64,000 nt of DNA from Thiomonas sp. FB-Cd (GTDB taxonomy: Bacteria > Pseudomonadota > Gammaproteobacteria > Burkholderiales > Burkholderiaceae_C), in contig NZ_JPOE01000005.1 of assembly GCF_000733775.1 (NCBI RefSeq), forward strand, positions 1,488,001 to 1,552,000. The letters run 5' to 3'. The first letter of the stretch is position 1. Each line of letters opens with the position of its first letter. The notes under the pieces are model-generated. The model did not search any database. It was given only the letters and a program-made list of their open reading frames with translations, and was not told the origin of the DNA. Below are positions 1-64,000 of this stretch, in pieces. A program made the position numbers and the translations under genes.

Positions 1-768
1 TCGGCAGTCGCCGTGCACGCCAAACCCAGTCAGGGTTTCGATCAGCGCGCCGCTGCCGCTCTGGCCATGCTCAGCGCGGCAGCGGCCGAGTTCCCCGACG
101 CCATCGTGCAAGCCACGAGCCTGGGCGCAGAAGACATGGTCATCACGGATCTGATTGCACGGCACGAGCTTCCGATTGCCATCGGGATGCTCGACACAGG
201 CCAACTGCACGACGAGACCCTTGCCATGGTCGGGCGCACGCAGCACCACTACGGAGTGCAAATCGAGGTCTGGCGTCCGCAGGCCACGGCAGCACGTCAG
301 TTCGTTGCAACCCATGGGGCCGACGCCATGCGCAAGAGCGTCGAGTTGCGCCACGCCTGCTGCGCATTGCGCAAGCTAGAGCCACTTTCGCGCATGCTTG
401 AAGGCCGCCAGGGCTGGATTACGGGCATGCGTCGCGAGCAGTCGCAGCAGCGAAAGCAGATTTCGCTGCGCGAGCGCGACAAGCAGGGCCGTGCGAAGTT
501 GAACCCATTGATTGATTGGACATTGGGCGATGTGTGGCACTACATCAGCCTGGAGTGTGTGCCCTACAACCCGCTGCACGACCGTCATTTCCCCAGCATT
601 GGCTGCTCGCCATGCACCCGCGCCGTGACCGCTGGCGAGGACTTCCGGGCCGGGCGCTGGTGGTGGGAGAGCGACGGTGCCAAGGAATGTGGCCTGCACG
701 TTCAAGGGCGCTCGGCCAGCAGCGAATCGCAGCAGTCTTCCCAGCGAGATACCGGAGTTCACCCATGA
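1..768 (+). CDS. cysH: Assimilatory adenylyl-sulfate (APS/PAPS) reductase, 5' end possibly outside the window
   Basis: Reduces activated sulfate to sulfite in cytoplasmic sulfate assimilation. The frame is open to base 1; a GTG at 13 would give 251 residues, but too little upstream sequence is present to judge it, so the gene may be truncated. Counting from that GTG, the paired cysteines C116-C117 and C198/C201 (GCSPC) are the [4Fe-4S] ligands typical of the APS-reductase subgroup, and ECGLH near residue 225 carries the catalytic cysteine. The plain E. coli-type PAPS reductase lacks the paired cysteines. The stop overlaps the cysD start (ATGA at 765-768), so the two are translationally coupled. 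In Burkholderiales the sulfite reductase gene usually lies just upstream, which would be outside this window. Confidence 0.93.
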   Translation, partial: SAVAVHAKPSQGFDQRAAAALAMLSAAAAEFPDAIVQATSLGAEDMVITDLIARHELPIAIGMLDTGQLHDETLAMVGRTQHHYGVQIEVWRPQATAARQFVATHGADAMRKSVELRHACCALRKLEPLSRMLEGRQGWITGMRREQSQQRKQISLRERDKQGRAKLNPLIDWTLGDVWHYISLECVPYNPLHDRHFPSIGCSPCTRAVTAGEDFRAGRWWWESDGAKECGLHVQGRSASSESQQSSQRDTGVHP

Positions 769-1724
769 ATGCCCCACTGAATTTGGAACGGCTACGACCG
801 CAAATCGATCATCGCCACCTCGATGCCTTGGAGGAAGAGGCGATCTACATCCTGCGGGAAGTTGCCGGCAGTTTTGAGCGCACGGCGCTGCTGTTCTCGG
901 GCGGCAAGGATTCCTGTGTCGTTCTGCGCCTGGCCGAGAAGGCATTCAAGCGCCGGCAGGCCGATGGCGTTTACGCGGGCCGGCTTCCGTTCTCGCTCAT
1001 GCACGTGGATACTGGGCACAATTTTCCCGAGGTCATTGCCTTTCGCGATGCCCTGGCGGCGGGCTCGCCAGACACGTTCATCATCGCGCATCTTGAGGAC
1101 TCGATCCGGCGCGGATCCGTGCGGCTTGGCCATGCGCTGGAGTCGCGCAACGCCCACCAGAGCGTGGCCTTGCTCGAGGCCATTGAAAAGCATCGCTTTG
1201 ACTGCCTGATCGGCGGGGCCAGGCGCGATGAGGAGAAGGCGCGCGCGAAGGAGCGCATCTTCAGTCACCGCGATCAGTTTGGCCAATGGCTGCCCAAGGA
1301 GCAAAGGCCCGAGCTTTGGTCGTTGTTTAACACCCGCGTGCGCCCGGGTGAGCATTTCAGGGCCTTTCCCATCAGCAACTGGACGGAACTTGACGTCTGG
1401 TTGTATATCGCCCGAGAAGCCATCGCTCTTCCCGATCTGTACTACAGCCATGCACGGCAGGTCGTCCGCCGCAAGGGGCTCCTGGTTCCACTCGGCCCCG
1501 TGACGCCGCCCCAGGACGACGAGTGCGTCGAAACCATTCGCGTGCGCTTTCGAACCGTGGGCGACATGACATGTACCTGCCCGGTGCAGAGCGAAGCAGC
1601 CAGTGCCATGGACGTGATCGCTGAAACGCTGACGGCCACGCTCAGCGAGCGAGGCGCCACACGAATGGACGACCGCACATCCGATGCTTCCATGGAACGT
1701 CGAAAAAAAGAGGGCTATTTCTAA
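765..1724 (+). CDS. cysD: Sulfate adenylyltransferase subunit 2
   Basis: Small subunit of heterodimeric ATP sulfurylase, which adenylates sulfate to APS using energy from GTP hydrolysis by CysN. The protein has 319 residues, the usual size. The PP-loop SGGKDS motif at about 45-50 marks the ATP pyrophosphatase fold, and the C-terminus ends with the family's characteristic RRKKEGYF. The ATG at 765 is chosen over further-upstream starts because it overlaps the cysH stop and gives the normal N-terminus; longer readings run back through cysH. It overlaps cysN as TAATG at 1722-1726. Confidence 0.96.
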   Translation: MNAPLNLERLRPQIDHRHLDALEEEAIYILREVAGSFERTALLFSGGKDSCVVLRLAEKAFKRRQADGVYAGRLPFSLMHVDTGHNFPEVIAFRDALAAGSPDTFIIAHLEDSIRRGSVRLGHALESRNAHQSVALLEAIEKHRFDCLIGGARRDEEKARAKERIFSHRDQFGQWLPKEQRPELWSLFNTRVRPGEHFRAFPISNWTELDVWLYIAREAIALPDLYYSHARQVVRRKGLLVPLGPVTPPQDDECVETIRVRFRTVGDMTCTCPVQSEAASAMDVIAETLTATLSERGATRMDDRTSDASMERRKKEGYF

Positions 1725-3055
1725 TGGACCAGCACGAAACAAACGCCGAATTCCGCCACAAGGCGCTGCGTTTTCTGACGGCCGGCAGCGTTGACGATGG
1801 CAAGAGCACGCTGATCGGCCGGCTGCTGCTCGACAGTCAGGCCATTCTGGCGGATCAACTTGACGCGCTCAACAGGCGCGCCTCCGGTTCGCCCGTCGAT
1901 CTGTCGCAACTGACCGATGGTTTGGAGGCCGAGCGTGAGCAGGGCATCACCATTGACGTCGCCTACCGCTACTTCACCACGCCGCGGCGAAAATTCATCA
2001 TTGCCGATGCGCCCGGGCATGAGCAGTACACGGGCAACATGGTCACCGCCGCTGCGGGCAGCGATGCTGCGGTCGTTCTTGTCGACATCACCAAGCTGGA
2101 TTTGACGCAGCACCCGCTTCGCTTGCTGCCGCAAACGCGGCGCCACAGTCTGCTGGCGCGTCTGCTGCGCGTTCCGTCGATCGTGTTTGCCGTCAATAAG
2201 CTTGATGCCCATGCGGATCCGGAGCGTGCGTTCGAGCGTGTACGCGATGCGCTTGTGCACTTTTCCCAAGAGGCGGGCATCGTGCCCGCAGGCATCGTGC
2301 CCGTTTCGGCTTTGCGCGGCGATAACGTCGCTGCAGCCTCGCCCTCGTGGCATTGGTACGCAGGGCCCACGCTGCTGCAGTTGCTCGAGGCCTTGCCCGC
2401 TGCGGAGGACCCGTCTTCCGGCCCCCTGATGCTACCGGTGCAATACGTCGCGCGTGGGGGGGCTGGCTTGGGAAACCAGTTCCGGACATTCTGGGGCCGG
2501 CTGGCGAGGGGGCGGGTGCGGACTGGTGATCTCGTGAGCATTCAACCCAGCGGCGAGGTGGCGCGGGTCGTGGATATTCATCATGCGGGGTCTGCCGTGG
2601 ATTCCTGCGTGGCGGGGCAGTCGGCTGGCCTTGTGCTTGACCGCCAGGTGGACGTCTCGCGCGGCGATTGGATCCTGCACGCCGCACCAGGTGCAAGGCA
2701 GGCGCCGCACGTCGTGGCGCCTGGTGCGGTGATGGGCGGGCAAGTGTTCGAGGCGACGCTTGCCTGGCTCGATGTGGAGCCGGCTGCAATCGGGCGCAAG
2801 TACTGGCTGCGGCATGGGCATCGATGGGTCCCCGGCTGCATCACGGCTATCGTCAGCCGCCTGGACATCCATACCTTGGCTGCCACCGACGCCCAGGTGC
2901 TGGCCGTCAACGACATCGGCCGCGTGCGCATTCAGGCGCAATCGGCATTGCCTCTGACGGCCTACGCCGCGAATCGGGTGGCCGGGGCGATGATCGTCGT
3001 CGATCCGGCGAGCCACCGCACCAGCGGAGCCCTGCTCGTCGAGGCTGTACGCTGA
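1724..3055 (+). CDS. cysN: Sulfate adenylyltransferase subunit 1 (GTPase)
   Basis: GTPase subunit of ATP sulfurylase, related to EF-Tu. The 443-residue protein has the P-loop GSVDDGKST (21-29), DAPGH (95-99) and NKLD (158-161) nucleotide-binding motifs, followed by beta-barrel domains. It is a stand-alone CysN: the length leaves no room for the APS-kinase (CysC) domain fused in some relatives. This fits a pathway in which an APS-type CysH reduces APS directly. The start overlaps the cysD stop and its own stop overlaps the next ATG (TGATG at 3053-3057). Confidence 0.95.
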   Translation: MDQHETNAEFRHKALRFLTAGSVDDGKSTLIGRLLLDSQAILADQLDALNRRASGSPVDLSQLTDGLEAEREQGITIDVAYRYFTTPRRKFIIADAPGHEQYTGNMVTAAAGSDAAVVLVDITKLDLTQHPLRLLPQTRRHSLLARLLRVPSIVFAVNKLDAHADPERAFERVRDALVHFSQEAGIVPAGIVPVSALRGDNVAAASPSWHWYAGPTLLQLLEALPAAEDPSSGPLMLPVQYVARGGAGLGNQFRTFWGRLARGRVRTGDLVSIQPSGEVARVVDIHHAGSAVDSCVAGQSAGLVLDRQVDVSRGDWILHAAPGARQAPHVVAPGAVMGGQVFEATLAWLDVEPAAIGRKYWLRHGHRWVPGCITAIVSRLDIHTLAATDAQVLAVNDIGRVRIQAQSALPLTAYAANRVAGAMIVVDPASHRTSGALLVEAVR

Positions 3056-3825
3056 TGGGCCGCGTCGTCTTCATCGGGGCGGGGCCCGGCGCCGCAGACC
3101 TGATCACGGTGCGCGGCGCCGGGTTCCTGAGTCAAGCCGATGTGGTTCTCAGCGATGCCCTCGTCGATGGCGCCCTGCGCGAACTCGCGCCGCAAGCAAA
3201 GTGGATCGATGTTGGCAAGCGCGGGTTTCGTGGCGGGGTCACGCAGGAGACGATCAACGCGTTGCTGCGCCGCTATGGCTGCGCCCATGCCCTGGTTGTC
3301 CGCCTCAAGGGTGGCGATTCGAGCATCTTCGGGCGGCTTGACGAGGAGCTTCGGGCCGTGATCGCTGCGGGGCTGCATGCTGAGGTTGTGCCAGGAATCA
3401 CTGCGGCGTCAGCAGCAGCGGCGGACACGCGCCGGCCCCTGACGCGCCGCGGGAGCGGGCGCAGCGTGAGTCTCACCACGGCGATGACTCGCGAAGGTGC
3501 AGTGCACGGCGGGCGCCGCGCAGATACCGAGGTGTTCTACATGGCCGGGCGGCAACTCGCCAGCCTTTCGCGCAAGCTTATCGCCTGCGGCTGGCCGGCA
3601 CTTGCACCCGTGAGCGTCGTGTCGCGCGCAGGGTGCGCCGACAGTGTGCACAGCGAGCACCTTCTGGCCCATCTCGGACAGGCAGCGATGCTGCACATGA
3701 ATCGCCCCACGGTCGTCATCGTTGGCGCCGGGGCTGCGCGCGTGGATTGCACGCACGCCGTGCCTCGACACGGTGCAGCCGGCGAGGGCGCGGAGCATCG
3801 TGAACATTCATTGGAGATCGACTGA
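3055..3825 (+). CDS. cobA: Uroporphyrinogen-III C-methyltransferase (SUMT)
   Basis: Methylates uroporphyrinogen III at C-2 and C-7 to precorrin-2, the first step to siroheme, the cofactor of sulfite reductase. The 256-residue protein begins VVFIGAGPGAADLITVRG, the SUMT SAM-binding loop, and contains VVRLKGGDSSIFGR and VVPGITAASAAAA, both typical. The CysG dehydrogenase/ferrochelatase domain is absent, so other enzymes must finish siroheme; the small CbiX-like chelatase at 20148-20537 is one candidate. The ATG at 3055 overlaps the cysN stop; longer upstream readings run through cysN and were dropped. Confidence 0.93.
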   Translation: MGRVVFIGAGPGAADLITVRGAGFLSQADVVLSDALVDGALRELAPQAKWIDVGKRGFRGGVTQETINALLRRYGCAHALVVRLKGGDSSIFGRLDEELRAVIAAGLHAEVVPGITAASAAAADTRRPLTRRGSGRSVSLTTAMTREGAVHGGRRADTEVFYMAGRQLASLSRKLIACGWPALAPVSVVSRAGCADSVHSEHLLAHLGQAAMLHMNRPTVVIVGAGAARVDCTHAVPRHGAAGEGAEHREHSLEID

Positions 3826-3828
3826 GCC

Positions 3829-4929
3829 ATGGACATGCGCCTCAACGCGGCGATCACGGATGCCGCCCAGTGGCAAGGCGAGCCGATTGAATGCGACGCC
3901 GTCATCATCGGGGCGGGCCCGGTGGGCCTGTTCCAGGTCTTCGAGCTTGGGCTGCTGGACATCAAGGCCCACGTCATCGACACGCTGCCGCATCTGGGTG
4001 GGCAGTGCGTGGAGCTGTACCCGGACAAGCCCATTTATGACATTCCGGCCGTGCCGGTGTGCACGGGGCAGGAGCTGACGGACAACCTGCTCAAGCAGAT
4101 CGAGCCGTTCAAGCCGACGTTCCACCTGGGGCAGGATGTCACGGAGCTGCAGCAGCAGGACGACGGGCGGCTGTTCGTGCGCACCTCCAAGGACCGCACA
4201 TTCCTGGCCAAGACGGTGTTCATCGCCGCCGGCGTGGGGGCCTTTCAGCCGCGCACGCTGAAGGTGGACGGCTTGGAGGCATTCGAGGGCACGCAGCTGT
4301 TTTACCGGGTGAAGAACCCGGCGGTGTTTGCCGGCAAGAACCTGGTGGTGGTGGGCGGTGGCGACTCGGCCCTGGACTGGGCCCTGCACTTTGCCCAGAG
4401 CGCCGAGCACGGTGCCGAGAGCGTGGTTCTGCTGCACCGGCGCGACGGGTTTCGCGCCGCGCCGGCGTCGGTGGCGAAGATGCACGCGCTGTGCGAGCAG
4501 CACGCCATGCAGCTCGTCATCGGCCAGATCACGGGCTTTGAGCAGCGCGACGACCGCCTGGTCGAGGTGAAGGTCACGGGCAATGACGGCATCACCCGGC
4601 GGCTGCCGCTGGACATGCTGCTGGTGTTCTTCGGCCTGAGCCCCAAGCTGGGGCCGATCGCCCACTGGGGGCTGGAGCTGGAGCGCAAACAGATCAAGGT
4701 GGACACGGAGAAGTTCGAGACCAGCGTGCCCCGCATCTTCGCCGTGGGCGACATCAACACCTATCCCGGCAAGAAAAAGCTCATCCTGTCGGGTTTTCAC
4801 GAGGCTGCGCTGGCTGCGTTTGGCGCGGCGCCCTACATCTTCCCGGACAAGAAGATCCACCTGCAGTACACCACCACCAGCCCCAAGCTGCACAAGGTGC
4901 TGGGCGTGGATACCCCGGTCTTCGATTGA
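3829..4929 (+). CDS. Ferredoxin--NADP(+) reductase, thioredoxin-reductase-like type
   Basis: Flavoprotein moving electrons between NADPH and ferredoxin/flavodoxin. The 366 residues carry an FAD-binding GAGPVG near 28-33, an NADPH-binding VVVGGGDSA near 173-181 and a C-terminal FAD contact [20 protein letters not shown]. The redox CxxC of true thioredoxin reductase is missing, which together with the length points to the TrxR-like FNR family. It starts three bases after cobA and is evidently the last gene of the cys operon, suggesting it supplies reductant to sulfite reduction; that link is inference. Confidence 0.85.
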
Positions 4930-5043
4930 TGGGCGTGCGCGGGGCACGGCACTGAAGGGCCCGGCGCCGCCGAGAACCCGCAAGCGGCGTGAGCCCTGCG
5001 AGCGCCGCACGGAAGCGCGAATCCGCCAATTGGCGACGAGCTT

Positions 5044-5832
5044 CTAGACCACGATTGGCGTGGCTCCGCCGTCCAGGGTCAGCACAGCGCCGTTGACGTA
5101 AGCGGCTCGTCGCGAAGCAAGAAAGACGACCATATCGGCCACTTCCTCAGGCTCAGCGACACGCCCCATCGGCAGCGCGCTCACGCGCTGGCTCAGGATG
5201 TCCTCGATTGCCTTGCCCGATGAGCGCGCCTCGGCTTCCAGCCCCTCCCGCATGCGGCTGGTCGCGGTGATGCCGGGGTTCACGGCGTTCACACGTACGC
5301 CCTTGGCGGCATAGGCATTCGCCAGCCCGGCGCTCGCCAGCATGAGCGCAGCATTTGCCGCCCCACCCGGCAGGTGGACGGGCGACGCCATTTTGCCGCC
5401 TGTGCCAACGATGTTCACGATGACGCCACCACCGTTTTGCACCATGCCGGGGAGCACGGCGTCGATGGCGTGCATGTAGGGGAAGAATTTTGCGTCCATG
5501 GCGGCATGCCAGTGCTGTGCTGTGAGCTCGGCAGGTGGTGTGCGACGCGCAGCGCCTGCCGAATTGACGAGCACGCCGATGGGGCCCAATTCATCGATGA
5601 CCTGCCGCACCAAGTTTGAGGCCTGCGTGGGGTCGCACAGATCGGCGCTGACCGCCAGCACTGGCGCCCCCGCGCCTTGCAGCGCTTGTGTGGCCTGCCT
5701 CAAATGCTCGAGGTCGCGTGATGCAATGGCAATACGCGCGCCTTCGCTGGAGAATTGGCGCGCACACGCCAAGCCTATGCCTTTGCTTCCCCCGGTGATC
5801 AGCACCACCGTACCCTGCAAGCCAAGATCCAT
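5044..5832 (-). CDS. SDR-family protein with a degenerate active site
   Basis: A 262-residue short-chain dehydrogenase/reductase fold protein. The N-terminus has a good Rossmann nucleotide loop (TGGSKGIG) and the NSAG and VNAVNPG landmarks are present. The catalytic region is unusual: where SDRs have Ser and YxxxK this one reads NIVGTGG and GGAAN (just before AALMLASAGLA), so Ser, Tyr and Lys all appear replaced. It may bind NAD(P) without normal redox catalysis, or use other residues. It is the third gene of a minus-strand series lldP-lldD-SDR, 88 bases below lldD, so it may be co-transcribed with lactate genes. Substrate unknown. Confidence 0.8.
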   Translation of the reverse strand: MDLGLQGTVVLITGGSKGIGLACARQFSSEGARIAIASRDLEHLRQATQALQGAGAPVLAVSADLCDPTQASNLVRQVIDELGPIGVLVNSAGAARRTPPAELTAQHWHAAMDAKFFPYMHAIDAVLPGMVQNGGGVIVNIVGTGGKMASPVHLPGGAANAALMLASAGLANAYAAKGVRVNAVNPGITATSRMREGLEAEARSSGKAIEDILSQRVSALPMGRVAEPEEVADMVVFLASRRAAYVNGAVLTLDGGATPIVV

Positions 5833-5920
5833 CGCCGATTCCCCCGTCGTTCATGACAATTCGGCAATTGTGCGTCCAATGCGCACAACAGGCATGGCGC
5901 TGCGCCAGGACAGGCGGGGT

Positions 5921-7066
5921 CTACCAGGGTGGGTTGAGCAGCACGCCGCGATCCACTTGCCGGATGTCGGTGAGCCCACAAAAGGCCATGGTCAGATCCA
6001 GCTCGTTACGGATGATCTCCAGGCATTTCGTGACGCCTGCCTCTCCCATCGCTCCGAGGCCGTAGAGGAACGGGCGCCCGATCAGGGTGCCCTTGGCACC
6101 AAGTGCCACAGCCTTGAGCACGTCTTGCCCAGATCGGATGCCGCCGTCCATCCAGACTTCGATGCGCGATCCCACTGCATCGACGATGGGCGGCAGTGCC
6201 GAGATCGAACTGGGCGCGCCGTCGAGCTGGCGCCCGCCGTGATTCGACACAATGAGCGCGTCCGCCCCGGAATCGGCCGCGAGCCGGGCATCCTCGGCAT
6301 CCATGACGCCTTTGAGGATGAGCTTACCGCCCCACAGCTTCTTGATCCATGCCACGTCGTTCCAGTTCAGGCGGGGGTCAAACTGCTGGCTGGTCCACGC
6401 CGACAGCGAGCCCATGTTCTCCACCCCTTTGACGTGCCCCACAATGTTGCCGAAGTGCCGCCGGCGCGTGCCCAGCATGCCCAGGCCCCAGCGCGGTTTC
6501 GTGGCCAGGTTCAGCATGTTGGCGAGTGTCGGCTTCGGTGGTGCGGACAGGCCGTTTTTCAGATCCTTGTGGCGTTGCCCAAGAATCTGCAGATCCAGCG
6601 TCAGCATCAGCGCGGAGCATCGCGCAGCGCGGGCACGCTCGATCAGGCGTTCGATGAAGTCCCGGTCCCGCATGACATACAGCTGAAACCAGAAGGGGGC
6701 CTTGGTGTGGGACGCCACGTCCTCGATGGAGCAGATGCTCATCGTGGACAGCGTGAAGGGCACCCCGAGCCTTTCCGCCGCACGCGCGGCAAGGATTTCC
6801 CCGTCAGCGTGCTGCATGCCGGTCAGGCCGGTGGGCGCCAGCGCCACCGGCATGGCCACGTCCTCACCAATCATCTGCGTGCGCAGCGAGCGGTTGTCGA
6901 TGTTCACCGCCACGCGCTGTCTCAGCTTGAGCTTGCCGAATTCCTCTTGGTTCGCACGGTAGGTCGATTCGGTCCACGATCCAGAATCGGCGTAGTCGTA
7001 AAACATTCTGGGCACCCGCTTTTTTGCCAGAATGCGCAGATCCTCGATATTGGTAATGACTGGCAT
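5921..7066 (-). CDS. lldD: FMN-dependent L-lactate dehydrogenase / alpha-hydroxy-acid oxidase
   Basis: Oxidises L-lactate (or a related 2-hydroxy acid) to pyruvate, passing electrons to the respiratory chain. At 381 residues it matches the LldD family. It contains VALAPTGLTGMQHADGE, the FMN-binding LILKGVMDAEDA lysine segment, SNHGGRQLDG with the active-site His and Arg, and a C-terminal DGGIRSGQDVLKA/GRPFLYG phosphate-binding part. ATG at 7066 is preceded by GGAGA at a 5-base spacing. It lies 63 bases downstream of lldP on the same strand. Family members also oxidise mandelate or glycolate, but the permease and the LldR-type regulator next door favour lactate. Confidence 0.9.
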   Translation of the reverse strand: MPVITNIEDLRILAKKRVPRMFYDYADSGSWTESTYRANQEEFGKLKLRQRVAVNIDNRSLRTQMIGEDVAMPVALAPTGLTGMQHADGEILAARAAERLGVPFTLSTMSICSIEDVASHTKAPFWFQLYVMRDRDFIERLIERARAARCSALMLTLDLQILGQRHKDLKNGLSAPPKPTLANMLNLATKPRWGLGMLGTRRRHFGNIVGHVKGVENMGSLSAWTSQQFDPRLNWNDVAWIKKLWGGKLILKGVMDAEDARLAADSGADALIVSNHGGRQLDGAPSSISALPPIVDAVGSRIEVWMDGGIRSGQDVLKAVALGAKGTLIGRPFLYGLGAMGEAGVTKCLEIIRNELDLTMAFCGLTDIRQVDRGVLLNPPW

Positions 7067-7129
7067 GACTGTCTCCGATGGGTACGCAAGAGCGGCCCGG
7101 TTGCCTGTTGAGGTGCGTGTGCGCCTGGC

Positions 7130-8773
7130 CTATTTTCCTGGCAAGGCCGGGATCATCCAGGTGAGCCAGTGCTGCTGCAAGGCCACGAGGATACCCAGCA
7201 GCACGGTCAGCAGCACGCTGTGCCAGAAGGTGCGGGCGAAGACGACGCCCTCCTTGCCCTTGAGGTCGGTGGTGGACACGCCCGTAGCGATGTTTTGCGG
7301 GGAGATCATCTTGCCCATGACGCCGCCCGAGGAATTGGTGGCGGCCATGAGCACCGGGTTCAGGTTGAGCTGATGGGCAGCCACCACCTGCAGGTTGCCG
7401 AACAGGGCGTTGCCCGAGGTGTCGCTACCGGAGAGGAACACGGCGATCCAGCCGAGGAAGGCCGAGACCAGTGGGAAGAGGGCGCCCGTGGAGGCCACAC
7501 CCATACCCAGCGTGTAGCTCATGCCCGAGTAGTTCAGCAGGAATGCGAGTCCCACGATCATCATCACGGTGGCGATGGCAATGCGAGTCTGCACCCACGT
7601 GCGACCCACGCAGCCAAGGAATGCCCCAACGCCGGTGCGCGTCCAGGCCGCCACGATGATGGCCGAAAGAAGGATTGCGGTGCCCGTGCCCAGAGGCTGG
7701 AAGTCCCACAGCGCGACATACGGTTTTTGGTACAGCGTAATGAAGACCGCCTTGTTCAGACCCGGCCATAGCACCTTGGTGTCGCCGATCGCGAACACCT
7801 TCAGGTTGATCCAGACAATGACGATGACCGACACGACCACCCATGGCATCCAGCCGCCATAACCCACGCGCGCCGTGCCCTTTGCCGCCGCCTGCGTGCG
7901 CACCACGGCAAAGGCCGGATCCGGCTCGGGTTTCCACGTCTTGAGGAAGACCACCGTGACAATGAGCGACACCAGCGAGGCCAGCACGTCCGTGAGCTGG
8001 TAGCTGATGTAGTTGGAGGTGGCAAATTGCGTCAGCGCAAAGCTTCCCCCCGAGACGACGAGCGCTGGCCACAGCTTGCCGATCGACTTCAGGCCCCCGT
8101 ACATGCCGACCACGTAAAACGGCAGCAAGAATGCAAAAAAGGGCAACTGCCGACCCACCATTGCCCCCAGCGTATCGGGGTGCATGCTCGTGACCGCCCC
8201 CAGCACCGTGATCGGTACGCCCAGCGCACCAAACGCCACCGGCGCCGTGTTGAAAATCAGCGTGTACGTCAGCGCCTCCAGGGCCGGGAAACCCAGCCCG
8301 ATCAGCAGCGCGCTGGTGATGGCCACCGGCGTGCCAAAACCTGCAATGCCCTCGAGCAGGCACCCAAACGAAAACGCCACCACCAATAGCACCAGGCGAC
8401 GATCGTCCGGCAAATGATCCAGCATCCATTGGCGAAACTGCTCGAAGCGCCCTGACTTCACCGCCACGTTGTACAGCAGCAGCGCATTGAACACGATCCA
8501 CATCACCGGGACCAACGCCAGCGCCATGCCCGCGCCCACCGCATTGAAGGCCAGCCCAGCGGGCATGCCCCACACCCCCACGGCAATCAGCAGTCCCGTC
8601 ACGAGACCCACCAACGACGCCTGCCATGCCGGGCGTCGCAGCACGCCCAGCATGATCAACGCCACGGCAATGGGCACACCGGCCACCAGAAATGACAGCA
8701 GCAGGGAACCGCCCACGGGCGTTAACGGCTGCGCAAACACAATCCCCGCAGGCAGGGCGCTCGGCGTCATCAT
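7130..8773 (-). CDS. lldP: L-lactate permease
   Basis: Inner-membrane lactate/proton symporter of the LctP family, 547 residues with about a dozen hydrophobic segments. The family signatures LEGIAGFGTPVAI and SGSDTSGNALFGNLQ are both present. The start at 8773 (ATGATG) is chosen because AAGGAG lies 5 bases ahead; the frame runs 39 codons further up but without a ribosome site. It is first in the minus-strand lactate series and divergent from lldR, with two regulator palindromes between them, so lactate-inducible transcription is likely. Confidence 0.94.
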   Translation of the reverse strand: MMTPSALPAGIVFAQPLTPVGGSLLLSFLVAGVPIAVALIMLGVLRRPAWQASLVGLVTGLLIAVGVWGMPAGLAFNAVGAGMALALVPVMWIVFNALLLYNVAVKSGRFEQFRQWMLDHLPDDRRLVLLVVAFSFGCLLEGIAGFGTPVAITSALLIGLGFPALEALTYTLIFNTAPVAFGALGVPITVLGAVTSMHPDTLGAMVGRQLPFFAFLLPFYVVGMYGGLKSIGKLWPALVVSGGSFALTQFATSNYISYQLTDVLASLVSLIVTVVFLKTWKPEPDPAFAVVRTQAAAKGTARVGYGGWMPWVVVSVIVIVWINLKVFAIGDTKVLWPGLNKAVFITLYQKPYVALWDFQPLGTGTAILLSAIIVAAWTRTGVGAFLGCVGRTWVQTRIAIATVMMIVGLAFLLNYSGMSYTLGMGVASTGALFPLVSAFLGWIAVFLSGSDTSGNALFGNLQVVAAHQLNLNPVLMAATNSSGGVMGKMISPQNIATGVSTTDLKGKEGVVFARTFWHSVLLTVLLGILVALQQHWLTWMIPALPGK

Positions 8774-9043
8774 CAAGTCTCCTTTTCGATGCATGGTTGG
8801 GAAGGGCTTGCGCTCTCGTGCCCGAACCCACGCGCGAAATTGCGCTGGAAGGGCTTGGCGCCACCTCGAGTCGAGGTTTCGTATGGCCATTAGAAGTCTT
8901 TGTGGTCAATTGGTCAGACCACAAGGCGCGATTAGAGATGAACTCCTTTTCCGAGTCAAGGGCATTGCCCGATGGCGCTTGTCGGGAATGGTGGGCGCTT
9001 CGGCACCGATTATTATTGGTCAGACCAATCGAGAGGGCCAGTC
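8774..9043. promoter_or_regulatory. Divergent lldP/lldR control region with two LldR-type operators
   Basis: The 270-base gap between lldP and lldR holds two copies of TGGTCAGACCA, at 8911-8921 and 9017-9027. The second sits in the perfect 15-base palindrome ATTGGTCAGACCAAT (9015-9029); the first is inside the larger TGTGGTC...GACCACA (8901-8923). Both fit the FadR/LldR consensus TGGTnnnACCA. Their centres are about 106 bases apart, close to ten helical turns, an arrangement compatible with a repression loop. The second copy lies only 15 bases ahead of the lldR ATG, pointing to autoregulation. Confidence 0.75.
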
Positions 9044-9799
9044 ATGGATATCGTCCGTCTTCCCGACAGCGTCGCCAGCAGTCTCGAGAGGCGCATCCTC
9101 GAGGGCTCTCTGCGAGCCGGGCAGCGCCTGCCGCCCGAGCGCGAGCTGGCAGAGCAACTCGGTGTGTCGCGCCCGTCCTTGCGGGAAGCGTTGCAGAAAC
9201 TTGCAGCCAAGGGGCTTGTTCGCACGCGTCAGGGTGGTGGCACGGTCGTGACGGACAGGTTGCAGGCGAGTTTCGTCGATCCCTGGAAGGATATGCTCAG
9301 CGGGCATCCAACGCTTCAGCACGACTTATTGGAGTTTCGCCACATGCTGGAGGGCCAGGCTGCACGGCTGGCAGCGGAGCGCGCGAACGACTTCGATGTC
9401 GAGCGCATTGACGCGGCGTTCAACACGCTCGAGGCAGCTTATGAGCACGGGGATCTCGAGGCCTGCATCAAGGCTGATGTGGACTTCCACCAGGCCGTCG
9501 CGGAGGCATCGCACAACGTCCTGATTGCGCACCTCAGCGCGAGCCTGCATCGACTCATTCATGATGACGTGGAAAGGAATCTCCACTACCTGCATGGCCA
9601 CCCTGGCAAGTGGTCTCAGCTGCGCGAGCAGCATCATGAGATTTGGGCCAAGACGCGGGCACGCGAACCACAGGCTGCAGCCGCCGCGGCACGAAATCAC
9701 ATCACCTTTGTGCAGACGACCATGTCGGAGACTGCGCTCGAGGTGTCCCGGCTCGAAAGCGCCAAGCGCCGGGTCCGTAGTGAATCAAAGGCTCCATGA
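9044..9799 (+). CDS. lldR: FadR-subfamily GntR regulator of lactate utilisation
   Basis: DNA-binding regulator of 251 residues. The N-terminal winged helix contains RLPPERELAEQLGVSRPSLREALQKL followed by a glycine-rich wing (RTRQGGGTVV); the C-terminal FCD ligand-binding domain has the metal-binding histidines in DVDFHQAVAEASHN and HHEIW. ATG at 9044 gives the standard N-terminus (MDIVRLPDSV); an earlier in-frame ATG at 8972 would run through both operators. Divergent to lldP and flanked by matching palindromes, it is best read as the lactate-responsive repressor/activator LldR. PdhR is the main alternative. Confidence 0.88.
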   Translation: MDIVRLPDSVASSLERRILEGSLRAGQRLPPERELAEQLGVSRPSLREALQKLAAKGLVRTRQGGGTVVTDRLQASFVDPWKDMLSGHPTLQHDLLEFRHMLEGQAARLAAERANDFDVERIDAAFNTLEAAYEHGDLEACIKADVDFHQAVAEASHNVLIAHLSASLHRLIHDDVERNLHYLHGHPGKWSQLREQHHEIWAKTRAREPQAAAAAARNHITFVQTTMSETALEVSRLESAKRRVRSESKAP

Positions 9800-10027
9800 C
9801 GGGGAGCGCGCCGCTCATGCAGCCGACCAGCGCGACACGTTGATACGACACAATCGCCTTGGCACTCGGCACCCGATGGCCGGATGCCTGGCCTGCGCAT
9901 CCGCAGGCGAATGCCTCAAGGTCGTCCGTCGGGCAGGTCAGGCTATACGGCGATGAGCCTTGCGGCCACCAAGGCATCGACGTCGGCCTGCTCGGCAGGG
10001 TGCCGACGCGGCGCTGGGCCGCCCCAT

Positions 10028-10480
10028 TCACGAAGTGCTCGAGGTCGCCGCGCGCTCGAAGGCTCGGCGCAAGGACACTAGGGCTTGCATCGCCAGAGCC
10101 TGGTCTTCAGTGCCCAGATGCGCGAAGGCGCGTGCGAGGTATTCGCCGTGCGCCGGGAATACACGCTCAAAGAGCGCCTGCCCTTTCGGGGTGAGTTGCA
10201 CGATCTGCCCACGCCCGTCCGTGGGGTTGGGCAGGCGCTGCACAAGGCCCTTGAGATGCAGGCGATCCACGACGCCGGTGAGTGTGCCCTTCGTGATGAG
10301 CGTTTTGTCCGCGAGTGTCTTTGCGCTCATGCCGGGCGTGTCGCCCAGGGTGGCCAGCACGTCGAACTGTGCCGGGGTCAGTCCCATGCGCTGCACATGC
10401 GCTGCCGAATAGTGCTCAAACGTCTGGTAGGTGCGCGCCAATTCGCGCAGCAAAGGCAGGAAGGATGGCTTGGTGGTCAC
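10028..10480 (-). CDS. MarR-family transcriptional regulator
   Basis: A 150-residue winged-helix protein. The recognition region reads [41 protein letters not shown], followed by [13 protein letters not shown], the classic MarR helix-turn-helix and wing. It starts with GTG at 10480. No neighbouring gene suggests its target: upstream is the Lrp-type regulator on the same strand and downstream a 228-base gap before lldR. MarR proteins usually sense aromatic or phenolic small molecules; which one is unknown here. Confidence 0.85.
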
Positions 10481-10606
10481 GATGGGATTGTTACGCAGTC
10501 AGCGCGCCGATGTTTGTTCCGGCCCAAGTCGGTGCGAACGGCAGCAAGGGGCCGGGAAGCTCTCGGGCCTCATTTCCGAATGGCATCGAACGCCGCGCCG
10601 TCCACT

Positions 10607-11074
10607 CTATCGGTCAACGGGAAGGTAGAGGGTTTCCTTGATTTCCTCCATCACGACATAGCTATGGGATTCGGCCGATACCGGCAGGCGCTTGAGGATG
10701 TCGCCCAGGAGATGCCGATATTCCTTCATGCCGCGCATGCGGAACTTCACCAGATAGTCAAAGCCGCCCGAGACGAGGTGGCATTCCATCACCTCGGGCA
10801 TGTGCAGAAGCTCGCGGCGGATAGTTTCAAAGACATCGCCGGATTTGGCCGAGAGCTTGATCTCCACAAATACGAGGAGGGTTTTGCCCAACGCTTCTGG
10901 GGTGACGCGTGCGTGATACCCGGCGATGACTCCGGTGCGTTCCATGCGCTTGACACGCTCGGTACACGGGGAGGCGGACAAGCCAACCTGACTTGCCAGA
11001 TCCGTCATGGAAATGCGGCCGTCGCGTTGAAGGATGTCCAGGATTTTGCGATCGATGCGGTCAAGGTCTTGCAT
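10607..11074 (-). CDS. Lrp/AsnC-family regulator, probably of dadA
   Basis: A 155-residue feast/famine regulator. The N-terminal helix-turn-helix ([25 protein letters not shown]) precedes an RAM/AsnC ligand-binding domain (ending ETLYLPVDR). The ATG at 11074 is preferred; a longer frame would need a TTG. It is divergent from the D-amino-acid dehydrogenase gene across 129 bases, the usual place for a local Lrp-type activator such as DadR/AlaR. Regulation of dadA by D- or L-alanine is inferred from this arrangement. Confidence 0.88.
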
Positions 11075-11203
11075 TTTTCTGGTCGCGCCACCCGTCAAAA
11101 GGAAGAGTCAGTGGAATTCGCTTCAAAAGCATCAAAGAAAAGTGAAAAACGTGCAAGGCTAATCGATATAGTTGCATTATCGTCGATTGATAAGGCCGTT
11201 GGC

Positions 11204-12496
11204 ATGAAAGTCATTGTTCTTGGTGCGGGTGTGATCGGCACCACCACAGCGTATTACCTGGCACGGTCTGGGGCCGAGGTCACCGTCATCGACCGGCAGG
11301 CGGGTGCCGCCATGGAAACCAGCCAAGCCAATGCAGGGCAGATTTCGCCCGGTTACGCCACGCCCTGGGCCGCGCCGGGGATTCCCGTCAAAGCGCTGAA
11401 GTGGATGTTTCAGCGCCACGCGCCCCTGGCCGTGCGCCCTGATGCGAGTCTGTGGCAACTGCGTTGGATGGCTGCCATGCTGCGCAACTGCACGCCATCG
11501 CGTTATGCGGTCAACAAGGAACGCATGATGCGCGTGGCGGAATACAGTCGCGACTGCCTGCGGCAGCTTCGCGCTGATACGGGCATTGCTTATGAGCACC
11601 GCACGGGTGGAACGTTGCAGGTGTTTCGCAAACAGGCGCAGCTTGATGCCGTGCAGCGCGATATCGCTGTGCTTGAGGAATGCGGCGTGCCCTATGAGCT
11701 GCTTGACGGCGAGCAGCTCGCCCAAGTCGAGCCCGCCTTGGCTCAGGCGAGGGGCAGGCTTGTCGGAGGTTTGCGCCTGCCCAATGACGAGACGGGCGAT
11801 TGCCAGCTGTTCACAACCGGCCTGAGCGAGCGCGCCCAATCGCTGGGCGCCGTGTTCCGGTTCCAACAGACGGTGGATGGCTTGCTCACCGATGGTCGCT
11901 CGATCACCGGCGTGCGTGTGGGCAACGCCGTGCTCAAGGCTGACCGCTACGTGCTTGCCATGGGCAGTTATTCAAGGGACTTTCTCCTTCCGTTGGGTCT
12001 CGATCTGCCCGTATACCCTGTCAAGGGGTATTCACTCACCGTGCCACTGATCGACGAAGCCCTTGCGCCGCGTTCCACAGTTCTGGATGAGACCTACAAA
12101 GTGGCCCTCACGCGTTTTGACCAGCGCATTCGTGTGGGCGGCATGGCCGAACTTGGCGGCTTTGACCTTCGCCTCAATCCCCGCCGGCGCGAAACGCTGG
12201 AGATGGTGACGCGCGACCTCTTCCCGGGTGGCGACCTGCCCGCGGCCACGTTCTGGACGGGCCTGCGGCCGATGACGCCGGACGGCACGCCGATCCTCGG
12301 ACCCACGCGCCACGCCAACCTGTTTCTGAACACCGGGCATGGGACCTTGGGCTGGACCATGGCCTGCGGTTCTGCGCGGATCGTCACCGATCTGGTGCTG
12401 GGCCGCAAGCCCGATGTCAGCACAGCGGGCCTTGGCCTTGAGCGCTACGACGAGCGCCGTACCGACGCGCCGCGCCTGCGCCCAGCATCGGCCTGA
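11204..12496 (+). CDS. dadA: D-amino acid dehydrogenase small subunit
   Basis: FAD-dependent deamination of D-alanine and other D-amino acids to 2-oxo acids with electrons passed to quinone. The 430-residue protein opens with [23 protein letters not shown], the Rossmann FAD loop, and ends with [15 protein letters not shown] and [14 protein letters not shown], both DadA signatures. The DAO-type fold spans the whole length. The usual downstream alanine racemase dadX is absent; instead the gene converges on the transglutaminase gene. ATG at 11204 removes a long upstream in-frame extension that overlaps the divergent Lrp gene. Confidence 0.93.
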
Positions 12497-12519
12497 TGCG
12501 CGTGCCGGGCCGACGCAGT

Positions 12520-15500
12520 TCACGGGTTGTCGAAGCGAAGGTCCAGTGTGAGGGGGAAATCCGGGTTGAGCGGCTCGGCCTTGCAGACGATGGGACCGGG
12601 CGTGTGGCCATGCTCCCAGAAGCGGGCGCGCCGCCGCGCCTCGGCCTCGTTTGCATTTACCGGAAACGTGTCATAGCTGCGGCCTCCGGGGTGGCTGACA
12701 TGGTAGGTGCAACCCCCGACGGCGCGTTCGTTCCATCGATCGACCAGGTCGAAAACCAGGGGGCCTTGCGCGCCGATTCCGGGATGAAGGGCTGAGTGGG
12801 GCGCCCAAGCCTTGAAGCGTACGCCGGCCACGAACTCGCCCGGGACGCCCGTGGGATGCAGCGGTAGCCAGCGCCGGTTGCATAGCACGGCATGGCGCGA
12901 GCCCGTCATGCCGCGTACGCGTACCTGCAGGCGCTCGACCGACGAGTCCACGTAGCGCGCGGTGCTGCCCTCGGCCATTTCCTCGCCCAGGACGTGCCAG
13001 GGCTCGATGGCCTGACGCAACTCGATTTCCACGCTGTCGTATGTCACGGTTCCGCAACGCGGAAAGCGAAACTCCATGAAGGGGGAAAACCAGCTGTCCT
13101 CAAACGCGTAGCCCGCGGCGCGCAAGTCGCGGCAGATGTCGCGCATGTCCAGATCGACGAAATGCGGAAGCATGAATCGGTCGTGTAGCGCCGTACCCCA
13201 GCGCACCAACTGGCCGCTGTCAGGATGGCGCCAGAACCGCGCCACGAGCGCGCGCAGCAGCAGCGCCTGGACCAGGCTCATGCGTGCGTGCGGTGGCATC
13301 TCGAACGCGCGAAGCTCAACCAGGCCGAGGCGCCCTGTGGGACCGTCGGGCGAGTACAGCTTGTCGATGCAGAACTCGGCACGGTGTGTGTTGCCCGTGA
13401 GATCCACCAGGTGGTTTCGCAGGAGCCGGTCCACAAGCCAGGGTTGCGCGCTGGTTTGCCCCGGCGGGGCTTTCTGGTCGAGTTGTTGAAAGGCGATGGT
13501 CAGCTCATACAGCGCGTCGTCGCGCGCCTCATCCACCCTTGGAGCCTGGCTGGTGGGCCCGATAAATGCGCCGGAAAACAAGTAGGAAAGCGCTGGATGG
13601 CGTTGCCAGTACGCGATCAGGCTCTTGAGCAGGTCGGGTCTGCGCAGAAACGGGCTATCAGCCGCAGTCGCCCCGCCGAGGGTGATGTGGTTGCCACCGC
13701 CAGTGCCCGCATGACGGCCATCGAGCATGAACTTTTCCGTGGCCAGGTGGCACGCGCGCGCCTCGGCGTACAACGTCTCGGTCCGCGCCTCGAGCGCATC
13801 CCAGTCCGGCGAGGGGTGGATGTTGACCTCAATGACGCCTGGATCGGGCGTCACGGAGAAGGTCTGCAGGCGTTCATCCCGCGGTGGGGTATAGCCCTCG
13901 ATGCATACAGGCAGCTCAAGGGCCTGGGTTGTGTGCTCGATGGCGGCGATCAGCGCCAGCCATGACTCCAGGGTCGCGATCGGTGGGAGGAACACGTGCA
14001 ACGTTCCCGAGCGCACTTGCAGGCATAGCGCGGTGTGGACAATCTCCGCGGGGCGGGATTTGCGCAGGATCACGTTCTTGCGCCCCGGCGCCGGAGCACG
14101 CGCAAGGCCGAGCGCGGCGTGAAAGTCGGCAAGGGCATGGCGCGGTGCAAAGGGGTCGGGCGGAAGTTGGAGGTCAAAGTCCTCAGGCGGTGCCCACGGC
14201 AAGCTCGCCAACGGCAGACGGTAGCCCAGTGGTGAGTCGCCTGGCACCAGCGTGAGGCGTTCGCCGCGTAGCGGCCAGCGGCTGGAATGCCAGTGGCCGT
14301 CCGCTTCTGCCTTGAGTGGAAGCACATAGCCCACAACCGCATTCAGGCCATGCGCCAACCGGGCGACGAGCTTGGCGCGGGAGTCGGCATCGCCGCTTGC
14401 GGCGATCAGTTCCTGGACGTTTTCGGGAAGGCGGCTTTCAGCCTGAGCTGCGTGCAAGGCGTCCTCGAAAGCGGGCATCAGGTAGCCGCCATTGAGCCCC
14501 AGCACTTCACACAGGCGCTTGCCGAACTGTGCCGCAGCGCTGGGATCGAGCGCCTTGGCGCCGGCTGCGGCCGGTCCCGCAAGCCATTGCGCGTCCCGCC
14601 ACACGGGCTTGCCGTCGGTGCGCCAGTACGCCGTCATGGCCCAGCGCGGCAACGCCTCGCCTGGGTACCACTTGCCTTGGCCAAAGTGCAACAGCGCGCC
14701 GCTGGTGAATTGCGTTGACAGGCGGCGCAGCAGGGCACCGGCCATGCGCTCCTTGTCGGGGCCGAGTGCGGCGGTGTTCCATTGTGCCCCCTGCATGTCC
14801 AGCGCGGAAACGAAAGTGGGTTCGCCGCCTTGCGTCAGTCGAACGTCGCCCGCGCGCAGATCCGCGTCGATGCGGCGCCCCAGGGTGCGGATCGATTGCC
14901 ATTGGGCTTCGGTATAGGGAAGGGTGACGCGGGGGTCCTCGAACACCCGCTGCACCGTCATGGTGAAGTCGAGGCGACTTTCGCAGGGGTCGGTCTTCCC
15001 AATAATGGGCGCAGCCGAGGACGGTTGGGCGCTTGCCGCCAACGGGATATGACCTTCTCCGGCGAACAGGCCGGATGTGGCGTCCAGTCCGATCCAGCCG
15101 GCTCCGGGCACATAAGCCTCGCACCAAGCGTGCAAGTCTGTGAAGTCGGCGCCAGGCCCGGCAGGTCCATCCAGCGGCTTGACGTCGGCCGTCAGCTGAA
15201 TCAGATAGCCCGAGACAAAACGTGCGGCAAGGCCCAGGTTGCGCAGGATCTGCACGAGCAGCCAGGCGCTGTCGCGGCATGAGCCCGAAGCGTTACTCAG
15301 TGTGGCTTCGCAGCTTTGAATCCCGGGCTCCATGCGAATGAGGTAGGACACCGCGTGCTGCACGGCTTGGTTGGCGCGAACCAGGAGATCGGTGGTTGTG
15401 ATGTGCGTGGGTAAGTCCGCCCGAAATGCATCCAGCCACGCCTGCTGTCGCGGCCCCACGGGGTCGCACTCCATAAATGGCGCGAGCTCGGTGCGCAATT

Positions 15501-15825
15501 CCTGCGGATAGGTGAAGGGAAATGGCTCGGCCCACGGTTCGACGAAAAAATCGAAGGGATTGATGACCGTCATGTCGGCCACCAGATCCACCGTCACTTC
15601 AAGTTCGCGCGTAGGCTCGGGAAAAGTCAGACGGGCGACGAAATTGCCGTAGGCATCCTGCTGCCAGTTGATGAAATGCCGGGCCGGTTTGGCCGTCAGG
15701 GAGTAGCTGAGGATCGGCGTGCGATTGTGTGTAGCAGGACGCAATCGCACCTCGTGTGGAGCAAGTTTCACCGGGCGGTCAAACCTGTAGCGGGTTTGGT
15801 GGTGAAGCGCAACGCGGATGGTCAT
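12520..15825 (-). CDS. Transglutaminase-like protease fused to DUF2126
   Basis: A 1101-residue protein. Residues about 1-260 form a bacterial N-terminal beta domain plus transglutaminase core with a complete catalytic triad: C183 in ASGSCRDSAW, H232 in DLHAWCEAY and D248 in IGLDATSG. The remaining about 800 residues match the DUF2126 region, with conserved patches such as LTQGGEPTFVS, GRHAGTGGGNHITLGG and RAFEMPPHARMSLVQ. No signal peptide or membrane segment is seen. It is divergent from the ATP-grasp/alpha-E/Anbu genes, which are its usual genomic partners; the group is predicted to make and cleave unusual peptide bonds. The ATG at 15825 gives the common MTIRVALHHQT N-terminus; longer in-frame starts lack support. 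Confidence 0.88.
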   Translation of the reverse strand: MTIRVALHHQTRYRFDRPVKLAPHEVRLRPATHNRTPILSYSLTAKPARHFINWQQDAYGNFVARLTFPEPTRELEVTVDLVADMTVINPFDFFVEPWAEPFPFTYPQELRTELAPFMECDPVGPRQQAWLDAFRADLPTHITTTDLLVRANQAVQHAVSYLIRMEPGIQSCEATLSNASGSCRDSAWLLVQILRNLGLAARFVSGYLIQLTADVKPLDGPAGPGADFTDLHAWCEAYVPGAGWIGLDATSGLFAGEGHIPLAASAQPSSAAPIIGKTDPCESRLDFTMTVQRVFEDPRVTLPYTEAQWQSIRTLGRRIDADLRAGDVRLTQGGEPTFVSALDMQGAQWNTAALGPDKERMAGALLRRLSTQFTSGALLHFGQGKWYPGEALPRWAMTAYWRTDGKPVWRDAQWLAGPAAAGAKALDPSAAAQFGKRLCEVLGLNGGYLMPAFEDALHAAQAESRLPENVQELIAASGDADSRAKLVARLAHGLNAVVGYVLPLKAEADGHWHSSRWPLRGERLTLVPGDSPLGYRLPLASLPWAPPEDFDLQLPPDPFAPRHALADFHAALGLARAPAPGRKNVILRKSRPAEIVHTALCLQVRSGTLHVFLPPIATLESWLALIAAIEHTTQALELPVCIEGYTPPRDERLQTFSVTPDPGVIEVNIHPSPDWDALEARTETLYAEARACHLATEKFMLDGRHAGTGGGNHITLGGATAADSPFLRRPDLLKSLIAYWQRHPALSYLFSGAFIGPTSQAPRVDEARDDALYELTIAFQQLDQKAPPGQTSAQPWLVDRLLRNHLVDLTGNTHRAEFCIDKLYSPDGPTGRLGLVELRAFEMPPHARMSLVQALLLRALVARFWRHPDSGQLVRWGTALHDRFMLPHFVDLDMRDICRDLRAAGYAFEDSWFSPFMEFRFPRCGTVTYDSVEIELRQAIEPWHVLGEEMAEGSTARYVDSSVERLQVRVRGMTGSRHAVLCNRRWLPLHPTGVPGEFVAGVRFKAWAPHSALHPGIGAQGPLVFDLVDRWNERAVGGCTYHVSHPGGRSYDTFPVNANEAEARRRARFWEHGHTPGPIVCKAEPLNPDFPLTLDLRFDNP

Positions 15826-16091
15826 GGCAAACCCAAGTGGACAGTCGTGCGCTTTATCCAGCAACCCTCGTGCCAAAGGTCTGGATGCCTTGCCGGATGC
15901 GGCACGCTTTGCGAATGGGGCGTTGGCTGGCATTGGTGTGCCGATTTGGTGCGCATGCGCCCGGTTGTGGTGCGTCGGCGGCATGACTTGCCCCGCGCTT
16001 GGATTTGCGCCCCATCGGCGTGCGGTGTTGAGGATGATTTCTGGCATGCGGCTTGCTGTGAAAGGGACCGAACCGTTCCGAGAGAAGCGAC

Positions 16092-17501
16092 ATGCAGGCC
16101 TATTCCGAGTGCGAGGGCTTTGGCAGCGAGAGCCGGCCAGCCTGGGCGCGTCTGACCACATGGATGCGCGAAACTGGCATGCCAGCGCTCGCGGCCAAGC
16201 AGGAAGAGGCACGGCTGGCGTTTTACCGCGAGGGCATCACCTTCGCCGTTTACGGCGAAGGTGGCGGTACCGAGCGCGCGATTCCCTTTGACATCCTGCC
16301 GCGCATCATCACGGCTGCCGAATGGGTCCATCTTCAGCGGGGCCTGGCGCAGCGGGTTCAAGCCCTGAACCTCTTCCTGGCCGACATCTATGGGCCGCAG
16401 CGCATCATCAAAGACAAGGTGATTCCGGCCCAGGGCATTCTGGACAACTCGCAATATCGCGCCGGAATGCAAGGGGTCAAGGTGCCGCGCGGCGTGTATG
16501 GCGCGATCTGCGGGATTGATCTGGTCCGTACCGCCGAGCAGGAGTTTTTCGTCTTGGAGGACAACCTGCGCGTGCCCTCCGGGGTGAGCTACATGCTCGA
16601 AAATCGCCGCATCCTCTCCTGGCTGGCTCCTGATCTGTTCGAGTTGCATCGTGTTGCGCCCATCGGCCATTACCCGGAGCTTCTCGACCTGACGTTGCGC
16701 GAACTGGCACCCAGTCACACGGACGACCCCACAGTGGTTGTGCTCACGCCGGGACCGTTCAACAGCGCATATTTCGAGCACGCCTTCCTGGCACAGAGCA
16801 TTGGTGCCGAGCTGGTAGAGGGGCAGGATCTTTTCGTGGACGAGGGCTTTCTTTACATGAAGACGATTCGCGGCCCCCAGCGCGTGGACGTGATCTACCG
16901 GCGCATCGATGACGATTTCCTCGATCCCCGCGCTTTCCGCCCGGATTCCATGCTGGGCGTGCCCGGCCTGTTTGACGTGATCCGCGCAAAGCACGTCACC
17001 TTGGCCAACGCGGTTGGCACGGGCGTGGCCGACGATAAGTCCGTGTACCCCCATGTGCCAGCCATGATTCGCTACTACCTGAGCGAAGATGCCATCCTTC
17101 CCAATGTTCCGACCTTTACCCTGGGTGACACCAAGCAGTGCGGCCATGTACTGGCCAATCTGCATGAACTTGTCGTCAAGGAGGCTCAAGGCGCCGGCGG
17201 CTATGGCATGCTCATTGGTCCCAAGGCCAGCAAGAAGGAGCGCGAAGCGTTCGCCGAGCGGATCCGCGCCCACCCCGAAAAGTACATCGCCCAGCCAACC
17301 CTGGCGCTGTCGACCTGCCCGACGCTGGTGGACGAAGGCGTGGCGCCGCGTCACGTTGATCTGCGCCCCTACGTGCTGCAAGGCACGAGCATCCGCATGG
17401 TTCCCGGCGGACTGACACGCGTGGCTCTGGCGCAGGGATCCCTGGTGGTCAACAGCAGCCAGGGCGGTGGCACCAAGGATACCTGGGTGCTGCAGGAATG
17501 A
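16092..17501 (+). CDS. Circularly permuted ATP-grasp protein (CP_ATPgrasp_2, DUF404/DUF407)
   Basis: Predicted ATP-dependent carboxylate-amine ligase, 469 residues. Family landmarks are GVYGAICGIDLVRT, FFVLEDNLRVPSGVSYMLENR, VVVLTPGPFNSAYFEHAFLA and the C-terminal GAGGYGMLIGPKASKKER. Comparative-genomics work places this family with alpha-E proteins, transglutaminases and Anbu and predicts synthesis of a peptide tag or small peptide; no substrate is known to me. It starts at 16092 and overlaps the first possible start of the alpha-E gene. The 266 bases before it are the divergent promoter region with the transglutaminase gene. Confidence 0.9.
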   Translation: MQAYSECEGFGSESRPAWARLTTWMRETGMPALAAKQEEARLAFYREGITFAVYGEGGGTERAIPFDILPRIITAAEWVHLQRGLAQRVQALNLFLADIYGPQRIIKDKVIPAQGILDNSQYRAGMQGVKVPRGVYGAICGIDLVRTAEQEFFVLEDNLRVPSGVSYMLENRRILSWLAPDLFELHRVAPIGHYPELLDLTLRELAPSHTDDPTVVVLTPGPFNSAYFEHAFLAQSIGAELVEGQDLFVDEGFLYMKTIRGPQRVDVIYRRIDDDFLDPRAFRPDSMLGVPGLFDVIRAKHVTLANAVGTGVADDKSVYPHVPAMIRYYLSEDAILPNVPTFTLGDTKQCGHVLANLHELVVKEAQGAGGYGMLIGPKASKKEREAFAERIRAHPEKYIAQPTLALSTCPTLVDEGVAPRHVDLRPYVLQGTSIRMVPGGLTRVALAQGSLVVNSSQGGGTKDTWVLQE

Positions 17502-17524
17502 GCGTTCGGTACAAGGAGCCCCCT

Positions 17525-18487
17525 ATGCTTTGCCGCACTGCCTCCGATTTATTCTGGATGGGACGCGCCGTGGAGCGCGCTGAATCCATGGCCCGGCTTC
17601 TGGACCTGTCCCGACGGCTGGCCGCGCTGCCGGGCTCGCGAGGCGCCCAGGCGGGACATACCGTGTGGGCGCTGCCATTGCTGGCCACGGGATCCATTCC
17701 CCCGGGCATGGCCGGCGAGGACATGAAGCCGGCCGAGATGCTGTGGCGCTGCGTCCTCGACCGCGAGAATCCGTCCTCGGTCCTGGCTTGCGTGCAACTT
17801 GCGCGAGACGCGGCGCGCAACCAGCGCTCGGTGGTGCCCGCCGAGGTAGTGGCGCCCGTGCAGCTCATGCTGAGCAAAATGCGCAGCCTCAAGCGCCAGC
17901 ATCTGGTCAACGGCGGATTGGGGCACGTGATCAGCGAAATCATGGCATTCTCCGATGCCTTTCGGGGTGTCACGTTCGCCACCATGCTGCGCAGCGAGCC
18001 TTGGCATTTTTTGCGCCTGGGCACTTTCCTCGAGCGTGCCGACGGCTCGGTGCGCATGTGGACGACCCAGGCCGATCCTGAGTTTTCCCTTGTACGGGAT
18101 GGCCCCGACAGCCCACATGCCGCGTTTCATCGCGTCGCGATGCTGGAATCGGCCTCTGCGCTCATGCCACTGAGGCGCCTGCACGGCGAGCCCAACCGCA
18201 AGGGTGTGACCGACATGCTGCTGCGTCGACCGGATTTCCCACGCTCTGCGTCCTACTGTCTGATTGAGGCGCAAAAGGCTCTCGCATCGCTTCAGGTCAA
18301 CCCCTCCGAGCCCACCTCGCGTCTGGTTGGCAAGGCCCTTGCCGGCGTGTCGTACCTGGAGCCCAAGGAAGATGCCGAAAGCATGTTTGCATTCGGCGCT
18401 GCTCGCCAGTTCGACATTTACGCCGCCGAGGCAGCGGTCGACGAGCGCTTTTTCGTTGCGAAAACCCCGCTGCGCCGCGCAGCCTGA
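17525..18487 (+). CDS. Alpha-E domain protein (DUF403)
   Basis: Helical alpha-E protein of 320 residues beginning MLCRTASDLFWMGRAVERAESMARLLD, which matches the family N-terminus almost exactly. The ATG at 17525 is preceded by AAGGAG at 6 bases; an upstream ATG at 17498 overlaps the ATP-grasp stop but gives nine atypical residues. Conserved RGVTFATMLRSEPWHFLRLGTFLERAD follows. Function is unproven; alpha-E proteins are obligate neighbours of the permuted ATP-grasp and are thought to act with it. It lies in one operon with the ATP-grasp and Anbu genes. Confidence 0.88.
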   Translation: MLCRTASDLFWMGRAVERAESMARLLDLSRRLAALPGSRGAQAGHTVWALPLLATGSIPPGMAGEDMKPAEMLWRCVLDRENPSSVLACVQLARDAARNQRSVVPAEVVAPVQLMLSKMRSLKRQHLVNGGLGHVISEIMAFSDAFRGVTFATMLRSEPWHFLRLGTFLERADGSVRMWTTQADPEFSLVRDGPDSPHAAFHRVAMLESASALMPLRRLHGEPNRKGVTDMLLRRPDFPRSASYCLIEAQKALASLQVNPSEPTSRLVGKALAGVSYLEPKEDAESMFAFGAARQFDIYAAEAAVDERFFVAKTPLRRAA

Positions 18488-18554
18488 GCCGCTCGGCATG
18501 CGTGGCTGGCGCCGGGCCACGTATGCTGCAGCACTCCAACCCACGATTCGACCC

Positions 18555-19298
18555 ATGACTTATTGCTGCGCCGTCAAGCTCAATGCGGGCCTGGTCTTTG
18601 CCTCCGACAGTCGGACCCATGCGGGTGTCGACAATATCGGCCGCTTTAGCAAACTGCATGTGCTGGAGCAGCCCGGCGAACGCGTCATCACCATGCTGTC
18701 GGCCGGTAACCTGAGCGTCACCCAGGGAGCCATCGAACACCTGCACCGCGCGGTGCGCCAAGGCGATGTGCTGAACTGGACCAACGCTGCAAGCATGGCG
18801 GATGTGGCGATGCTCCTGGGCCAAGCCATGCGCCAAGTGCGCGAGCGTGACGAACCCTATCTGGCCAAGAGCGGCATTGACGCCAGCGCATCGTTTTTAC
18901 TTGGCGGCCAAATCCAGGGCGAGCGCCCGCGCCTTTTTCTGGTGTACTCCGAAGGCAACGCGATTGAGGCAACCGCCGAGACCCCTTTCCTGCAGATTGG
19001 CGAGATCAAGTACGGCAAACCCATACTGGATCGCGTGATCCGCCCCGAGATTGGGCTCCTTGATGCGACCAAGTGCGTGCTGGTCAGCTTTGACTCGACC
19101 ATGCGCAGCAACGTCAGCGTGGGCCTGCCGATCGATCTGCTGTTGCTGCCCATCAACCACTTGCGCGCTGACATGAAATTCCACATCGACGAGCAGGATG
19201 CCTACTGGCGAGAGCTCTCCGACCGCTGGGCGGTGGGTGTGCGGCGTGTTTTCGCCGAACTGCCGCCTCCCCAGTGGTATCCGGATACGCAACAGTGA
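18555..19298 (+). CDS. anbu: Anbu, proteasome-like Ntn-hydrolase peptidase
   Basis: Ancestral beta-subunit-type proteasome homologue, 247 residues. After removal of Met the N-terminal Thr would be the nucleophile (MTYCCAVKL), with D17 in ASDSRT and K32 in RFSKLHV at the proteasome positions. SFDSTMRSNVSVGLPIDLL is typical of the Anbu group (COG3484). The start at 18555 is forced by the requirement for Thr at position 2; the frame continues upstream through the alpha-E gene. With the ATP-grasp, alpha-E and transglutaminase genes it completes the known Anbu island. Confidence 0.9.
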   Translation: MTYCCAVKLNAGLVFASDSRTHAGVDNIGRFSKLHVLEQPGERVITMLSAGNLSVTQGAIEHLHRAVRQGDVLNWTNAASMADVAMLLGQAMRQVRERDEPYLAKSGIDASASFLLGGQIQGERPRLFLVYSEGNAIEATAETPFLQIGEIKYGKPILDRVIRPEIGLLDATKCVLVSFDSTMRSNVSVGLPIDLLLLPINHLRADMKFHIDEQDAYWRELSDRWAVGVRRVFAELPPPQWYPDTQQ

Positions 19299-19574
19299 CA
19301 GCTCGGCCATGTCGACGTAGCTGATGAATCGTCCGCCCGCCTCGAGGATTGTCTTCTGCAACGCCAGCGCCTTGTTGAACACGAACCGGCGAAGCGGCGC
19401 ATCTGGCGCTGCTGCTGGCCGCTTGGCCGAAGCTCGAACTTGAAGACCTGGAGTCGCTTTAGAGCTGGTTAAAGGTGCAGCACCTCGGCGACCACTTCAA
19501 GACCAATAGGGACGCCTGTGGCATCCGCGCTATCCCTCCTTGCCGTGAACGAGGGAGGTTTGCCGCGCAAATGA
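19299..19574. terminator. Convergent gap with a hairpin between anbu and cynS
   Basis: A 276-base non-coding gap. At 19534-19558 the sequence CCCTCCTTG / CGAGGGAGG can form a nine-pair stem (one G-U) with a 7-base loop, followed on the plus strand by only a short T run, so it is a plausible but weak terminator for the anbu operon. Short open frames in the rest of the gap do not resemble any family I recognise. Confidence 0.4.
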
Positions 19575-20018
19575 TCAGTACGACTTGTAGGGGAGAAATT
19601 TGCCGCTCATGGTGATGTGCACGCGGTCGCCCTTGGGGTCAGGCTCGCGAGTCAGGTTCATCGTGAAGTCGATTGCACTCATGATGCCGTCGCCAAATTC
19701 CTCATGGATGAGTTCCTTGAAGGTGGTGCCATACACGCTGACGAGCTCATAGAAGCGGTAGATAAGCGGGTCCGAGGGCAGGCTCGTCGGTAATGAGCCC
19801 TTGTACGGCACCACTTGCAGCCATTGCACGGCATCGGCTGGCAAGTCGAACAGATTGCCCAGAATGCCGGCTTGCTCGGCACTGAAGGTCATTTGACCGA
19901 GGCAGCCGGCGGTTACCCATTCCTTGCTCAGCCCTACGGCCTTTGCCACGTCGGACCAGCTCAGGCCCTTGGCGATTTTCGCGGCAATAATGGCTTCGGT
20001 CACGTCATTGCGGGTCAT
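19575..20018 (-). CDS. cynS: Cyanate hydratase (cyanase)
   Basis: Converts cyanate and bicarbonate to ammonia and CO2. The 147-residue protein has the N-terminal helical domain and the C-terminal catalytic domain with the triad R88, E91 and S114 (IYRFYELVSVYG, GDGIMSAIDF). It ends ITMSGKFLPYKSY like other cyanases. The ATG at 20018 has AGGAG 6 bases upstream; a 21-residue extension in frame lacks one. No cynT carbonic anhydrase or cynR is adjacent, so bicarbonate must come from elsewhere. It sits next to the urea/urease block, as part of a small-nitrogen-compound neighbourhood. Confidence 0.95.
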   Translation of the reverse strand: MTRNDVTEAIIAAKIAKGLSWSDVAKAVGLSKEWVTAGCLGQMTFSAEQAGILGNLFDLPADAVQWLQVVPYKGSLPTSLPSDPLIYRFYELVSVYGTTFKELIHEEFGDGIMSAIDFTMNLTREPDPKGDRVHITMSGKFLPYKSY

Positions 20019-20092
20019 AAGATCTCCTGCGTTGCATTGCGCCAGCACAGGGTTGTGCCGTTTGCGGACCCTACGGGCCATGCTGAACGTGC

Positions 20093-20108
20093 AGCAAGTT
20101 CCATGCCT
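20093..20108 (-). promoter_or_regulatory. Weak sigma-54-like promoter upstream of cynS
   Basis: On the minus strand AGGCATGGAACTTGCT has GG and GC at the correct -24/-12 distance and a good TTGCT, but only four of six bases of TGGCAC. It lies about 75 bases ahead of the cynS start. It is far weaker than the three sigma-54 sites elsewhere in the window, so this is tentative. Confidence 0.3.
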
Positions 20109-20147
20109 TGCGTGGGGCCGCTGGACCGGGCACGGGCGATGCTGGCG

Positions 20148-20537
20148 TTACCCATCGCCGGCACATTGCTGTGCATAAGCGGCCAGCGCTTCGATGACAT
20201 TGGGGCACTCGCCCGCCGCAGGAGCAACGCGCACGTGCATTTTGGGGTGGCGGGTTTGCACTTCCCGGACCGCCTGCGGAATGTCGCGTAGCAGGTGGCC
20301 GCCCGCACCCAGGAAGAGTGGGACGATATCCAGGCGGCGGCAGCCGCCAGCCCCCGCCGTGTCCAGCGCCGCGCGTAGCGTGGGTTGCATGAATTCAAGG
20401 TAGGCCAGCTCCACGCTCAGGTCTGGGCGCGCGCGGCGCAGGCTAGACAGCACAGCCTCAAAGGGACGCGCCCAATCCGGTTGGCGTGAGCCGTGGGCAA
20501 GAAGCAGGATGTGTGGCGGTATGGTGGTCTCGATCAT
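20148..20537 (-). CDS. CbiX/SirB-like sirohydrochlorin chelatase
   Basis: A 129-residue single-domain chelatase beginning with PHILLLAHGSRQPDW, the HGS motif with the metal-binding His of the short CbiX/SirB family, and containing DIVPLFLGAGGHLLRDIP with the second His. It may insert iron into sirohydrochlorin for siroheme, complementing the stand-alone CobA at 3055-3825, or cobalt for cobalamin. The siroheme role is inferred from the presence of sulfate assimilation in this window and the lack of the CysG bifunctional domain. Confidence 0.85.
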   Translation of the reverse strand: MIETTIPPHILLLAHGSRQPDWARPFEAVLSSLRRARPDLSVELAYLEFMQPTLRAALDTAGAGGCRRLDIVPLFLGAGGHLLRDIPQAVREVQTRHPKMHVRVAPAAGECPNVIEALAAYAQQCAGDG

Positions 20538-20809
20538 GCGAGGCGCCGGCGCATCGTTGCGCTCGGCGGTGGTTGGTCAGGCTGAAGGCCGAATGGAGCG
20601 AGTGCGAGCATCATCATGGTCGACGGCATCGGGCGCGTCAACCCTACGCCGCAAACTGAAGATGACGCCAGCGTCCCCAGCGCGCCGGATTTGCCACGGC
20701 ACACGGCGGGCAGCCACCCACCCCGGTTGCGCCCTACAGGTCATTGGTGCCTTGGCGTGAGCGTACTGCGTGTTCAGCATGGCCAGCAGATGGTCGCGCC
20801 CCGCGGTGA

Positions 20810-21487
20810 TCAGGCGGGGTGCAGAAGACCCTTGGTTTCGATGAATCGCACCACCGTGTCGAGTCCGTCCAGGGTTTTGAGGTTCGTCATGGCGTAAGGT
20901 CGCAGGCCTTTGGGCCCGGTGCGCATGCGCTCGGTGTCAGCGCGCATGACGTCGAGGCTGGCTCCCACGTAAGGGGCGAGGTCAGTCTTGTTGATCACGA
21001 ACAGGTCGCTCTTGGTGATGCCGGGGCCACCCTTGCGGGGGATCTTCTCACCGCCAGCCACATCGATGACGTAGATCGTCAAATCCGAAAGCTCGGGGCT
21101 GAAGGTGGCTGCGAGATTGTCGCCACCCGACTCGATGAACACGATGTCGGCGTCCGGGAACCGGTCCAGCATACGGTCCACCGCCTCGAGGTTGATGGAC
21201 GCATCTTCGCGAATTGCCGTGTGCGGGCAGCCGCCCGTTTCGACCCCCATGATGCGCTCCGGCTCCAGAGCCCCTGCCGCGGTGAGCAGCCGCTGGTCCT
21301 CCTTGGTGTAGATGTCGTTGGTCACGACCACGATGTCGTAGTTCCCGCGCATCGCTTTGCACAGCATTTCGAGCAGGGTTGTCTTGCCCGAGCCTACCGG
21401 GCCGCCGATGCCCACGCGCAGCGGTGGCAGCTGCTTGCTGCGGTTGGGGATGTCGTGCAAAGCGGATGGGGAGTTGATGGGGTTCAT
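20810..21487 (-). CDS. ureG: Urease accessory GTPase UreG
   Basis: GTP-dependent nickel-delivery chaperone for urease activation. The 225-residue protein has the P-loop [13 protein letters not shown], the nickel-binding CPH in [31 protein letters not shown] and the NKTDL base-recognition motif. The ATG at 21487 overlaps the ureF stop, giving tight coupling. It is the last gene of the minus-strand ureABCEFG operon. Confidence 0.96.
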
Positions 21488-22221
21488 GATCGGAACAGCC
21501 GTGAGTACTGGGTTTCGTGACGGGAGCTGAGGATGGCGAGCATGCAGGCGAAGCTCTGCCAGTCCTCCATGCGATTCTGCAGGCCTCGCGCCTGAGCGAC
21601 GGCGGCGGGAATGTCGGGGACGAGCGCTGCAAGCAGCCGTTGGCTGCTGCTCTGGCCGAGGGGGACGACACGCATCGCGGCTTGCACCTGGTTCTCCAGC
21701 CAGGAGAAGGCCAGCGCATGCGCGCTGTGTTCGGCGTCCAGCCCCAGCGCCAAGGCGCCGAGGGCGAACGCCAAGGGCCAGGCCGGGGCAGGCAACAGTT
21801 GCGCGGCAAGTGCCAGTCCCGGGTGCGCGGGTTGCAGGTTGCGCAGCCACTCCAGCATTGAACGACCCATCTGCAGGGTCTGCTGGCGCAGCTCGGACGT
21901 TTCGCGCGTGCTGAGCACCCAAGTCTGGATCGCTTGCAACGCGGCAGCATCGGCGGCCTGCCACGCGGCGTGCGCGGCGCAGGCCGCCGGCAGCTCGCTT
22001 CGGGCCAGGGTGAGCTGCAACTGTCCGCGCAGCCAGGTAAGGGTTTGCGCCTCGTCGGCAACCAGCCCAGCGTCTACCGCCGCTTCCACACCTTCGGAAT
22101 AGCTGAATCCGCCCACCGGTAAGGCGGGCGACGCCAGCCACATCATGTGCAGCAGCGCGAACTCCCTTGACGAGGTCTGCCAGGCTGAGGCCACCGTCGT
22201 GGCCTCAGCGTTCAGGGCCAT
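21484..22221 (-). CDS. ureF: Urease accessory protein UreF
   Basis: Part of the UreDFG assembly complex that gates nickel transfer into urease. 245 residues from the ATG at 22221, rich in alanine and leucine helices, with the family segment [27 protein letters not shown]. An in-frame ATG at 22296 would add 25 residues lying entirely inside the end of ureE; the 22221 start overlaps the ureE stop by only 17 bases and is preferred. The 3' end overlaps ureG by four bases. Confidence 0.93.
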
Positions 22222-22741
22222 GTTCGTGGCCGTGACCGGCGTGGGTGTGAGGCTTGCCGTGCCCATGGCCATGCGGATGGCCTTGGACGTCGCCATAGGC
22301 GCCCGCTTCAGGCTCGAACGCTGCTTGGGCCTCGATGACGATCAGGTGCATGCGCCGCAGCATGTCGGCCAGCACGGGGTCGGGCTCGAACTGCAGCCTA
22401 TCGGCTTGAACCTCGAGTTGCACATGGCGATTGCCCAGGTGATACGCGGCACGCAGCAAATCCGTCGGCGTGCCGTGCTCGGCGCAGGCGCTCACCTGCA
22501 GCACAGTCTGCGGTGCGGCCTCCACGCGGATCAGCGAGCCATCCTCCGCCACCAGCACGTCGCCGCCGCGCAGCACGCTGCCTCGCGGCAGAAACACGGC
22601 AATGTGGCGCCCCGCGCTGTCGTGCGCGTCGAAGCGGCTTTTGCTGCGCGTGTCCCAGTCCAGGGCAAGGCTGCTGGCACGTCTCGTCAGCGCGGTGGCC
22701 AGACCGCGCCCTTGTCGGATGAATTTATTGACGGTCAGCAT
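22205..22741 (-). CDS. ureE: Urease accessory metallochaperone UreE
   Basis: Nickel-binding chaperone of 178 residues. The N-terminal peptide-binding domain is followed by the metal-binding domain (YHLGNRHVQLEVQ) and a histidine-rich tail ([20 protein letters not shown]), the nickel store typical of the Klebsiella-type UreE. It follows ureC after 129 bases and overlaps ureF. Confidence 0.94.
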   Translation of the reverse strand: MLTVNKFIRQGRGLATALTRRASSLALDWDTRSKSRFDAHDSAGRHIAVFLPRGSVLRGGDVLVAEDGSLIRVEAAPQTVLQVSACAEHGTPTDLLRAAYHLGNRHVQLEVQADRLQFEPDPVLADMLRRMHLIVIEAQAAFEPEAGAYGDVQGHPHGHGHGKPHTHAGHGHEHGPER

Positions 22742-22870
22742 CCAGGCATCCTTGTTCTTGCGCGCAGGGCGCCGCGCGTGCCCACCGGCCCTCGAAATGC
22801 CTCGGTGACCCGATCCTGAAGCGAAACCGCGGAATCATGTTGGTGTCCTTCGGGTCGGGGTGCGCCGGAT

Positions 22871-24610
22871 TCAGAACAGGAAATAGCGTTGCGCCATCGG
22901 CAGAACGCTGGCTGGCTCGCAGGTCAAGAGCTGACCGTCGGCGCGCACCTCGTAGGTCTGGGCATCGACTTGCATGCGCGGCGTGTACGCGTTGTGCACG
23001 AGATCGGCCTTCTTCACGCTGCGGCAGTTGCGCACGGCCGCGAGCGTCTTGCGCAGGCCCAAACGCGCGCCGATGCCCAGGCCCAGCGCCTGCTGCGAGA
23101 CGAAGGTCAGCGACGTGGCGAGCCGCGCGCCGCCAAAGGCGCCGAACATAGGCCGGGTGTGCACCGGCTGCGGCGTGGGAATGGAGGCGTTGGCGTCGCC
23201 CATCAGCGCGGCGGCGATGAAGCCGCCCTTGACCACGACGCTCGGCTTGATGCCGAAAAAAGCCGGGCGCCACAGCACCAGATCAGCCCATCTGCCTACC
23301 TCCACAGAACCCACTTCATGCGCCATGCCGTGTGCCAGCGCGGGGTTGATGGTGTATTTGGCGACATAGCGCTTGGCGCGGAAATTGTCATTGCGGGTTT
23401 CGCCCTGCGCCGCGCCGGCCTGGGGCGGTGCCAGCCAGCCGCGCTGCATCTTCATCTTGTGCGCGGTCTGCCAGGTACGCAGGATGACTTCGCCCACGCG
23501 CCCCATGGCCTGACTGTCGCTGGACATGATGCTGATGGCACCGAGGTCGTGCAGCACGTCCTCGGCGGCGATGGTTTCGCGGCGGATGCGGCTTTCGGCG
23601 AAGGCCAGATCTTCGGCGATGTTGGGATCGAGGTGGTGGCACACCATGAGCATGTCGAGATGCTCGTCGATGGTGTTGACAGTGAACGGCCGGGTGGGGT
23701 TGGTGGACGAGGGGAGGACATTGGCTTCGCCGAGCACCTTCAGAATGTCCGGTGCGTGCCCGCCGCCGGCACCTTCGGTGTGGAAAGTGTGAATGGTGCG
23801 ACCCTTGAACGCGGCGATAGTGTCCTCGACGAAACCCGACTCGTTGAGCGTGTCCGTGTGGATGGCGACCTGGGTGTCGCTCGCCTCGGCCACCGACAGA
23901 CAGCAGTCGATCGCCGCGGGCGTGGTGCCCCAGTCCTCATGCAGCTTCAGCCCGATGGCACCGGCATCGATCTGTTCGCGCAGCGCGTCCGGGCGACTGG
24001 CGTTACCTTTGCCAAAGAAACCCAGGTTCATGGGGAAGGCCTCGGCCGCCTGCAGCATGCGCGCGAGGTTTTCCGGCCCCGGCGTGCACGTCGTGGCATT
24101 GGTCCCGGTGGCCGGTCCTGTGCCGCCTCCGAGCATGGTGGTGACGCCGCTCATCAGCGCTTCCTCGATCTGTTGCGGGCAGATGAAGTGGATGTGACTG
24201 TCGATGCCGCCGGCGGTGAGGATCATCCCTTCGCCAGCGAGGATTTCCGTGCCCGGACCAATGACGATGTCCACGCCCGGCTGCACGTCGGGATTGCCGG
24301 CCTTGCCGATGGCGGCAATGCGCTGCCCGCGGATGCCCACGTCCGCCTTGACGATGCCCCAGTGGTCGAGGATGAGCGCGTTGGTGATGACCATGTCCAT
24401 TGCGCCCTCGGCGCGTGTGGCTTGGCCTTGGCCCATGCCGTCGCGGATGGTCTTGCCGCCACCGAACTTCACCTCTTCGCCGTAGCCGCCGGCGCGCAGG
24501 GTGTAGTCGTCCTCGACTTCGATCAGAAGTTCGGTGTCGGCCAGTCGCACACGATCGCCGATGGTGGGGCCGAACATGTCCGCATAGGCGCGGCGGGAGA
24601 GGGTGGGCAT
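22871..24610 (-). CDS. ureC: Urease alpha (catalytic) subunit
   Basis: Nickel metalloenzyme hydrolysing urea to ammonia and carbamate. The 579-residue protein has all nickel-site landmarks: [12 protein letters not shown] (two His), the carbamylated lysine in [32 protein letters not shown] and the Asp ligand in [10 protein letters not shown]; the mobile-flap region [20 protein letters not shown] is also intact. The protein is slightly longer than the usual about 570 residues. It is the middle gene of ureABCEFG on the minus strand. Confidence 0.97.
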
Positions 24611-24655
24611 GGGTGTCGGTCCTCGAAGGGTTGCGCGGGGTGATGAGCGCCAGAG

Positions 24656-24967
24656 TCAGAGTTTGCCCATCACGGCTTGCCGGAATCCCACCACGGCGCG
24701 CGCGCCGGCATAGGCCACCAGGGCTACCGTGCGCTGCTGCCCCGGCTCGAAGCGCACCGCAGTTCCGGAGGGAATGTTCAGCCGCATGCCCCGAGCCGCT
24801 GCCCGGTCGAAGCGCAGCGCAGGATTGGTTTCCGCGAAGTGGTAGTGCGAGCCAACCTGAATCGGGCGGTCGCCCGCGTTTTCGACAACCATCGTGAGGG
24901 TGGTGCGACCCGGATTGAGCTCCAGGTCACCATCGGCGCAGAGGATTTCTCCAGGAATCATGTGCAT
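24656..24967 (-). CDS. ureB: Urease beta subunit
   Basis: Structural subunit of 103 residues beginning [19 protein letters not shown] and containing [19 protein letters not shown], the standard urease beta signatures. It is separate from the gamma subunit, as in most proteobacteria. Spacing is 16 bases to ureA and 45 to ureC. Confidence 0.96.
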
Positions 24968-24983
24968 GCTCCGGGATGGGGCG

Positions 24984-25286
24984 TCATAGGACAGGCTGGT
25001 GCACGGTCACCAATTTGGTGCCGTCCGGAAAGGTGGCTTCCACCTGGATGTCGGCAATGAGCTCCGCCACTCCGTCCATCACGTCGTCCCGGGTGAGCAG
25101 GGTGCGGCCAAAGCTCATCAGTTCGGCGACCGTGCGGCCGTCGCGGGCACCCTCCAGGATGGCTGCGCTGATGTAGGCCGTGGCCTCCGGCACGTTGAGC
25201 TTGACTCCGCGCGCCTTGCGGCGCTCGGCAAGCAGCGCAGCGGTGAAGATCAACAGCTTGTCTTTTTCACGGGGGGTAAGGTCCAT
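24984..25286 (-). CDS. ureA: Urease gamma subunit
   Basis: Structural subunit of exactly 100 residues: [23 protein letters not shown] at the N-terminus and [13 protein letters not shown] at the C-terminus match the family. The ATG at 25286 gives the canonical length; the 72 extra upstream codons that stay open are not like UreA. It is the first gene of the minus-strand urease operon, divergent from urtA. ureD, normally immediately upstream, is displaced to 31382-32296. Confidence 0.96.
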
Positions 25287-25656
25287 GGCTCGAAAGGTTC
25301 TGGGCAATGTTCGCAAGCTTAGCCCTTGCGCGCCGCAGTGCCCGGGCAACGCTTGCGCCGTGGACCCGCAAGAACCATACCTGTGCGTGGCAGCCCGCGC
25401 GTGGTGCGTTGCAAGGCGACCGGGTGAATGGCGCGTCATGGTTGTGCGTGCGGGCTTGCGTGCGCGCAGGCGCTTTTGGAGGGCACACCAGCATGGCATC
25501 AAGGCCAGGCGCGCATTGGCTGAACAAGGCGCGAGCCTTGGTGCCAGCGATCGGGCTTTCGTTGCGGCTGAGCCGCGTTGAAGGGGCGTGCGAGACGTGG
25601 CACAGGACTTGCTGATGATGACGTGGCAATTCGCACAACCTTGGAGGGATACCTAG
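25287..25656. promoter_or_regulatory. Divergent ureA/urtA region with a sigma-54 promoter for urtA
   Basis: A 370-base gap without a gene. On the plus strand TGGCACAGGACTTGCT (25598-25613) matches the sigma-54 consensus TGGCAC-N5-TTGC with GG and GC at -24/-12. Transcription would start near 25624, about 33 bases before the urtA ATG. This implies an enhancer-binding activator, NtrC being the obvious candidate for a urea transporter. I see no equally good promoter pointing toward ureA. Confidence 0.72.
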
Positions 25657-26898
25657 ATGGATCGTCGAACCGCATTAAAAACAGTGGGCGCCACAGTCGC
25701 CGCCGCTGCCGCGAGCAGCCTGCCTTTCCCGGCCATCGCGGCGAAGAAATCGCCCATCAAGGTCGGCATCCTGCACTCGCTCTCGGGCACGATGGCCATC
25801 TCCGAGACAGCGCTCAAGGATGTGGACCTGATGACCATCGCTGAGATTAACGCCGCCGGCGGCGTGGACGGCCACATGATCGAGCCCGTGGTCGTCGACC
25901 CGGCGTCGAACTGGCCGCTGTTTGCCGAGAAGGCGCGGCAGCTGATTTCGCAGGACAAGGTGGCAGCGATCTTTGGCTGCTGGACTTCCGTGTCGCGAAA
26001 GTCGGTGCTGCCGGTTCTCGATGAGCTCAACGGCTTGCTTTTCTACCCGGTGCAGTTCGAAGGCCAGGAGGAGAACAAGCACGTGGTGTACACCGGCGCC
26101 GCGCCCAACCAGCAGGCCATCCCGGCGACCGAATACCTGATGAGCAAGGACGGCGGCGGCGCCAAGCGATTCTTCCTGCTCGGCACCGACTACGTCTATC
26201 CACGCACCACAAACGCCATTCTGCGGGGCTTTCTGCACTCCAAGGGTGTCAAGGATGCGGACATCGCCGAGGTCTACACGCCCTTCGGCTTCGCGAATTA
26301 CCAGACGATCGTCGCCGACATCAAGAAGTTTGCCTCGGCGGGCCCGACTTGCGTCATCTCGACCATCAATGGCGACTCCAACGTGCCCTTCTACAAGGAG
26401 CTTGGCAACCAGGGCATCAAGGCGACGGACATCCCGGTGGTCGCGTTCTCGGTTGCCGAGCAGGAAATCGCTGGCATGGACGCCAAACCCCTGGTCGGTC
26501 AACTCACCGCGTGGAATTACTTCGAGTCGCTGAAGAATCCTGGCAACGCGAAGTTCGTCAAGTCGTGGGACCACTGGGTCAAAACGAAGGGACTGAAGGA
26601 TTATCCCGTCACTGACGACCCGATGGAGGCCTCCTACATTGGCATTCATATGTGGAAGCAGGCGGTGGAGAAGGCCAAGTCCACAAAGGTTGATGAAGTG
26701 CGCAAGGCGCTGGTCGGTCAAAAGTTCGCCGCACCGGACGGTTACACGGTGGAGTTGCTGCCCAACCAGTATCTGAGCAAGCCGGTCTTCATCGGCCAGC
26801 TCCGCGCTGACGGGCAGTTCGACGTGGTGTGGAAGTCCAAGGGTCTGGTTCCCGGCGAGTCCTGGAGCCCCTACATTCCCAAGCCGAAAAACGCCTGA
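25657..26898 (+). CDS. urtA: Urea ABC transporter substrate-binding protein
   Basis: Periplasmic urea receptor of 413 residues. The N-terminus (MDRRTALKTVGATVAAAAAS...) is a signal peptide with a near-Tat pattern. The mature part has the Leu/Ile/Val-type fold and UrtA motifs IKVGILHSLSGTMAISE, VAAIFGCWTSVSRKSVLP and GLLFYPVQFEGQEE. It is first in urtABCDE, preceded by GGAGG at 25643-25647 and a sigma-54 promoter. The adjacent urease operon on the other strand supports urea as substrate. Confidence 0.94.
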   Translation: MDRRTALKTVGATVAAAAASSLPFPAIAAKKSPIKVGILHSLSGTMAISETALKDVDLMTIAEINAAGGVDGHMIEPVVVDPASNWPLFAEKARQLISQDKVAAIFGCWTSVSRKSVLPVLDELNGLLFYPVQFEGQEENKHVVYTGAAPNQQAIPATEYLMSKDGGGAKRFFLLGTDYVYPRTTNAILRGFLHSKGVKDADIAEVYTPFGFANYQTIVADIKKFASAGPTCVISTINGDSNVPFYKELGNQGIKATDIPVVAFSVAEQEIAGMDAKPLVGQLTAWNYFESLKNPGNAKFVKSWDHWVKTKGLKDYPVTDDPMEASYIGIHMWKQAVEKAKSTKVDEVRKALVGQKFAAPDGYTVELLPNQYLSKPVFIGQLRADGQFDVVWKSKGLVPGESWSPYIPKPKNA

Positions 26899-26910
26899 GT
26901 CCATACCCAA

Positions 26911-26940
26911 GCGGGCCGCGTCGTTCCCGCGACGGCCCGC
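26911..26940 (+). terminator. Intercistronic hairpin between urtA and urtB
   Basis: GCGGGCC (26911-26917) and GGCCCGC (26934-26940) form a strong GC stem just after the urtA stop. Only a short pyrimidine tract follows. Such hairpins often stabilise or partly terminate the transcript so that the binding protein is made in excess over the membrane components. Confidence 0.5.
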
Positions 26941-26966
26941 GCTCCCACCTTTTCACACTCGACATC

Positions 26967-28604
26967 ATGCGATGCTCAGACCTGACCACGTGGCGGCCGC
27001 TCAGCGGCCTGCGCATTGCCTTTGGCGTGGTGCTGGTCGCGTTGCTGGCGGCGCTCCCGGTGGCGCGGGCGCTCACCCCGCAGGAGGCTCTGGCGCTGTC
27101 GAGTGGCGACACCGACGCGCGCATCGCGGCATTGCACAAGGCGGCTGCGCAGCCCGATGCGCAGCTTGCCGCATTTCTCGCCGATCTCCTGAACAATCGC
27201 GTGCAGGTCGACGGCACCATGGTGCAGGTGCAAAGGGGCGAGGCATGGGTGAACCTGGCGACCGGGAAAGTGGTGACGCCGAGCGACAACGCGCAGGGAG
27301 TGATCAACAACAACTATGTGCGCAAGGAGTTGCAGTCGGCGCGTGCTGCGCTCGACTTGTTCGCACCCGAACGCGAGCAGCGGATCAAGGCGGTGCGGCA
27401 GTTGCAGGACGACCCCACATCGGTCGACCGTACTCTGGTCGAAGAGGCGCTGAAGACGGAGAAGGACCCCGAGATCCTGGAGCGCCTGCAGTTGCTGCGA
27501 GCGGCCATTATCTTGACCAGCAAGAATGCGGGCGAGCGCCTTGCCGCCGCTGAAGATCTGGCTGCGAGCAACTATCCGGCGGTGCGCACGTTGTTGCTCG
27601 CGCGTCTGGGCACGAGCGACGGGCAATTCGTCGAGCCGGACCCGAAGGTGCGTGCGCAAATCCAAAAGAGTCTCGACTTGATTAACGAGCGCCTGGCCTG
27701 GGGGGGGCGCTTGGGCACGCTGTTCTCAGGCATCAGCCTGGGCAGCATCCTGCTGCTGGCGGCGCTCGGCTTGGCCGTGACCTACGGCCTCATGGGTGTG
27801 ATCAATATGGCGCAGGGCGAATTCATCATGCTGGGTGCCTATGCCACATATGTCATGCAAGGGCTGTTCGAGCGCTATGCGCCAGGGGCGCTTCACTATT
27901 CGCTGATCGCCGCAGTGCCGTTCTCGTTCATCGTTGCCGGCGCAATGGGCATGCTGGTCGAGCGCACGATCATTCGTCGCCTTTACGGCCGTCCGCTTGA
28001 AACATTGCTCGCGACGTGGGGTATCAGCCTGGTGCTGATCCAGGCTGTGCGCAGCCTGTTCGGCCCCCAGAATGTGCAGGTCGACAACCCGCCGTGGATG
28101 TCAGGCGGGCTGCACGTGGTGGCCAACCTGATGTTGCCCTACAACCGCATGGTGATCATCGCTTTCACCGTGCTGGTGTTGCTGGCCATGTGGTTGCTGA
28201 TCGCGCGGACCCGGCTGGGCCTGTTCGTGCGTGCCGTCACGCAAAACCGTGCAATGGCGTCCTGCGTGGGCGTGCGAACGGCGCGGGTCGACATGCTGGC
28301 GTTCGGGTTGGGCACCGGCATCGCCGGACTCGCCGGTTGTGCGCTGACCCAGATCGGGAACGTCGGCCCCGAGATGGGGACGAACTACATCGTGGACTGT
28401 TTCATGGTTGTCGTGCTGGGCGGCGTGGGGCAACTCACCGGGACCGTGGCAGCGGCCGTCGGGTTGGGCGTCGTCAATACCCTGCTCGAAGGCGTGGCCG
28501 GTGCGGTGCTGGCGAAGATCGCGGTTCTCATCGCCATCATTCTCTTCATCCAGAAGCGCCCGCAGGGCATGTTTGCCCTCAAGGGCCGCAGCGTGGAAAG
28601 CTGA
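26967..28604 (+). CDS. urtB: Urea ABC transporter permease UrtB
   Basis: Inner-membrane permease of 545 residues. A signal/anchor (about 14-36) is followed by a long hydrophilic N-terminal region (about 37-240) characteristic of UrtB and absent from ordinary LivH, then the LivH-type permease (from GTLFSGISLGSILLLAALGL) with several membrane spans and the EAA-like loop near GVRTARVDMLAFGLGTGIAGLAG. The ATG at 26967 starts a good signal-like sequence (RIAFGVVLVALLAALPVARA); the frame is open further up but without a signal. Confidence 0.93.
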   Translation: MRCSDLTTWRPLSGLRIAFGVVLVALLAALPVARALTPQEALALSSGDTDARIAALHKAAAQPDAQLAAFLADLLNNRVQVDGTMVQVQRGEAWVNLATGKVVTPSDNAQGVINNNYVRKELQSARAALDLFAPEREQRIKAVRQLQDDPTSVDRTLVEEALKTEKDPEILERLQLLRAAIILTSKNAGERLAAAEDLAASNYPAVRTLLLARLGTSDGQFVEPDPKVRAQIQKSLDLINERLAWGGRLGTLFSGISLGSILLLAALGLAVTYGLMGVINMAQGEFIMLGAYATYVMQGLFERYAPGALHYSLIAAVPFSFIVAGAMGMLVERTIIRRLYGRPLETLLATWGISLVLIQAVRSLFGPQNVQVDNPPWMSGGLHVVANLMLPYNRMVIIAFTVLVLLAMWLLIARTRLGLFVRAVTQNRAMASCVGVRTARVDMLAFGLGTGIAGLAGCALTQIGNVGPEMGTNYIVDCFMVVVLGGVGQLTGTVAAAVGLGVVNTLLEGVAGAVLAKIAVLIAIILFIQKRPQGMFALKGRSVES

Positions 28605-28664
28605 TATGCGAGGAAAAGCTCCAGTCGCCGCGCTTGTGCGCGGATCCAGCGAAAGGTCGACACG

Positions 28665-29813
28665 ATGAGTGCAGTGCCTACCCATAACCCGTTGTTGGCT
28701 TCCAGTGCGCGCTCCTTGGCGCCGCGCGTGCAACTCCAGACGCCAGCAAGCTTTCTTCCTGCATGGGGCTGGGCGGTGCTCGTGGTCTTTGTGCTCTTGA
28801 CGTGCGTGGCGACGCCGCTTCTTAGCCTGGCGGTACCACAGGGCAGCGCCATGCACCTGTCGCAGTACTGGGTGGGCTTAGCCGGAAAGATTCTCTGCTA
28901 CGCCATGGTTGCGCTTGCCATGGACCTGGTGTGGGGCTATGCGGGCATTCTCTCGCTTGGCCATGGCCTTTTCTTCGCGCTGGGTGGCTACGCGATGGGG
29001 ATGTATCTCAACTGGGCCATGAACGCAGCCAGCGGCAACTTGCCCGACTTCATGCAGTTCATGCAGTGGACGCATTTTCCCTGGTACTGGGTGGGCACCG
29101 AGCATTTCGCCTATGCCCTCTTTCTCGCTCTCGCAGCTCCGGGCCTGCTCGCCTTCGTGTTCGGCTTCTTCGCCTTTCGTTCACGCATCAAGGGCGTGTA
29201 CTTTTCCATCATCACCCAGGCGCTGACCTATGCGGCGATGCTGTTGTTCTTCCGCAATGAGACAGGCTTCGGGGGCAACAACGGGCTGACGGATTTCAAG
29301 GTGCTTCTCGGCTTTCCAATGGGGACTTCCGGGATGACCGTTTCGCTGTTCGTTGCCAGCAGCCTGACGCTCGCTGCGATGTTCCTGTTCGCGCGTTGGC
29401 TGGTGCGCAGCAAATTTGGCCGGGTGCTCACGGCGATCCGTGATGCAGAGAGCCGCGTCATGTTTTGCGGCTATAACCCGCAGTGGTTCAAGCTCGGGGT
29501 CTGGACCGTCTCCGCCATGATGTGCGGCATTGCAGGCGCACTGTACGCGCCCCAAGTGGGCATCATCAATCCGAGCGAGATGTCGACCGCAAACTCGATT
29601 GAAATTGCCATATGGACGGCCATCGGCGGCCGCGGCACGCTCATCGGCCCCATCATCGGCGCCGTGCTGGTGAATGCCGCAAAGAGCTGGCTGACCGTGG
29701 CAATTCCCGAGGCTTGGCTTTACCTGCTCGGCGCCATGTTCATCGTCGTCACGCTTTTTGCGCCCTATGGCATCGTCGGTGTTTGGAAGCAATGGAGGCG
29801 ACGCCGTGGTTAA
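28665..29813 (+). CDS. urtC: Urea ABC transporter permease UrtC
   Basis: LivM-type permease of 382 residues with about eight to ten membrane segments. The conserved LVWGYAGILSLGHGLFFALGGYAMGMYL and the UrtC-specific FFRNETGFGGNNGLTDFKVLLGF are present, as is the C-terminal WTAIGGRGTLIGPIIGAVLVN. It follows urtB after 60 bases; its last eight bases overlap the GTG start of urtD. Confidence 0.94.
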   Translation: MSAVPTHNPLLASSARSLAPRVQLQTPASFLPAWGWAVLVVFVLLTCVATPLLSLAVPQGSAMHLSQYWVGLAGKILCYAMVALAMDLVWGYAGILSLGHGLFFALGGYAMGMYLNWAMNAASGNLPDFMQFMQWTHFPWYWVGTEHFAYALFLALAAPGLLAFVFGFFAFRSRIKGVYFSIITQALTYAAMLLFFRNETGFGGNNGLTDFKVLLGFPMGTSGMTVSLFVASSLTLAAMFLFARWLVRSKFGRVLTAIRDAESRVMFCGYNPQWFKLGVWTVSAMMCGIAGALYAPQVGIINPSEMSTANSIEIAIWTAIGGRGTLIGPIIGAVLVNAAKSWLTVAIPEAWLYLLGAMFIVVTLFAPYGIVGVWKQWRRRRG

Positions 29814-30654
29814 TCTGGACTGGCGGGAGATCGTGTTCCAGGAGCCCGGTCCGGAACTTGGCGGAGACGCCCAACCCGGCTATGGCCATATGCGCACGGC
29901 GGGGCTGGACACGAGCCATGGTGTCGTGCTCTATCTTGAAGACATCAGCGTGAGCTTTGACGGATTCCGCGCATTGAACCGTCTTTCGCTCGCCATCGAT
30001 ACCGGCGAGCTGCGTTGCATCATCGGACCCAATGGGGCGGGCAAGACGACGATGATGGACGTAATCACCGGGAAGACGCGTCCCAACTCTGGCGAAGCCT
30101 GGTTTGGCCAGACCATCGATCTGCTCGCTCTCCGCGAGGCCCAAATCGTCGACGCCGGCATCGGCCGCAAGTTTCAGAAGCCCACCGTGTTCGAGGAACT
30201 CAGTGTGCAGGACAACCTGGAGCTCGCCCTCAAGGCCGACAAACGTGCGCGCAAGGCCCTGAGCTTTCGCCTCACTGCTGCGCAGCGGGAGCAAATCGAG
30301 AGCGTGCTGCTGCAGATTCGTCTGGAGGACCAGGCTGCACGCCGCGCTGGCGATTTGTCGCACGGTCAGAAGCAGTGGCTGGAAATTGGCATGTTGCTCA
30401 TGCTCGACCCCAAGCTGCTGCTTCTGGATGAACCAGTCGCAGGCATGACCGACGCCGAGACGGACCGCACCGCCGAGTTGTTCGCCTCGCTGGCCGGAAA
30501 GCACACCTTGGTGGTGGTCGAGCACGACATGGAGTTTGTGCGCAAGATCGCGCACAAGGTGACGGTTCTGCATGAGGGCAGCGTTCTGGCCGAAGGCAGC
30601 CTCGAGCAAGTGCAGGCTGACGAGCGCGTGGTCGAGGTCTACCTCGGTCGCTGA
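29806..30654 (+). CDS. urtD: Urea ABC transporter ATP-binding protein UrtD
   Basis: LivG-type ATPase of 282 residues with Walker A GPNGAGKTT, signature DLSHGQKQWLEIG, Walker B LLLLDEPVAGMT and switch His in VVVEHDMEFV. The GTG at 29806 is chosen because GGAGG lies 8 bases upstream and it overlaps the urtC stop; a downstream ATG at 29890 is possible but would remove an N-terminal stretch often present in UrtD. Confidence 0.92.
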   Translation: MVNLDWREIVFQEPGPELGGDAQPGYGHMRTAGLDTSHGVVLYLEDISVSFDGFRALNRLSLAIDTGELRCIIGPNGAGKTTMMDVITGKTRPNSGEAWFGQTIDLLALREAQIVDAGIGRKFQKPTVFEELSVQDNLELALKADKRARKALSFRLTAAQREQIESVLLQIRLEDQAARRAGDLSHGQKQWLEIGMLLMLDPKLLLLDEPVAGMTDAETDRTAELFASLAGKHTLVVVEHDMEFVRKIAHKVTVLHEGSVLAEGSLEQVQADERVVEVYLGR

Positions 30655-30655
30655 G

Positions 30656-31366
30656 ATGGATACGGGACACACCATGCTCCATCTCGAATCCGTCAACCAG
30701 TATTACGGTGGCAGCCACATCCTGCGCAACGTCAGCCTGGATTTGGAAAAAGGGCAGGTGCTCACGCTTCTTGGCCGCAACGGAGTGGGCAAGACCACGC
30801 TGCTGAAGTCCCTCATGGGCCTGGTTGGCATTCGTAGTGGAAGCATCATCATGGACGGGCAGCGCATTGACAACCTCCGGCCCGACGCGCGTGCACGCCT
30901 GGGCATCGGCTACGTGCCGCAGGGCCGCGAGATCTTCCCACGTTTGACGGTGGAGGAGAATTTGCGCATGGGGCTGGCCACCAAGCCCGCGGGAAGCGAC
31001 ATTCCGGCGGAGCTGTTTGAGTTGTTTCCTGTGCTCAGGCAGATGCTGCGGCGCCGCGGTGGAGACCTCTCCGGAGGGCAGCAGCAGCAACTCGCCATCG
31101 CGCGAGCGTTGGCCGCCGGTCCCAGGCTGCTGGTGCTGGATGAGCCGACTGAAGGAATCCAGCCGTCGATCATCAAGGATATCGAGCGGGTGATTCGGAT
31201 GCTTGCCGCGCGCGGCGACATGGCCATCCTGCTTGTTGAGCAGTACTACGATTTCGCGCAGGCCCTTGCTGATCGCTATTGCGTCATGTCGCGCGGTGAG
31301 ATCATTCGCGCAGGCGACGGCAACGCGATGGATGCTGACGGCGTGCGGGAGTTGCTCGCGGTCTGA
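30656..31366 (+). CDS. urtE: Urea ABC transporter ATP-binding protein UrtE
   Basis: LivF-type ATPase of 236 residues: Walker A GRNGVGKTT, GIGYVPQGREIFPRLTVEENL, signature DLSGGQQQQLAIARAL, Walker B LLVLDEPTEGIQPS. The first ATG after urtD is at 30656; a second at 30674 (MLHLESVNQYYGGSHILR) fits the family N-terminus slightly better, and neither has a strong ribosome site. It is the last urt gene and converges on ureD with only 15 bases between. Confidence 0.92.
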   Translation: MDTGHTMLHLESVNQYYGGSHILRNVSLDLEKGQVLTLLGRNGVGKTTLLKSLMGLVGIRSGSIIMDGQRIDNLRPDARARLGIGYVPQGREIFPRLTVEENLRMGLATKPAGSDIPAELFELFPVLRQMLRRRGGDLSGGQQQQLAIARALAAGPRLLVLDEPTEGIQPSIIKDIERVIRMLAARGDMAILLVEQYYDFAQALADRYCVMSRGEIIRAGDGNAMDADGVRELLAV

Positions 31367-31381
31367 GCGGACTGCCCCGCT

Positions 31382-32296
31382 TCAGGTGCGCCACACGCGT
31401 GGTGTGCAGGCGCCAAGGTGCCAAGCCACCGATCGCCACGCGGACCAGACTTCGGTCAGTGCGTGGTGGATCGGTTCAATGCGCGCTGCCAGCGTGCGCA
31501 CGACAAGAACCTGCGGGTTCGGTTGCGTGGCCGCTGCATGCATCAGGCCGACGCGGCCGATTCGGCCATCCAGGCATTCCTGGAGCACTTCACGTGCTGC
31601 GCTCAAAAGGGCTTGGGCTCGCTCGCTCGCGATGGCGCTGCCCGCTGCGAACCACAGGGTTCCCATTGCCGTATGTCCGGCCAGACCACCCGGCGCACGA
31701 AGCAAGACGTCGTCTTGCGCGTCGATCCGTCCGCGCTCAAGCCAGATGCCCGGCAATTCCAAATGCTGCACGACATGCCCGCGCCGGAACGCTTGGCCCG
31801 CTGCTGGAAGCCCTATTGCCAGCATGTCCCATCCGATCATTTCGGCTCCGGTCTCCAGCGTGAACACTCCGCGGTTCTCCGCCAGGCAGGCATCGAAGGC
31901 CAGAGCCTCCAGTGGAAGCCATTCAAGCCGCGCGCCGGATTGCAGTTGCGCAAGGACCTGCTGCACAGCGGGCTGTCCCAAACTGCGGTAAAAGCGCGTG
32001 GCCCCGGGGGTTGTGATGAGAGCGTGGGCGTTTGCGCCGACGTCCACGGTGATCTCAATGCGGTCGCCACCGACCAGGCCACCCGGCGGGTGCACCAGAA
32101 CATGGTGGCAAATTCCTGGGCCTTCTGGGCGCAAGGCAGCCAGGACCCGCACAGCGCCCGCATGCTGCCCGCGGTCGAGCGTTTTGCCGTTGACCGACGT
32201 GTACTGGAGATGCAAAACAGACCGCCAACTTCCTGGCGAATACATGAGCGGCAATGCCCCTGCATCAGGGGGACCGGAATGTGAGAGTGAGGGCAT
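31382..32296 (-). CDS. ureD: Urease accessory protein UreD, detached from the urease operon
   Basis: Scaffold of the UreDFG nickel-insertion complex, 304 residues. Family segments LMYSPGSWRSVLHLQYTSVNGKTL, HHVLVHPPGGLVGGDRIEI, ITTPGATRFYRS and LEWLPLEALAFDAC are present. The ATG at 32296 is chosen because homology begins about 20 residues later and the 109 codons upstream are low-quality frame. Normally ureD sits directly before ureA; here the five-gene urt operon, on the opposite strand, lies between them. Confidence 0.92.
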   Translation of the reverse strand: MPSLSHSGPPDAGALPLMYSPGSWRSVLHLQYTSVNGKTLDRGQHAGAVRVLAALRPEGPGICHHVLVHPPGGLVGGDRIEITVDVGANAHALITTPGATRFYRSLGQPAVQQVLAQLQSGARLEWLPLEALAFDACLAENRGVFTLETGAEMIGWDMLAIGLPAAGQAFRRGHVVQHLELPGIWLERGRIDAQDDVLLRAPGGLAGHTAMGTLWFAAGSAIASERAQALLSAAREVLQECLDGRIGRVGLMHAAATQPNPQVLVVRTLAARIEPIHHALTEVWSAWRSVAWHLGACTPRVWRT

Positions 32297-32534
32297 GCGA
32301 AAGCAATAGGGATGGCGACGTCGAGCCACCAACTGGCGCGACGCGCTCTTTTGGGATTGAGGAAGCGCAGAAGTGGGAATGCATCGCAGCTTACTGCGAT
32401 CAAGAGCGTGCGCAAACGTGCACACGGTTCTTTTCCGATTCCAGTGTCGTGCAAGCCGGACACCAGGGCACGTCGCACGCCCCAGTCCTGACCGCGCTAT
32501 CCTCAGGCATGTCACTCCCGAGCAAGGACGAACC

Positions 32535-32834
32535 ATGATTCTGGAACTCGCCGATATCCGCATCCAACCTGGCCGCCAGGCCGAATTCGACGCCGCCATC
32601 GTGCATGGCGTGCAAAGCGTCATTGCCCACGCCCAAGGCTTTCGGGGCTACACGATCCAGAAGGGTATCGAAAGTCCTGAGCGGTATTTGCTGATGATTT
32701 CATGGGACACGCTGGAAGACCACACGGTTGCATTTCGTGGCTCGCCAGCCTTTGCGCAGTGGCGCGCCATCGTTGGTCCGTTTTTCGCGGAACCGCCTCA
32801 CGTGGAGCACTTCACGCTGTTGCCTCAACCGTAG
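32535..32834 (+). CDS. Antibiotic biosynthesis monooxygenase (ABM) domain protein
   Basis: A 99-residue dimeric ferredoxin-like fold protein of the ABM family; the central FRGYTIQKGIESPERYLLMISWDTLEDHTVAFRGSPAFAQW is typical. Members include quinol and heme monooxygenases and many of unknown role. The start is fixed by the ATG at 32535, which gives the usual short N-terminus (MILELADIRI). The stop is directly followed by the ATG of the dehalogenase-like gene, so the two are almost certainly co-translated and may act together. Confidence 0.85.
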   Translation: MILELADIRIQPGRQAEFDAAIVHGVQSVIAHAQGFRGYTIQKGIESPERYLLMISWDTLEDHTVAFRGSPAFAQWRAIVGPFFAEPPHVEHFTLLPQP

Positions 32835-33728
32835 ATGCAGCGGGCGCCGAAAATGTTCGAGAACTTCCGTCCTTTTCATATTTCCGCAGGCGATGTGCAA
32901 ATCGCCGGGTGTGTCGGCGGAAGCGGGCCGCCGCTTTTGCTGTTGCATGGCCATCCGCAGACCCATGTGATCTGGCACAAAATTGCCGGGCGGCTGGCCG
33001 AAAACTACACGGTGGTGGCCACGGACCTGCGTGGGTACGGGGCCTCATCGAAGCCACACGGTCAGTCCGACCACAGCACCTACAGCAAACGTGCCATGGC
33101 GGCGGATCAGGTGGCAGTGATGCGCAGTCTGGGCTTCGATTCATTCTTCGTCTGCGCGCATGATCGCGGTGCGCGCGTGACACACCGTCTGTGCATGGAC
33201 TCACCGAATGCCGTGCGCAAGGCCATCCTGCTCGACATCGCCCCCACGTTGGCGATGTATGAGCAAACCAACCGTGCCTTTGCCACGGCCTACTTTCATT
33301 GGTTCTTCCTGATCCAGCCCAGCCCGTTCCCGGAGACGATGATCGGTGCAGACCCGGATGCCTATATTGACGCCGTAATGGGACAGCGTTTTGCCGGCAT
33401 GACGCCCTTCACGCCGGAGGCTCAAGCTGCATATCGGTCGGCGCTGCGCAGCGAAGGCGCGGTGCATGCGATGTGTGAGGACTACCGCGCCTCGGCATCG
33501 ATCGATCTGGAGCATGACCGGCTGGACCGTGAGCAGGGGCGTCGCGTGCGATGCCCATTGCATGTGCTGTGGGGAAGCAATGGGATCGTTGGGCGACTTT
33601 TTGATCCCTTGCACGAGTGGGGCCTCGTGGCCGAGCAGGTAAGCGGTCACGCCGTGGATTGCGGCCACTACATTCCCGAGGAGGCTTCGGATGTCCTCGT
33701 GCAGGAGATCACGGCAACGTTGCTTTGA
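32835..33728 (+). CDS. Haloacetate (fluoroacetate) dehalogenase-like alpha/beta hydrolase
   Basis: A 297-residue hydrolase with the complete fluoroacetate-dehalogenase signature: nucleophile D110 in AHDRGARVTHR, carboxylate-binding R111 and R114, D134 in LLDIAPT, halide-binding H155-W156 in YFHWFFL and Y217 in CEDYRAS, and catalytic H278 in CGHYIPEEA. These correspond to D110, R111, R114, D134, H155, W156, Y219 and H280 of the Rhodopseudomonas enzyme as I remember it. Expected reaction: haloacetate to glycolate and halide. Activity on fluorine cannot be judged from sequence alone. Coupled to the ABM gene. Confidence 0.85.
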   Translation: MQRAPKMFENFRPFHISAGDVQIAGCVGGSGPPLLLLHGHPQTHVIWHKIAGRLAENYTVVATDLRGYGASSKPHGQSDHSTYSKRAMAADQVAVMRSLGFDSFFVCAHDRGARVTHRLCMDSPNAVRKAILLDIAPTLAMYEQTNRAFATAYFHWFFLIQPSPFPETMIGADPDAYIDAVMGQRFAGMTPFTPEAQAAYRSALRSEGAVHAMCEDYRASASIDLEHDRLDREQGRRVRCPLHVLWGSNGIVGRLFDPLHEWGLVAEQVSGHAVDCGHYIPEEASDVLVQEITATLL

Positions 33729-34128
33729 TTGGCGTGCCAGTCGCGGGGTTGTTGCTCCGGCACGCAGCGGACGGACGTGATTGGCGCAGGGATCGTCGCC
33801 CAGCGTCGTGTTCGAAGCTGCGGCGCGCTTGGCCTGAGGTTGACATCGCGCGCGGCCGCCATTGGGCTGTACGTGCATGCCAGTTTTCGCCGCAGGCCGG
33901 GGACGCGATGCCGGATCTGGCGCTAGTCCGCGCCTTCGTCATGCGTATGGCGCCATTGCAGGACGATGGAATTGCGCAGTCCAAGGTCCCATATCGGATG
34001 CGCTCGACAATCACAGCGATGCCTTGGCTGACGCGCCGGCGCCGCTCGCTGCAAGCGCATAGCGGTCGCCAGAGCGCCCAAGCGGATTAAACCGATGCGC
34101 ACACCGCGTAAATCGACTCAGGGGCGGC
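33729..34128. other. 400-base gap between convergent genes
   Basis: Open frames here are short, lack ribosome sites and resemble no family I know. No convincing hairpin terminator, repeat or regulator site was seen. Confidence 0.5.
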
Positions 34129-34923
34129 TCATCGTGGAATCCAGGCGGCGGGGCGTTTGGCAAGAAACGCTGCGAACCCCTCGCGTGCCTCATCACCGCC
34201 GCGCACGCGAGTGATGGTTTGTGCGGTCAACTCACGCACTTCTGCCGTGATCGGGCCGACTTCAAGCCCGGAAAAGAGCTGCTTGATCTCGCGCTGCGCA
34301 TCGGGAGCCCCGGCCAGCAGCTCCGCGGCCATGGCGTCAATGGCCTCGTCGAGCCTGGCAGGCGACACGACGTCGTGCACGAGTCCAATGCGCAATGCTT
34401 CTGCGGCATCGATGCGCATGGTGGTCAGCGCCAGGCGTCGTGCCTGGCGGCGGCCTACCGCATTGGTGACATAGGGTCCAATCACCGCAGGAAGGATGCC
34501 GAACTTGGCCTCGCTGACGGCAAAGGTTGCGTTGTCCGCAGCAATCGCAATGTCACAGGCGCAAATCAGACCGACTCCCCCGCCAAGGGCGGCGCCTTGC
34601 ACTCGCGCCACTGTGGGCTTAGGGCAGGAGTCGATGCGCCAGAGCATCGCGGCGAAACGCCGTGCGTCTTCCAGGTTCCATTCGTGCGAGGCCTGACTGG
34701 CACGTTGCATCCACTGCAGATCGGCGCCCGCGCTGAAGTGCTTGCCATCCCCAGCCAGCACGATGACGCGTGTGGCGGGGTCCTCGGCAAGCTCCGAGAA
34801 GACACGATCGAGTTCGCCGATCATGGCTTCGTCGAAAGCATTGAAGACGGCCGGGCGCGACATGCTGACTTGGGTCACGCCAGCCGACCGTCGGGTCACC
34901 AGCAAGGTTCGCAGTGACTCCAT
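34129..34923 (-). CDS. Enoyl-CoA hydratase/isomerase family protein
   Basis: Crotonase-fold protein of 264 residues with FSAGADLQWMQ (oxyanion-hole Gly/Ala), VQGAALGGGVGLICACDIAIA and the glutamate region SEAKFGILPAVIGPYV. The sequence resembles methylglutaconyl-CoA hydratase-type and PaaF/PaaG-like enzymes. Its ATG overlaps the boxA stop (34921-34925), so it belongs to the box operon and probably acts on the CoA intermediates after ring cleavage. The exact substrate is unknown. Confidence 0.85.
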   Translation of the reverse strand: MESLRTLLVTRRSAGVTQVSMSRPAVFNAFDEAMIGELDRVFSELAEDPATRVIVLAGDGKHFSAGADLQWMQRASQASHEWNLEDARRFAAMLWRIDSCPKPTVARVQGAALGGGVGLICACDIAIAADNATFAVSEAKFGILPAVIGPYVTNAVGRRQARRLALTTMRIDAAEALRIGLVHDVVSPARLDEAIDAMAAELLAGAPDAQREIKQLFSGLEVGPITAEVRELTAQTITRVRGGDEAREGFAAFLAKRPAAWIPR

Positions 34924-36194
34924 CAGTAGGTCTCCAGATGAAGACGGCCTTGGCGTTTGAGCGCCGCCGCAAGTGTCTCCCAAGCCATGCCGGCTTCGGA
35001 GACAACATCCTGAAGCGCCAGCATGACGCCTTCTTCCATTGCCTTGAGACCGCAAACATAGATACACGTGTTTGGATCGGCGAGCAGTTCCGCGAGGTCG
35101 GCGCCGCGCTCGCGCATGGCATGCTGCACGTAGCGTTTTGGCTGTCCCGGAGTGCGCGAGAAGGCGAGGTTGATATCGATGAAGTCCTTCGGCAGGTTTT
35201 GCAGCGGCCCAAAGTACGGCAGCTCCTCCTTGGTGCGCGCTCCGAAGAACAGCATGAGTTTTCCACCGTCAAATTTTCCGGACTGCCGAAGCCGCCGGCG
35301 CCACTCCGTCATCGCGCGCATGGGGGCACTGCCGGTGCCTGTGCAGATCATCACGATGTTGGAACGCGGGTGGTTGGGCATCAGAAAGCTGGCGCCAAAG
35401 GGCCCGATCACGTGCACCTTGTCGCCGATGCGCAGATCGCACATGTAGTTCGATGCCACGCCACGCACGGCGTTGCCCTGATGATCTTCGAGCACCCGCT
35501 TGATCGTCAGTGACAGGTTGTTGTAGCCAGGCCGTTCGCCGTTTCGTGGGCTTGCGACAGAGTACTGGCGGGCATGGTGCGGACGTCCCTGGGCATCCGC
35601 GCCCGGCGGGATGATGCCGATGGACTGCCCCTCGAGGACAGGGAAGGGCATCGATCCGAAATCAAGCACGATGTGGTGCGTGTCATAGTCTGTGCCAACT
35701 TCCGTCACGCGCACATTGCCCACGACCGTCGCGATGATCGAGTGTTCAGGTGCCTTCGGGCCGTATAAGTTCGTGTAGGCATGGGCGGCTGACCAAGGCG
35801 GGATCGTTGCACCGAAGCTGCCACCCTTGAGCGTGGATTGATCGCCCGCGGGCGCAGTCGCTACATCCGACTCAAGCGGCTGTGGGATCTGCGCTGCGCT
35901 GGCATCAGCGAGTTGCTCCGCACTGAGTTCTGCTGGGAGCGTGTCCCATGCCAGCTGTTCCGTGACGCTGTAGGCGGCGTGGCGCTGCAGCGTGCGCCAG
36001 TTATCGATGGAGCCCGTAGGGCACGGTGAGATGCAATCCATGCACATATTGCACTTGCTGGCATCGACCACATAATTGCGCGAGTCGTGGGTAATGGCTC
36101 CGACCGGGCAAGTGGCTTCGCAGGTGTTGCAGCGGATGCAGATCTCAGGGTCGATCAGATGCTGACGGATGAGTGTGGTGGCAGCCATGTCCAT
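34923..36194 (-). CDS. boxA: Benzoyl-CoA 2,3-epoxidase subunit A (reductase)
   Basis: Electron-transfer component of the aerobic benzoyl-CoA pathway, 423 residues. The N-terminus binds two [4Fe-4S] clusters ([14 protein letters not shown] and [14 protein letters not shown]). The C-terminal half is a ferredoxin-NADP-reductase module with [15 protein letters not shown] for FAD and [14 protein letters not shown] plus [12 protein letters not shown] for NADPH. The start at 36194 has GGAGA 5 bases upstream; an ATG at 36206 in the same frame has no ribosome site. It sits between boxB and the crotonase gene. Confidence 0.94.
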
Positions 36195-36265
36195 GGCGGT
36201 CTCCATAAGGCGGTGCGCGTCGGCTCAGGCGGGTCTGCCGTGGGCGGCGCGCACATCGCATGCGA

Positions 36266-37693
<1,428 letters not shown>

Positions 37694-37775
37694 CTTGGTC
37701 TCCAATCCTGAAGTAAATCCGGTGAACACAACGCATGGGCAGCGCGCCATCCGGCATCGCGCTGCAGGGTGAAGA

Positions 37776-39434
37776 TCAGACGCGGTTCCAATCGAAGGCC
37801 GCTTTGTCGCCCTTGCCGTAGACTTTCAAAGCGCCTTTGTCGCCGACCGCATTGGGCCGCTGGAAAATCCAGTTTTGCCAGGCCGTCAAGCGGCCAAACA
37901 CGCGTGTGAACATGTTTTCAGGACCGTTGAAGCGCAGGTTGGCCTCCATCCCGGTCAGGGCGTCAGGCGACATGGCCACGCGCTCTTCAATGGCGATACG
38001 AATCTCGTCTGCCCAGTCGATGTCGTCAGGGTTGCTGGTCACGAGCCCCAAGGCGAATGCGGCGTCCGCATCGAGCGCCTGGGTTGCCTTGTCACGCACG
38101 GCATTGAGTGGTGCATCTTCGCCGTAGAAGCGGCGCTCCAGCCGACTCTGGCCAGTGACCATCGGAAAAAGCCCGAAGTTGACTTCGTCGACAACGATTT
38201 TCGGTGCGCGCGCCGGGTCGTCCGGCAGCGCCAGCTGATAGATGCGGTCGCAGGCCAACGCAAGCTCAAGCAGGGTGCCAGCAAAGCACGAGCCGGGCTC
38301 CACCAATGCAAACAAGCTGCGCGACGAGACATCAAGCCGACTCAGGGTGCGTCGAAGAAGCCCGATGGTCTCACGCACGAGCCAATGGCCCCGGTTGGCC
38401 ATCAGCGTGGCGTCAAGCAATCGCACGGCATCGGCTTCGCCCTCGGTCTTGATCAGCCAGGTGCCAATGTCGAGTTCGTTGGTGCGCATCGACAAAATGG
38501 CATCGTCGAGTTCGCGCACCATTTGCAGCGGGTACCACGCTGCGCCAAGGGCTTCGATCGCCGCCATGTCCGCAGGCTGGTTGCCGCGCGGGCCCTTGAT
38601 GGTGAAGGTTGCCGTGCGCTTGGTGCGGTCGATCGCGACGGTGACGTTTGAATAACGCAACACGTCGACCTCAAGGTGACGCTCAATCGGGGTCAGGGCC
38701 ACACCCTTGCCGCTTGCAGGGCGGTCGCTGGTGGCTGCCAGCTCGAGCGCGCGTTGTTGCACGGTATGCGCGAAAACTGCGGGTTTGGCGATGGCGTCAA
38801 CGAGGCGCCAGTCCTTCGCCTTTTGACCACGCACACCTTCGGCGGTGGTGCAGAAGATGTCTGCAAGATCATGTCGCACGTGACGCTTGTCGGTGATGCG
38901 TGTGAGGCCGCCTGTCCCGGGCAGGACGCCCAGGAGGGGGACCTCGGGAAGGCTGACGGCGCTGGAGCGGTCATCGATCAGGATGATCTCGTCGCAAGCC
39001 AGGGCAAGTTCGTAGCCGCCGCCGGCGCAAGCACCATTGATCGCGGCGAGAAATTTCAGCCCGCTATGACGGGATGCATCTTCCATGCCGTTGCGTGTTT
39101 CGTTTGTGAACTTGCAGAAGTTGACCTTCCAGGAGTGGCTCGAGAGGCCCAGCATGAAAATATTCGCCCCGGAGCAGAAGACCTTGTCCTTGAGGCTGGT
39201 CAACACGACGGTACGGACCTCGGGGTGCTCGAATCGGATGCGATTGAGGGCGTCGTTGAGTTCAATGTCGACGCCAAGGTCATAGCTGTTGAGCTTGAGC
39301 TTGTAGCCCGGGCGCAAGCCGGCGTTTTCGTCGAAATCCGCCGCCAGGGTCGCAATCGGACCGTCAAAGCTGAGTTTCCAGTGTTTGTAGCGAGAAGGGT
39401 CGGTCCGGTAATCGACCTGAGACGACTGAGTCAC
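37776..39434 (-). CDS. boxC: 2,3-epoxybenzoyl-CoA dihydrolase (ring-opening)
   Basis: Opens the epoxide ring and releases formate, forming 3,4-dehydroadipyl-CoA semialdehyde. It is a double crotonase-like protein of 552 residues with VDYRTDPSRYKHWKLSFDGPIATL, VFCSGANIFMLGLSSHSWKVNFCKFTNETRNG and GACAGGGYELALACDEI. The start is a GTG at 39434 with AAGGAG 7 bases upstream; earlier ATGs would extend into the region with regulator-like repeats. First of the boxC-boxB-boxA-crotonase series. Confidence 0.94.
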   Translation of the reverse strand: MTQSSQVDYRTDPSRYKHWKLSFDGPIATLAADFDENAGLRPGYKLKLNSYDLGVDIELNDALNRIRFEHPEVRTVVLTSLKDKVFCSGANIFMLGLSSHSWKVNFCKFTNETRNGMEDASRHSGLKFLAAINGACAGGGYELALACDEIILIDDRSSAVSLPEVPLLGVLPGTGGLTRITDKRHVRHDLADIFCTTAEGVRGQKAKDWRLVDAIAKPAVFAHTVQQRALELAATSDRPASGKGVALTPIERHLEVDVLRYSNVTVAIDRTKRTATFTIKGPRGNQPADMAAIEALGAAWYPLQMVRELDDAILSMRTNELDIGTWLIKTEGEADAVRLLDATLMANRGHWLVRETIGLLRRTLSRLDVSSRSLFALVEPGSCFAGTLLELALACDRIYQLALPDDPARAPKIVVDEVNFGLFPMVTGQSRLERRFYGEDAPLNAVRDKATQALDADAAFALGLVTSNPDDIDWADEIRIAIEERVAMSPDALTGMEANLRFNGPENMFTRVFGRLTAWQNWIFQRPNAVGDKGALKVYGKGDKAAFDWNRV

Positions 39435-39541
39435 TTGAGTGCTCCTTGAACGTGTGGCAACAAAATGCATATCCAATCGAAAGGCAGAATAATGCATGTT
39501 TTCGCCGGGAGCAAGCACTTTATTGCATTCTGATTGCGGGT
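39435..39541 (-). promoter_or_regulatory. boxC upstream region with a BoxR-like TGCA site
   Basis: On the minus strand TGCAATAAAGTGCTTG (39512-39527) repeats, with one mismatch, TGCAATATAGTGCTTG found near the start of boxR (40488-40503). Further TGCA elements lie at 39466-39469 and 39493-39496. The BzdR/BoxR family recognises repeated TGCA elements, so this is a probable operator for boxC. Confidence 0.55.
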
Positions 39542-40507
39542 TTACCCCTGGTTTTGAATTGCATCGCGAACGATGTGACGCAGCGTGAGAAACGTGGGGT
39601 GGAGCGGCTGGGCGCTGGTGTCGATGCTGAACTCAGCTTTGGAGTAAAACGCTGCGCGTCCGGCAAGAATGCTCTTGAGGTCGTGCATGGCCTCTTCGCT
39701 CGACGCCATCGGGCGCAGGTCACCCTGCGCGACGACGCGCTTCATATGGTCCTCTGGGCTTGCCTTGAGCCAGACCGTCGTGCAGTGGGCGAGCAGGAGA
39801 TTGAAAGTCGAAGCATCGGAAACCAGGCCACCGGGGGTGGCAATGACGGCCTCCGAGTAGATCTGAATGGATTCTTCGATGGCCCTGCGCTCGTAGCGCC
39901 GGTAGGCATTCATGCCATAGAGCGACTGGATTTCGGCGACGCTACAGCCCGCGAACTTCTCGATTTCTCGGCTGAGTTCGATGAACGGAAAGCCAAGATC
40001 CTCCGCGAGCATCTTGCCAAGGGTGGACTTGCCCGCACCACGAAGGCCAATAAGTGCGATGCGCGAGCTGTGCCTGGCATTTTCACCGCCGGTCCCAAGC
40101 ATCTCGCCGATTGATACGCGCACGCGCCGTAGCGTCCCTTCATCGCGGTGCTCGAGCAGTTCGCGGATCAGCAGCCATTCGGGTGATGAGGTCGTGATGT
40201 CGCCCAGAATCTCGGCAAGCGAGCACTGCAGGGCCTGCGACACCTGCAACAGCACGAGAATGGACGCGTTGCCGATGCCCCCTTCCAGATTCGCGAGGTG
40301 GCGCTCAGATACATCAGACGCCAACGCGACCGCCTTGCGCGTGAGGCCGCGGCGGGCACGCAAGGCGCGCACGCGTTCGCCCAGCGCGACCAGAAAGGGG
40401 TTGCGTTCCGTATCCGCTTGGGCTGGCTCGCGCATCGACGCGCGGACGGACTGCGCGGGGGCCGTCAAGGCCTCCCCATGATTCATATGCAATATAGTGC
40501 TTGACAT
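39542..40507 (-). CDS. boxR: BoxR/BzdR-type regulator: XRE helix-turn-helix plus shikimate-kinase-like domain
   Basis: Benzoyl-CoA-responsive repressor of the box pathway, 321 residues. An XRE-type HTH (RVRALRARRGLTRKAVALASDVSERHLANLEGG, about 47-80) is joined to a shikimate-kinase-like domain with Walker A GLRGAGKST near 154-162, the BzdR architecture. The start is uncertain: ATG 40507 would place the first codons over the TGCA-type site 40488-40503, whereas ATG 40486 would leave that site in the promoter; neither has a clear ribosome site. It lies just upstream of boxC on the same strand and divergent from the benzoate-CoA ligase genes. Confidence 0.9.
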   Translation of the reverse strand: MSSTILHMNHGEALTAPAQSVRASMREPAQADTERNPFLVALGERVRALRARRGLTRKAVALASDVSERHLANLEGGIGNASILVLLQVSQALQCSLAEILGDITTSSPEWLLIRELLEHRDEGTLRRVRVSIGEMLGTGGENARHSSRIALIGLRGAGKSTLGKMLAEDLGFPFIELSREIEKFAGCSVAEIQSLYGMNAYRRYERRAIEESIQIYSEAVIATPGGLVSDASTFNLLLAHCTTVWLKASPEDHMKRVVAQGDLRPMASSEEAMHDLKSILAGRAAFYSKAEFSIDTSAQPLHPTFLTLRHIVRDAIQNQG

Positions 40508-40553
40508 AGCTGATTGGGAAAACTAAAGTCTGAATACGCAAAATACTGCATAT
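40484..40553 (+). promoter_or_regulatory. BoxR-like TGCA repeat region between boxR and the ligase operon
   Basis: TGCAATATAGTGCTTG (40488-40503) and CGCA-AAATAC-TGCA (40537-40550) both show TGCA-like elements with six bases between, in the divergent promoter region. ATATGCA and TGCATAT flank the block. The first element is nearly identical to the one before boxC. Probable operator for boxR itself and for the DUF4863-ligase operon. Confidence 0.55.
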
Positions 40554-40598
40554 TTGAGGCGGCGGCAAGCGCGACAATGGACAAGGAGCCGGGAAAAC

Positions 40599-41063
40599 AT
40601 GACATCTGCTGACCTACATCAACACATCGCACAAATTGCGGCGCAAATCCAGGATCTACCGCTCAATGGCGAGCTTGAGGCCTGGCTGAACCGCGAGCAC
40701 GGCGCGGGAAGTTCCACGTTTGAGCAGATCAAGCGGGCCTGTCAATCGGGTGTCGACGCGGGTTGGCTGTGTCAGCGCGAGTCCGGGGGGATCCGCTATG
40801 GGCGCGTTTTCAAACCTTCGACCGAGTTGCGCGGTTTTTCGGTCGACGTAGTTGACATGCATGACGTTGCGGGGCCGCATCACGCGCATCCGACGGGTGA
40901 GATTGACCTGATCATGCCGCTTGACGCGGGCGCTGAGTTCGACGGTCGGCAGGCCGGATGGCTTGTCTATCCCCCCGGTTCGGCGCACAGGCCCACGGTC
41001 AGCAAGGGTCGAGCCCTGGTGCTCTACCTGTTGCCCGAAGGGCGCATCGAGTTCACGTCCTGA
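40599..41063 (+). CDS. DUF4863 family protein (PnbB, 4-hydroxylaminobenzoate lyase-like)
   Basis: A 154-residue protein with an N-terminal helical part and a cupin-like C-terminal half (GPHHAHPTGEIDLIMPLDAGAEF... WLVYPPGSAHRPTV) offering possible metal-binding histidines. The family contains 4-hydroxylaminobenzoate lyase (PnbB) but most members are untested and many sit beside benzoate-CoA ligase in box clusters, as here. ATG at 40599 follows AAGGAG by 10 bases. A role in clearing a substituted benzoate is possible but unproven. Confidence 0.72.
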   Translation: MTSADLHQHIAQIAAQIQDLPLNGELEAWLNREHGAGSSTFEQIKRACQSGVDAGWLCQRESGGIRYGRVFKPSTELRGFSVDVVDMHDVAGPHHAHPTGEIDLIMPLDAGAEFDGRQAGWLVYPPGSAHRPTVSKGRALVLYLLPEGRIEFTS

Positions 41064-41246
41064 TGGGGAGCATGAAGCGATGCGCAACATTCGGCGTGAT
41101 GGCGGGGTTGGCCGCCTTGTGTCGAATGCGCACATCGGGGCACACCACAGTGCACACTGCGGGCGCGCGTGAAGGCGCTGGCTCAACACAAACCAATTCA
41201 AGCCGTGCATGTTGAAACGGCAAACACGCCATCAAAGGAGACCACC

Positions 41247-42836
41247 TTGAGCGCCGAACAGAACGCACCGCCCTTGCAATCCCGGTTCAACTTCGCCCAG
41301 TATCTGTTGGAGTGCAACGCCGGTCGCATCGAGAAACTCGCCTACGTCGATGACTTTGGCGCACTGAGTTATGGCGAGCTTGGTTTGCGCGTGCGCCAGA
41401 TGGCCGCAGGACTGCGCAGCCTTGGCTTGAAGCGGGAAGAGCGGGTGTTGCTTGTGATGCAGGACTGCAACGACTGGCCCGTAGCGTTTCTTGGCGCCAT
41501 GTATGCCGGCCTCGTCCCCGTACCTGTGAATACCCTGCTAACTGCTGACGACTATGCCTACATGCTCGAGCATTCACGGGCGCAAGCGGTCCTCGTGTCG
41601 GGTGCGGTTCTGCCCGCGCTGACGGCGGCGATGATCAAATCCGACCATGAGGTGCAAAAAGTGATTGTCTCGCACCCGGTGGCGCCGCTGCATCCGGCCG
41701 AGGTCGAATACGAGACCTTCGTGAAGGCCCATGCTCCGGCGCCGCGGCCTGCATCGACGGGGCCTGATGATCCCGGCTTCTGGTTGTACTCGTCAGGCTC
41801 GACCGGTCGTCCGAAAGGGGCCGTGCATTCGCACTCCAACCCCTATTGGACCATCGAGCTCTACGCCAAGGCTGTGCTTGGGTTGACCGAAACTGACGTC
41901 TGCTTCTCAGCGGCAAAGCTCTTCTTTGCCTACGGGTTGGGCAATGCGCTGAGCTTCCCCCTCGGCGTTGGCGCCACCGTCATCCTGATGGCGGACCGGC
42001 CAACGCCCGATGCGGTCTTTCGACGCTGGCAGGCAGGGGTCAGTGGCATTCAACCCACGATTTTTTTCGGGGCGCCGACGGGATACTCCGGGATTCTTGC
42101 CCATCCGCAATTGCCTGCGCGGGGCGAGGTGGCGCTGCGGCTGGCATCGTCGGCCGGGGAAGCTCTGCCTGCGGAGATTGGCGAGCGGTTCAAGCGCCAT
42201 TTTGGAGTCGACATTGTCGATGGCATCGGCTCGACCGAAATGTTGCACATCTTTCTATCCAATCGACCGGAGCGCATTCGGTATGGCACGACGGGTTGGC
42301 CGGTGGCTGGGTATGAGATTGAATTGCGTGGTGACGGCGAGAAGGCCGTGCCCGACGGCGAGCCCGGTGATCTGTACATCCACGGCCCGTCCAGCGCCCT
42401 GATGTATTGGGGCAACCGCGATAAATCGCGCGAGACCTTCCAGGGGGGGTGGACGAAGAGCGGAGACAAATACATTCGCAATGCGGACGGAAGCTACACC
42501 TACGCCGGGCGCAGCGACGACATGCTCAAGGTCAGTGGCATCTATGTTTCGCCCTTCGAAATCGAAGCCACACTTGTCCAGCATCCATCGGTGCTGGAAG
42601 CAGCTGTTATTGGCACTCCCGATGCGGAGGGTCTGACAAAGACCAAAGCGTTCGTGGTCCTCAAACAAGGCCACCAGGTCAGCGAGGCCGAGTTGAAGGT
42701 CTTCGTCAAGGATCGACTGGCCCCCTATAAATATCCGCGCCTGATCGAATTCGTCGACGACCTTCCCAAAACGGCCACAGGAAAGATCCAGCGCTTCAAG
42801 CTGCGCCAGCGCGAAGCTGCCGCTGCTTCCCACTAA
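41247..42836 (+). CDS. bclA: Benzoate-CoA ligase
   Basis: Activates benzoate to benzoyl-CoA, the entry step of the box pathway, 529 residues. AMP-forming ligase motifs: WLYSSGSTGRPKGAVHSH (P-loop), GIGSTEMLHIFLSN, YAGRSDDMLKVSGIYVSPFEIE and the C-terminal lysine loop DLPKTATGKIQRFKLR. The start is taken as TTG at 41247, which has AAAGGAG six bases upstream; the frame is open back to a GTG at 41169 without a ribosome site. Transcribed away from boxR after the DUF4863 gene. Confidence 0.92.
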   Translation: MSAEQNAPPLQSRFNFAQYLLECNAGRIEKLAYVDDFGALSYGELGLRVRQMAAGLRSLGLKREERVLLVMQDCNDWPVAFLGAMYAGLVPVPVNTLLTADDYAYMLEHSRAQAVLVSGAVLPALTAAMIKSDHEVQKVIVSHPVAPLHPAEVEYETFVKAHAPAPRPASTGPDDPGFWLYSSGSTGRPKGAVHSHSNPYWTIELYAKAVLGLTETDVCFSAAKLFFAYGLGNALSFPLGVGATVILMADRPTPDAVFRRWQAGVSGIQPTIFFGAPTGYSGILAHPQLPARGEVALRLASSAGEALPAEIGERFKRHFGVDIVDGIGSTEMLHIFLSNRPERIRYGTTGWPVAGYEIELRGDGEKAVPDGEPGDLYIHGPSSALMYWGNRDKSRETFQGGWTKSGDKYIRNADGSYTYAGRSDDMLKVSGIYVSPFEIEATLVQHPSVLEAAVIGTPDAEGLTKTKAFVVLKQGHQVSEAELKVFVKDRLAPYKYPRLIEFVDDLPKTATGKIQRFKLRQREAAAASH

Positions 42837-42861
42837 CCCCTCACAACGCGCGATACCACCG

Positions 42862-43716
42862 ATGTCAATGAATTCGGATCACCAAGGAGAGGGTACAAAG
42901 CACCAGGCTGAACACGATGATCCGCACTTCGCCGAGATTGACTGGGCTGGGCGACGTGTGCGCATCGAATACCAATGGGTCAGCCGCCATCTGTCCCAGG
43001 CTCCACTGCTCATCTTCCTGCATGAGGGTCTCGGCTCGCTGGCGATGTGGAAGGACTTCCCGCGGCGCATGTGCAGCGCTGCGCAATGCCGGGGACTGGT
43101 ATTTTCGCGACCCGGATATGGTCGATCGACGCCACGCGCTCCGGATGAACTGTGGCAGCCGGACTTCATGCATCGCCAGGCCTGCGAGGTTCTGCCACGT
43201 CTTCTCGATGCGCTTGATGTGAGCCCGCAGCGAACCCGACCCTGGCTATTTGGGCATAGCGACGGCGGGTCGATCGCTTTGCTCTACGCCGCAAAGTTTC
43301 CTCGCTCCGTGGCGGGTGCCATCGTCGTGGCGCCCCATATCTTTGTGGAGGCGAAATCGGTTGCCAGCATCGAGGAGGCCCGCATGGCCTACCTTGAAAC
43401 CGATCTGCCAAAACGCCTCGGGCGCTACCACGACGACCCCGATTCTGCGTTTTGGGGCTGGAACCGCATCTGGCTGGACCCGAAGTTCCGCAACTGGTCG
43501 ATCGAGCAGGAAATCGCCAAGATCCGCTGCCCGACGCTTGCCGTGCAGGGCACGGATGACGAGTATGGGACCCTGGAGCAGATTCGCGGCATAGGCCGAC
43601 TCGTGCCCACCGCCGAGTTGCTGGAAATCGCCCATTGTGGGCATTCTCCCCATCGCGACCGAAGCGACCAACTCATCGATGCCACGGTGCAGTTCATGGC
43701 GTCTCATGCGGAGTAG
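42862..43716 (+). CDS. Alpha/beta hydrolase associated with the box cluster
   Basis: A 284-residue alpha/beta hydrolase with oxyanion region FLHEGLGSLAMWKDFP, a modified nucleophile elbow GHSDGGSIALLYAA (nucleophile Ser followed by Asp) and catalytic His in HCGHSPHRDR. Homologues with the same GHSDGG elbow occur in several box clusters. It may act as a thioesterase or on a lactone by-product; no substrate is established. It follows the ligase by 25 bases. Confidence 0.85.
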   Translation: MSMNSDHQGEGTKHQAEHDDPHFAEIDWAGRRVRIEYQWVSRHLSQAPLLIFLHEGLGSLAMWKDFPRRMCSAAQCRGLVFSRPGYGRSTPRAPDELWQPDFMHRQACEVLPRLLDALDVSPQRTRPWLFGHSDGGSIALLYAAKFPRSVAGAIVVAPHIFVEAKSVASIEEARMAYLETDLPKRLGRYHDDPDSAFWGWNRIWLDPKFRNWSIEQEIAKIRCPTLAVQGTDDEYGTLEQIRGIGRLVPTAELLEIAHCGHSPHRDRSDQLIDATVQFMASHAE

Positions 43717-43915
43717 CTCGCGCCGTCGCGACAAGATTCGTCGTTTTTCGCGAAAGCCGAGCCTCTTGTGTTGCCTTGCCGATTGCCGATTGCCCGATTT
43801 GCCGCTCAAGCGCAGCCGGCCTGCTCAAAATCCCAGCCCCGTCCCATGGCGGCGAGGCATCCATGCGGTCAGTCGCAAACGGTTGCTTCCAGGACCGATC
43901 AACCTATTGCAAAAC

Positions 43916-44791
43916 GTGAAAACCCCATACTCGGAATATCTCTGCGTCTTTGGCAGGCGTGTTCACCTGCGTCGTTGGGGGCGTGCATCCGCAAAGCCCC
44001 TGTTTTTACTGCATGGCTGGATGGATGTATCGGCATCGTTTCAATTCATCGTTGACCATCTCTCTGGCGATTGGAACGTCATTGCTGTCGACTGGCCTGG
44101 TTTCGGGCTCTCGGACTGGCTCAACCGGACCTATTATTTTCCGGACTATCTGGCAGTTCTTGATGCGGTCCTTGACAGGTATTCCCCATTCAGGGGGGCG
44201 CGGTTGGTGGGGCATAGCATGGGCGGCAATATTGCCTGTCTTTATGCGGGCATCAGACCGCATAGGGTGGAGGCAGTCATGTCCTTGGAGGGTTTCGGGA
44301 TCGCCCCGACGAGCCCGGCCATGGCGGGTGAGCGCGTGATCAAGTGGCTGGATCAGATCAAGGACGTTCGGCATCCGAAGCGCTATGCGAACCGTCAAGC
44401 TGTCGTGACCCGTCTGCTGGGGCGAGATCCCTATCTGACACAAGAGAAGGCGGAGTTCCTGGCGACGCACCTCACGTGCGGGGGGGATGTTGATCTGGCT
44501 TGGGCTGCCGATCCATTCCATCGCGTTGCGAATCCCGTTCTTTATCGCCTCGATGAATCCGCGGCGATCTGGCGGAACATTACCTGTCCAGTGATCTGGG
44601 TTGTGGGCCGGGAGTCGGCGATCCACGAGGAGTTCGCGGCGCGCCCAGGTGACTGGGATATGCGCCAATCGTGTTTTCTGAAATTCAAGGAAATCTGGGT
44701 CGACGATGCAACGCACATGCTGCATCATGACCGCCCGGATGTGATCGCCAGGTTGATCGACCACGAACTCAACGCCGCCCCACCACCCTAA
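43916..44791 (+). CDS. Second alpha/beta hydrolase of the box cluster
   Basis: A 291-residue alpha/beta hydrolase from a GTG at 43916 (start uncertain; no clear ribosome site, and the frame is open further up into the previous gene). It has FLLHGWMDVSASFQFIVDHL, nucleophile elbow GHSMGGNIACLYAG and the C-terminal His in VDDATHMLHHDRP. It is not close in sequence to the preceding hydrolase beyond the fold. Its proximity suggests co-transcription with the ligase genes. Confidence 0.78.
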   Translation: MKTPYSEYLCVFGRRVHLRRWGRASAKPLFLLHGWMDVSASFQFIVDHLSGDWNVIAVDWPGFGLSDWLNRTYYFPDYLAVLDAVLDRYSPFRGARLVGHSMGGNIACLYAGIRPHRVEAVMSLEGFGIAPTSPAMAGERVIKWLDQIKDVRHPKRYANRQAVVTRLLGRDPYLTQEKAEFLATHLTCGGDVDLAWAADPFHRVANPVLYRLDESAAIWRNITCPVIWVVGRESAIHEEFAARPGDWDMRQSCFLKFKEIWVDDATHMLHHDRPDVIARLIDHELNAAPPP

Positions 44792-45057
44792 AGGGCTGCG
44801 GCCAGGGTCCACGCGTGCATCGCGCGCACGACAGTGATCGAGCGGTCGCCACGCATGCGATCCGAGTACGGCGTGCCCATGCGCGTCAGCCATTTGCACC
44901 AATGCGGTGGCATGCTGCAGGAATTTTCTGAAAAAGCACCAAAATCGATTATTAGCGCACCAAAAAAGCGTTAATTGCGACCAGGAAGGCTGCACCACTC
45001 GCACCGGGTGATGGTGCCTTCGTTCCCCCGCATGTCAGAGCCCCTGCTTCGAATTTC
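44792..45057 (+). promoter_or_regulatory. Region upstream of the guanidine operon with NtrC-like half sites
   Basis: No gene is visible. Several GCACCA-type elements occur: TGCACCAATGCGGTGGCA (44895-44912), GCACCAAAATCG (from 44936), GCACCAAAAAAGCG (from 44957), and an inverted pair GCACCA (44992-44997) / TGGTGC (45012-45017). NtrC sites follow TGCAC-N7-GTGCA; none here is a perfect match, but clustering 50-160 bases ahead of a sigma-54 promoter is the right place for an enhancer. Confidence 0.4.
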
Positions 45058-45074
45058 TGGCACATTTCCTGCTT
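45058..45074 (+). promoter_or_regulatory. Sigma-54 promoter of the rightward guanidine operon
   Basis: TGGCACATTTCCTGCTT matches the -24/-12 consensus, with GG at 45059-45060 and GC at 45071-45072. Transcription would begin near 45083, about 30 bases before the riboswitch. Confidence 0.72.
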
Positions 45075-45111
45075 GAGTGGAATCAGGAGGCGCGATGCAT
45101 GCGCGCACTAA

Positions 45112-45213
45112 GGTGGGCTAGGGTTCCGGTCGCAGTCAGTGGCGATGTCTGGTCCAAGAGCCTGCCGGCCCTGCCAAGGCAGGGCTCCACGGAGGGATAA
45201 AAGCCCGGGAGGT
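45112..45213 (+). ncRNA. Guanidine-I (ykkC subtype 1) riboswitch
   Basis: The conserved strings of the class occur in order: CTAGGGTTCCGG (45118-45129), CTGGTCCAAGAG (45149-45160), CCACGGA (45187-45193) and GGGATAAAAGCCCGGGAGG (45194-45212). The ATG of the first gene lies 57 bases downstream. Immediately after, GGGAGG can pair with CCTCCC at about 45231-45236, offering an alternative structure for the expression platform. The downstream genes are the known guanidine-assimilation set, which agrees with subtype 1 rather than the ppGpp or PRPP subtypes. Confidence 0.93.
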
Positions 45214-45269
45214 CGCCGCATCAAGGCGCGCCTCCCGCCCGTGTCCCACACTCTCACCTGGAGCCCGCC

Positions 45270-46259
45270 ATGTCCCTGTTGCGCCAACTGATCCGAAAAA
45301 TCCTTCCGGTCGCAGGCCTGTTCACCCTGGCCTTGCATCCGATTCCCTCATTTGCCCAAGTCACACTGGGGCTGTCGGACTGGCCGGGCTGGGTCGCGTG
45401 GTACGTCGCCGAGAAGGAGGGGTACTTCAAGAAGTACGGAGCCGACGTCAAATTGGTCTGGTTCCCGGACTACATGACCTCGGTCAATGCCCTGTCGGCG
45501 GGACAAATCGACGCAAATTGCCAGGCCCTCATCGATACGCTTTCTCCCGTCGAGAAGGGGGTTCCCGCCAAGGTGATCCTCGTCACGGACAACTCCGCGG
45601 GCAATGACGCGCTGATGGTGAACAACAGCATCAGGAGCTTCTCCGAACTCAAGGGCAAGACCGTGGGCGTGGAGATTGGCTCCATCGAGAACTACCTCGC
45701 CGCCACTGCACTGAAGATGAACGGCATGAGCGAGAAGGACGTGAACTTTGTGAATATGTCCACGGGGGATGCGGCTGCGGCGTTGATTGCGGGCAAGGTG
45801 CCGGCGGCCGGCGTCTGGAACCCTTGGATCCAGCGCATTGAGCAACACAAGGCAGGGCATGCACTGTTCACGAGCAGCTCCGCACCGGGTCTGATTCCCG
45901 ACGTCGTGTACGCGCGCAACGCCGCGCTGGCTGCGCACCGCAAGGACTTCGTCGCCATGACCAAGGCATGGTTCGACGCGGTGAAGTTCATCGAGAAGAA
46001 CCCGGAGAAGGCAGCCGAGATCATGGCGCCGCACGTCGGACTCAAGCCGCAGGAGTATGCGCTCGGCTTGGCCGGTACCAAGCTCTTTGGAGCGCAGCTG
46101 AACCTGCAGGCCATGAGCAAAGGCAACGTACCTGTCTCGCTCTACAAGAGCACGGCGGACACGGCAGCGTTCCTCGTCGCGCAAAAGGCCATCACCGCCA
46201 CGCCTGACCCGGCCTCATTCATCGACGCCAGCATCGTGAAGGCAGCGATGGCGCATTGA
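45270..46259 (+). CDS. NitT/TauT-family ABC transporter substrate-binding protein (guanidine operon)
   Basis: Periplasmic binding protein of 329 residues with a signal peptide (MSLLRQLIRKILPVAGLFTLALHPIPSFAQ). The mature part has the NMT1/THI5-like pattern LGLSDWPGWVAWYVAEKEGYFKKYGADVKL and TVGVEIGSIENYLAATALK. First gene after the riboswitch, so the presumed ligand is guanidine or a close derivative. ATG at 45270 follows a GGAG at 45258-45261. The permease and ATPase follow directly. Confidence 0.88.
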   Translation: MSLLRQLIRKILPVAGLFTLALHPIPSFAQVTLGLSDWPGWVAWYVAEKEGYFKKYGADVKLVWFPDYMTSVNALSAGQIDANCQALIDTLSPVEKGVPAKVILVTDNSAGNDALMVNNSIRSFSELKGKTVGVEIGSIENYLAATALKMNGMSEKDVNFVNMSTGDAAAALIAGKVPAAGVWNPWIQRIEQHKAGHALFTSSSAPGLIPDVVYARNAALAAHRKDFVAMTKAWFDAVKFIEKNPEKAAEIMAPHVGLKPQEYALGLAGTKLFGAQLNLQAMSKGNVPVSLYKSTADTAAFLVAQKAITATPDPASFIDASIVKAAMAH

Positions 46260-46325
46260 CGCCGACGGCCCATGACACAGCCCATCCACCGCAATGCCCA
46301 AGCGCATCGCGTCAACGGAGCTCCC

Positions 46326-47183
46326 ATGAGTGCACAACCTCTCGAAGCCGGCGCCGCGTTGCCGCAACTCCTGCAGCCACGCCCCTCGGGGACGCGCCGC
46401 TGGAAGGAACGCATGCGTATCCGCGCCACCATTCCCAAAGGCGTTTACGTCCTGCTTTCCGTCTGCGGCTTTTTGCTGCCCCTCATCACATGGCAATTGG
46501 TTGCGTCCAGCGGTTGGGTCGGATCGCTCTTTCTCCCGTCACCCGCGGACGTGGTGCAAAGCTTTGCCGATTGGTTGCGCAGCGGGCTATCGGGCGACAC
46601 GTTCATCAGCATCTACCGCGTGGTCATGGGCTTTTGCATTGCCGCAATCATCGGCGTGCCGCTGGGTCTTTACATCGGAGCCTACAAGTGGTTTGAGGCG
46701 CTGCTGCAGCCCATCAATGACTTCGTGCGTTACATGCCCGCCTCGGCCTTCATTCCGCTTGTGCTGTTATGGGTGGGGATCGGCGAAGGCTCCAAGATTG
46801 CCATCATTTTCATTGGCGTGATTTTTCAAGTCATCGTGATGGTGGCTGACGCCGTGCGGCGCGTTCCGGAAAACTATCTGGAGGTCGCCTACACGATGGG
46901 CGCCACGCAGGGGGAGGTCCTCGGCCTGGTGGTGTGGCGCGGCATTCTGCCCGAGCTGCTGGATATCCTGCGCATCAACATGGGCTGGGCCTGGACATAC
47001 CTGGTCGTGGCCGAGATGGTTGCCGCCAACAGTGGCTTGGGCTTCCAGATTTTGCAAAGCCAGCGCTTTCTCAACACGCCCAAGATCTTTGTAGGCATCT
47101 TTGTCATCGGGCTCATCGGACTGCTGTTCGACCTTGCGTTCCGCTGGGCCTATCGGTTGGCATTTCCCTGGAAACGAGCCTGA
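46326..47183 (+). CDS. NitT/TauT-family ABC transporter permease (guanidine operon)
   Basis: Inner-membrane permease of 285 residues, about six membrane segments, with the SsuC/TauC-type loop NYLEVAYTMGATQGEVLGLVVWRGILPELL. The ATG at 46326 has GGAG 5 bases upstream; an earlier in-frame ATG at 46272 lacks one. It would form the channel for the binding protein upstream and may also serve the orphan binding protein of the facing operon. Confidence 0.88.
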   Translation: MSAQPLEAGAALPQLLQPRPSGTRRWKERMRIRATIPKGVYVLLSVCGFLLPLITWQLVASSGWVGSLFLPSPADVVQSFADWLRSGLSGDTFISIYRVVMGFCIAAIIGVPLGLYIGAYKWFEALLQPINDFVRYMPASAFIPLVLLWVGIGEGSKIAIIFIGVIFQVIVMVADAVRRVPENYLEVAYTMGATQGEVLGLVVWRGILPELLDILRINMGWAWTYLVVAEMVAANSGLGFQILQSQRFLNTPKIFVGIFVIGLIGLLFDLAFRWAYRLAFPWKRA

Positions 47184-47196
47184 GGAGTCTGAAATC

Positions 47197-48051
47197 ATGG
47201 CGCAATCGGAAGTGCAGTTCGATGCGGTCAGCAAAAGCTTTGCGCGCCGCAACGAGCCGCCGCTGCTGGTTCTCGACCGCGTTTCGATGCGGGTCGAGCC
47301 AGGTGAGCTGCTGGTTCTCGTTGGGGCATCGGGCTGTGGCAAGTCCACGCTTCTGCGCATCCTCGCCGGGCTCGAGAGCTACGACACCGGGCGGCTCATC
47401 CTGGATGGTCAGCCTGTTCACGGCCCAGGTGCCGATCGCGCGATGGTGTTCCAGCATTACAGCCTCTATCCCTGGCTGACGGTCAAGGACAACATTCGCT
47501 TTAGCCGTCAACTCAAGGTGGTTCGCGAGAACCTCACCAGCAATGACGTCGAGGTCGCGTCTGGCCGCTCCGATGCCTTGCTCCAGCTCATGGGCTTGGC
47601 GCATGCAGCAGGCTATTACCCCAACCAGCTCTCGGGCGGCATGCAGCAGCGCGTGGCCATTGCCCGCGCGCTCATGAACCGTCCCAAGCTGCTGTTGATG
47701 GACGAACCCTTCGGCGCGCTGGACGCGCAGACCCGGGAAGTGATGCATGACTTGATCCGTCATGTGCACCAGCTTGAGGGAACGACCATCGTTTTCGTCA
47801 CGCACGACGTTGAGGAGGCGCTGTACCTGGGTGACCGCGTTGTGGTGATGGCGCCGCGGCCCGGCCGCATCGACAGCATTGTCAACGTGCCCTTTGGCAG
47901 GCGGCGAGATCAGGACTTGAAGATCACGCCGGAATTCCTGGCCATCAAGCGTCAGATTCTGCAGCGCATTCGAGAGACTTCGGGCATGAAGACCGACCTC
48001 GAGCAACTGGATCAGCTCAGCAAGCACTTGGAACAAGGAGAGCACGCATGA
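47197..48051 (+). CDS. NitT/TauT-family ABC transporter ATP-binding protein (guanidine operon)
   Basis: ATPase of 284 residues with Walker [11 protein letters not shown]-loop [13 protein letters not shown], signature [15 protein letters not shown], Walker [13 protein letters not shown] and switch [21 protein letters not shown] at 47197; the frame is open upstream but only through the permease end. The stop overlaps the first DUF1989 gene (ATGA at 48048-48051). Confidence 0.9.
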
Positions 48052-48785
48052 CGCAGAGCGTCAATCCCGTATGCACCGAAGCCTTCCTTTGGGAGGAGGT
48101 GCTTCCCGGAGGCTGCCACTGGTCGGGCTCGCTGCGGCGCGGAACCGCCCTGCGCATTACCGACACGGGCGGTCGGGCCAACCTTTCAGCGCTGTTGTAC
48201 CGCGCCGACGAGAAGCTTGAGCGGTACAACATGCCTGACACGCTGAAGGCCCAGCACACATCCATGCTCACGCGCGGGCACGCTCTGTATTCCGATATGG
48301 GACGGGTCATGTGCTCGATCACGGCCGATACCTGTGGCTGGCACGACACCATTGGTGGGCTGTCGACCGATGAAGGGATCGAGGCCCGGTACGGGAAGGC
48401 GAGCTACCAGACCCACCGCAACGCGATGTACCGTAGCGCGGAGGATGGTCTTCTTATCGAACTTGGCAAGTATGGTCTGGGCCGCCGTGATCTGGTGCCC
48501 AACGTCAACTTCTTCAGCAAGGTTATGGCCGACCGTGACGGCAGGCTGCACTTCGATCTGGCTCATGGCCGTGCCGGCGCGTGGCTGGACCTGCGCTTCG
48601 ATATGGACGTGCTGGCTGTGCTCTCCGCAGCCCCGCACGCCCTTGATCCTCGACCGGATTACGCCCCGGCCGACATTGTGCTTACGGCATGGCGTTGCGG
48701 ACCCGCAGACGCGACCGATCATTGCCGCAACGCGTGCGCCGAAAACCAGCGGGGCTTTTACCGCACCGAGCTACTTTACCGTTGA
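48048..48785 (+). CDS. cgdA: Carboxyguanidine deiminase subunit (DUF1989, urea-carboxylase-associated protein 1)
   Basis: 245-residue DUF1989 protein. The family's cysteine/histidine signature appears as TADTCGWHDTIGG, with the N-terminal LPGGCHWSGSLRRGTALRITD. In guanidine-degrading clusters two DUF1989 proteins form the heteromeric carboxyguanidine deiminase CgdAB, releasing ammonia from carboxyguanidine to give allophanate; they were earlier called urea-carboxylase-associated proteins. Which of the two here is CgdA is assigned by order only. Translationally coupled to the ATPase gene. Confidence 0.88.
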   Translation: MTQSVNPVCTEAFLWEEVLPGGCHWSGSLRRGTALRITDTGGRANLSALLYRADEKLERYNMPDTLKAQHTSMLTRGHALYSDMGRVMCSITADTCGWHDTIGGLSTDEGIEARYGKASYQTHRNAMYRSAEDGLLIELGKYGLGRRDLVPNVNFFSKVMADRDGRLHFDLAHGRAGAWLDLRFDMDVLAVLSAAPHALDPRPDYAPADIVLTAWRCGPADATDHCRNACAENQRGFYRTELLYR

Positions 48786-48808
48786 ACCTGACTGTGGACT
48801 GAATCGCC

Positions 48809-49456
48809 ATGAGCTCTTTCAATCTCGTCGAAAGCCCCCTCGACCCACAGGCAGCCACGTACGACCACGTCTTGCCAGCTGGCGAGGGTTGGCTGCATCC
48901 AATCAAGGCTGGCCAGACGTTTCGCATCCTGGACTTGGAAGGCAACCAGGCCGTGGACACCCTTTTCTACAACGCGGAAGACTTCACGGAGCGCTACAGC
49001 GCGACCGAGACCATGAGGCACCAGGGTGCCCTTTACCTTACTGCAGGCAGTCGGTTGATGTCCACCCGCGGCCGCGAGATGCTTGCCATTACGGCCGATA
49101 CCTGCGGTCGTCACGACACGTTGGGCGGTGCCTGCGCGGCCGAGAGCAATGCCGTGCGCTACGCGCTGGACAAGCGATCGATGCATTCATGTCGCGAGAC
49201 CTTTCTCAGATGCCTGTACCAGTACGACGGCGGGTTGACCAAGCGCGATCTCACGAGCAATATCAATTTCTTCATGAACGTACCGGTGACCCCAACGGGC
49301 GGGCTTGAATTCGCCGACGGCGTTTCCGCGCCGGGCAAATATGTCGAAATGCGAGCTGCAATGGATGTGCTGTGCCTCATTTCCAACTGTCCGCAGCTGA
49401 ACAATCCGTGCAATGCCTACAACCCGACTCCGGTGCGGCTGCTGATCTGGAATTAG
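48809..49456 (+). CDS. cgdB: Carboxyguanidine deiminase subunit (DUF1989, urea-carboxylase-associated protein 2)
   Basis: 215-residue DUF1989 protein with [20 protein letters not shown], the paired cysteine/histidine motif also present in the preceding gene, and [21 protein letters not shown] at the N-terminus. The two proteins are diverged paralogues that act as one enzyme in known clusters. The ATG at 48809 gives the normal length. Next gene begins 75 bases later. Confidence 0.88.
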
Positions 49457-49531
49457 TCCCATCCACAGCCCACCGGGACGGCCCGGTCCGGGTAACCTCA
49501 TGCACTGCGGGACGACCCGCCGCAGCACGCC

Positions 49532-52500
49532 ATGTTTGACTCTGTCCTGATCGCCAATCGAGGCGTTATCGCCTGCCGCATCATCCGCACACTCAAGCGC
49601 ATGGGGATTCGCGCCATCGCGGTGTATTCCGAAGTCGATCGCGACAGCGCGCACGTGCGCATGGCCGACACTGCAGTGTGCATCGGACCTGCACCGGCCA
49701 GCCAGAGCTATCTCAAGGCCGAGGCGATTCTGGAGGCGGCACGGCAGACCGGTGCAAAGGCCATTCACCCTGGGTATGGATTTCTGTCCGAAAACCCGGA
49801 TTTCGCCGCGGCTTGCGAGGCCTCGGGCATAGCCTTCATTGGCCCGACGCCAGACCAGATGCGCGCCTTTGGCCTGAAGCACACGGCGCGGCAGCTGGCA
49901 CAACAAAACGGCGTGCCGTTGCTCCCCGGGACAGGACTCCTGGACGATGCTGGGCATGCCCTGGCGGAGGCACGGCGCATCGGCTTTCCGGTGATGCTCA
50001 AAAGCACAGCTGGCGGTGGCGGCATCGGCATGCAACTAATCTGGAGTGAAGATCAGTTGCACGAAGCCTATGCCCGCGTTGATCGCCTGGCGCGAGCCAA
50101 CTTCAAGGAGGCGGGCATTTACCTGGAGAAGGTCGTGCAGGCGGCGCGACACATCGAGGTGCAGATCTTTGGCGATGGAGCTGGCCATGTTGTGCACTTG
50201 GGCGAGCGTGACTGCTCGGTGCAGCGGCGCAACCAAAAGGTGATTGAGGAAACACCAGCGCCCAACCTGCCGGCGCGCGTTCGCCGGTCCCTGTGCGAAA
50301 CCGCAGTGCGCCTGGCGCAAAGCGTCCGCTATCGCAACGCCGGTACAGTGGAATTTGTGCTGGATGCCGAAACAGGCGCGTTCTATTTTCTCGAGGTCAA
50401 CACCCGGCTTCAGGTCGAACACGGCGTCACCGAGGAGGTTGCCGGTGTGGATCTGGTGGAGTGGATGGTTCGCCAGGCCGCGGGCGAGTCACCGGGTGTG
50501 GGCTACGACCATGTGCCCCGCGGCCATAGCATTCAAGCCCGTGTCTATGCGGAAGATCCAGCCAAAAACTTCCAGCCAGCGACCGGCTTGCTCTCCGAGG
50601 TTGTTTTCCCCGACACGGCACGGGTGGAGACTTGGGTTGAACCCGGGAGCGACGTCAGCGCGTTCTACGACCCCATGCTGGCTAAAGTCATCGTGCATGG
50701 TGCCGACCGTGCTGAGGCGCTGTCGCGTCTACGCGAAGCGCTATCGGCAACGCGCCTGTATGGATTCGAGACGAATTTGGGATACCTGCGGCAGATCGCG
50801 GCGGATGCGACGTTCGCGCAGGGCCAACAGACCACACGCTACCTCAACGGGCTCGCGTACTCGGCGCGTACCGCGGATGTGTTGGAGCCTGGCGTGCAAA
50901 CCACTCTGCAGGATTGGCCAGGCCGCTTGGGCTACTGGGACGTGGGCGTGCCACCGTCTGGCCCGATGGATGCACTGGCCCACCGCGCGGCAAACCGGCT
51001 TCTGAATAACGCCGCCGACGCGGCGACCCTGGAGATCACGTTCGCCGGGCCTACGTTGCGCTTCAACACCGATACGGTGATCGCCCTCACCGGGGCTGAG
51101 ATGGGGGCGCGACTGGACGGTGAGCCATTGAAGGGGTGGCGTAGCCACGCCGTGCGGGCCGGACAGATTCTTGCGCTTGGCAGTGTGGGCGGTGGCGGTT
51201 GCCGGGCCTATTTGGCGGTCGCCGGTGGGTTCGAGGCGCCAATCTACCTCGGTAGCCGGTCGACATTCACGCTGGGCAAGTTTGGCGGCCATGCGGGGCG
51301 CACCTTGCGCGCAAGTGACGTGCTTCATGTGGGGCTGAACCCGCAGGCGCGCTCGGGCATCGAGGTGCCACAGTTCGCGCAGCCGACCTATCCCGCGTCC
51401 TGGGAGATTGCTGTGCGCTATGGCCCGCATGGCGCCCCGGACTTTCTGACTGACGCCGACGTGGCCATGCTGTTCGCCACGGACTGGGAGGTGCATTACA
51501 ACTCCAACCGCACCGGAGTGCGGCTCATCGGGCCCAGGCCCCAGTGGGCGCGAGCCGACGGCGGTGAGGCTGGGCTGCACCCATCGAACATTCACGACAA
51601 CGCCTATGCCATCGGCAGCATTGACTTCACGGGGGACATGCCGATCTTGCTGGGACCCGACGGGCCGAGTTTGGGGGGCTTCGTCTGCCCGGGAGTGATC
51701 GTGACAGCCGACCTGTGGAAAATGGGGCAGCTGCGCCCGGGCAATACGGTGCGTTTCGTACCGGTGGGCCTGGACGAAGCGCTCCGGCTCGAGACTGCGC
51801 AAGACGCCGCGCTGGAAGATCTGAATGCGCCTCTGGATCCGCCGCTGGCGGCGGCGTCCGCGCTCGAATCCCCCGTCGTTGCATCTGCCGCCAGCTCCGA
51901 GCGCGCCGTGGGCGTCGTTTACCGCGTGGCAGGCGACAAAAACCTTCTGGTTGAATACGGGCCACTTGTGCTCGATCTTGAGCAGCGCTTTCGTGTGCAT
52001 GCCCTGATGCAGTGGCTTGAGGCGTCCGGCTTGCCGGGCATTGTCGATCTGACGCCAGGAATTCGCTCACTGCAGATTCACTATGACAACCGCAGACTTC
52101 CGCTGCATGCGCTGCTCGACGCGCTCAAGCGAGCCGAGGGCGAGTTGCCACCCGTGGAGACGATGGAACTGCCGACGCGTATCGTGCATCTGCCTCTGAG
52201 CTGGGACGATCCTGCCACCCGTCTTGCGATCGAGAAGTACATGGCCGGCGTGCGCAAGGATGCACCGTGGTGTCCAAGCAATATCGAGTTCATTCGGCGC
52301 ATCAACGGGCTCGATTCCATCGACGATGTCCTGCGTATCGTCTTTGAGGCAAGCTATCTCGTGCTCGGCTTAGGTGACGTGTACCTTGGCGCGCCCGTGG
52401 CCACGCCGCTGGATCCGCGCCACCGACTGGTCACCACCAAGTACAACCCGGCGCGGACCTGGACCCCGGAGAATGCGGTCGGCATCGGTGGTGCCTACAT

Positions 52501-53131
52501 GTGCGTGTATGGCATGGAAGGCCCGGGTGGCTACCAGTTCGTCGGTCGCACCCTTCAGATGTGGAACCGCTGGCGGCAGACGAATGTGTTTACCGATGGC
52601 AAGCCCTGGCTGCTGCAGTTCTTTGACCAGATCCGCTTTTTCCCGGTGAGTACCCAGGAGCTGGAAACCATCCGCGCGGACTTTCTGCATGGGCGCTATC
52701 AGGTTGACATACGTGAGGATACGTTCCGTCTCGCCGATTATCGGCGCTTCCTCGCCGACCACGCTGCAGGCATTGACGCGTTTCAGACGCGGCAGCGCAA
52801 GGCTTTTGCCGAGGAGCGTGAGCGCTGGGCGCAAGCCGGCGAGACCGACTGGGCCAGCGATGCAAGCATCGCTGAGGCGTCGACTGATAGTGAGATCGAT
52901 CTGCCACAAGGCAGCCGCCGGGTTGCCAGTCACGTTGCCGGCAGTGTGTGGAAAGTCTTGGTTGAGCCCGCCCAGACCGTGAATGCAGGCGACGTCCTGT
53001 GCATCCTCGAGTCGATGAAGATGGAGATCAGTGTGGCAGCCCCAGTCGACGGTGTCGTGGAGCGGCTGCTGTGCCGGGAAGGTGGCGAGGTGAGTGCTGG
53101 ACAGAATTTGGTGGTATTGACGGAGACCTGA
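49532..53131 (+). CDS. Guanidine carboxylase (biotin-dependent, urea carboxylase family)
   Basis: 1199-residue multidomain enzyme. Residues about 1-450 are the biotin carboxylase ATP-grasp (LIANRGVIACRIIRTLKRMG, STAGGGGIGMQL, FFLEVNTRLQVEHGVTEEVAGVDLVEWMVR). The central part holds the two KipA/KipI-like halves of the carboxyltransferase (VGVPPSGPMDALAHRAANRLLNN; LLVEYGPLVLDLEQRFRVHAL; LGLGDVYLGAPVATPLDPRHR). The C-terminal carrier domain has the biotinyl lysine K1163 in ESMKMEI. Urea and guanidine carboxylases share this architecture; the guanidine reading rests on the riboswitch and the DUF1989 pair. The stop abuts the hydrolase ATG. Confidence 0.92.
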   Translation: MFDSVLIANRGVIACRIIRTLKRMGIRAIAVYSEVDRDSAHVRMADTAVCIGPAPASQSYLKAEAILEAARQTGAKAIHPGYGFLSENPDFAAACEASGIAFIGPTPDQMRAFGLKHTARQLAQQNGVPLLPGTGLLDDAGHALAEARRIGFPVMLKSTAGGGGIGMQLIWSEDQLHEAYARVDRLARANFKEAGIYLEKVVQAARHIEVQIFGDGAGHVVHLGERDCSVQRRNQKVIEETPAPNLPARVRRSLCETAVRLAQSVRYRNAGTVEFVLDAETGAFYFLEVNTRLQVEHGVTEEVAGVDLVEWMVRQAAGESPGVGYDHVPRGHSIQARVYAEDPAKNFQPATGLLSEVVFPDTARVETWVEPGSDVSAFYDPMLAKVIVHGADRAEALSRLREALSATRLYGFETNLGYLRQIAADATFAQGQQTTRYLNGLAYSARTADVLEPGVQTTLQDWPGRLGYWDVGVPPSGPMDALAHRAANRLLNNAADAATLEITFAGPTLRFNTDTVIALTGAEMGARLDGEPLKGWRSHAVRAGQILALGSVGGGGCRAYLAVAGGFEAPIYLGSRSTFTLGKFGGHAGRTLRASDVLHVGLNPQARSGIEVPQFAQPTYPASWEIAVRYGPHGAPDFLTDADVAMLFATDWEVHYNSNRTGVRLIGPRPQWARADGGEAGLHPSNIHDNAYAIGSIDFTGDMPILLGPDGPSLGGFVCPGVIVTADLWKMGQLRPGNTVRFVPVGLDEALRLETAQDAALEDLNAPLDPPLAAASALESPVVASAASSERAVGVVYRVAGDKNLLVEYGPLVLDLEQRFRVHALMQWLEASGLPGIVDLTPGIRSLQIHYDNRRLPLHALLDALKRAEGELPPVETMELPTRIVHLPLSWDDPATRLAIEKYMAGVRKDAPWCPSNIEFIRRINGLDSIDDVLRIVFEASYLVLGLGDVYLGAPVATPLDPRHRLVTTKYNPARTWTPENAVGIGGAYMCVYGMEGPGGYQFVGRTLQMWNRWRQTNVFTDGKPWLLQFFDQIRFFPVSTQELETIRADFLHGRYQVDIREDTFRLADYRRFLADHAAGIDAFQTRQRKAFAEERERWAQAGETDWASDASIAEASTDSEIDLPQGSRRVASHVAGSVWKVLVEPAQTVNAGDVLCILESMKMEISVAAPVDGVVERLLCREGGEVSAGQNLVVLTET

Positions 53132-54940
53132 ATGCCCACGAGCCTGACGTTTTCTGCGCTGCTCAGCGCGTATCGAACCCATGCCCTGACCCCCACGGCG
53201 CTCGTGGAGGAGTTGTTGGCCCGCAATGCACGCTATCCCGACCACGCCATCTGGATCACGCCGCCGGAGCGAGGGCGTCTGCTTGCGCGCGCTCGCGAGC
53301 TGGAGGCGCGTGGCATGGACGGTTTGCCGCTGTACGGCATTCCCTTCGCGATCAAGGACAACATCGACGTGGCTGATGTGCCAACCACCTGTGCCTGCCC
53401 GTCCTTCGCCTACACGCCGCGGCAGTCCGCCACAGTTGTGCAGAGGCTTCTCGACGCTGGGGCCATTCCAGTTGGCAAGACAAACCTCGACCAGTTCGCC
53501 ACCGGGCTAAATGGCACACGCTCACCCTATGGCGCGTGCCGAAACGCCTTCAACCCCGATTACATCTCCGGCGGATCGAGCGCGGGATCGGCGGTGTCTG
53601 TAGCGTTGGGTTTGGCGAGTTTCTCGCTGGGTACCGACACCGCGGGCTCGGGGCGCGTGCCGGCGGCGTTCAACAATCTCGTCGGGCTCAAGCCGACCTG
53701 CGGCTTGTTGTCCACGCACGGTGTGGTGCCCGCTTGTCGTTCGCTGGATGTGGTTTCGATCTTCGCGCTCTGCGCGGAAGACGCGCAGCAGGTGTTTGGC
53801 GTGGCGTTGAGTGAGGATCCGGCCGATCCCTATTCCCGTGCCGCGCAACCGCATGGATTCGACTTCGGTCACGCGCCGCGTTTTCGATTTGGCGTGCCGG
53901 CGCGCAAGGACCTGGAGTTCTTCGGCGATGCCGAGTCCGCGGCTTTGTTTGACGACGCCGTGGCGCGTCTGCGGGATCTGGGCGGCGAGGAAGTGGATCT
54001 CGATTTTGCGCCGTTCATCGACACCGCGCGCCTGCTCTATGGCGGGCCCTGGGTCGCCGAGCGCTACCAGGCCATCCGCGCGTTCATTGACGCCCAACCC
54101 GAAGCCTTGTTTCCAGTGACGCGCGACATTACCCTGGGCGGCGCCAAGCCGTTGGCCGCCGACGCTTTTGCCGCGCAGTACCGGCTGCGCGACCTCAAGC
54201 GTGTGTGCGACCGCGTCTGGAAGGACGTGGATTGCGTGATTACGCCAACCGCAGGCACCATCTACACACGAGCCGAGATGCTGGCCGAGCCCATCGCGCG
54301 CAATACCGACCTCGGCCTGTACACCAACTTCATGAACCTGCTTGACTACGCGGCCATTGCCGTGCCCGCCGGTTTCCGCGGCGATGGCCTGCCGTTCGGC
54401 GCGACACTGTTCGCTCCGGCGCACCAAGACGTGCCGCTGCTGCACTTGGCGGCGCGTTGGCAACGGACCATTGAGCGGCCCTGCGGCGCTGTTGAAACCA
54501 CGCCTTCAGCGCAGTCCCCGGCAGTGCCGTCGCCCGTGCCCAGCGGCCAGATGCGCGTCGCGGTGGTGGGTGCCCATCTCAGCGGCTTGCCGCTGAACGG
54601 GCAGCTCACATCGCGCGGTGGGCGCTTGGTGGTGGAAACACGCACCGCGCCGGGGTACCGGTTTTATGCCTTGCCCGACGGCAAGCGCCCGGGTCTGATT
54701 CGCGTCGCCAGCGGCGGCGCATCCATCGCCTGCGAAGTGTGGGAGCTTCCCGCCAGCACCTTTGGCAGCTTCGTGGCTGGCATTCCCGCGCCGCTAGGTA
54801 TCGGCAGCGTCATGCTGGAAGATGGCAGCGCCGTCGCCGGCTTCATCTGCGAAGGCATTGGCATCGAAGGCGCACGGGACATTACAGCCTTTGGGGGCTG
54901 GCGCGCCTATCTCGCCGCAGCAGCCGCAACCGCGGCCTGA
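53132..54940 (+). CDS. atzF: Allophanate hydrolase
   Basis: Splits allophanate to two ammonia and two CO2, ending guanidine (or urea) carboxylation. 602 residues. The amidase-signature domain carries the K75 - S149 - S173 triad (GIPFAIKDNID, GGSSAGSAVSVALG, DTAGSGRVPAAFNN). The C-terminal about 130 residues form the extra domain of the full-length AtzF/DUR1,2 type (VVGAHLSGLPLNGQL, EVWELPASTFGSFVAGIPAPLGIGSV). The ATG is directly adjacent to the carboxylase stop. Last gene of the rightward operon; a 193-base gap separates it from the facing operon. Confidence 0.94.
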   Translation: MPTSLTFSALLSAYRTHALTPTALVEELLARNARYPDHAIWITPPERGRLLARARELEARGMDGLPLYGIPFAIKDNIDVADVPTTCACPSFAYTPRQSATVVQRLLDAGAIPVGKTNLDQFATGLNGTRSPYGACRNAFNPDYISGGSSAGSAVSVALGLASFSLGTDTAGSGRVPAAFNNLVGLKPTCGLLSTHGVVPACRSLDVVSIFALCAEDAQQVFGVALSEDPADPYSRAAQPHGFDFGHAPRFRFGVPARKDLEFFGDAESAALFDDAVARLRDLGGEEVDLDFAPFIDTARLLYGGPWVAERYQAIRAFIDAQPEALFPVTRDITLGGAKPLAADAFAAQYRLRDLKRVCDRVWKDVDCVITPTAGTIYTRAEMLAEPIARNTDLGLYTNFMNLLDYAAIAVPAGFRGDGLPFGATLFAPAHQDVPLLHLAARWQRTIERPCGAVETTPSAQSPAVPSPVPSGQMRVAVVGAHLSGLPLNGQLTSRGGRLVVETRTAPGYRFYALPDGKRPGLIRVASGGASIACEVWELPASTFGSFVAGIPAPLGIGSVMLEDGSAVAGFICEGIGIEGARDITAFGGWRAYLAAAAATAA

Positions 54941-55133
54941 CCGAGCCGCGGGAGGGCCAGTTCTGCCGCAGTCCTGATGCGTGCTACGGGGTGTTATTGG
55001 TTCTCCTGGAACCCTCCAACACAGGCATATACGGGATGGTTGATGACGCCCGCGGGGGCCACGGTCTCCAGATTGACGCGAGTGTCCGCGCGTGGTCTAT
55101 CGACGGCGTAGGCGGAGGATTTGCCGTGATCGA

Positions 55134-55829
55134 TCAGCTCGACGTTTTGAATTGTGGGACAGAGAGTCTCATTCGCTTTCCTTCCAGCCAGGGCAGGGTG
55201 GAGTGGAGAACCTGTCCTTGTCCACCCGCCATGTTGCCGAACGAGATTTCGAAATCGGCCAACTGGCGTAGTTCGTCGTCGCACGCCGAGCTGTCCTGGA
55301 CATGCTGCCACGCGGCGTGTTCCGCGTCCGGGTGCATCGTCCTTGCGCGGACCCGCATGAAGCACGGCCCCGAAAACAGACATAGTGTGGGTGCGTGAGC
55401 GTCGGACGTCAAAGCCACGCCCTGTATACCGCCGTTGTGGGGCTCGCGTTCCCATCGCTCCGCATAGTCGGATTCGATTCCGTATTCGTCGATGGCATCG
55501 AAGCCTGGCGCGAAGGCCATGCGCCCGAGATCGCGCCGGCCGGTGGGGCGGTAGTCCAACTGGCGCAGCCATTCGCAGGTGTTGCCCTGCACATGGGTGA
55601 TGCCGGCAAAGCCTTCCTGGCGTAGCAGGCCGAAGAGTTCGTCGCGGCTGCACTCGTGCAGGGACGTGCGTCCTTGGCACGCCGGTCGGTCAGCAGGAAT
55701 GCGCAGATCGGCGTGCCACTGCGCGGTCTGCATCCACAACACGAGCGTGGTGGGGTCGCGCACCCCCGGTGCAGTCAGCAGAGTGCGCCGCCACAGGCCC
55801 AGGTAATGCGGAGGGACGGTGTCAGCCAT
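55134..55829 (-). CDS. Unrecognised protein, last gene of the leftward guanidine operon
   Basis: 231 residues, no signal peptide or membrane segment. Visible features: PPHYLGLWRRTLLTAPG and LVLWMQTAQWHADLRIP near the N-terminus, CEWLRQLDYRPTGRRDLGRM and EYGIESDYAERWERE in the middle, and HSTLPWLEGKRMRLS at the end. The alternating Trp/Tyr-rich strands suggest a lipocalin-like or HRI1-like beta barrel, which is only an impression. The ATG at 55829 overlaps the upstream lactonase-like stop, so it is co-translated with that gene; a longer frame upstream runs antisense to nothing and was cut. Function unknown. Confidence 0.8.
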   Translation of the reverse strand: MADTVPPHYLGLWRRTLLTAPGVRDPTTLVLWMQTAQWHADLRIPADRPACQGRTSLHECSRDELFGLLRQEGFAGITHVQGNTCEWLRQLDYRPTGRRDLGRMAFAPGFDAIDEYGIESDYAERWEREPHNGGIQGVALTSDAHAPTLCLFSGPCFMRVRARTMHPDAEHAAWQHVQDSSACDDELRQLADFEISFGNMAGGQGQVLHSTLPWLEGKRMRLSVPQFKTSS

Positions 55830-56611
55830 CAGTCGTGGAATTCGGGGAAGTGGCGCAGGTTTTTCCAGAACGCCAAATCGTGGTTGGGCCACAGCATGGC
55901 GCGCTCGCGCGCGGCCATGGACTTGAGCTTGCGGATGCTGGCGACCGCCTGGTCTTCGCGGTCCTGCCAGCAGATGCCCGGGGCGACTTCGTCGCGCAGA
56001 TTTTCCTCCAAGTCGGCGGCATCGCCGCAGAGGATCACGGGAGCGCCGCGTGGCAGTTCGACCCACAACGACATGTGGCCCGCGGTGTGTCCGGGGCTGG
56101 AGATCGCGCGCACGCCGGGAAGCAGGTCGTATTCGCCGCGCATTAGGGTCCAGCGGTGATCGCCGGCGAAATCGTCGGCGAAATAGGCAGGGTCCAGGCC
56201 GCTGCGCGCGGCATCCATTTCGTCATGCTGGACATGCACTTCGGCACCGCACACGTCACACAGCCCCCCGGCGTGATCGAAATGCAGGTGGCCGAGAAAG
56301 ACCAGGTCAATATCGGCCGGCCCCAGGCCGAGGCGCGCCAGGTGGCTCGGCAGGCGCTGATTTTCCTGCATGTCCGGCGCGCCGAATGCGAAGGTTTGTG
56401 GATCGTAGTGGCGCGCGCGTTGCGCCGGGTCAGCGATCTTGCCGTAGTCACAGCCGACGTCGTAGAGGATGCGTCCTTGCGTCGTCTCAATGAGGTAGGC
56501 CAGGATAGGAGCTTCGATGATCTCGCCGTGGCCACGGTGGCGGGTGGAGATGGACTTGTCATAGCGGTGCGTGGCCGTGAGCAGCGGCCACATGCGCAGA
56601 ACCTGGGTCAT
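55829..56611 (-). CDS. AiiA-like metallo-beta-lactamase-fold hydrolase
   Basis: 260 residues with the zinc motif HLHFDH (H108, H110, D112, H113), SSPGHTAGHMSLWVELP and a second-metal Asp in CGDAADLEENL. In sequence style it resembles N-acyl-homoserine lactonases. Its place in a guanidine-riboswitch operon, coupled by overlapping codons to a cysteine hydrolase on one side (56608-56611) and the unknown gene on the other, makes a quorum-quenching role less likely than hydrolysis of a lactone, cyclic ureide or similar pathway intermediate. That is inference. Confidence 0.85.
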   Translation of the reverse strand: MTQVLRMWPLLTATHRYDKSISTRHRGHGEIIEAPILAYLIETTQGRILYDVGCDYGKIADPAQRARHYDPQTFAFGAPDMQENQRLPSHLARLGLGPADIDLVFLGHLHFDHAGGLCDVCGAEVHVQHDEMDAARSGLDPAYFADDFAGDHRWTLMRGEYDLLPGVRAISSPGHTAGHMSLWVELPRGAPVILCGDAADLEENLRDEVAPGICWQDREDQAVASIRKLKSMAARERAMLWPNHDLAFWKNLRHFPEFHD

Positions 56612-57279
56612 GAGGTCTCCTGAGGAAGGGTGTCGATGGCATTGGCGAGGTCTGTGCTGTCACGCACGCAGCCGAAGATGCCGCCTTCGACTGCCACCAT
56701 CTCCAGCGCAGCTCGGTGCAAGGCGGGGTAGGCCGAGGCGCAGGCGTCGCCGGCCAGGCGGCAGCGGTAGCCGAAGTCCGTTGCGGCGCGCAGGGTGGAG
56801 TGAACGCAAACCTCAGTGGTCACGCCACACAGGATGAGTTCGCCAATGCCCTGCCCGGCAAGGATCCGCTGCAAGTCGGTCTGGTGGAAGGCGCTGTAGC
56901 CGGATTTGTCCACCACGGGCTCGTCGGAAACGGGCGTGAGTTCGTCGATGATGTCGTGGCCGCGCTCGCCGCGTACCAGCAGGCGTCCCAATGGGCCGGG
57001 AGCGCCGATCGGGGCGCCCGCGCGCGCGGCGCGTTCGAGCTTGGCCGTCGGGCAGTCCGAAAGATCGGTGCGGTGGCCCTCGCGGGTGTGGATGACGAGC
57101 ATCCCCTGGCGCCGAGCGGCGTGCAGCAGGCGCCGCGCGCCGGGGATGGCCGCGCGCAGTAGTGACGTGTCCAGCCCGGCGCGGGCAGCGTAGCCGCGCG
57201 GGTCGAGGAAGTCGCGCTGCATGTCGATGATCAGCAGCGCGGTGTCGCGTCCGATCTGCGCGGGCTTGAGGTCGGTCAT
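56608..57279 (-). CDS. Isochorismatase-fold cysteine hydrolase (amidase)
   Basis: 223 residues with the full catalytic triad of the cysteine-hydrolase group: D19 (LLIIDMQRDF), K125 (VVDKSGYSAF) and C158 (CGVTTEVCVHSTLRAA). This group contains biuret hydrolase, N-carbamoylsarcosine amidase, ureidoacrylate amidase and guanylurea hydrolase; the GVTTEVCVHSTLR elbow is of the amidase rather than isochorismatase type. In a guanidine-riboswitch operon, a substrate carrying a carbamoyl or guanyl-urea group fits best. It overlaps the lactonase-like gene and lies two bases after creatininase. Confidence 0.88.
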   Translation of the reverse strand: MTDLKPAQIGRDTALLIIDMQRDFLDPRGYAARAGLDTSLLRAAIPGARRLLHAARRQGMLVIHTREGHRTDLSDCPTAKLERAARAGAPIGAPGPLGRLLVRGERGHDIIDELTPVSDEPVVDKSGYSAFHQTDLQRILAGQGIGELILCGVTTEVCVHSTLRAATDFGYRCRLAGDACASAYPALHRAALEMVAVEGGIFGCVRDSTDLANAIDTLPQETS

Positions 57280-57280
57280 C

Positions 57281-58048
57281 TCAGGCTTCGAACTCGCCGC
57301 GTATGGCGGCGACGAGGCGCGCGGTCAATTCCTGCGCCATGGCCGCGCCCTTGGACGCGTCGGCACCTCGGGCGGACGACAGCACGCCCGACGACGGCAC
57401 CCATTGCGGGCGCGGGGGGTAGGTATCGTAGGGCGGAAACTGTACCGGCTCGTCGGCCGGCAGCAGGTCCATGCGCACCAGATCGGGGTGGTAATGCAGC
57501 ATCAGCGAGGTTTCGATGACCGCGGCATGCTCCAGCGCAAATCCGGGGAAGCCGTCCGGGAACACGCGCGCCAGGGTCGGCTCGGTTAGGAAGTCCCAGT
57601 ACTCAAGGCGCATGACGCGCAACGGGCAGGTCGGACCGAGCTCGCGTAGCGCGAGGTCGATGCCCTCGGTGACAAACCACTGGTTCTCGTAATGCCCGAC
57701 CACCACCACAAGCTTGCGCACGCCGTGGCGGGCCAGTTCGCGGATGACGTCGCGGGTGATCTGGATCAGGCTGGAGGCATCCAGGCTGGTGGTGCCACAG
57801 AAGTGCTGGCCGCCGCCGCATTTGGGTTGGGACTTGTAGCCATAGCTCAGCGCGGGCGCGACGATGCCGTCGATGCGTGCCGCGACGCTGGCGGAGACCG
57901 CGGTTGCCAGCAGCGCGTCGGTGCCCAGCGGCAGATGCGGGCCGTGTTGCTCGAGCGCGCCGCAGGGCAGAAACACCACCGGGCTGTCCTCGGCGATGCG
58001 GTCGCGATAGGCGACCCAGCTCATTCGGTCCATCATCACGGGGTTCAT
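57281..58048 (-). CDS. Creatininase (creatinine amidohydrolase) homologue
   Basis: 255 residues, colinear with Pseudomonas creatininase. The metal ligands are all visible: E33, H35 and D44 in GALEQHGPHLPLGTD, and H119 and E121 in VVGHYENQW; H174 (ALEHAA) matches the catalytic His and W151 (EYWDF) one lid tryptophan. The second lid tryptophan, which I recall as GWDIEHGG in Pseudomonas, is Phe here (GFALEHAA). The substrate loop YGYKSQPKCGGGQHFCGTTSLD is closely conserved. Creatinine is a cyclic N-methylguanidine derivative, which fits riboswitch control. ATG at 58048 follows AGGGA by about 8 bases. Confidence 0.88.
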   Translation of the reverse strand: MNPVMMDRMSWVAYRDRIAEDSPVVFLPCGALEQHGPHLPLGTDALLATAVSASVAARIDGIVAPALSYGYKSQPKCGGGQHFCGTTSLDASSLIQITRDVIRELARHGVRKLVVVVGHYENQWFVTEGIDLALRELGPTCPLRVMRLEYWDFLTEPTLARVFPDGFPGFALEHAAVIETSLMLHYHPDLVRMDLLPADEPVQFPPYDTYPPRPQWVPSSGVLSSARGADASKGAAMAQELTARLVAAIRGEFEA

Positions 58049-58086
58049 GGCATGTCCCTTTCTCGGTCGTGTTGCGTTGTAGAGGC

Positions 58087-58839
58087 TCAGACCATGAGCG
58101 CGCCGCCATTGGGGCTGAGGGTCTGGCCGCAGTAGTAACTGGCGTGCGAAGAGGCGAGGAATACCGCCGTGGCAGCGACTTCCTCGGGCCGACCGACGCG
58201 ACCCATCGGCACGTCGGCTTCCTTCGCCGCCCAAGTGGCGCTCATGTGGTCGAGCGCCAACATGGGGGTGTCCACCGGGCCTGGCGCAATGGCGTTGACA
58301 CGCACGTGCGGCGCGAACTCACGTGCCAGCGAGCGGGTCAGCGTGATGACTCCGGCCTTGGCGGCCGTGTACGCGGCGAACCCGGCGCGGCCGAGATAGC
58401 CGAGTTCCGACGCGACGTTGATGATGCAGCCATTGCCGCGGCTGAGCATGGCGGGAAGGGCAGCCTGGCAGCACAGGAACACGGACTTGAGGTCGGTCGC
58501 GAGGACGTGGTCCCATTCCGATTCGCGCATGTCCAGAAACGGCCTTTCCAGCAGGATGCCGGCGTTGTTGACCAGGATGTCGATTCCGCCGTGGCGTTGC
58601 AGGCACGCATCCATCATGCGGCGCACGGCATCGCCGTGGGATACGTCGGCCTCCACCGCCCAGGCCGTGCCACCCGCGGCCTCGATCAGCGCCACGGTTT
58701 CTTCCGCCAATTGCGCGCGACCGAGGTGGTTGACGACGACCGCCGCGCCAGCACCTGCCATGGCCAATGCGATGGCGCGCCCGATACCGGTGGCCGCGCC
58801 TGTGACGAGCGAGGTTTTACCGTTGAGGTTGAGATGCAT
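58087..58839 (-). CDS. SDR-family dehydrogenase (guanidine operon)
   Basis: 250 residues, FabG-like, with TGAATGIGRAIALAMAG, NNAG, the catalytic YTAAK with preceding Ser (NVASELGYLGRAGFAAY), and VNAIAPGPVDTP. The ATG at 58839 is used; an in-frame start at 58905 lies inside the next gene upstream. Oxidation of an alcohol or hemiaminal intermediate is suggested by the neighbouring desaturase-like hydroxylase, but the substrate is unknown. It lies 14 bases below the second SDR. Confidence 0.88.
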   Translation of the reverse strand: MHLNLNGKTSLVTGAATGIGRAIALAMAGAGAAVVVNHLGRAQLAEETVALIEAAGGTAWAVEADVSHGDAVRRMMDACLQRHGGIDILVNNAGILLERPFLDMRESEWDHVLATDLKSVFLCCQAALPAMLSRGNGCIINVASELGYLGRAGFAAYTAAKAGVITLTRSLAREFAPHVRVNAIAPGPVDTPMLALDHMSATWAAKEADVPMGRVGRPEEVAATAVFLASSHASYYCGQTLSPNGGALMV

Positions 58840-58853
58840 GGTGGGGCTCGCGA

Positions 58854-59639
58854 TCAATGCAGCAGCTCGCCGTTGTCCACCACGATGCTTTGACCCGTGA
58901 TGCACTTGGCCAGCGGCGACGCAAGGAAGACGAAGGTGCCGGCGATGTCGTCAGGACCCATGAGTTCGGGAATGGCCTGGACCGCAAGAATTTCGTCCAG
59001 CAGCACGGAAGGCTCGACCCCCCTGCGACTGGCCATCGCCTCCAGCGAACGCATGGCCGCATCGGTGCGAACCCAGCCTGGGCACACGGCGTTGACGCGG
59101 ATGCCACGTGGTGCAAGTTCCGCGGCCAGGGAACGTGTGAGGCCGAGCACCGCGTGCTTGCTCGCGACGTAGGCGGAAAAATAAGGCACACCGGTGCGGC
59201 CCCAGATGGAAGACTGGTTGATGATGGTCGCGCCAGGCTCCAGCAGCGGCAGCATGGCGCGGATGAGCTGGTACATGCTGGCAACGTTGTTGTGCAGCAA
59301 GGCGGCCCAGCGCGCGTCGGCCTGCGGATCGGCGTCGTCCAGCGGCGTGGCGTATTCCATGCCGGCGTTGTTGACCAAGACGTGAAGCCTGACACCGCCA
59401 CGCTGCAGTTCATCGCCAAGGGCAGTCGCGGCAGCGCCATCGGCCAGGTCCGCGGCGTGCAGGGTCACCGTGCACCGCGCGCCGAGTTGCGCGGCGGCGG
59501 CGGCAAGCCCGGGGCCTGAGCGGTCGACGAGCGCCAGCGCCGCACCACGCTCAGCGAACCCGCGGGCGATGGCCAGCCCGATGCCACTGCCTGCGCCAGT
59601 GACCATCACCGTCTTGCCGGAGAAGTCGACATCCCGCAC
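58854..59639 (-). CDS. SDR-family dehydrogenase, second copy (guanidine operon)
   Basis: 261 residues from a GTG at 59639. TGAGSGIGLAIARGFAERG, LVNNAGMEY, the triad QSSIWGRTGVPYFSAYVASK and VNAVCPGWVRT show an intact SDR active site. It differs clearly from the neighbouring SDR, so it is not a recent duplicate; the two may catalyse successive oxidations (alcohol then aldehyde/hemiaminal). It starts six bases after the desaturase stop. Confidence 0.87.
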   Translation of the reverse strand: MRDVDFSGKTVMVTGAGSGIGLAIARGFAERGAALALVDRSGPGLAAAAAQLGARCTVTLHAADLADGAAATALGDELQRGGVRLHVLVNNAGMEYATPLDDADPQADARWAALLHNNVASMYQLIRAMLPLLEPGATIINQSSIWGRTGVPYFSAYVASKHAVLGLTRSLAAELAPRGIRVNAVCPGWVRTDAAMRSLEAMASRRGVEPSVLLDEILAVQAIPELMGPDDIAGTFVFLASPLAKCITGQSIVVDNGELLH

Positions 59640-59645
59640 GATGTC

Positions 59646-60656
59646 TCAGACCGCCGTAAGGAAGGAAACGCCGACGGCGCCATAGAAATCCTCGGCCTTG
59701 CCCGCGCCGGCTGTGACCACGCCGTAGTCATCGCTAAGCACGCGCTTGACGCGGTGACGGTGGAAGCCGCGCAGCAGGCTTGCCATGGGCAGCACCTGTA
59801 CGTCCTCGCCAGCATACAGTTCGCGGTGCAGCGCCGGGAGTCGGTACCAGGGCGCCGTGGGCTTCTCGTGGTGGGCGTTGTGATAACTGAAGTTGAGCAG
59901 CAGAAGGTTGAGCCAGGGGTGCCCCAGCGAGACGAGGTTGGAATAGGTGTTGTGCTGCTCATAGGCGTGATCGCGCACCTTGTCGTTGGGAATGCTGCCG
60001 CCGGTGAGTACGGCGAAAGCGTCGTAGGTGTGCTGGTAGGCGTCAGCGAAGCGCAGCACGGTGACAAACAGCCCGTAGGCAACGAAATACAGGAGCACGG
60101 CCTTGGGCGAGATCCAAGCCAGCGCGGCGAAGAACGTCAGGCGCACGGCGAGCACGAACAGGATGCGCTTGCGACCCACAGAACGCTCGGGAGCGAGGAA
60201 GGGCAGCAGCATGACGTAAGCGCGCATGATGAACTCGACTGCCGGGATGTAGGCCCATTCCAGAGCCACCACCAGCGCGCGTACCCAAGCGGGTGCGGTG
60301 CGCAGGAAGCGCTTGTAGTCGAAGGTGATGACGTCAGCGCGGTCGATGTGGTGGCGCATGTGCTTGCGGCGCAGATCCGAGAAGGGCGCGTAGCAGCTTC
60401 CGTTGATCCAGCTCATCGCCGTGCCGCCGCGCTGGTTCGCGGCATTGGTCTTGAAGATGGTGCCGTGGGCGAATTCGTGCAGGAAATAGGCCGAGTAGAC
60501 CAGCGAATGGGCAAGCAGAAGCACGCCCATTGCGTTGAGCCAACCGCTGGCCGCGACTAGAAGCGCCAGGCTCGCGATATAGCTCAGAGCCGTATAGCCC
60601 AGGGCAAGAGCATTGGGCGTGGCGCTGTCGTCGTAGCGAAAGATGGTGCTTGCCAT
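59646..60656 (-). CDS. Membrane diiron fatty-acid-desaturase-family oxygenase
   Basis: 336 residues with several membrane spans and three histidine boxes: HEFAHG, HMRHH and HNAHH, plus HTYD and EQHNTYSN that may add metal ligands. This is the pattern of membrane desaturases and hydroxylases, which use O2 and an electron-transfer chain; no ferredoxin or reductase is in the operon. The ATG at 60656 follows GGAGA by 6 bases. In an operon controlled by a guanidine riboswitch, hydroxylation of an alkyl group next to a guanidine nitrogen is more plausible than lipid desaturation, but this is inference. Confidence 0.85.
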   Translation of the reverse strand: MASTIFRYDDSATPNALALGYTALSYIASLALLVAASGWLNAMGVLLLAHSLVYSAYFLHEFAHGTIFKTNAANQRGGTAMSWINGSCYAPFSDLRRKHMRHHIDRADVITFDYKRFLRTAPAWVRALVVALEWAYIPAVEFIMRAYVMLLPFLAPERSVGRKRILFVLAVRLTFFAALAWISPKAVLLYFVAYGLFVTVLRFADAYQHTYDAFAVLTGGSIPNDKVRDHAYEQHNTYSNLVSLGHPWLNLLLLNFSYHNAHHEKPTAPWYRLPALHRELYAGEDVQVLPMASLLRGFHRHRVKRVLSDDYGVVTAGAGKAEDFYGAVGVSFLTAV

Positions 60657-60726
60657 CGTGGGTCTCCGGGTGTTCGGCTTGCAGGTGCCGCCCCACATGC
60701 ATGGCGCGGCGGCATCCGCTTTGTGC

Positions 60727-61734
60727 TTATTTGGCGAGTTGCATCACGAATTTCCCGTCGAAAGTCTCGGCGATCGGGGGAACGTCGGTGATCTGCTTCT
60801 TGCCGATCAACACCTTGCCGATCACCGGGCCGCTGCCGTAGAGCGAGGTGGTTGCCGTGGACTTGGTGAAGGTCTTGACCATACCGGCCAACGGGATGTT
60901 GAACACGCCGGACATCTGATCCTTCACATCCTTGGCGGATATCCCCATGGCCTTGCCGATGATTGCGTCGGCATCGTCAGGATGGGACTTCATATAGGCC
61001 AGACCGTCCAGATAGGCTTGGATGGTGGCCTTGACTTCCTTCGGATGGGTGGCGATGTAGCCCTTGTTGAAGACGAGCACGTCGGTAATAAGCCCCGGGG
61101 CATCCTTGGACGAGAACACGACGTGGAATTTCTTGCCGCCTTCCATCGCCACGATTTGCGACAGGCTAGGCTCATAGGTCACGCCGATGGGAATGCCGCC
61201 CGAGGCCATGGCGGCGGGTACCTGTTCGGGGGTCATGCTGACGGACTGCACATCTTTCTCTGCCATGCCGTTCTTCAGCAGCGCATAGGACAGCAGGAAG
61301 TCCGAGGGTGACAGCGGGTTGTAGCCAATCTTCTGGCCCTTGAACTGGGTGATTTTGGTGATGTCGGTTCTCGCGACGATGGCGTCGGCACCGTTGGAAT
61401 AGTCAATCGGCATGACCACCTGGAGATGCAGCCCCTTAGAGTCCGATCCGATGACCTGATCGTAGGTGAGCATGCCACCGTCGACGGCATTGCTGGCAAT
61501 GGCCGAAGGAATCAGCGCAGGATCGTTGAAGTTCTGCAGCTTGGCATCGAGGCCGTGCTTCTTGAAAAGGCCTTTCGCATCGGCAACGTAGAAGGGGCCG
61601 TAGCCAATCCAAACGACGGTTCCGATGTTCATGGGCTCATCGGCTTGAGCAACTTGCACGCCCGATAGAGCAACGGAAGTGAAAGCGGCAAGGCTTGCGA
61701 GGGTGCGCAAGGCGACTCTGCGGGCGAACGACAT
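60727..61734 (-). CDS. NitT/TauT-family substrate-binding protein, orphan (guanidine operon)
   Basis: 335 residues with a signal peptide (MSFARRVALRTLASLAAFTSVALSGVQVAQA) and the same general fold as the rightward operon's binding protein: IGTVVWIGYGPFYVADAKGLFKKHGLDAKL. It is the first gene after the second riboswitch, yet no permease or ATPase follows, so it probably docks on the transporter at 46326-48051 or one elsewhere. The two binding proteins are diverged, suggesting different ligands. ATG at 61734; the frame continues upstream through the riboswitch, which is not coding. Confidence 0.88.
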   Translation of the reverse strand: MSFARRVALRTLASLAAFTSVALSGVQVAQADEPMNIGTVVWIGYGPFYVADAKGLFKKHGLDAKLQNFNDPALIPSAIASNAVDGGMLTYDQVIGSDSKGLHLQVVMPIDYSNGADAIVARTDITKITQFKGQKIGYNPLSPSDFLLSYALLKNGMAEKDVQSVSMTPEQVPAAMASGGIPIGVTYEPSLSQIVAMEGGKKFHVVFSSKDAPGLITDVLVFNKGYIATHPKEVKATIQAYLDGLAYMKSHPDDADAIIGKAMGISAKDVKDQMSGVFNIPLAGMVKTFTKSTATTSLYGSGPVIGKVLIGKKQITDVPPIAETFDGKFVMQLAK

Positions 61735-61795
61735 GGTTGAGGCTCCGAGGTTGAGGGTTGAAAACGGGCACGGAAGAAAGCGGTGACGACGCTTT

Positions 61796-61892
61796 TCTCC
61801 CGGGCTTTTATCCCTCCGTGGAGCCTCGAAAGGAGGCCGGGCTGCTCTCGGACCAGGCGCTTCACGAAGAAGCCGGAACCCTAGCTGCCCTG
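61796..61892 (-). ncRNA. Guanidine-I (ykkC subtype 1) riboswitch, second copy
   Basis: Read on the minus strand the conserved pieces are CTAGGGTTCCGG (61884 to 61873), CTGGTCCGAGAG, CCACGGA and GGGATAAAAGCCCGGGAGA (61814 to 61796). The last block is identical to the first riboswitch except its final base. The start codon of the binding-protein gene is 61 bases downstream, almost the same spacing as in the first copy. Confidence 0.93.
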
Positions 61893-61946
61893 TCAAACGC
61901 AAAACAACAATTGGCGATCAACCACCAATTCCGTGCCTTCGACTTC

Positions 61947-61963
61947 AAGCAAGACACGTGCCA
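61947..61963 (-). promoter_or_regulatory. Sigma-54 promoter of the leftward guanidine operon
   Basis: On the minus strand TGGCACGTGTCTTGCTT is a perfect match to TGGCACG-N4-TTGCW. Transcription would start near 61937, about 45 bases before the riboswitch. It is the best of the three sigma-54 sites in the window. Confidence 0.8.
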
Positions 61964-62440
61964 GTGTGGTGGTGCGCGAATGTGGGTGGGCAGCTGACTC
62001 GACCACAGGCCCAGATCCATGGGGGCGCACGATCGAACGATCGCAAAAGCGCACCAAGTTGTGGCATACCGCGCCGCCTCGGTGTGCATCATTGGAGGGC
62101 GGCGACCACGATGCGCATGGTTCGATCCAGCTGCGCTGACCAAGATTTGCATTTTGCATCCACGCTCAACGGTATGGCGGACCCTCAACGGCGCGCAGCA
62201 CGCTCGCGCTTATTCGTTGATTGCGTCGATGCACGACATCCATGCGCGCACCGCGCCCACCCTGACCTGGTCCGGACGTTGCGATGAGCAGGCCAATCCG
62301 CATCCTGGTAAGGGCATGGCAAACTTGTTCGATCGAAGCCCTCCACGGCCCTGCCGAAATCTCATGACGTGTACGCCCGCGAAGGGCGCCAGCAAGGAAG
62401 GAGCGACAATCGACGCACAGCGCGCGTGGAGAGAAATCGC
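61964..62440. other. Non-coding region upstream of the leftward guanidine operon
   Basis: No gene supported in 477 bases. GCACCAAGTTGTGG at 62051-62064, about 90 bases ahead of the sigma-54 site, loosely resembles an NtrC site but has six rather than seven bases between GCAC and GTG. No hairpin terminator or repeat stands out. Confidence 0.4.
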
Positions 62441-62875
62441 ATGTCCTACCCGACCAACACCCTTCCTCCGTTTCACTTGGCCTTTCCGGTCCACGATCTT
62501 GCCGAAGCGAGACGCTTCTATGGTCAAGTACTGGGTTGCCCGGAAGGACGCAGCTCTTCGGAGTGGGTTGACTTGAATTTCTATGGGCACCAAATTGTCG
62601 CGCACTTGGTTCATGGCGAATTCAGGCGCCAGGCTACCAATGTGGTTGACGGGCATCAGGTCCCGGTGCCTCACTTTGGCGCCGTGCTGCCGATGACGCA
62701 ATGGCAAGAATTGGCTGAGAGGCTTCGTGCCGCGGGTGTGAAGTTTGTCATCGAGCCTACCGTCCGATTTAAGGGCGAGGTCGGCGAGCAGGCCACGATG
62801 TTTTTTCTTGATCCATCGGGCAATGCCATTGAGATCAAGGCGTTTGCCAACCTTGACTCGCTGTTTGCAAAATGA
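62441..62875 (+). CDS. VOC (glyoxalase/bleomycin-resistance) family protein
   Basis: 144-residue protein with the paired beta-alpha-beta-beta-beta modules: [22 protein letters not shown] begins the first and [17 protein letters not shown] ends the second, with His, Glu and the DPSGN signature as probable metal-site parts. The ATG at 62441 has GGAGAGA upstream. Relatives are often annotated as glyoxalase-like or dioxygenase; substrate unknown. It lies beyond the promoter of the guanidine operon and is probably independent. Confidence 0.85.
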
Positions 62876-62926
62876 GCCGATGGCCACTGGGTTCGCCGTC
62901 TTTTCTGGCTAAGGTCGCTCGGCGCG

Positions 62927-63208
62927 GTGTGGGCCGGTGATGGACACAACACCCAAAATTCGTCAGATCCACTGCACAGCCTGCACCGCTCCTTTGCGAG
63001 CCTTGCCGAGTGGGTGGAACTGCCCGCCGGCATGGTGGCGCAGATCATGGGGCACCCGCCAAACGCAACCGCTGAGCGGCACGACATCAATCGCGCGCCA
63101 GAGCTACTGGCCGTGTGGCATGGGAAGTATGAGGCGCGGATTTTGGAGCAAGCCGCTATCGAGTTTCAGGCCGCGCAAGCCCTGCCGACACTGCGCCGTG
63201 TGCGGTGA
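62927..63208 (+). pseudogene. Remnant of a phage-type integrase (C-terminal end)
   Basis: About 93 residues whose middle (SFASLAEWVELPAGMVAQIMGHPPNATAERHDINRAPELL) reads like the end of a tyrosine recombinase, in the usual form LRRSF..LAEW..VP.G..AQIMGHKPSATAEKHY. The catalytic Tyr is Asp here (ERHD) and everything upstream of the last domain is missing, so it is a dead fragment. It marks an old integration event next to the toxin-antitoxin pair. Confidence 0.7.
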
Positions 63209-63259
63209 TTCCCATGTCCCTGCATTGATAGCTGACACGCTACACGCTACAATCGGCCG

Positions 63260-63538
63260 ATGATTCGCACGTTTCGCCATGCCGGGCTTGAAACCTTTTT
63301 CAACACGGGAAGCAAGGCGGGCGTTCAGCCGCACCACGAAAAGAAGCTGCGCATCCTGCTGACCGCGCTGGACAACGCCAAAAGCCCGCGCGATATGAAT
63401 GCGCCAGCATGGCGACTGCACCCGCTCACGGGAGATATGACCGAGCATTGGTCAGTATGGGTGAATGGCAATTGGCGCATTACGTTTCGATTCACGGGCG
63501 AAGATGCGGAGCTTGTGGACTATCAGGATTACCACTAG
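63260..63538 (+). CDS. higB: HigB/RelE-family toxin
   Basis: 92-residue ribosome-dependent mRNA interferase of the HigB type: MIRTFRHAGLETFF, KLRILLTALDNAKSPRDMNAPAWRLHPLTGD and the end WRITFRFTGEDAELVDYQDYH are family features. The toxin-first order with the antitoxin 9 bases downstream is characteristic of higBA. Located beside an integrase fossil. Confidence 0.93.
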   Translation: MIRTFRHAGLETFFNTGSKAGVQPHHEKKLRILLTALDNAKSPRDMNAPAWRLHPLTGDMTEHWSVWVNGNWRITFRFTGEDAELVDYQDYH

Positions 63539-63547
63539 GGGAACGAT

Positions 63548-63832
63548 ATGAGCATGATGCACAACCCAGCGCACCCCGGCGAAGTGCTGCGCGAATGGCT
63601 GCCCGAGGGGATGACGGTAACGCAGGCCGCCGAAGAATTGCACATTGCCCGCGTGACGCTTTCCAAGGTGCTGAACGGGCAGGCTGGCATTTCCGCAGTC
63701 ATGGCCCGCCGCCTTGCCGCATGGCTGGGCACTTCGCCCGAATCGTGGCTAGGCATGCAAGCCGCTTGGGACTTGTGGCAAGCCCGCAAGGTGCGCCTGC
63801 CGAATATCAAGCCCATGCAACGGGCCGCCTGA
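63548..63832 (+). CDS. higA: HigA antitoxin (XRE family)
   Basis: 94-residue helix-turn-helix antitoxin beginning MSMMHNPAHPGEVLREWLPEGMTVTQAAEELHIARVTLSKVLNG, the HigA N-terminus, with GISAVMARRLAAWLGTSPESWLGMQAAWDLWQ after it. It neutralises HigB and represses the operon promoter in known systems. The preceding GGGGAACGAT supplies the ribosome site between the two genes. Confidence 0.93.
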   Translation: MSMMHNPAHPGEVLREWLPEGMTVTQAAEELHIARVTLSKVLNGQAGISAVMARRLAAWLGTSPESWLGMQAAWDLWQARKVRLPNIKPMQRAA

Positions 63833-64000
63833 CAGTTTCGCGCCAGACTTCCGCGACGGCGGGAAAAGCAGGGGCGTTCGCTCGCCACTGGCAGATTGCG
63901 GTCGATCCTCTCATAGGGCGATGAACGAGCACGCTCACCGACTCGGGGACTGTAGCCGGGCAGCACAGGGTGGTGCAGCGGATGGTCATAGTGACTTGAC

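Follow-up and report, generated by a model that had tools for sequence, protein, structure and literature searches.

The eight co-directional genes on the minus strand between positions 61734 and 55134 of the window (the whole 64,000-nucleotide stretch of Thiomonas sp. FB-Cd DNA that was analysed) probably encode a guanidine-induced pathway of oxidative N-dealkylation, with the membrane oxygenase DES and an MgdL-like lyase as its predicted core. The operon is far more than a chance arrangement: many species share its gene order and riboswitch. All eight genes lie where the first-pass annotation had placed them, in the order SBP, DES, SDR1, SDR2, CRN, ICH, MBL and MgdL-like (Table 1). Coupling of the genes by overlapping codons, which that annotation had also described, held at two of the seven junctions (ICH/MBL, 4 nt; MBL/MgdL-like, 1 nt), the other five having gaps of 1, 6, 14, 38 and 70 nt. 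No electron-transfer partner was found among the eight genes.

The operon faces a guanidine carboxylase operon that has riboswitches of its own, and because of these riboswitches the substrate of the carboxylase is presumably guanidine, not urea. SBP has no permease or ATPase of its own in the eight-gene operon, and genes for both follow the last gene in many relatives from Pseudomonas. The ABC importer of the carboxylase operon, whose permease and ATPase were closest to sulfonate, taurine and nitrate types (below the cut-offs of those models), is possibly shared with the orphan SBP.

Table 1. Features of the two facing operons, with positions in the window.
Feature	Position	Strand	Evidence
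Guanidine-I riboswitch of guanidine carboxylase operon	45107..45213	+	RF00442, 86.6 bits
Guanidine-type ABC importer (binding protein, permease, ATPase)	45270..48051	+	TIGR01728, 187.5 bits, over cut-off
Carboxyguanidine hydrolase subunits (annotated UAAP1, UAAP2)	48048..49456	+	TIGR03425, 342.5 bits; TIGR03424, 333 bits; over cut-offs
Guanidine-II riboswitch before gca	49470..49520	+	RF01068, 36.3 bits (cut-off 32)
Guanidine carboxylase (annotated urea carboxylase)	49532..53131	+	TIGR02712, 1870 bits
Allophanate hydrolase AtzF	53132..54940	+	TIGR02713, 800 bits
MgdL-like N-(hydroxyalkyl)guanidine lyase, predicted	55134..55829	-	D41/R43 match D49/R51 of L112 member
MBL, metallo-beta-lactamase-fold hydrolase	55829..56611	-	PF00753, 62 bits
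ICH, isochorismatase-like cysteine amidohydrolase	56608..57279	-	PF00857, 155 bits
CRN, creatininase-family amidohydrolase	57281..58048	-	PF02633, 200 bits; TIGR04448, 355.7 (cut-off 235)
SDR2, short-chain dehydrogenase	58087..58839	-	PF13561, 215 bits
SDR1, short-chain dehydrogenase, GTG start	58854..59639	-	PF13561, 182 bits; optional in relatives
DES, membrane diiron oxygenase, fatty-acid-desaturase fold	59646..60656	-	PF00487, 118 bits (cut-off 29.7)
SBP, periplasmic binding protein, NMT1/SsuA type	60727..61734	-	PF09084 (NMT1), 101 bits
Guanidine-I riboswitch aptamer of eight-gene operon	61795..61895	-	RF00442, 86.9 bits (Rfam cut-off 63)

The last gene of the operon matched no model in Pfam (E up to 0.01) or NCBIfam (E up to 1e-5). 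MgdL, an N-(hydroxymethyl)guanidine lyase paired with the 2-oxoglutarate dioxygenase MgdH, was described in 2025 (PMC12508155). As reference we used the family member at locus L112, which has Asp and Arg at the published catalytic numbers 49 and 51 of MgdL; the Thiomonas protein was 32% identical to it (E 9e-28). Residues W32, Q34, D41, R43, E124 and W126 were invariant in the 71 BLAST relatives, 70 of which also kept E115, and the predicted structure was beta-rich (pLDDT 92.8). The last gene thus belongs to the MgdL family and is predicted, by homology, to encode a lyase, which suggests that the lyase function extends to a set of unannotated proteins. A few of the relatives carried a precomputed PF16815 assignment, and some came from a mine drainage metagenome.

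The genes beside the lyase gene differed between loci. At L112 it directly follows a 2OG-Fe(II) dioxygenase gene, which in turn follows gca, with atzF further down after five other genes; the order gca, dioxygenase, lyase was the same at L110. Samples of 369 and 398 genomes yielded 18 MgdL-family loci outside the window, of which 11 had an MgdH-like dioxygenase, 5 had DES, 2 had neither and none had both. Eight of the 11 MgdH-type loci showed no homologue of SDR1, SDR2, CRN or ICH. Both oxygenase types stand side by side at L025, the sole MgdH-like match among the 80 listed DES loci. These results point to two unrelated oxygenases, DES and MgdH, as partners of a single lyase family; the membrane enzyme seems to take over here the step that an unrelated one performs in the one published case.

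We propose that DES is an alpha-carbon hydroxylase of N-alkylguanidines. Its histidine boxes HEFAH, HMRHH and HNAHH, together with H209, were invariant in an alignment of 22 members, and the boxes were also invariant in an overlapping set of 17. A search of PDB sequences for a characterised relative gave nothing better than E 0.49, and a fold search with a mediocre model (pLDDT 73) gave no PDB match with E at or below 0.001; its two best, 8xks_K (E 0.02, TM 0.57) and 8xqw_M (E 0.08, TM 0.56), are both chains of chloroplast FtsHi motor complexes. The nearest plasmid match, 38% identical, adjoins ectoine synthase and halogenase genes and no guanidine genes. Membrane desaturase-fold enzymes often use lipophilic chains, unlike methylguanidine, and the literature examined gave no report of a desaturase-fold oxygenase for guanidine compounds.

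One genome collection contained 511 related stretches, and the 80 listed were chiefly from Pseudomonas, Stutzerimonas (15 loci) and Burkholderiales. Plant-associated carriers were represented by four records of Paraburkholderia and two of P. viridiflava, and Thiomonas and Acidithiobacillus, which are mine-water genera, also occurred. Among the 54 of these 80 loci with enough flanking sequence, SBP was present in 54, MgdL-like in 51, CRN in 50, SDR2 in 48, ICH in 46, SDR1 in 45, EamA in 44 and MBL in 41. Minimal operons without CRN, the SDRs and ICH were found at L017, L019 and L082.

The first-pass annotation had named, as evidence that would speak against a guanidine pathway, homologous operons that consistently lack guanidine genes or riboswitches; Guanidine-I was present in 79 of the 80 listed genomes with a DES locus, which answers this objection. 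Its proposal of a pathway for substituted guanidines that yields guanidine is well supported by this count, by the membership of the last gene in the MgdL family and by the kinship of ICH to guanylurea hydrolase. The Guanidine-I core motif lay upstream of DES in 50 of the 54 well-covered loci, and Rfam added L019. Among 100 relatives, the window's own genome included, all 7 genomes with a strong DES match had Guanidine-I, as did 7 of the 93 others (Fisher p 2e-7, with kinship ignored). Five loci (L065, L074, L076, L083 and L098) had neither the lyase nor a riboswitch match or motif inside the locus; L040 had the motif and no lyase, ICH or MBL, and L017 and L068 had the lyase and no riboswitch inside the locus. 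A third Guanidine-I in the window's genome lies ahead of a gene for an oxalate/formate antiporter (TIGR04259, 411 against 335), and in this one genome a gene for a GGT-family hydrolase follows further on.

CRN scored over the cut-off of the curated creatininase equivalog (EC 3.5.2.10, NCBIfam TIGR04448) and kept the metal-site motifs. It was compared with PDB 1j2t, which we take to be the creatininase of Pseudomonas putida, at W154, W174 and D175, presumably the substrate-pocket residues of that enzyme. The pocket was altered: CRN keeps W154 and has F and A at the other two positions. Across 68 relatives, two of them distant matches (L107 and L125), the W174 position held F in 59, Y in 7, A in 1 and a gap in 1, and the D175 position A in 66, E in 1 and a gap in 1; W154 was kept in 66. 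ICH was 60% identical over 201 aa to the assayed cysteine hydrolase that is the pMET-2 guanylurea hydrolase, with ICH-like ORFs of the fetched loci reaching 67%, and its catalytic Cys was present in 61 of 61 matches aligned at that position (62 matches overall); an identity of this degree does not by itself fix the substrate. ICH fell under the cut-off for the biuret hydrolase BiuH (NF050097, 238.8 against 370). The N-acyl homoserine lactonase AiiA was likewise rejected for MBL (NF045699, 135.9 against 375); where AiiA has its catalytic Tyr, presumably Y194, 52 of 52 relatives had Asp, and a lactonase-like function, as first annotated, was not upheld. Nor was urea borne out as a product, since the Pfam and NCBIfam matches placed no operon gene in any family that, to our knowledge, forms urea.

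In the pathway that we favour, SBP would deliver an N-substituted guanidine and DES would hydroxylate the carbon bound to the guanidine nitrogen, giving a hemiaminal; that of methylguanidine is unusually stable (PMC12508155). By one route the MgdL-like lyase, judged by homology, would split the hemiaminal into guanidine and an aldehyde. By another, SDR1 and SDR2 may oxidise it to a linear or cyclic acylguanidine, which ICH and CRN could hydrolyse to guanidine and an acid, with MBL acting perhaps in this hydrolysis or in aldehyde handling. Guanidine would then bind the riboswitches and be consumed by the adjoining carboxylase, carboxyguanidine hydrolase and AtzF. The dehydrogenases and amidohydrolases may broaden the range to larger substrates, and the purpose of the pathway would be to remove carbon groups from substituted guanidines, methylguanidine and creatinine-derived compounds among them, so that their nitrogen becomes usable.

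It is possible, if rather unlikely, that the full operon serves creatinine or creatine: CRN would open creatinine or an oxidised form, DES, the SDRs, ICH and the lyase would cut the N-CH2 bond to give methylguanidine and a two-carbon acid, and demethylation would follow. The curated creatininase score and metal-site motifs of CRN argue for this reading, whereas its changed pocket (W174 replaced by F or Y, and D175 by A, in 66 of the 68 relatives each) and the minimal operons argue against it. According to a review (PMC11764249), Pseudomonas stutzeri converts creatinine to methylguanidine and acetic acid, and a figure legend there has one uncharacterised step, taken to be this conversion; a second review (PMC10215027) refers to a creatinine route through creatol and methylguanidine that is less well characterised. 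The share of Stutzerimonas among the listed loci is consistent with the first of these reports, but that report gives acetic acid as co-product and neither glyoxylate nor oxalate. With its antiporter and hydrolase, the third riboswitch unit, examined in one genome only, would suit a C2 or C1 acid product. We offer only tentatively, and with some doubt, the stronger claim that the full operon encodes a new aerobic route for creatinine and supplies the genes so far missing for the P. stutzeri report. DES would then hydroxylate the ring or glycine carbon, the SDRs would oxidise the product, CRN and ICH would open and cut the acylguanidine to methylguanidine and a two-carbon acid, and DES with the lyase would demethylate methylguanidine to guanidine, feeding back on its own riboswitch.

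It seems to us improbable that the natural substrate is a longer alkylguanidine, or a lipophilic one, made by plants or by synthesis (such as galegine-like or dodecylguanidine compounds), which DES would cut at the alpha carbon while the SDRs and hydrolases finish the chain end. DES is a membrane enzyme of desaturase fold, some carriers are plant-associated, and the extra dehydrogenases and hydrolases, missing from most MgdH-type loci, exceed what methylguanidine needs; yet the operon also occurs in the two mine-water genera, the presence of a periplasmic ABC binding protein points to a ligand that is small and polar, and acyl-CoA enzymes are absent from the operon. It is very unlikely that guanylurea or another N-acylguanidine is the substrate, with ICH as the main enzyme and DES in a side function. 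The identity of ICH to the pMET-2 enzyme points that way, but guanylurea hydrolysis makes oxygenase, SDR and lyase unnecessary, and ICH is absent from 8 of the 54 well-covered loci versus 3 for the lyase. That the desaturase remodels membrane lipids in a guanidine stress response, with the linked enzymes as unrelated passengers, agrees with its family name and fold and is highly improbable, given the recurrent order with the lyase, binding protein and amidohydrolases in many species and the alternation of DES and MgdH beside the same lyase family.

Where guanidine comes from in nature is, according to PMC12186494, a major gap of the field, and the operon is a widespread riboswitch-controlled candidate for such a source. 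It makes the P. stutzeri report of creatinine conversion directly testable, and is of practical interest for cleaning wastewater of guanidine pollutants, creatinine and methylguanidine among them.

One of the closest known systems is the MgdH/MgdL methylguanidine demethylation of Vreelandella boliviensis (PMC12508155), in which methylguanidine becomes guanidine and formaldehyde. It has in common with the Thiomonas locus an MgdL-family lyase with both catalytic residues, Guanidine-I control, a Guanidine-II riboswitch at gca and an adjoining guanidine carboxylase pathway. The oxygenase there is a 2OG dioxygenase, whereas here it is the unrelated membrane diiron DES (PF00487), and the Thiomonas genes form a separate operon with two SDRs, a creatininase, a cysteine amidohydrolase and an MBL in addition. 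The pMET-2 guanylurea hydrolase is also an isochorismatase-fold cysteine hydrolase with guanidine as product, but it adjoins a deaminase and an ABC importer and is not linked to an oxygenase, SDR, creatininase or lyase. CRN shares with the creatininase of PDB 1j2t the family, the curated cut-off, the metal-site motifs and W154; it differs in its replaced W174 and D175, and, unlike in the creatininase-creatinase pathway, there is no creatinase among the eight genes. MocD of rhizopine catabolism, with a different substrate, is likewise a protein of desaturase fold, for which removal of a methyl group from a small polar compound has been proposed. Homoarginine-6-hydroxylases, ethylene-forming enzyme and NapI, although 2OG dioxygenases, follow the same logic of hydroxylating the carbon beside the guanidine nitrogen to release guanidine, the hemiaminal decay being described as spontaneous for the plant homoarginine-6-hydroxylases (PMC12508155).

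The last gene of the DES operon, listed as an unknown in the first-pass annotation, encodes a protein of 231 aa that matched neither Pfam nor NCBIfam models at the thresholds applied. A protein search (E 1e-3) returned 125 relatives and a profile search (E 1e-8) returned 303. Members of the family occurred in 7 genomes of the 369-genome class sample, and a 22-member alignment revealed the invariant residues W32, Q34, D41, R43, E115, E124 and W126. According to Sinn and colleagues (PMC12508155), MgdL is modelled with a beta-barrel and requires D49 and R51 for N-(hydroxymethyl)guanidine splitting, and mgdH and mgdL sit between gca (guanidine carboxylase) and atzF (allophanate hydrolase). The family member at locus L112 (genome G463) carries Asp at residue 49 and Arg at residue 51, the published MgdL catalytic numbers. 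At this locus gca is followed by a gene encoding DIOX_N and 2OG-FeII_Oxy domains, then by the lyase gene, with ends that overlap or adjoin; atzF lies further along, beyond genes for an ABC importer of the peptide type and for a GntR regulator, both named from sequence rather than by family search. The order is the same as in the published mgdH/mgdL locus, but five extra genes stand ahead of atzF. Locus L110 repeats the L112 order of gca, dioxygenase and lyase genes, with ~0.9 kb separating gca from the next gene; atzF was not matched within the fetched stretch. The protein from the window shares 32% identity with the L112 member (E 9e-28), and its predicted structure is beta-rich and confident (pLDDT 92.8). 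The top PDB fold match, yeast YLR301w (3rby, E 1.3e-5, TM 0.55), is consistent with the HRI1 (PF16815) tag on some lyase relatives; no function follows from it. Because of the residues and gene context at L112, the identity to the L112 protein and the beta-rich model, we conclude that the last gene encodes a predicted MgdL-type lyase.

We surveyed the partners of 18 MgdL-family loci outside the window, drawn from two partly shared genome samples (369 and 398 genomes), by running tblastn on sequences 8 to 18 kb long; the L132-L135 lyases were detected by profile and missed by tblastn, and their neighbours were assigned by coordinates. The partner was an MgdH-like dioxygenase at 11 loci, DES at 5 and neither at 2 (L107 and L109), and no locus had both. 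At L126 binding-protein matches lie between lyase and dioxygenase, and at L127 these two genes are convergent. The DES locus L025 is a counter-example to strict exclusion of the two oxygenase types, which are adjacent there: carboxyguanidine-hydrolase-like and MgdH-like genes end just upstream of its DES-operon riboswitch. The lyase tree had 72 rows (71 BLAST-detected lyases and that of the window), with the L131-L135 lyases absent and 6 of the 11 dioxygenase-type rows present. The dioxygenase-linked L110 and L112 were nested among DES-linked lyases (group support 96/92), and the DES label requires 3 changes, 2 of them forced by well-supported branches; the deeper order is unsure because of long branches. 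Therefore, this appears to be one lyase family with a changed oxygenase partner.

Coordinates of features in the window and in fetched loci
Feature	Location	Strand	Remark
Eight-gene DES operon	61734 to 55134	-	downstream of Guanidine-I riboswitch
Guanidine-I riboswitch of DES operon	61895-61795	-	Rfam
Urease alpha subunit gene	22871-24610	opposite to 5' ureB sRNA match
5' ureB sRNA match	24160-24449	+	Rfam, 125.6 bits
Third Guanidine-I riboswitch of G000	contig 2, 872849-872949 (L136 6850-6950)	minus
Carboxyguanidine-hydrolase-like and MgdH-like genes	L025 6849-8568
EamA-type permease gene	L039 12526-13410
Creatininase-family and glutamine-synthetase-like genes	L107 13606-15760; L125 4626-6795

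In the 4.39 Mb genome that carries the window (G000), the DES operon and a plus-strand operon converge, their ends lying 193 bases apart; the order in the plus-strand operon is Guanidine-I, importer, carboxyguanidine hydrolase, Guanidine-II, guanidine carboxylase and allophanate hydrolase. Folding of the riboswitch leader gave z -1.2, with 24 of 200 shuffles equally stable, and we claim no terminator. Elsewhere in the window, a 5' ureB sRNA match lies antisense to the urease alpha gene.

The DES protein has the three histidine boxes typical of the desaturase fold and a fourth conserved His; its model, built from 22 sequences (pLDDT 73), matched nothing in the PDB at E 0.001 or better, and we base no claim on it. 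Kinship with rhizobial and cyanobacterial plasmid desaturases was set aside, as the 7 records were 25-38% identical and the 2 neighbourhoods inspected held no annotated guanidine genes. A second DES copy, ~50% identical to that of the window, was seen in or beside the operon at L020, L022, L027, L036 and L046, the last four of which also had an extra binding-protein match.

A scan with the DES alignment, one genome per species, gave 511 relatives, and the best 80 of the 511 were retained; 15 of these 80 loci are from Stutzerimonas, and one locus listed is from Thiomonas delicata DSM 16361 (L015). Guanidine-I (RF00442, Rfam, over the cut-off in whole genomes) was present in 79 of the best 80 DES genomes, the exception being Tepidiphilus (L068), and in 1 of 14 control genomes. 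Among 100 relatives (the window's genome counted), 14 carried Guanidine-I: all 7 with a strong DES match (E 1.6e-96 or better) versus 7 of the other 93 (Fisher p 2e-7, uncorrected for kinship). Four genomes with weak DES matches (G010, G064, G069 and G080) were counted as DES-less, and none had Guanidine-I. The first-pass proposal that guanidine controls a pathway acting on substituted guanidines holds, on firmer ground than its reader knew.

Gene content was counted at 54 of the best 80 loci, 26 being left out because a contig end was too near, and presence meant a tblastn match at 1e-8 whose own start fell from 1.6 kb before to 8.5 kb after DES. The binding protein was found at all 54, the lyase at 51, creatininase at 50, SDR2 at 48, ICH at 46, SDR1 at 45, an EamA permease at 44 and MBL at 41, where a missing gene may have diverged or moved and the SDR counts may contain unrelated SDRs. 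The riboswitch motif, a short string, was present at 50 of the 54, plus L019 through Rfam, which was applied to whole genomes and 9 loci. Minimal operons of binding protein, DES, MBL and lyase occur in Acidithiobacillus (L017, L019) and Burkholderia (L082). Several loci run against the pattern: L065, L074, L076 and L083 (L098 by motif) carry DES, ICH and MBL without lyase or in-locus riboswitch, L040 has the motif and lacks lyase, ICH and MBL, and L017 and L068 have a lyase and no in-locus riboswitch. In L039 and many relatives the EamA-type permease gene separates SDR2 from creatininase, and it is absent from the window's operon; EamA genes adjoin the lyase in L107, L108 and L125 as well.

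Among the accessory enzymes, the top PDB matches of ICH are biuret hydrolases, but its score with the biuret hydrolase model was under the cut-off, and over 201 residues it shares 60% identity with a cysteine hydrolase of plasmid pMET-2, whose gene adjoins a deaminase gene and importer genes. In PMC9800807, the plasmid guanylurea hydrolase BB_00025 has a kcat of 4.4 per s for guanylurea and very low biuret activity, and a deaminase gene lies adjacent; from this gene context, the pMET-2 gene is probably BB_00025. Guanylurea hydrolase kinship is thus preferred for ICH over the biuret hydrolase identity, and 61 ICH-like ORFs in the fetched loci were 53 to 67% identical to the pMET-2 enzyme. Isochorismatase-fold relatives of ICH are also common on plasmids (863 records, 91 of them Escherichia), many among the matches listed being 54% identical. 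CRN passes the creatininase model, with Phe or Tyr at the W174 position (PDB 1j2t) in 66 of 68 sequences and Ala at the D175 position in 66 of 68; because both residues are replaced, its ring substrate may be different or larger. For MBL, the metal-site motifs are intact in the window's protein, and the first-pass reading as a lactonase-like enzyme did not survive: the score was far below the lactonase (quorum-quenching) cut-off, and 52 of 52 relatives have Asp in place of the lactonase Tyr. Since MBL-fold genes occur in two MgdH-type loci, L125 and L126, the MBL step may be common to the DES and MgdH systems. A metformin-type pathway was rejected, with no ureohydrolase family match in any of the eight genes; none of them has a predicted urea-forming role, although urea had been put forward as a product. 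Separately, in L107 and L125 a glutamine-synthetase-like gene comes after a creatininase-family gene, in the vicinity of MgdL-type and guanidine importer genes.

The mechanism we propose draws on the gene identities, riboswitch, conservation and alternating oxygenase partners observed here, on the MgdH/MgdL reaction and hemiaminal stability as given in PMC12508155, and on guanylurea hydrolysis as given in PMC9800807. DES would hydroxylate the carbon adjoining a guanidine nitrogen, and the MgdL-type lyase would act on the product; the SDRs, CRN and ICH would form an oxidative branch. Because guanylurea and creatinine are both N-acylguanidines, this suggests that ICH and CRN could cut acylguanidines arising from the SDR-oxidised hemiaminal. 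Homologues of SDR1, SDR2, CRN and ICH were absent from 8 of the 11 MgdH-type loci, and the other 3 had one each, 31 to 33% identical. For methylguanidine alone, oxygenase and lyase would be enough; therefore, the extra enzymes point to larger substrates, of which creatinine or creatine is the most attractive candidate.

The third Guanidine-I riboswitch of G000 has a leader 89% identical to that of the DES operon over 250 aligned bases. Downstream lie an oxalate/formate antiporter gene (TIGR04259) and, ~0.7 kb on, a GGT-family hydrolase gene. The top PDB match of this hydrolase, 5hft, is labelled gamma-glutamyltranspeptidase, and we take it to be the oxamate amidohydrolase HpxW. The unit, examined in this one genome, would be consistent with formate or an oxalate-like compound as product.

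Full-text searches of open literature (guanidine riboswitch with creatininase and desaturase; alkylguanidine degradation with guanidine riboswitch) did not find a published description of the DES operon; its genes may have been mentioned earlier as riboswitch neighbours in the original association papers or the 2021 guanidine-utilisation paper. The accessible part of PMC2211319 names no genes but transporters behind the Guanidine-I class, the term desaturase is absent from PMC12508155, and where PMC12186494 and PMC11410670 use it, NapI is meant. The logic of hydroxylation followed by guanidine release by a lyase is already known from MgdH/MgdL, but in the DES operon an unrelated membrane oxygenase would take the hydroxylase role. 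What appears to be new is the membrane oxygenase proposed for that role, the predicted extension by oxidative and hydrolytic enzymes, and how widely the operon occurs.
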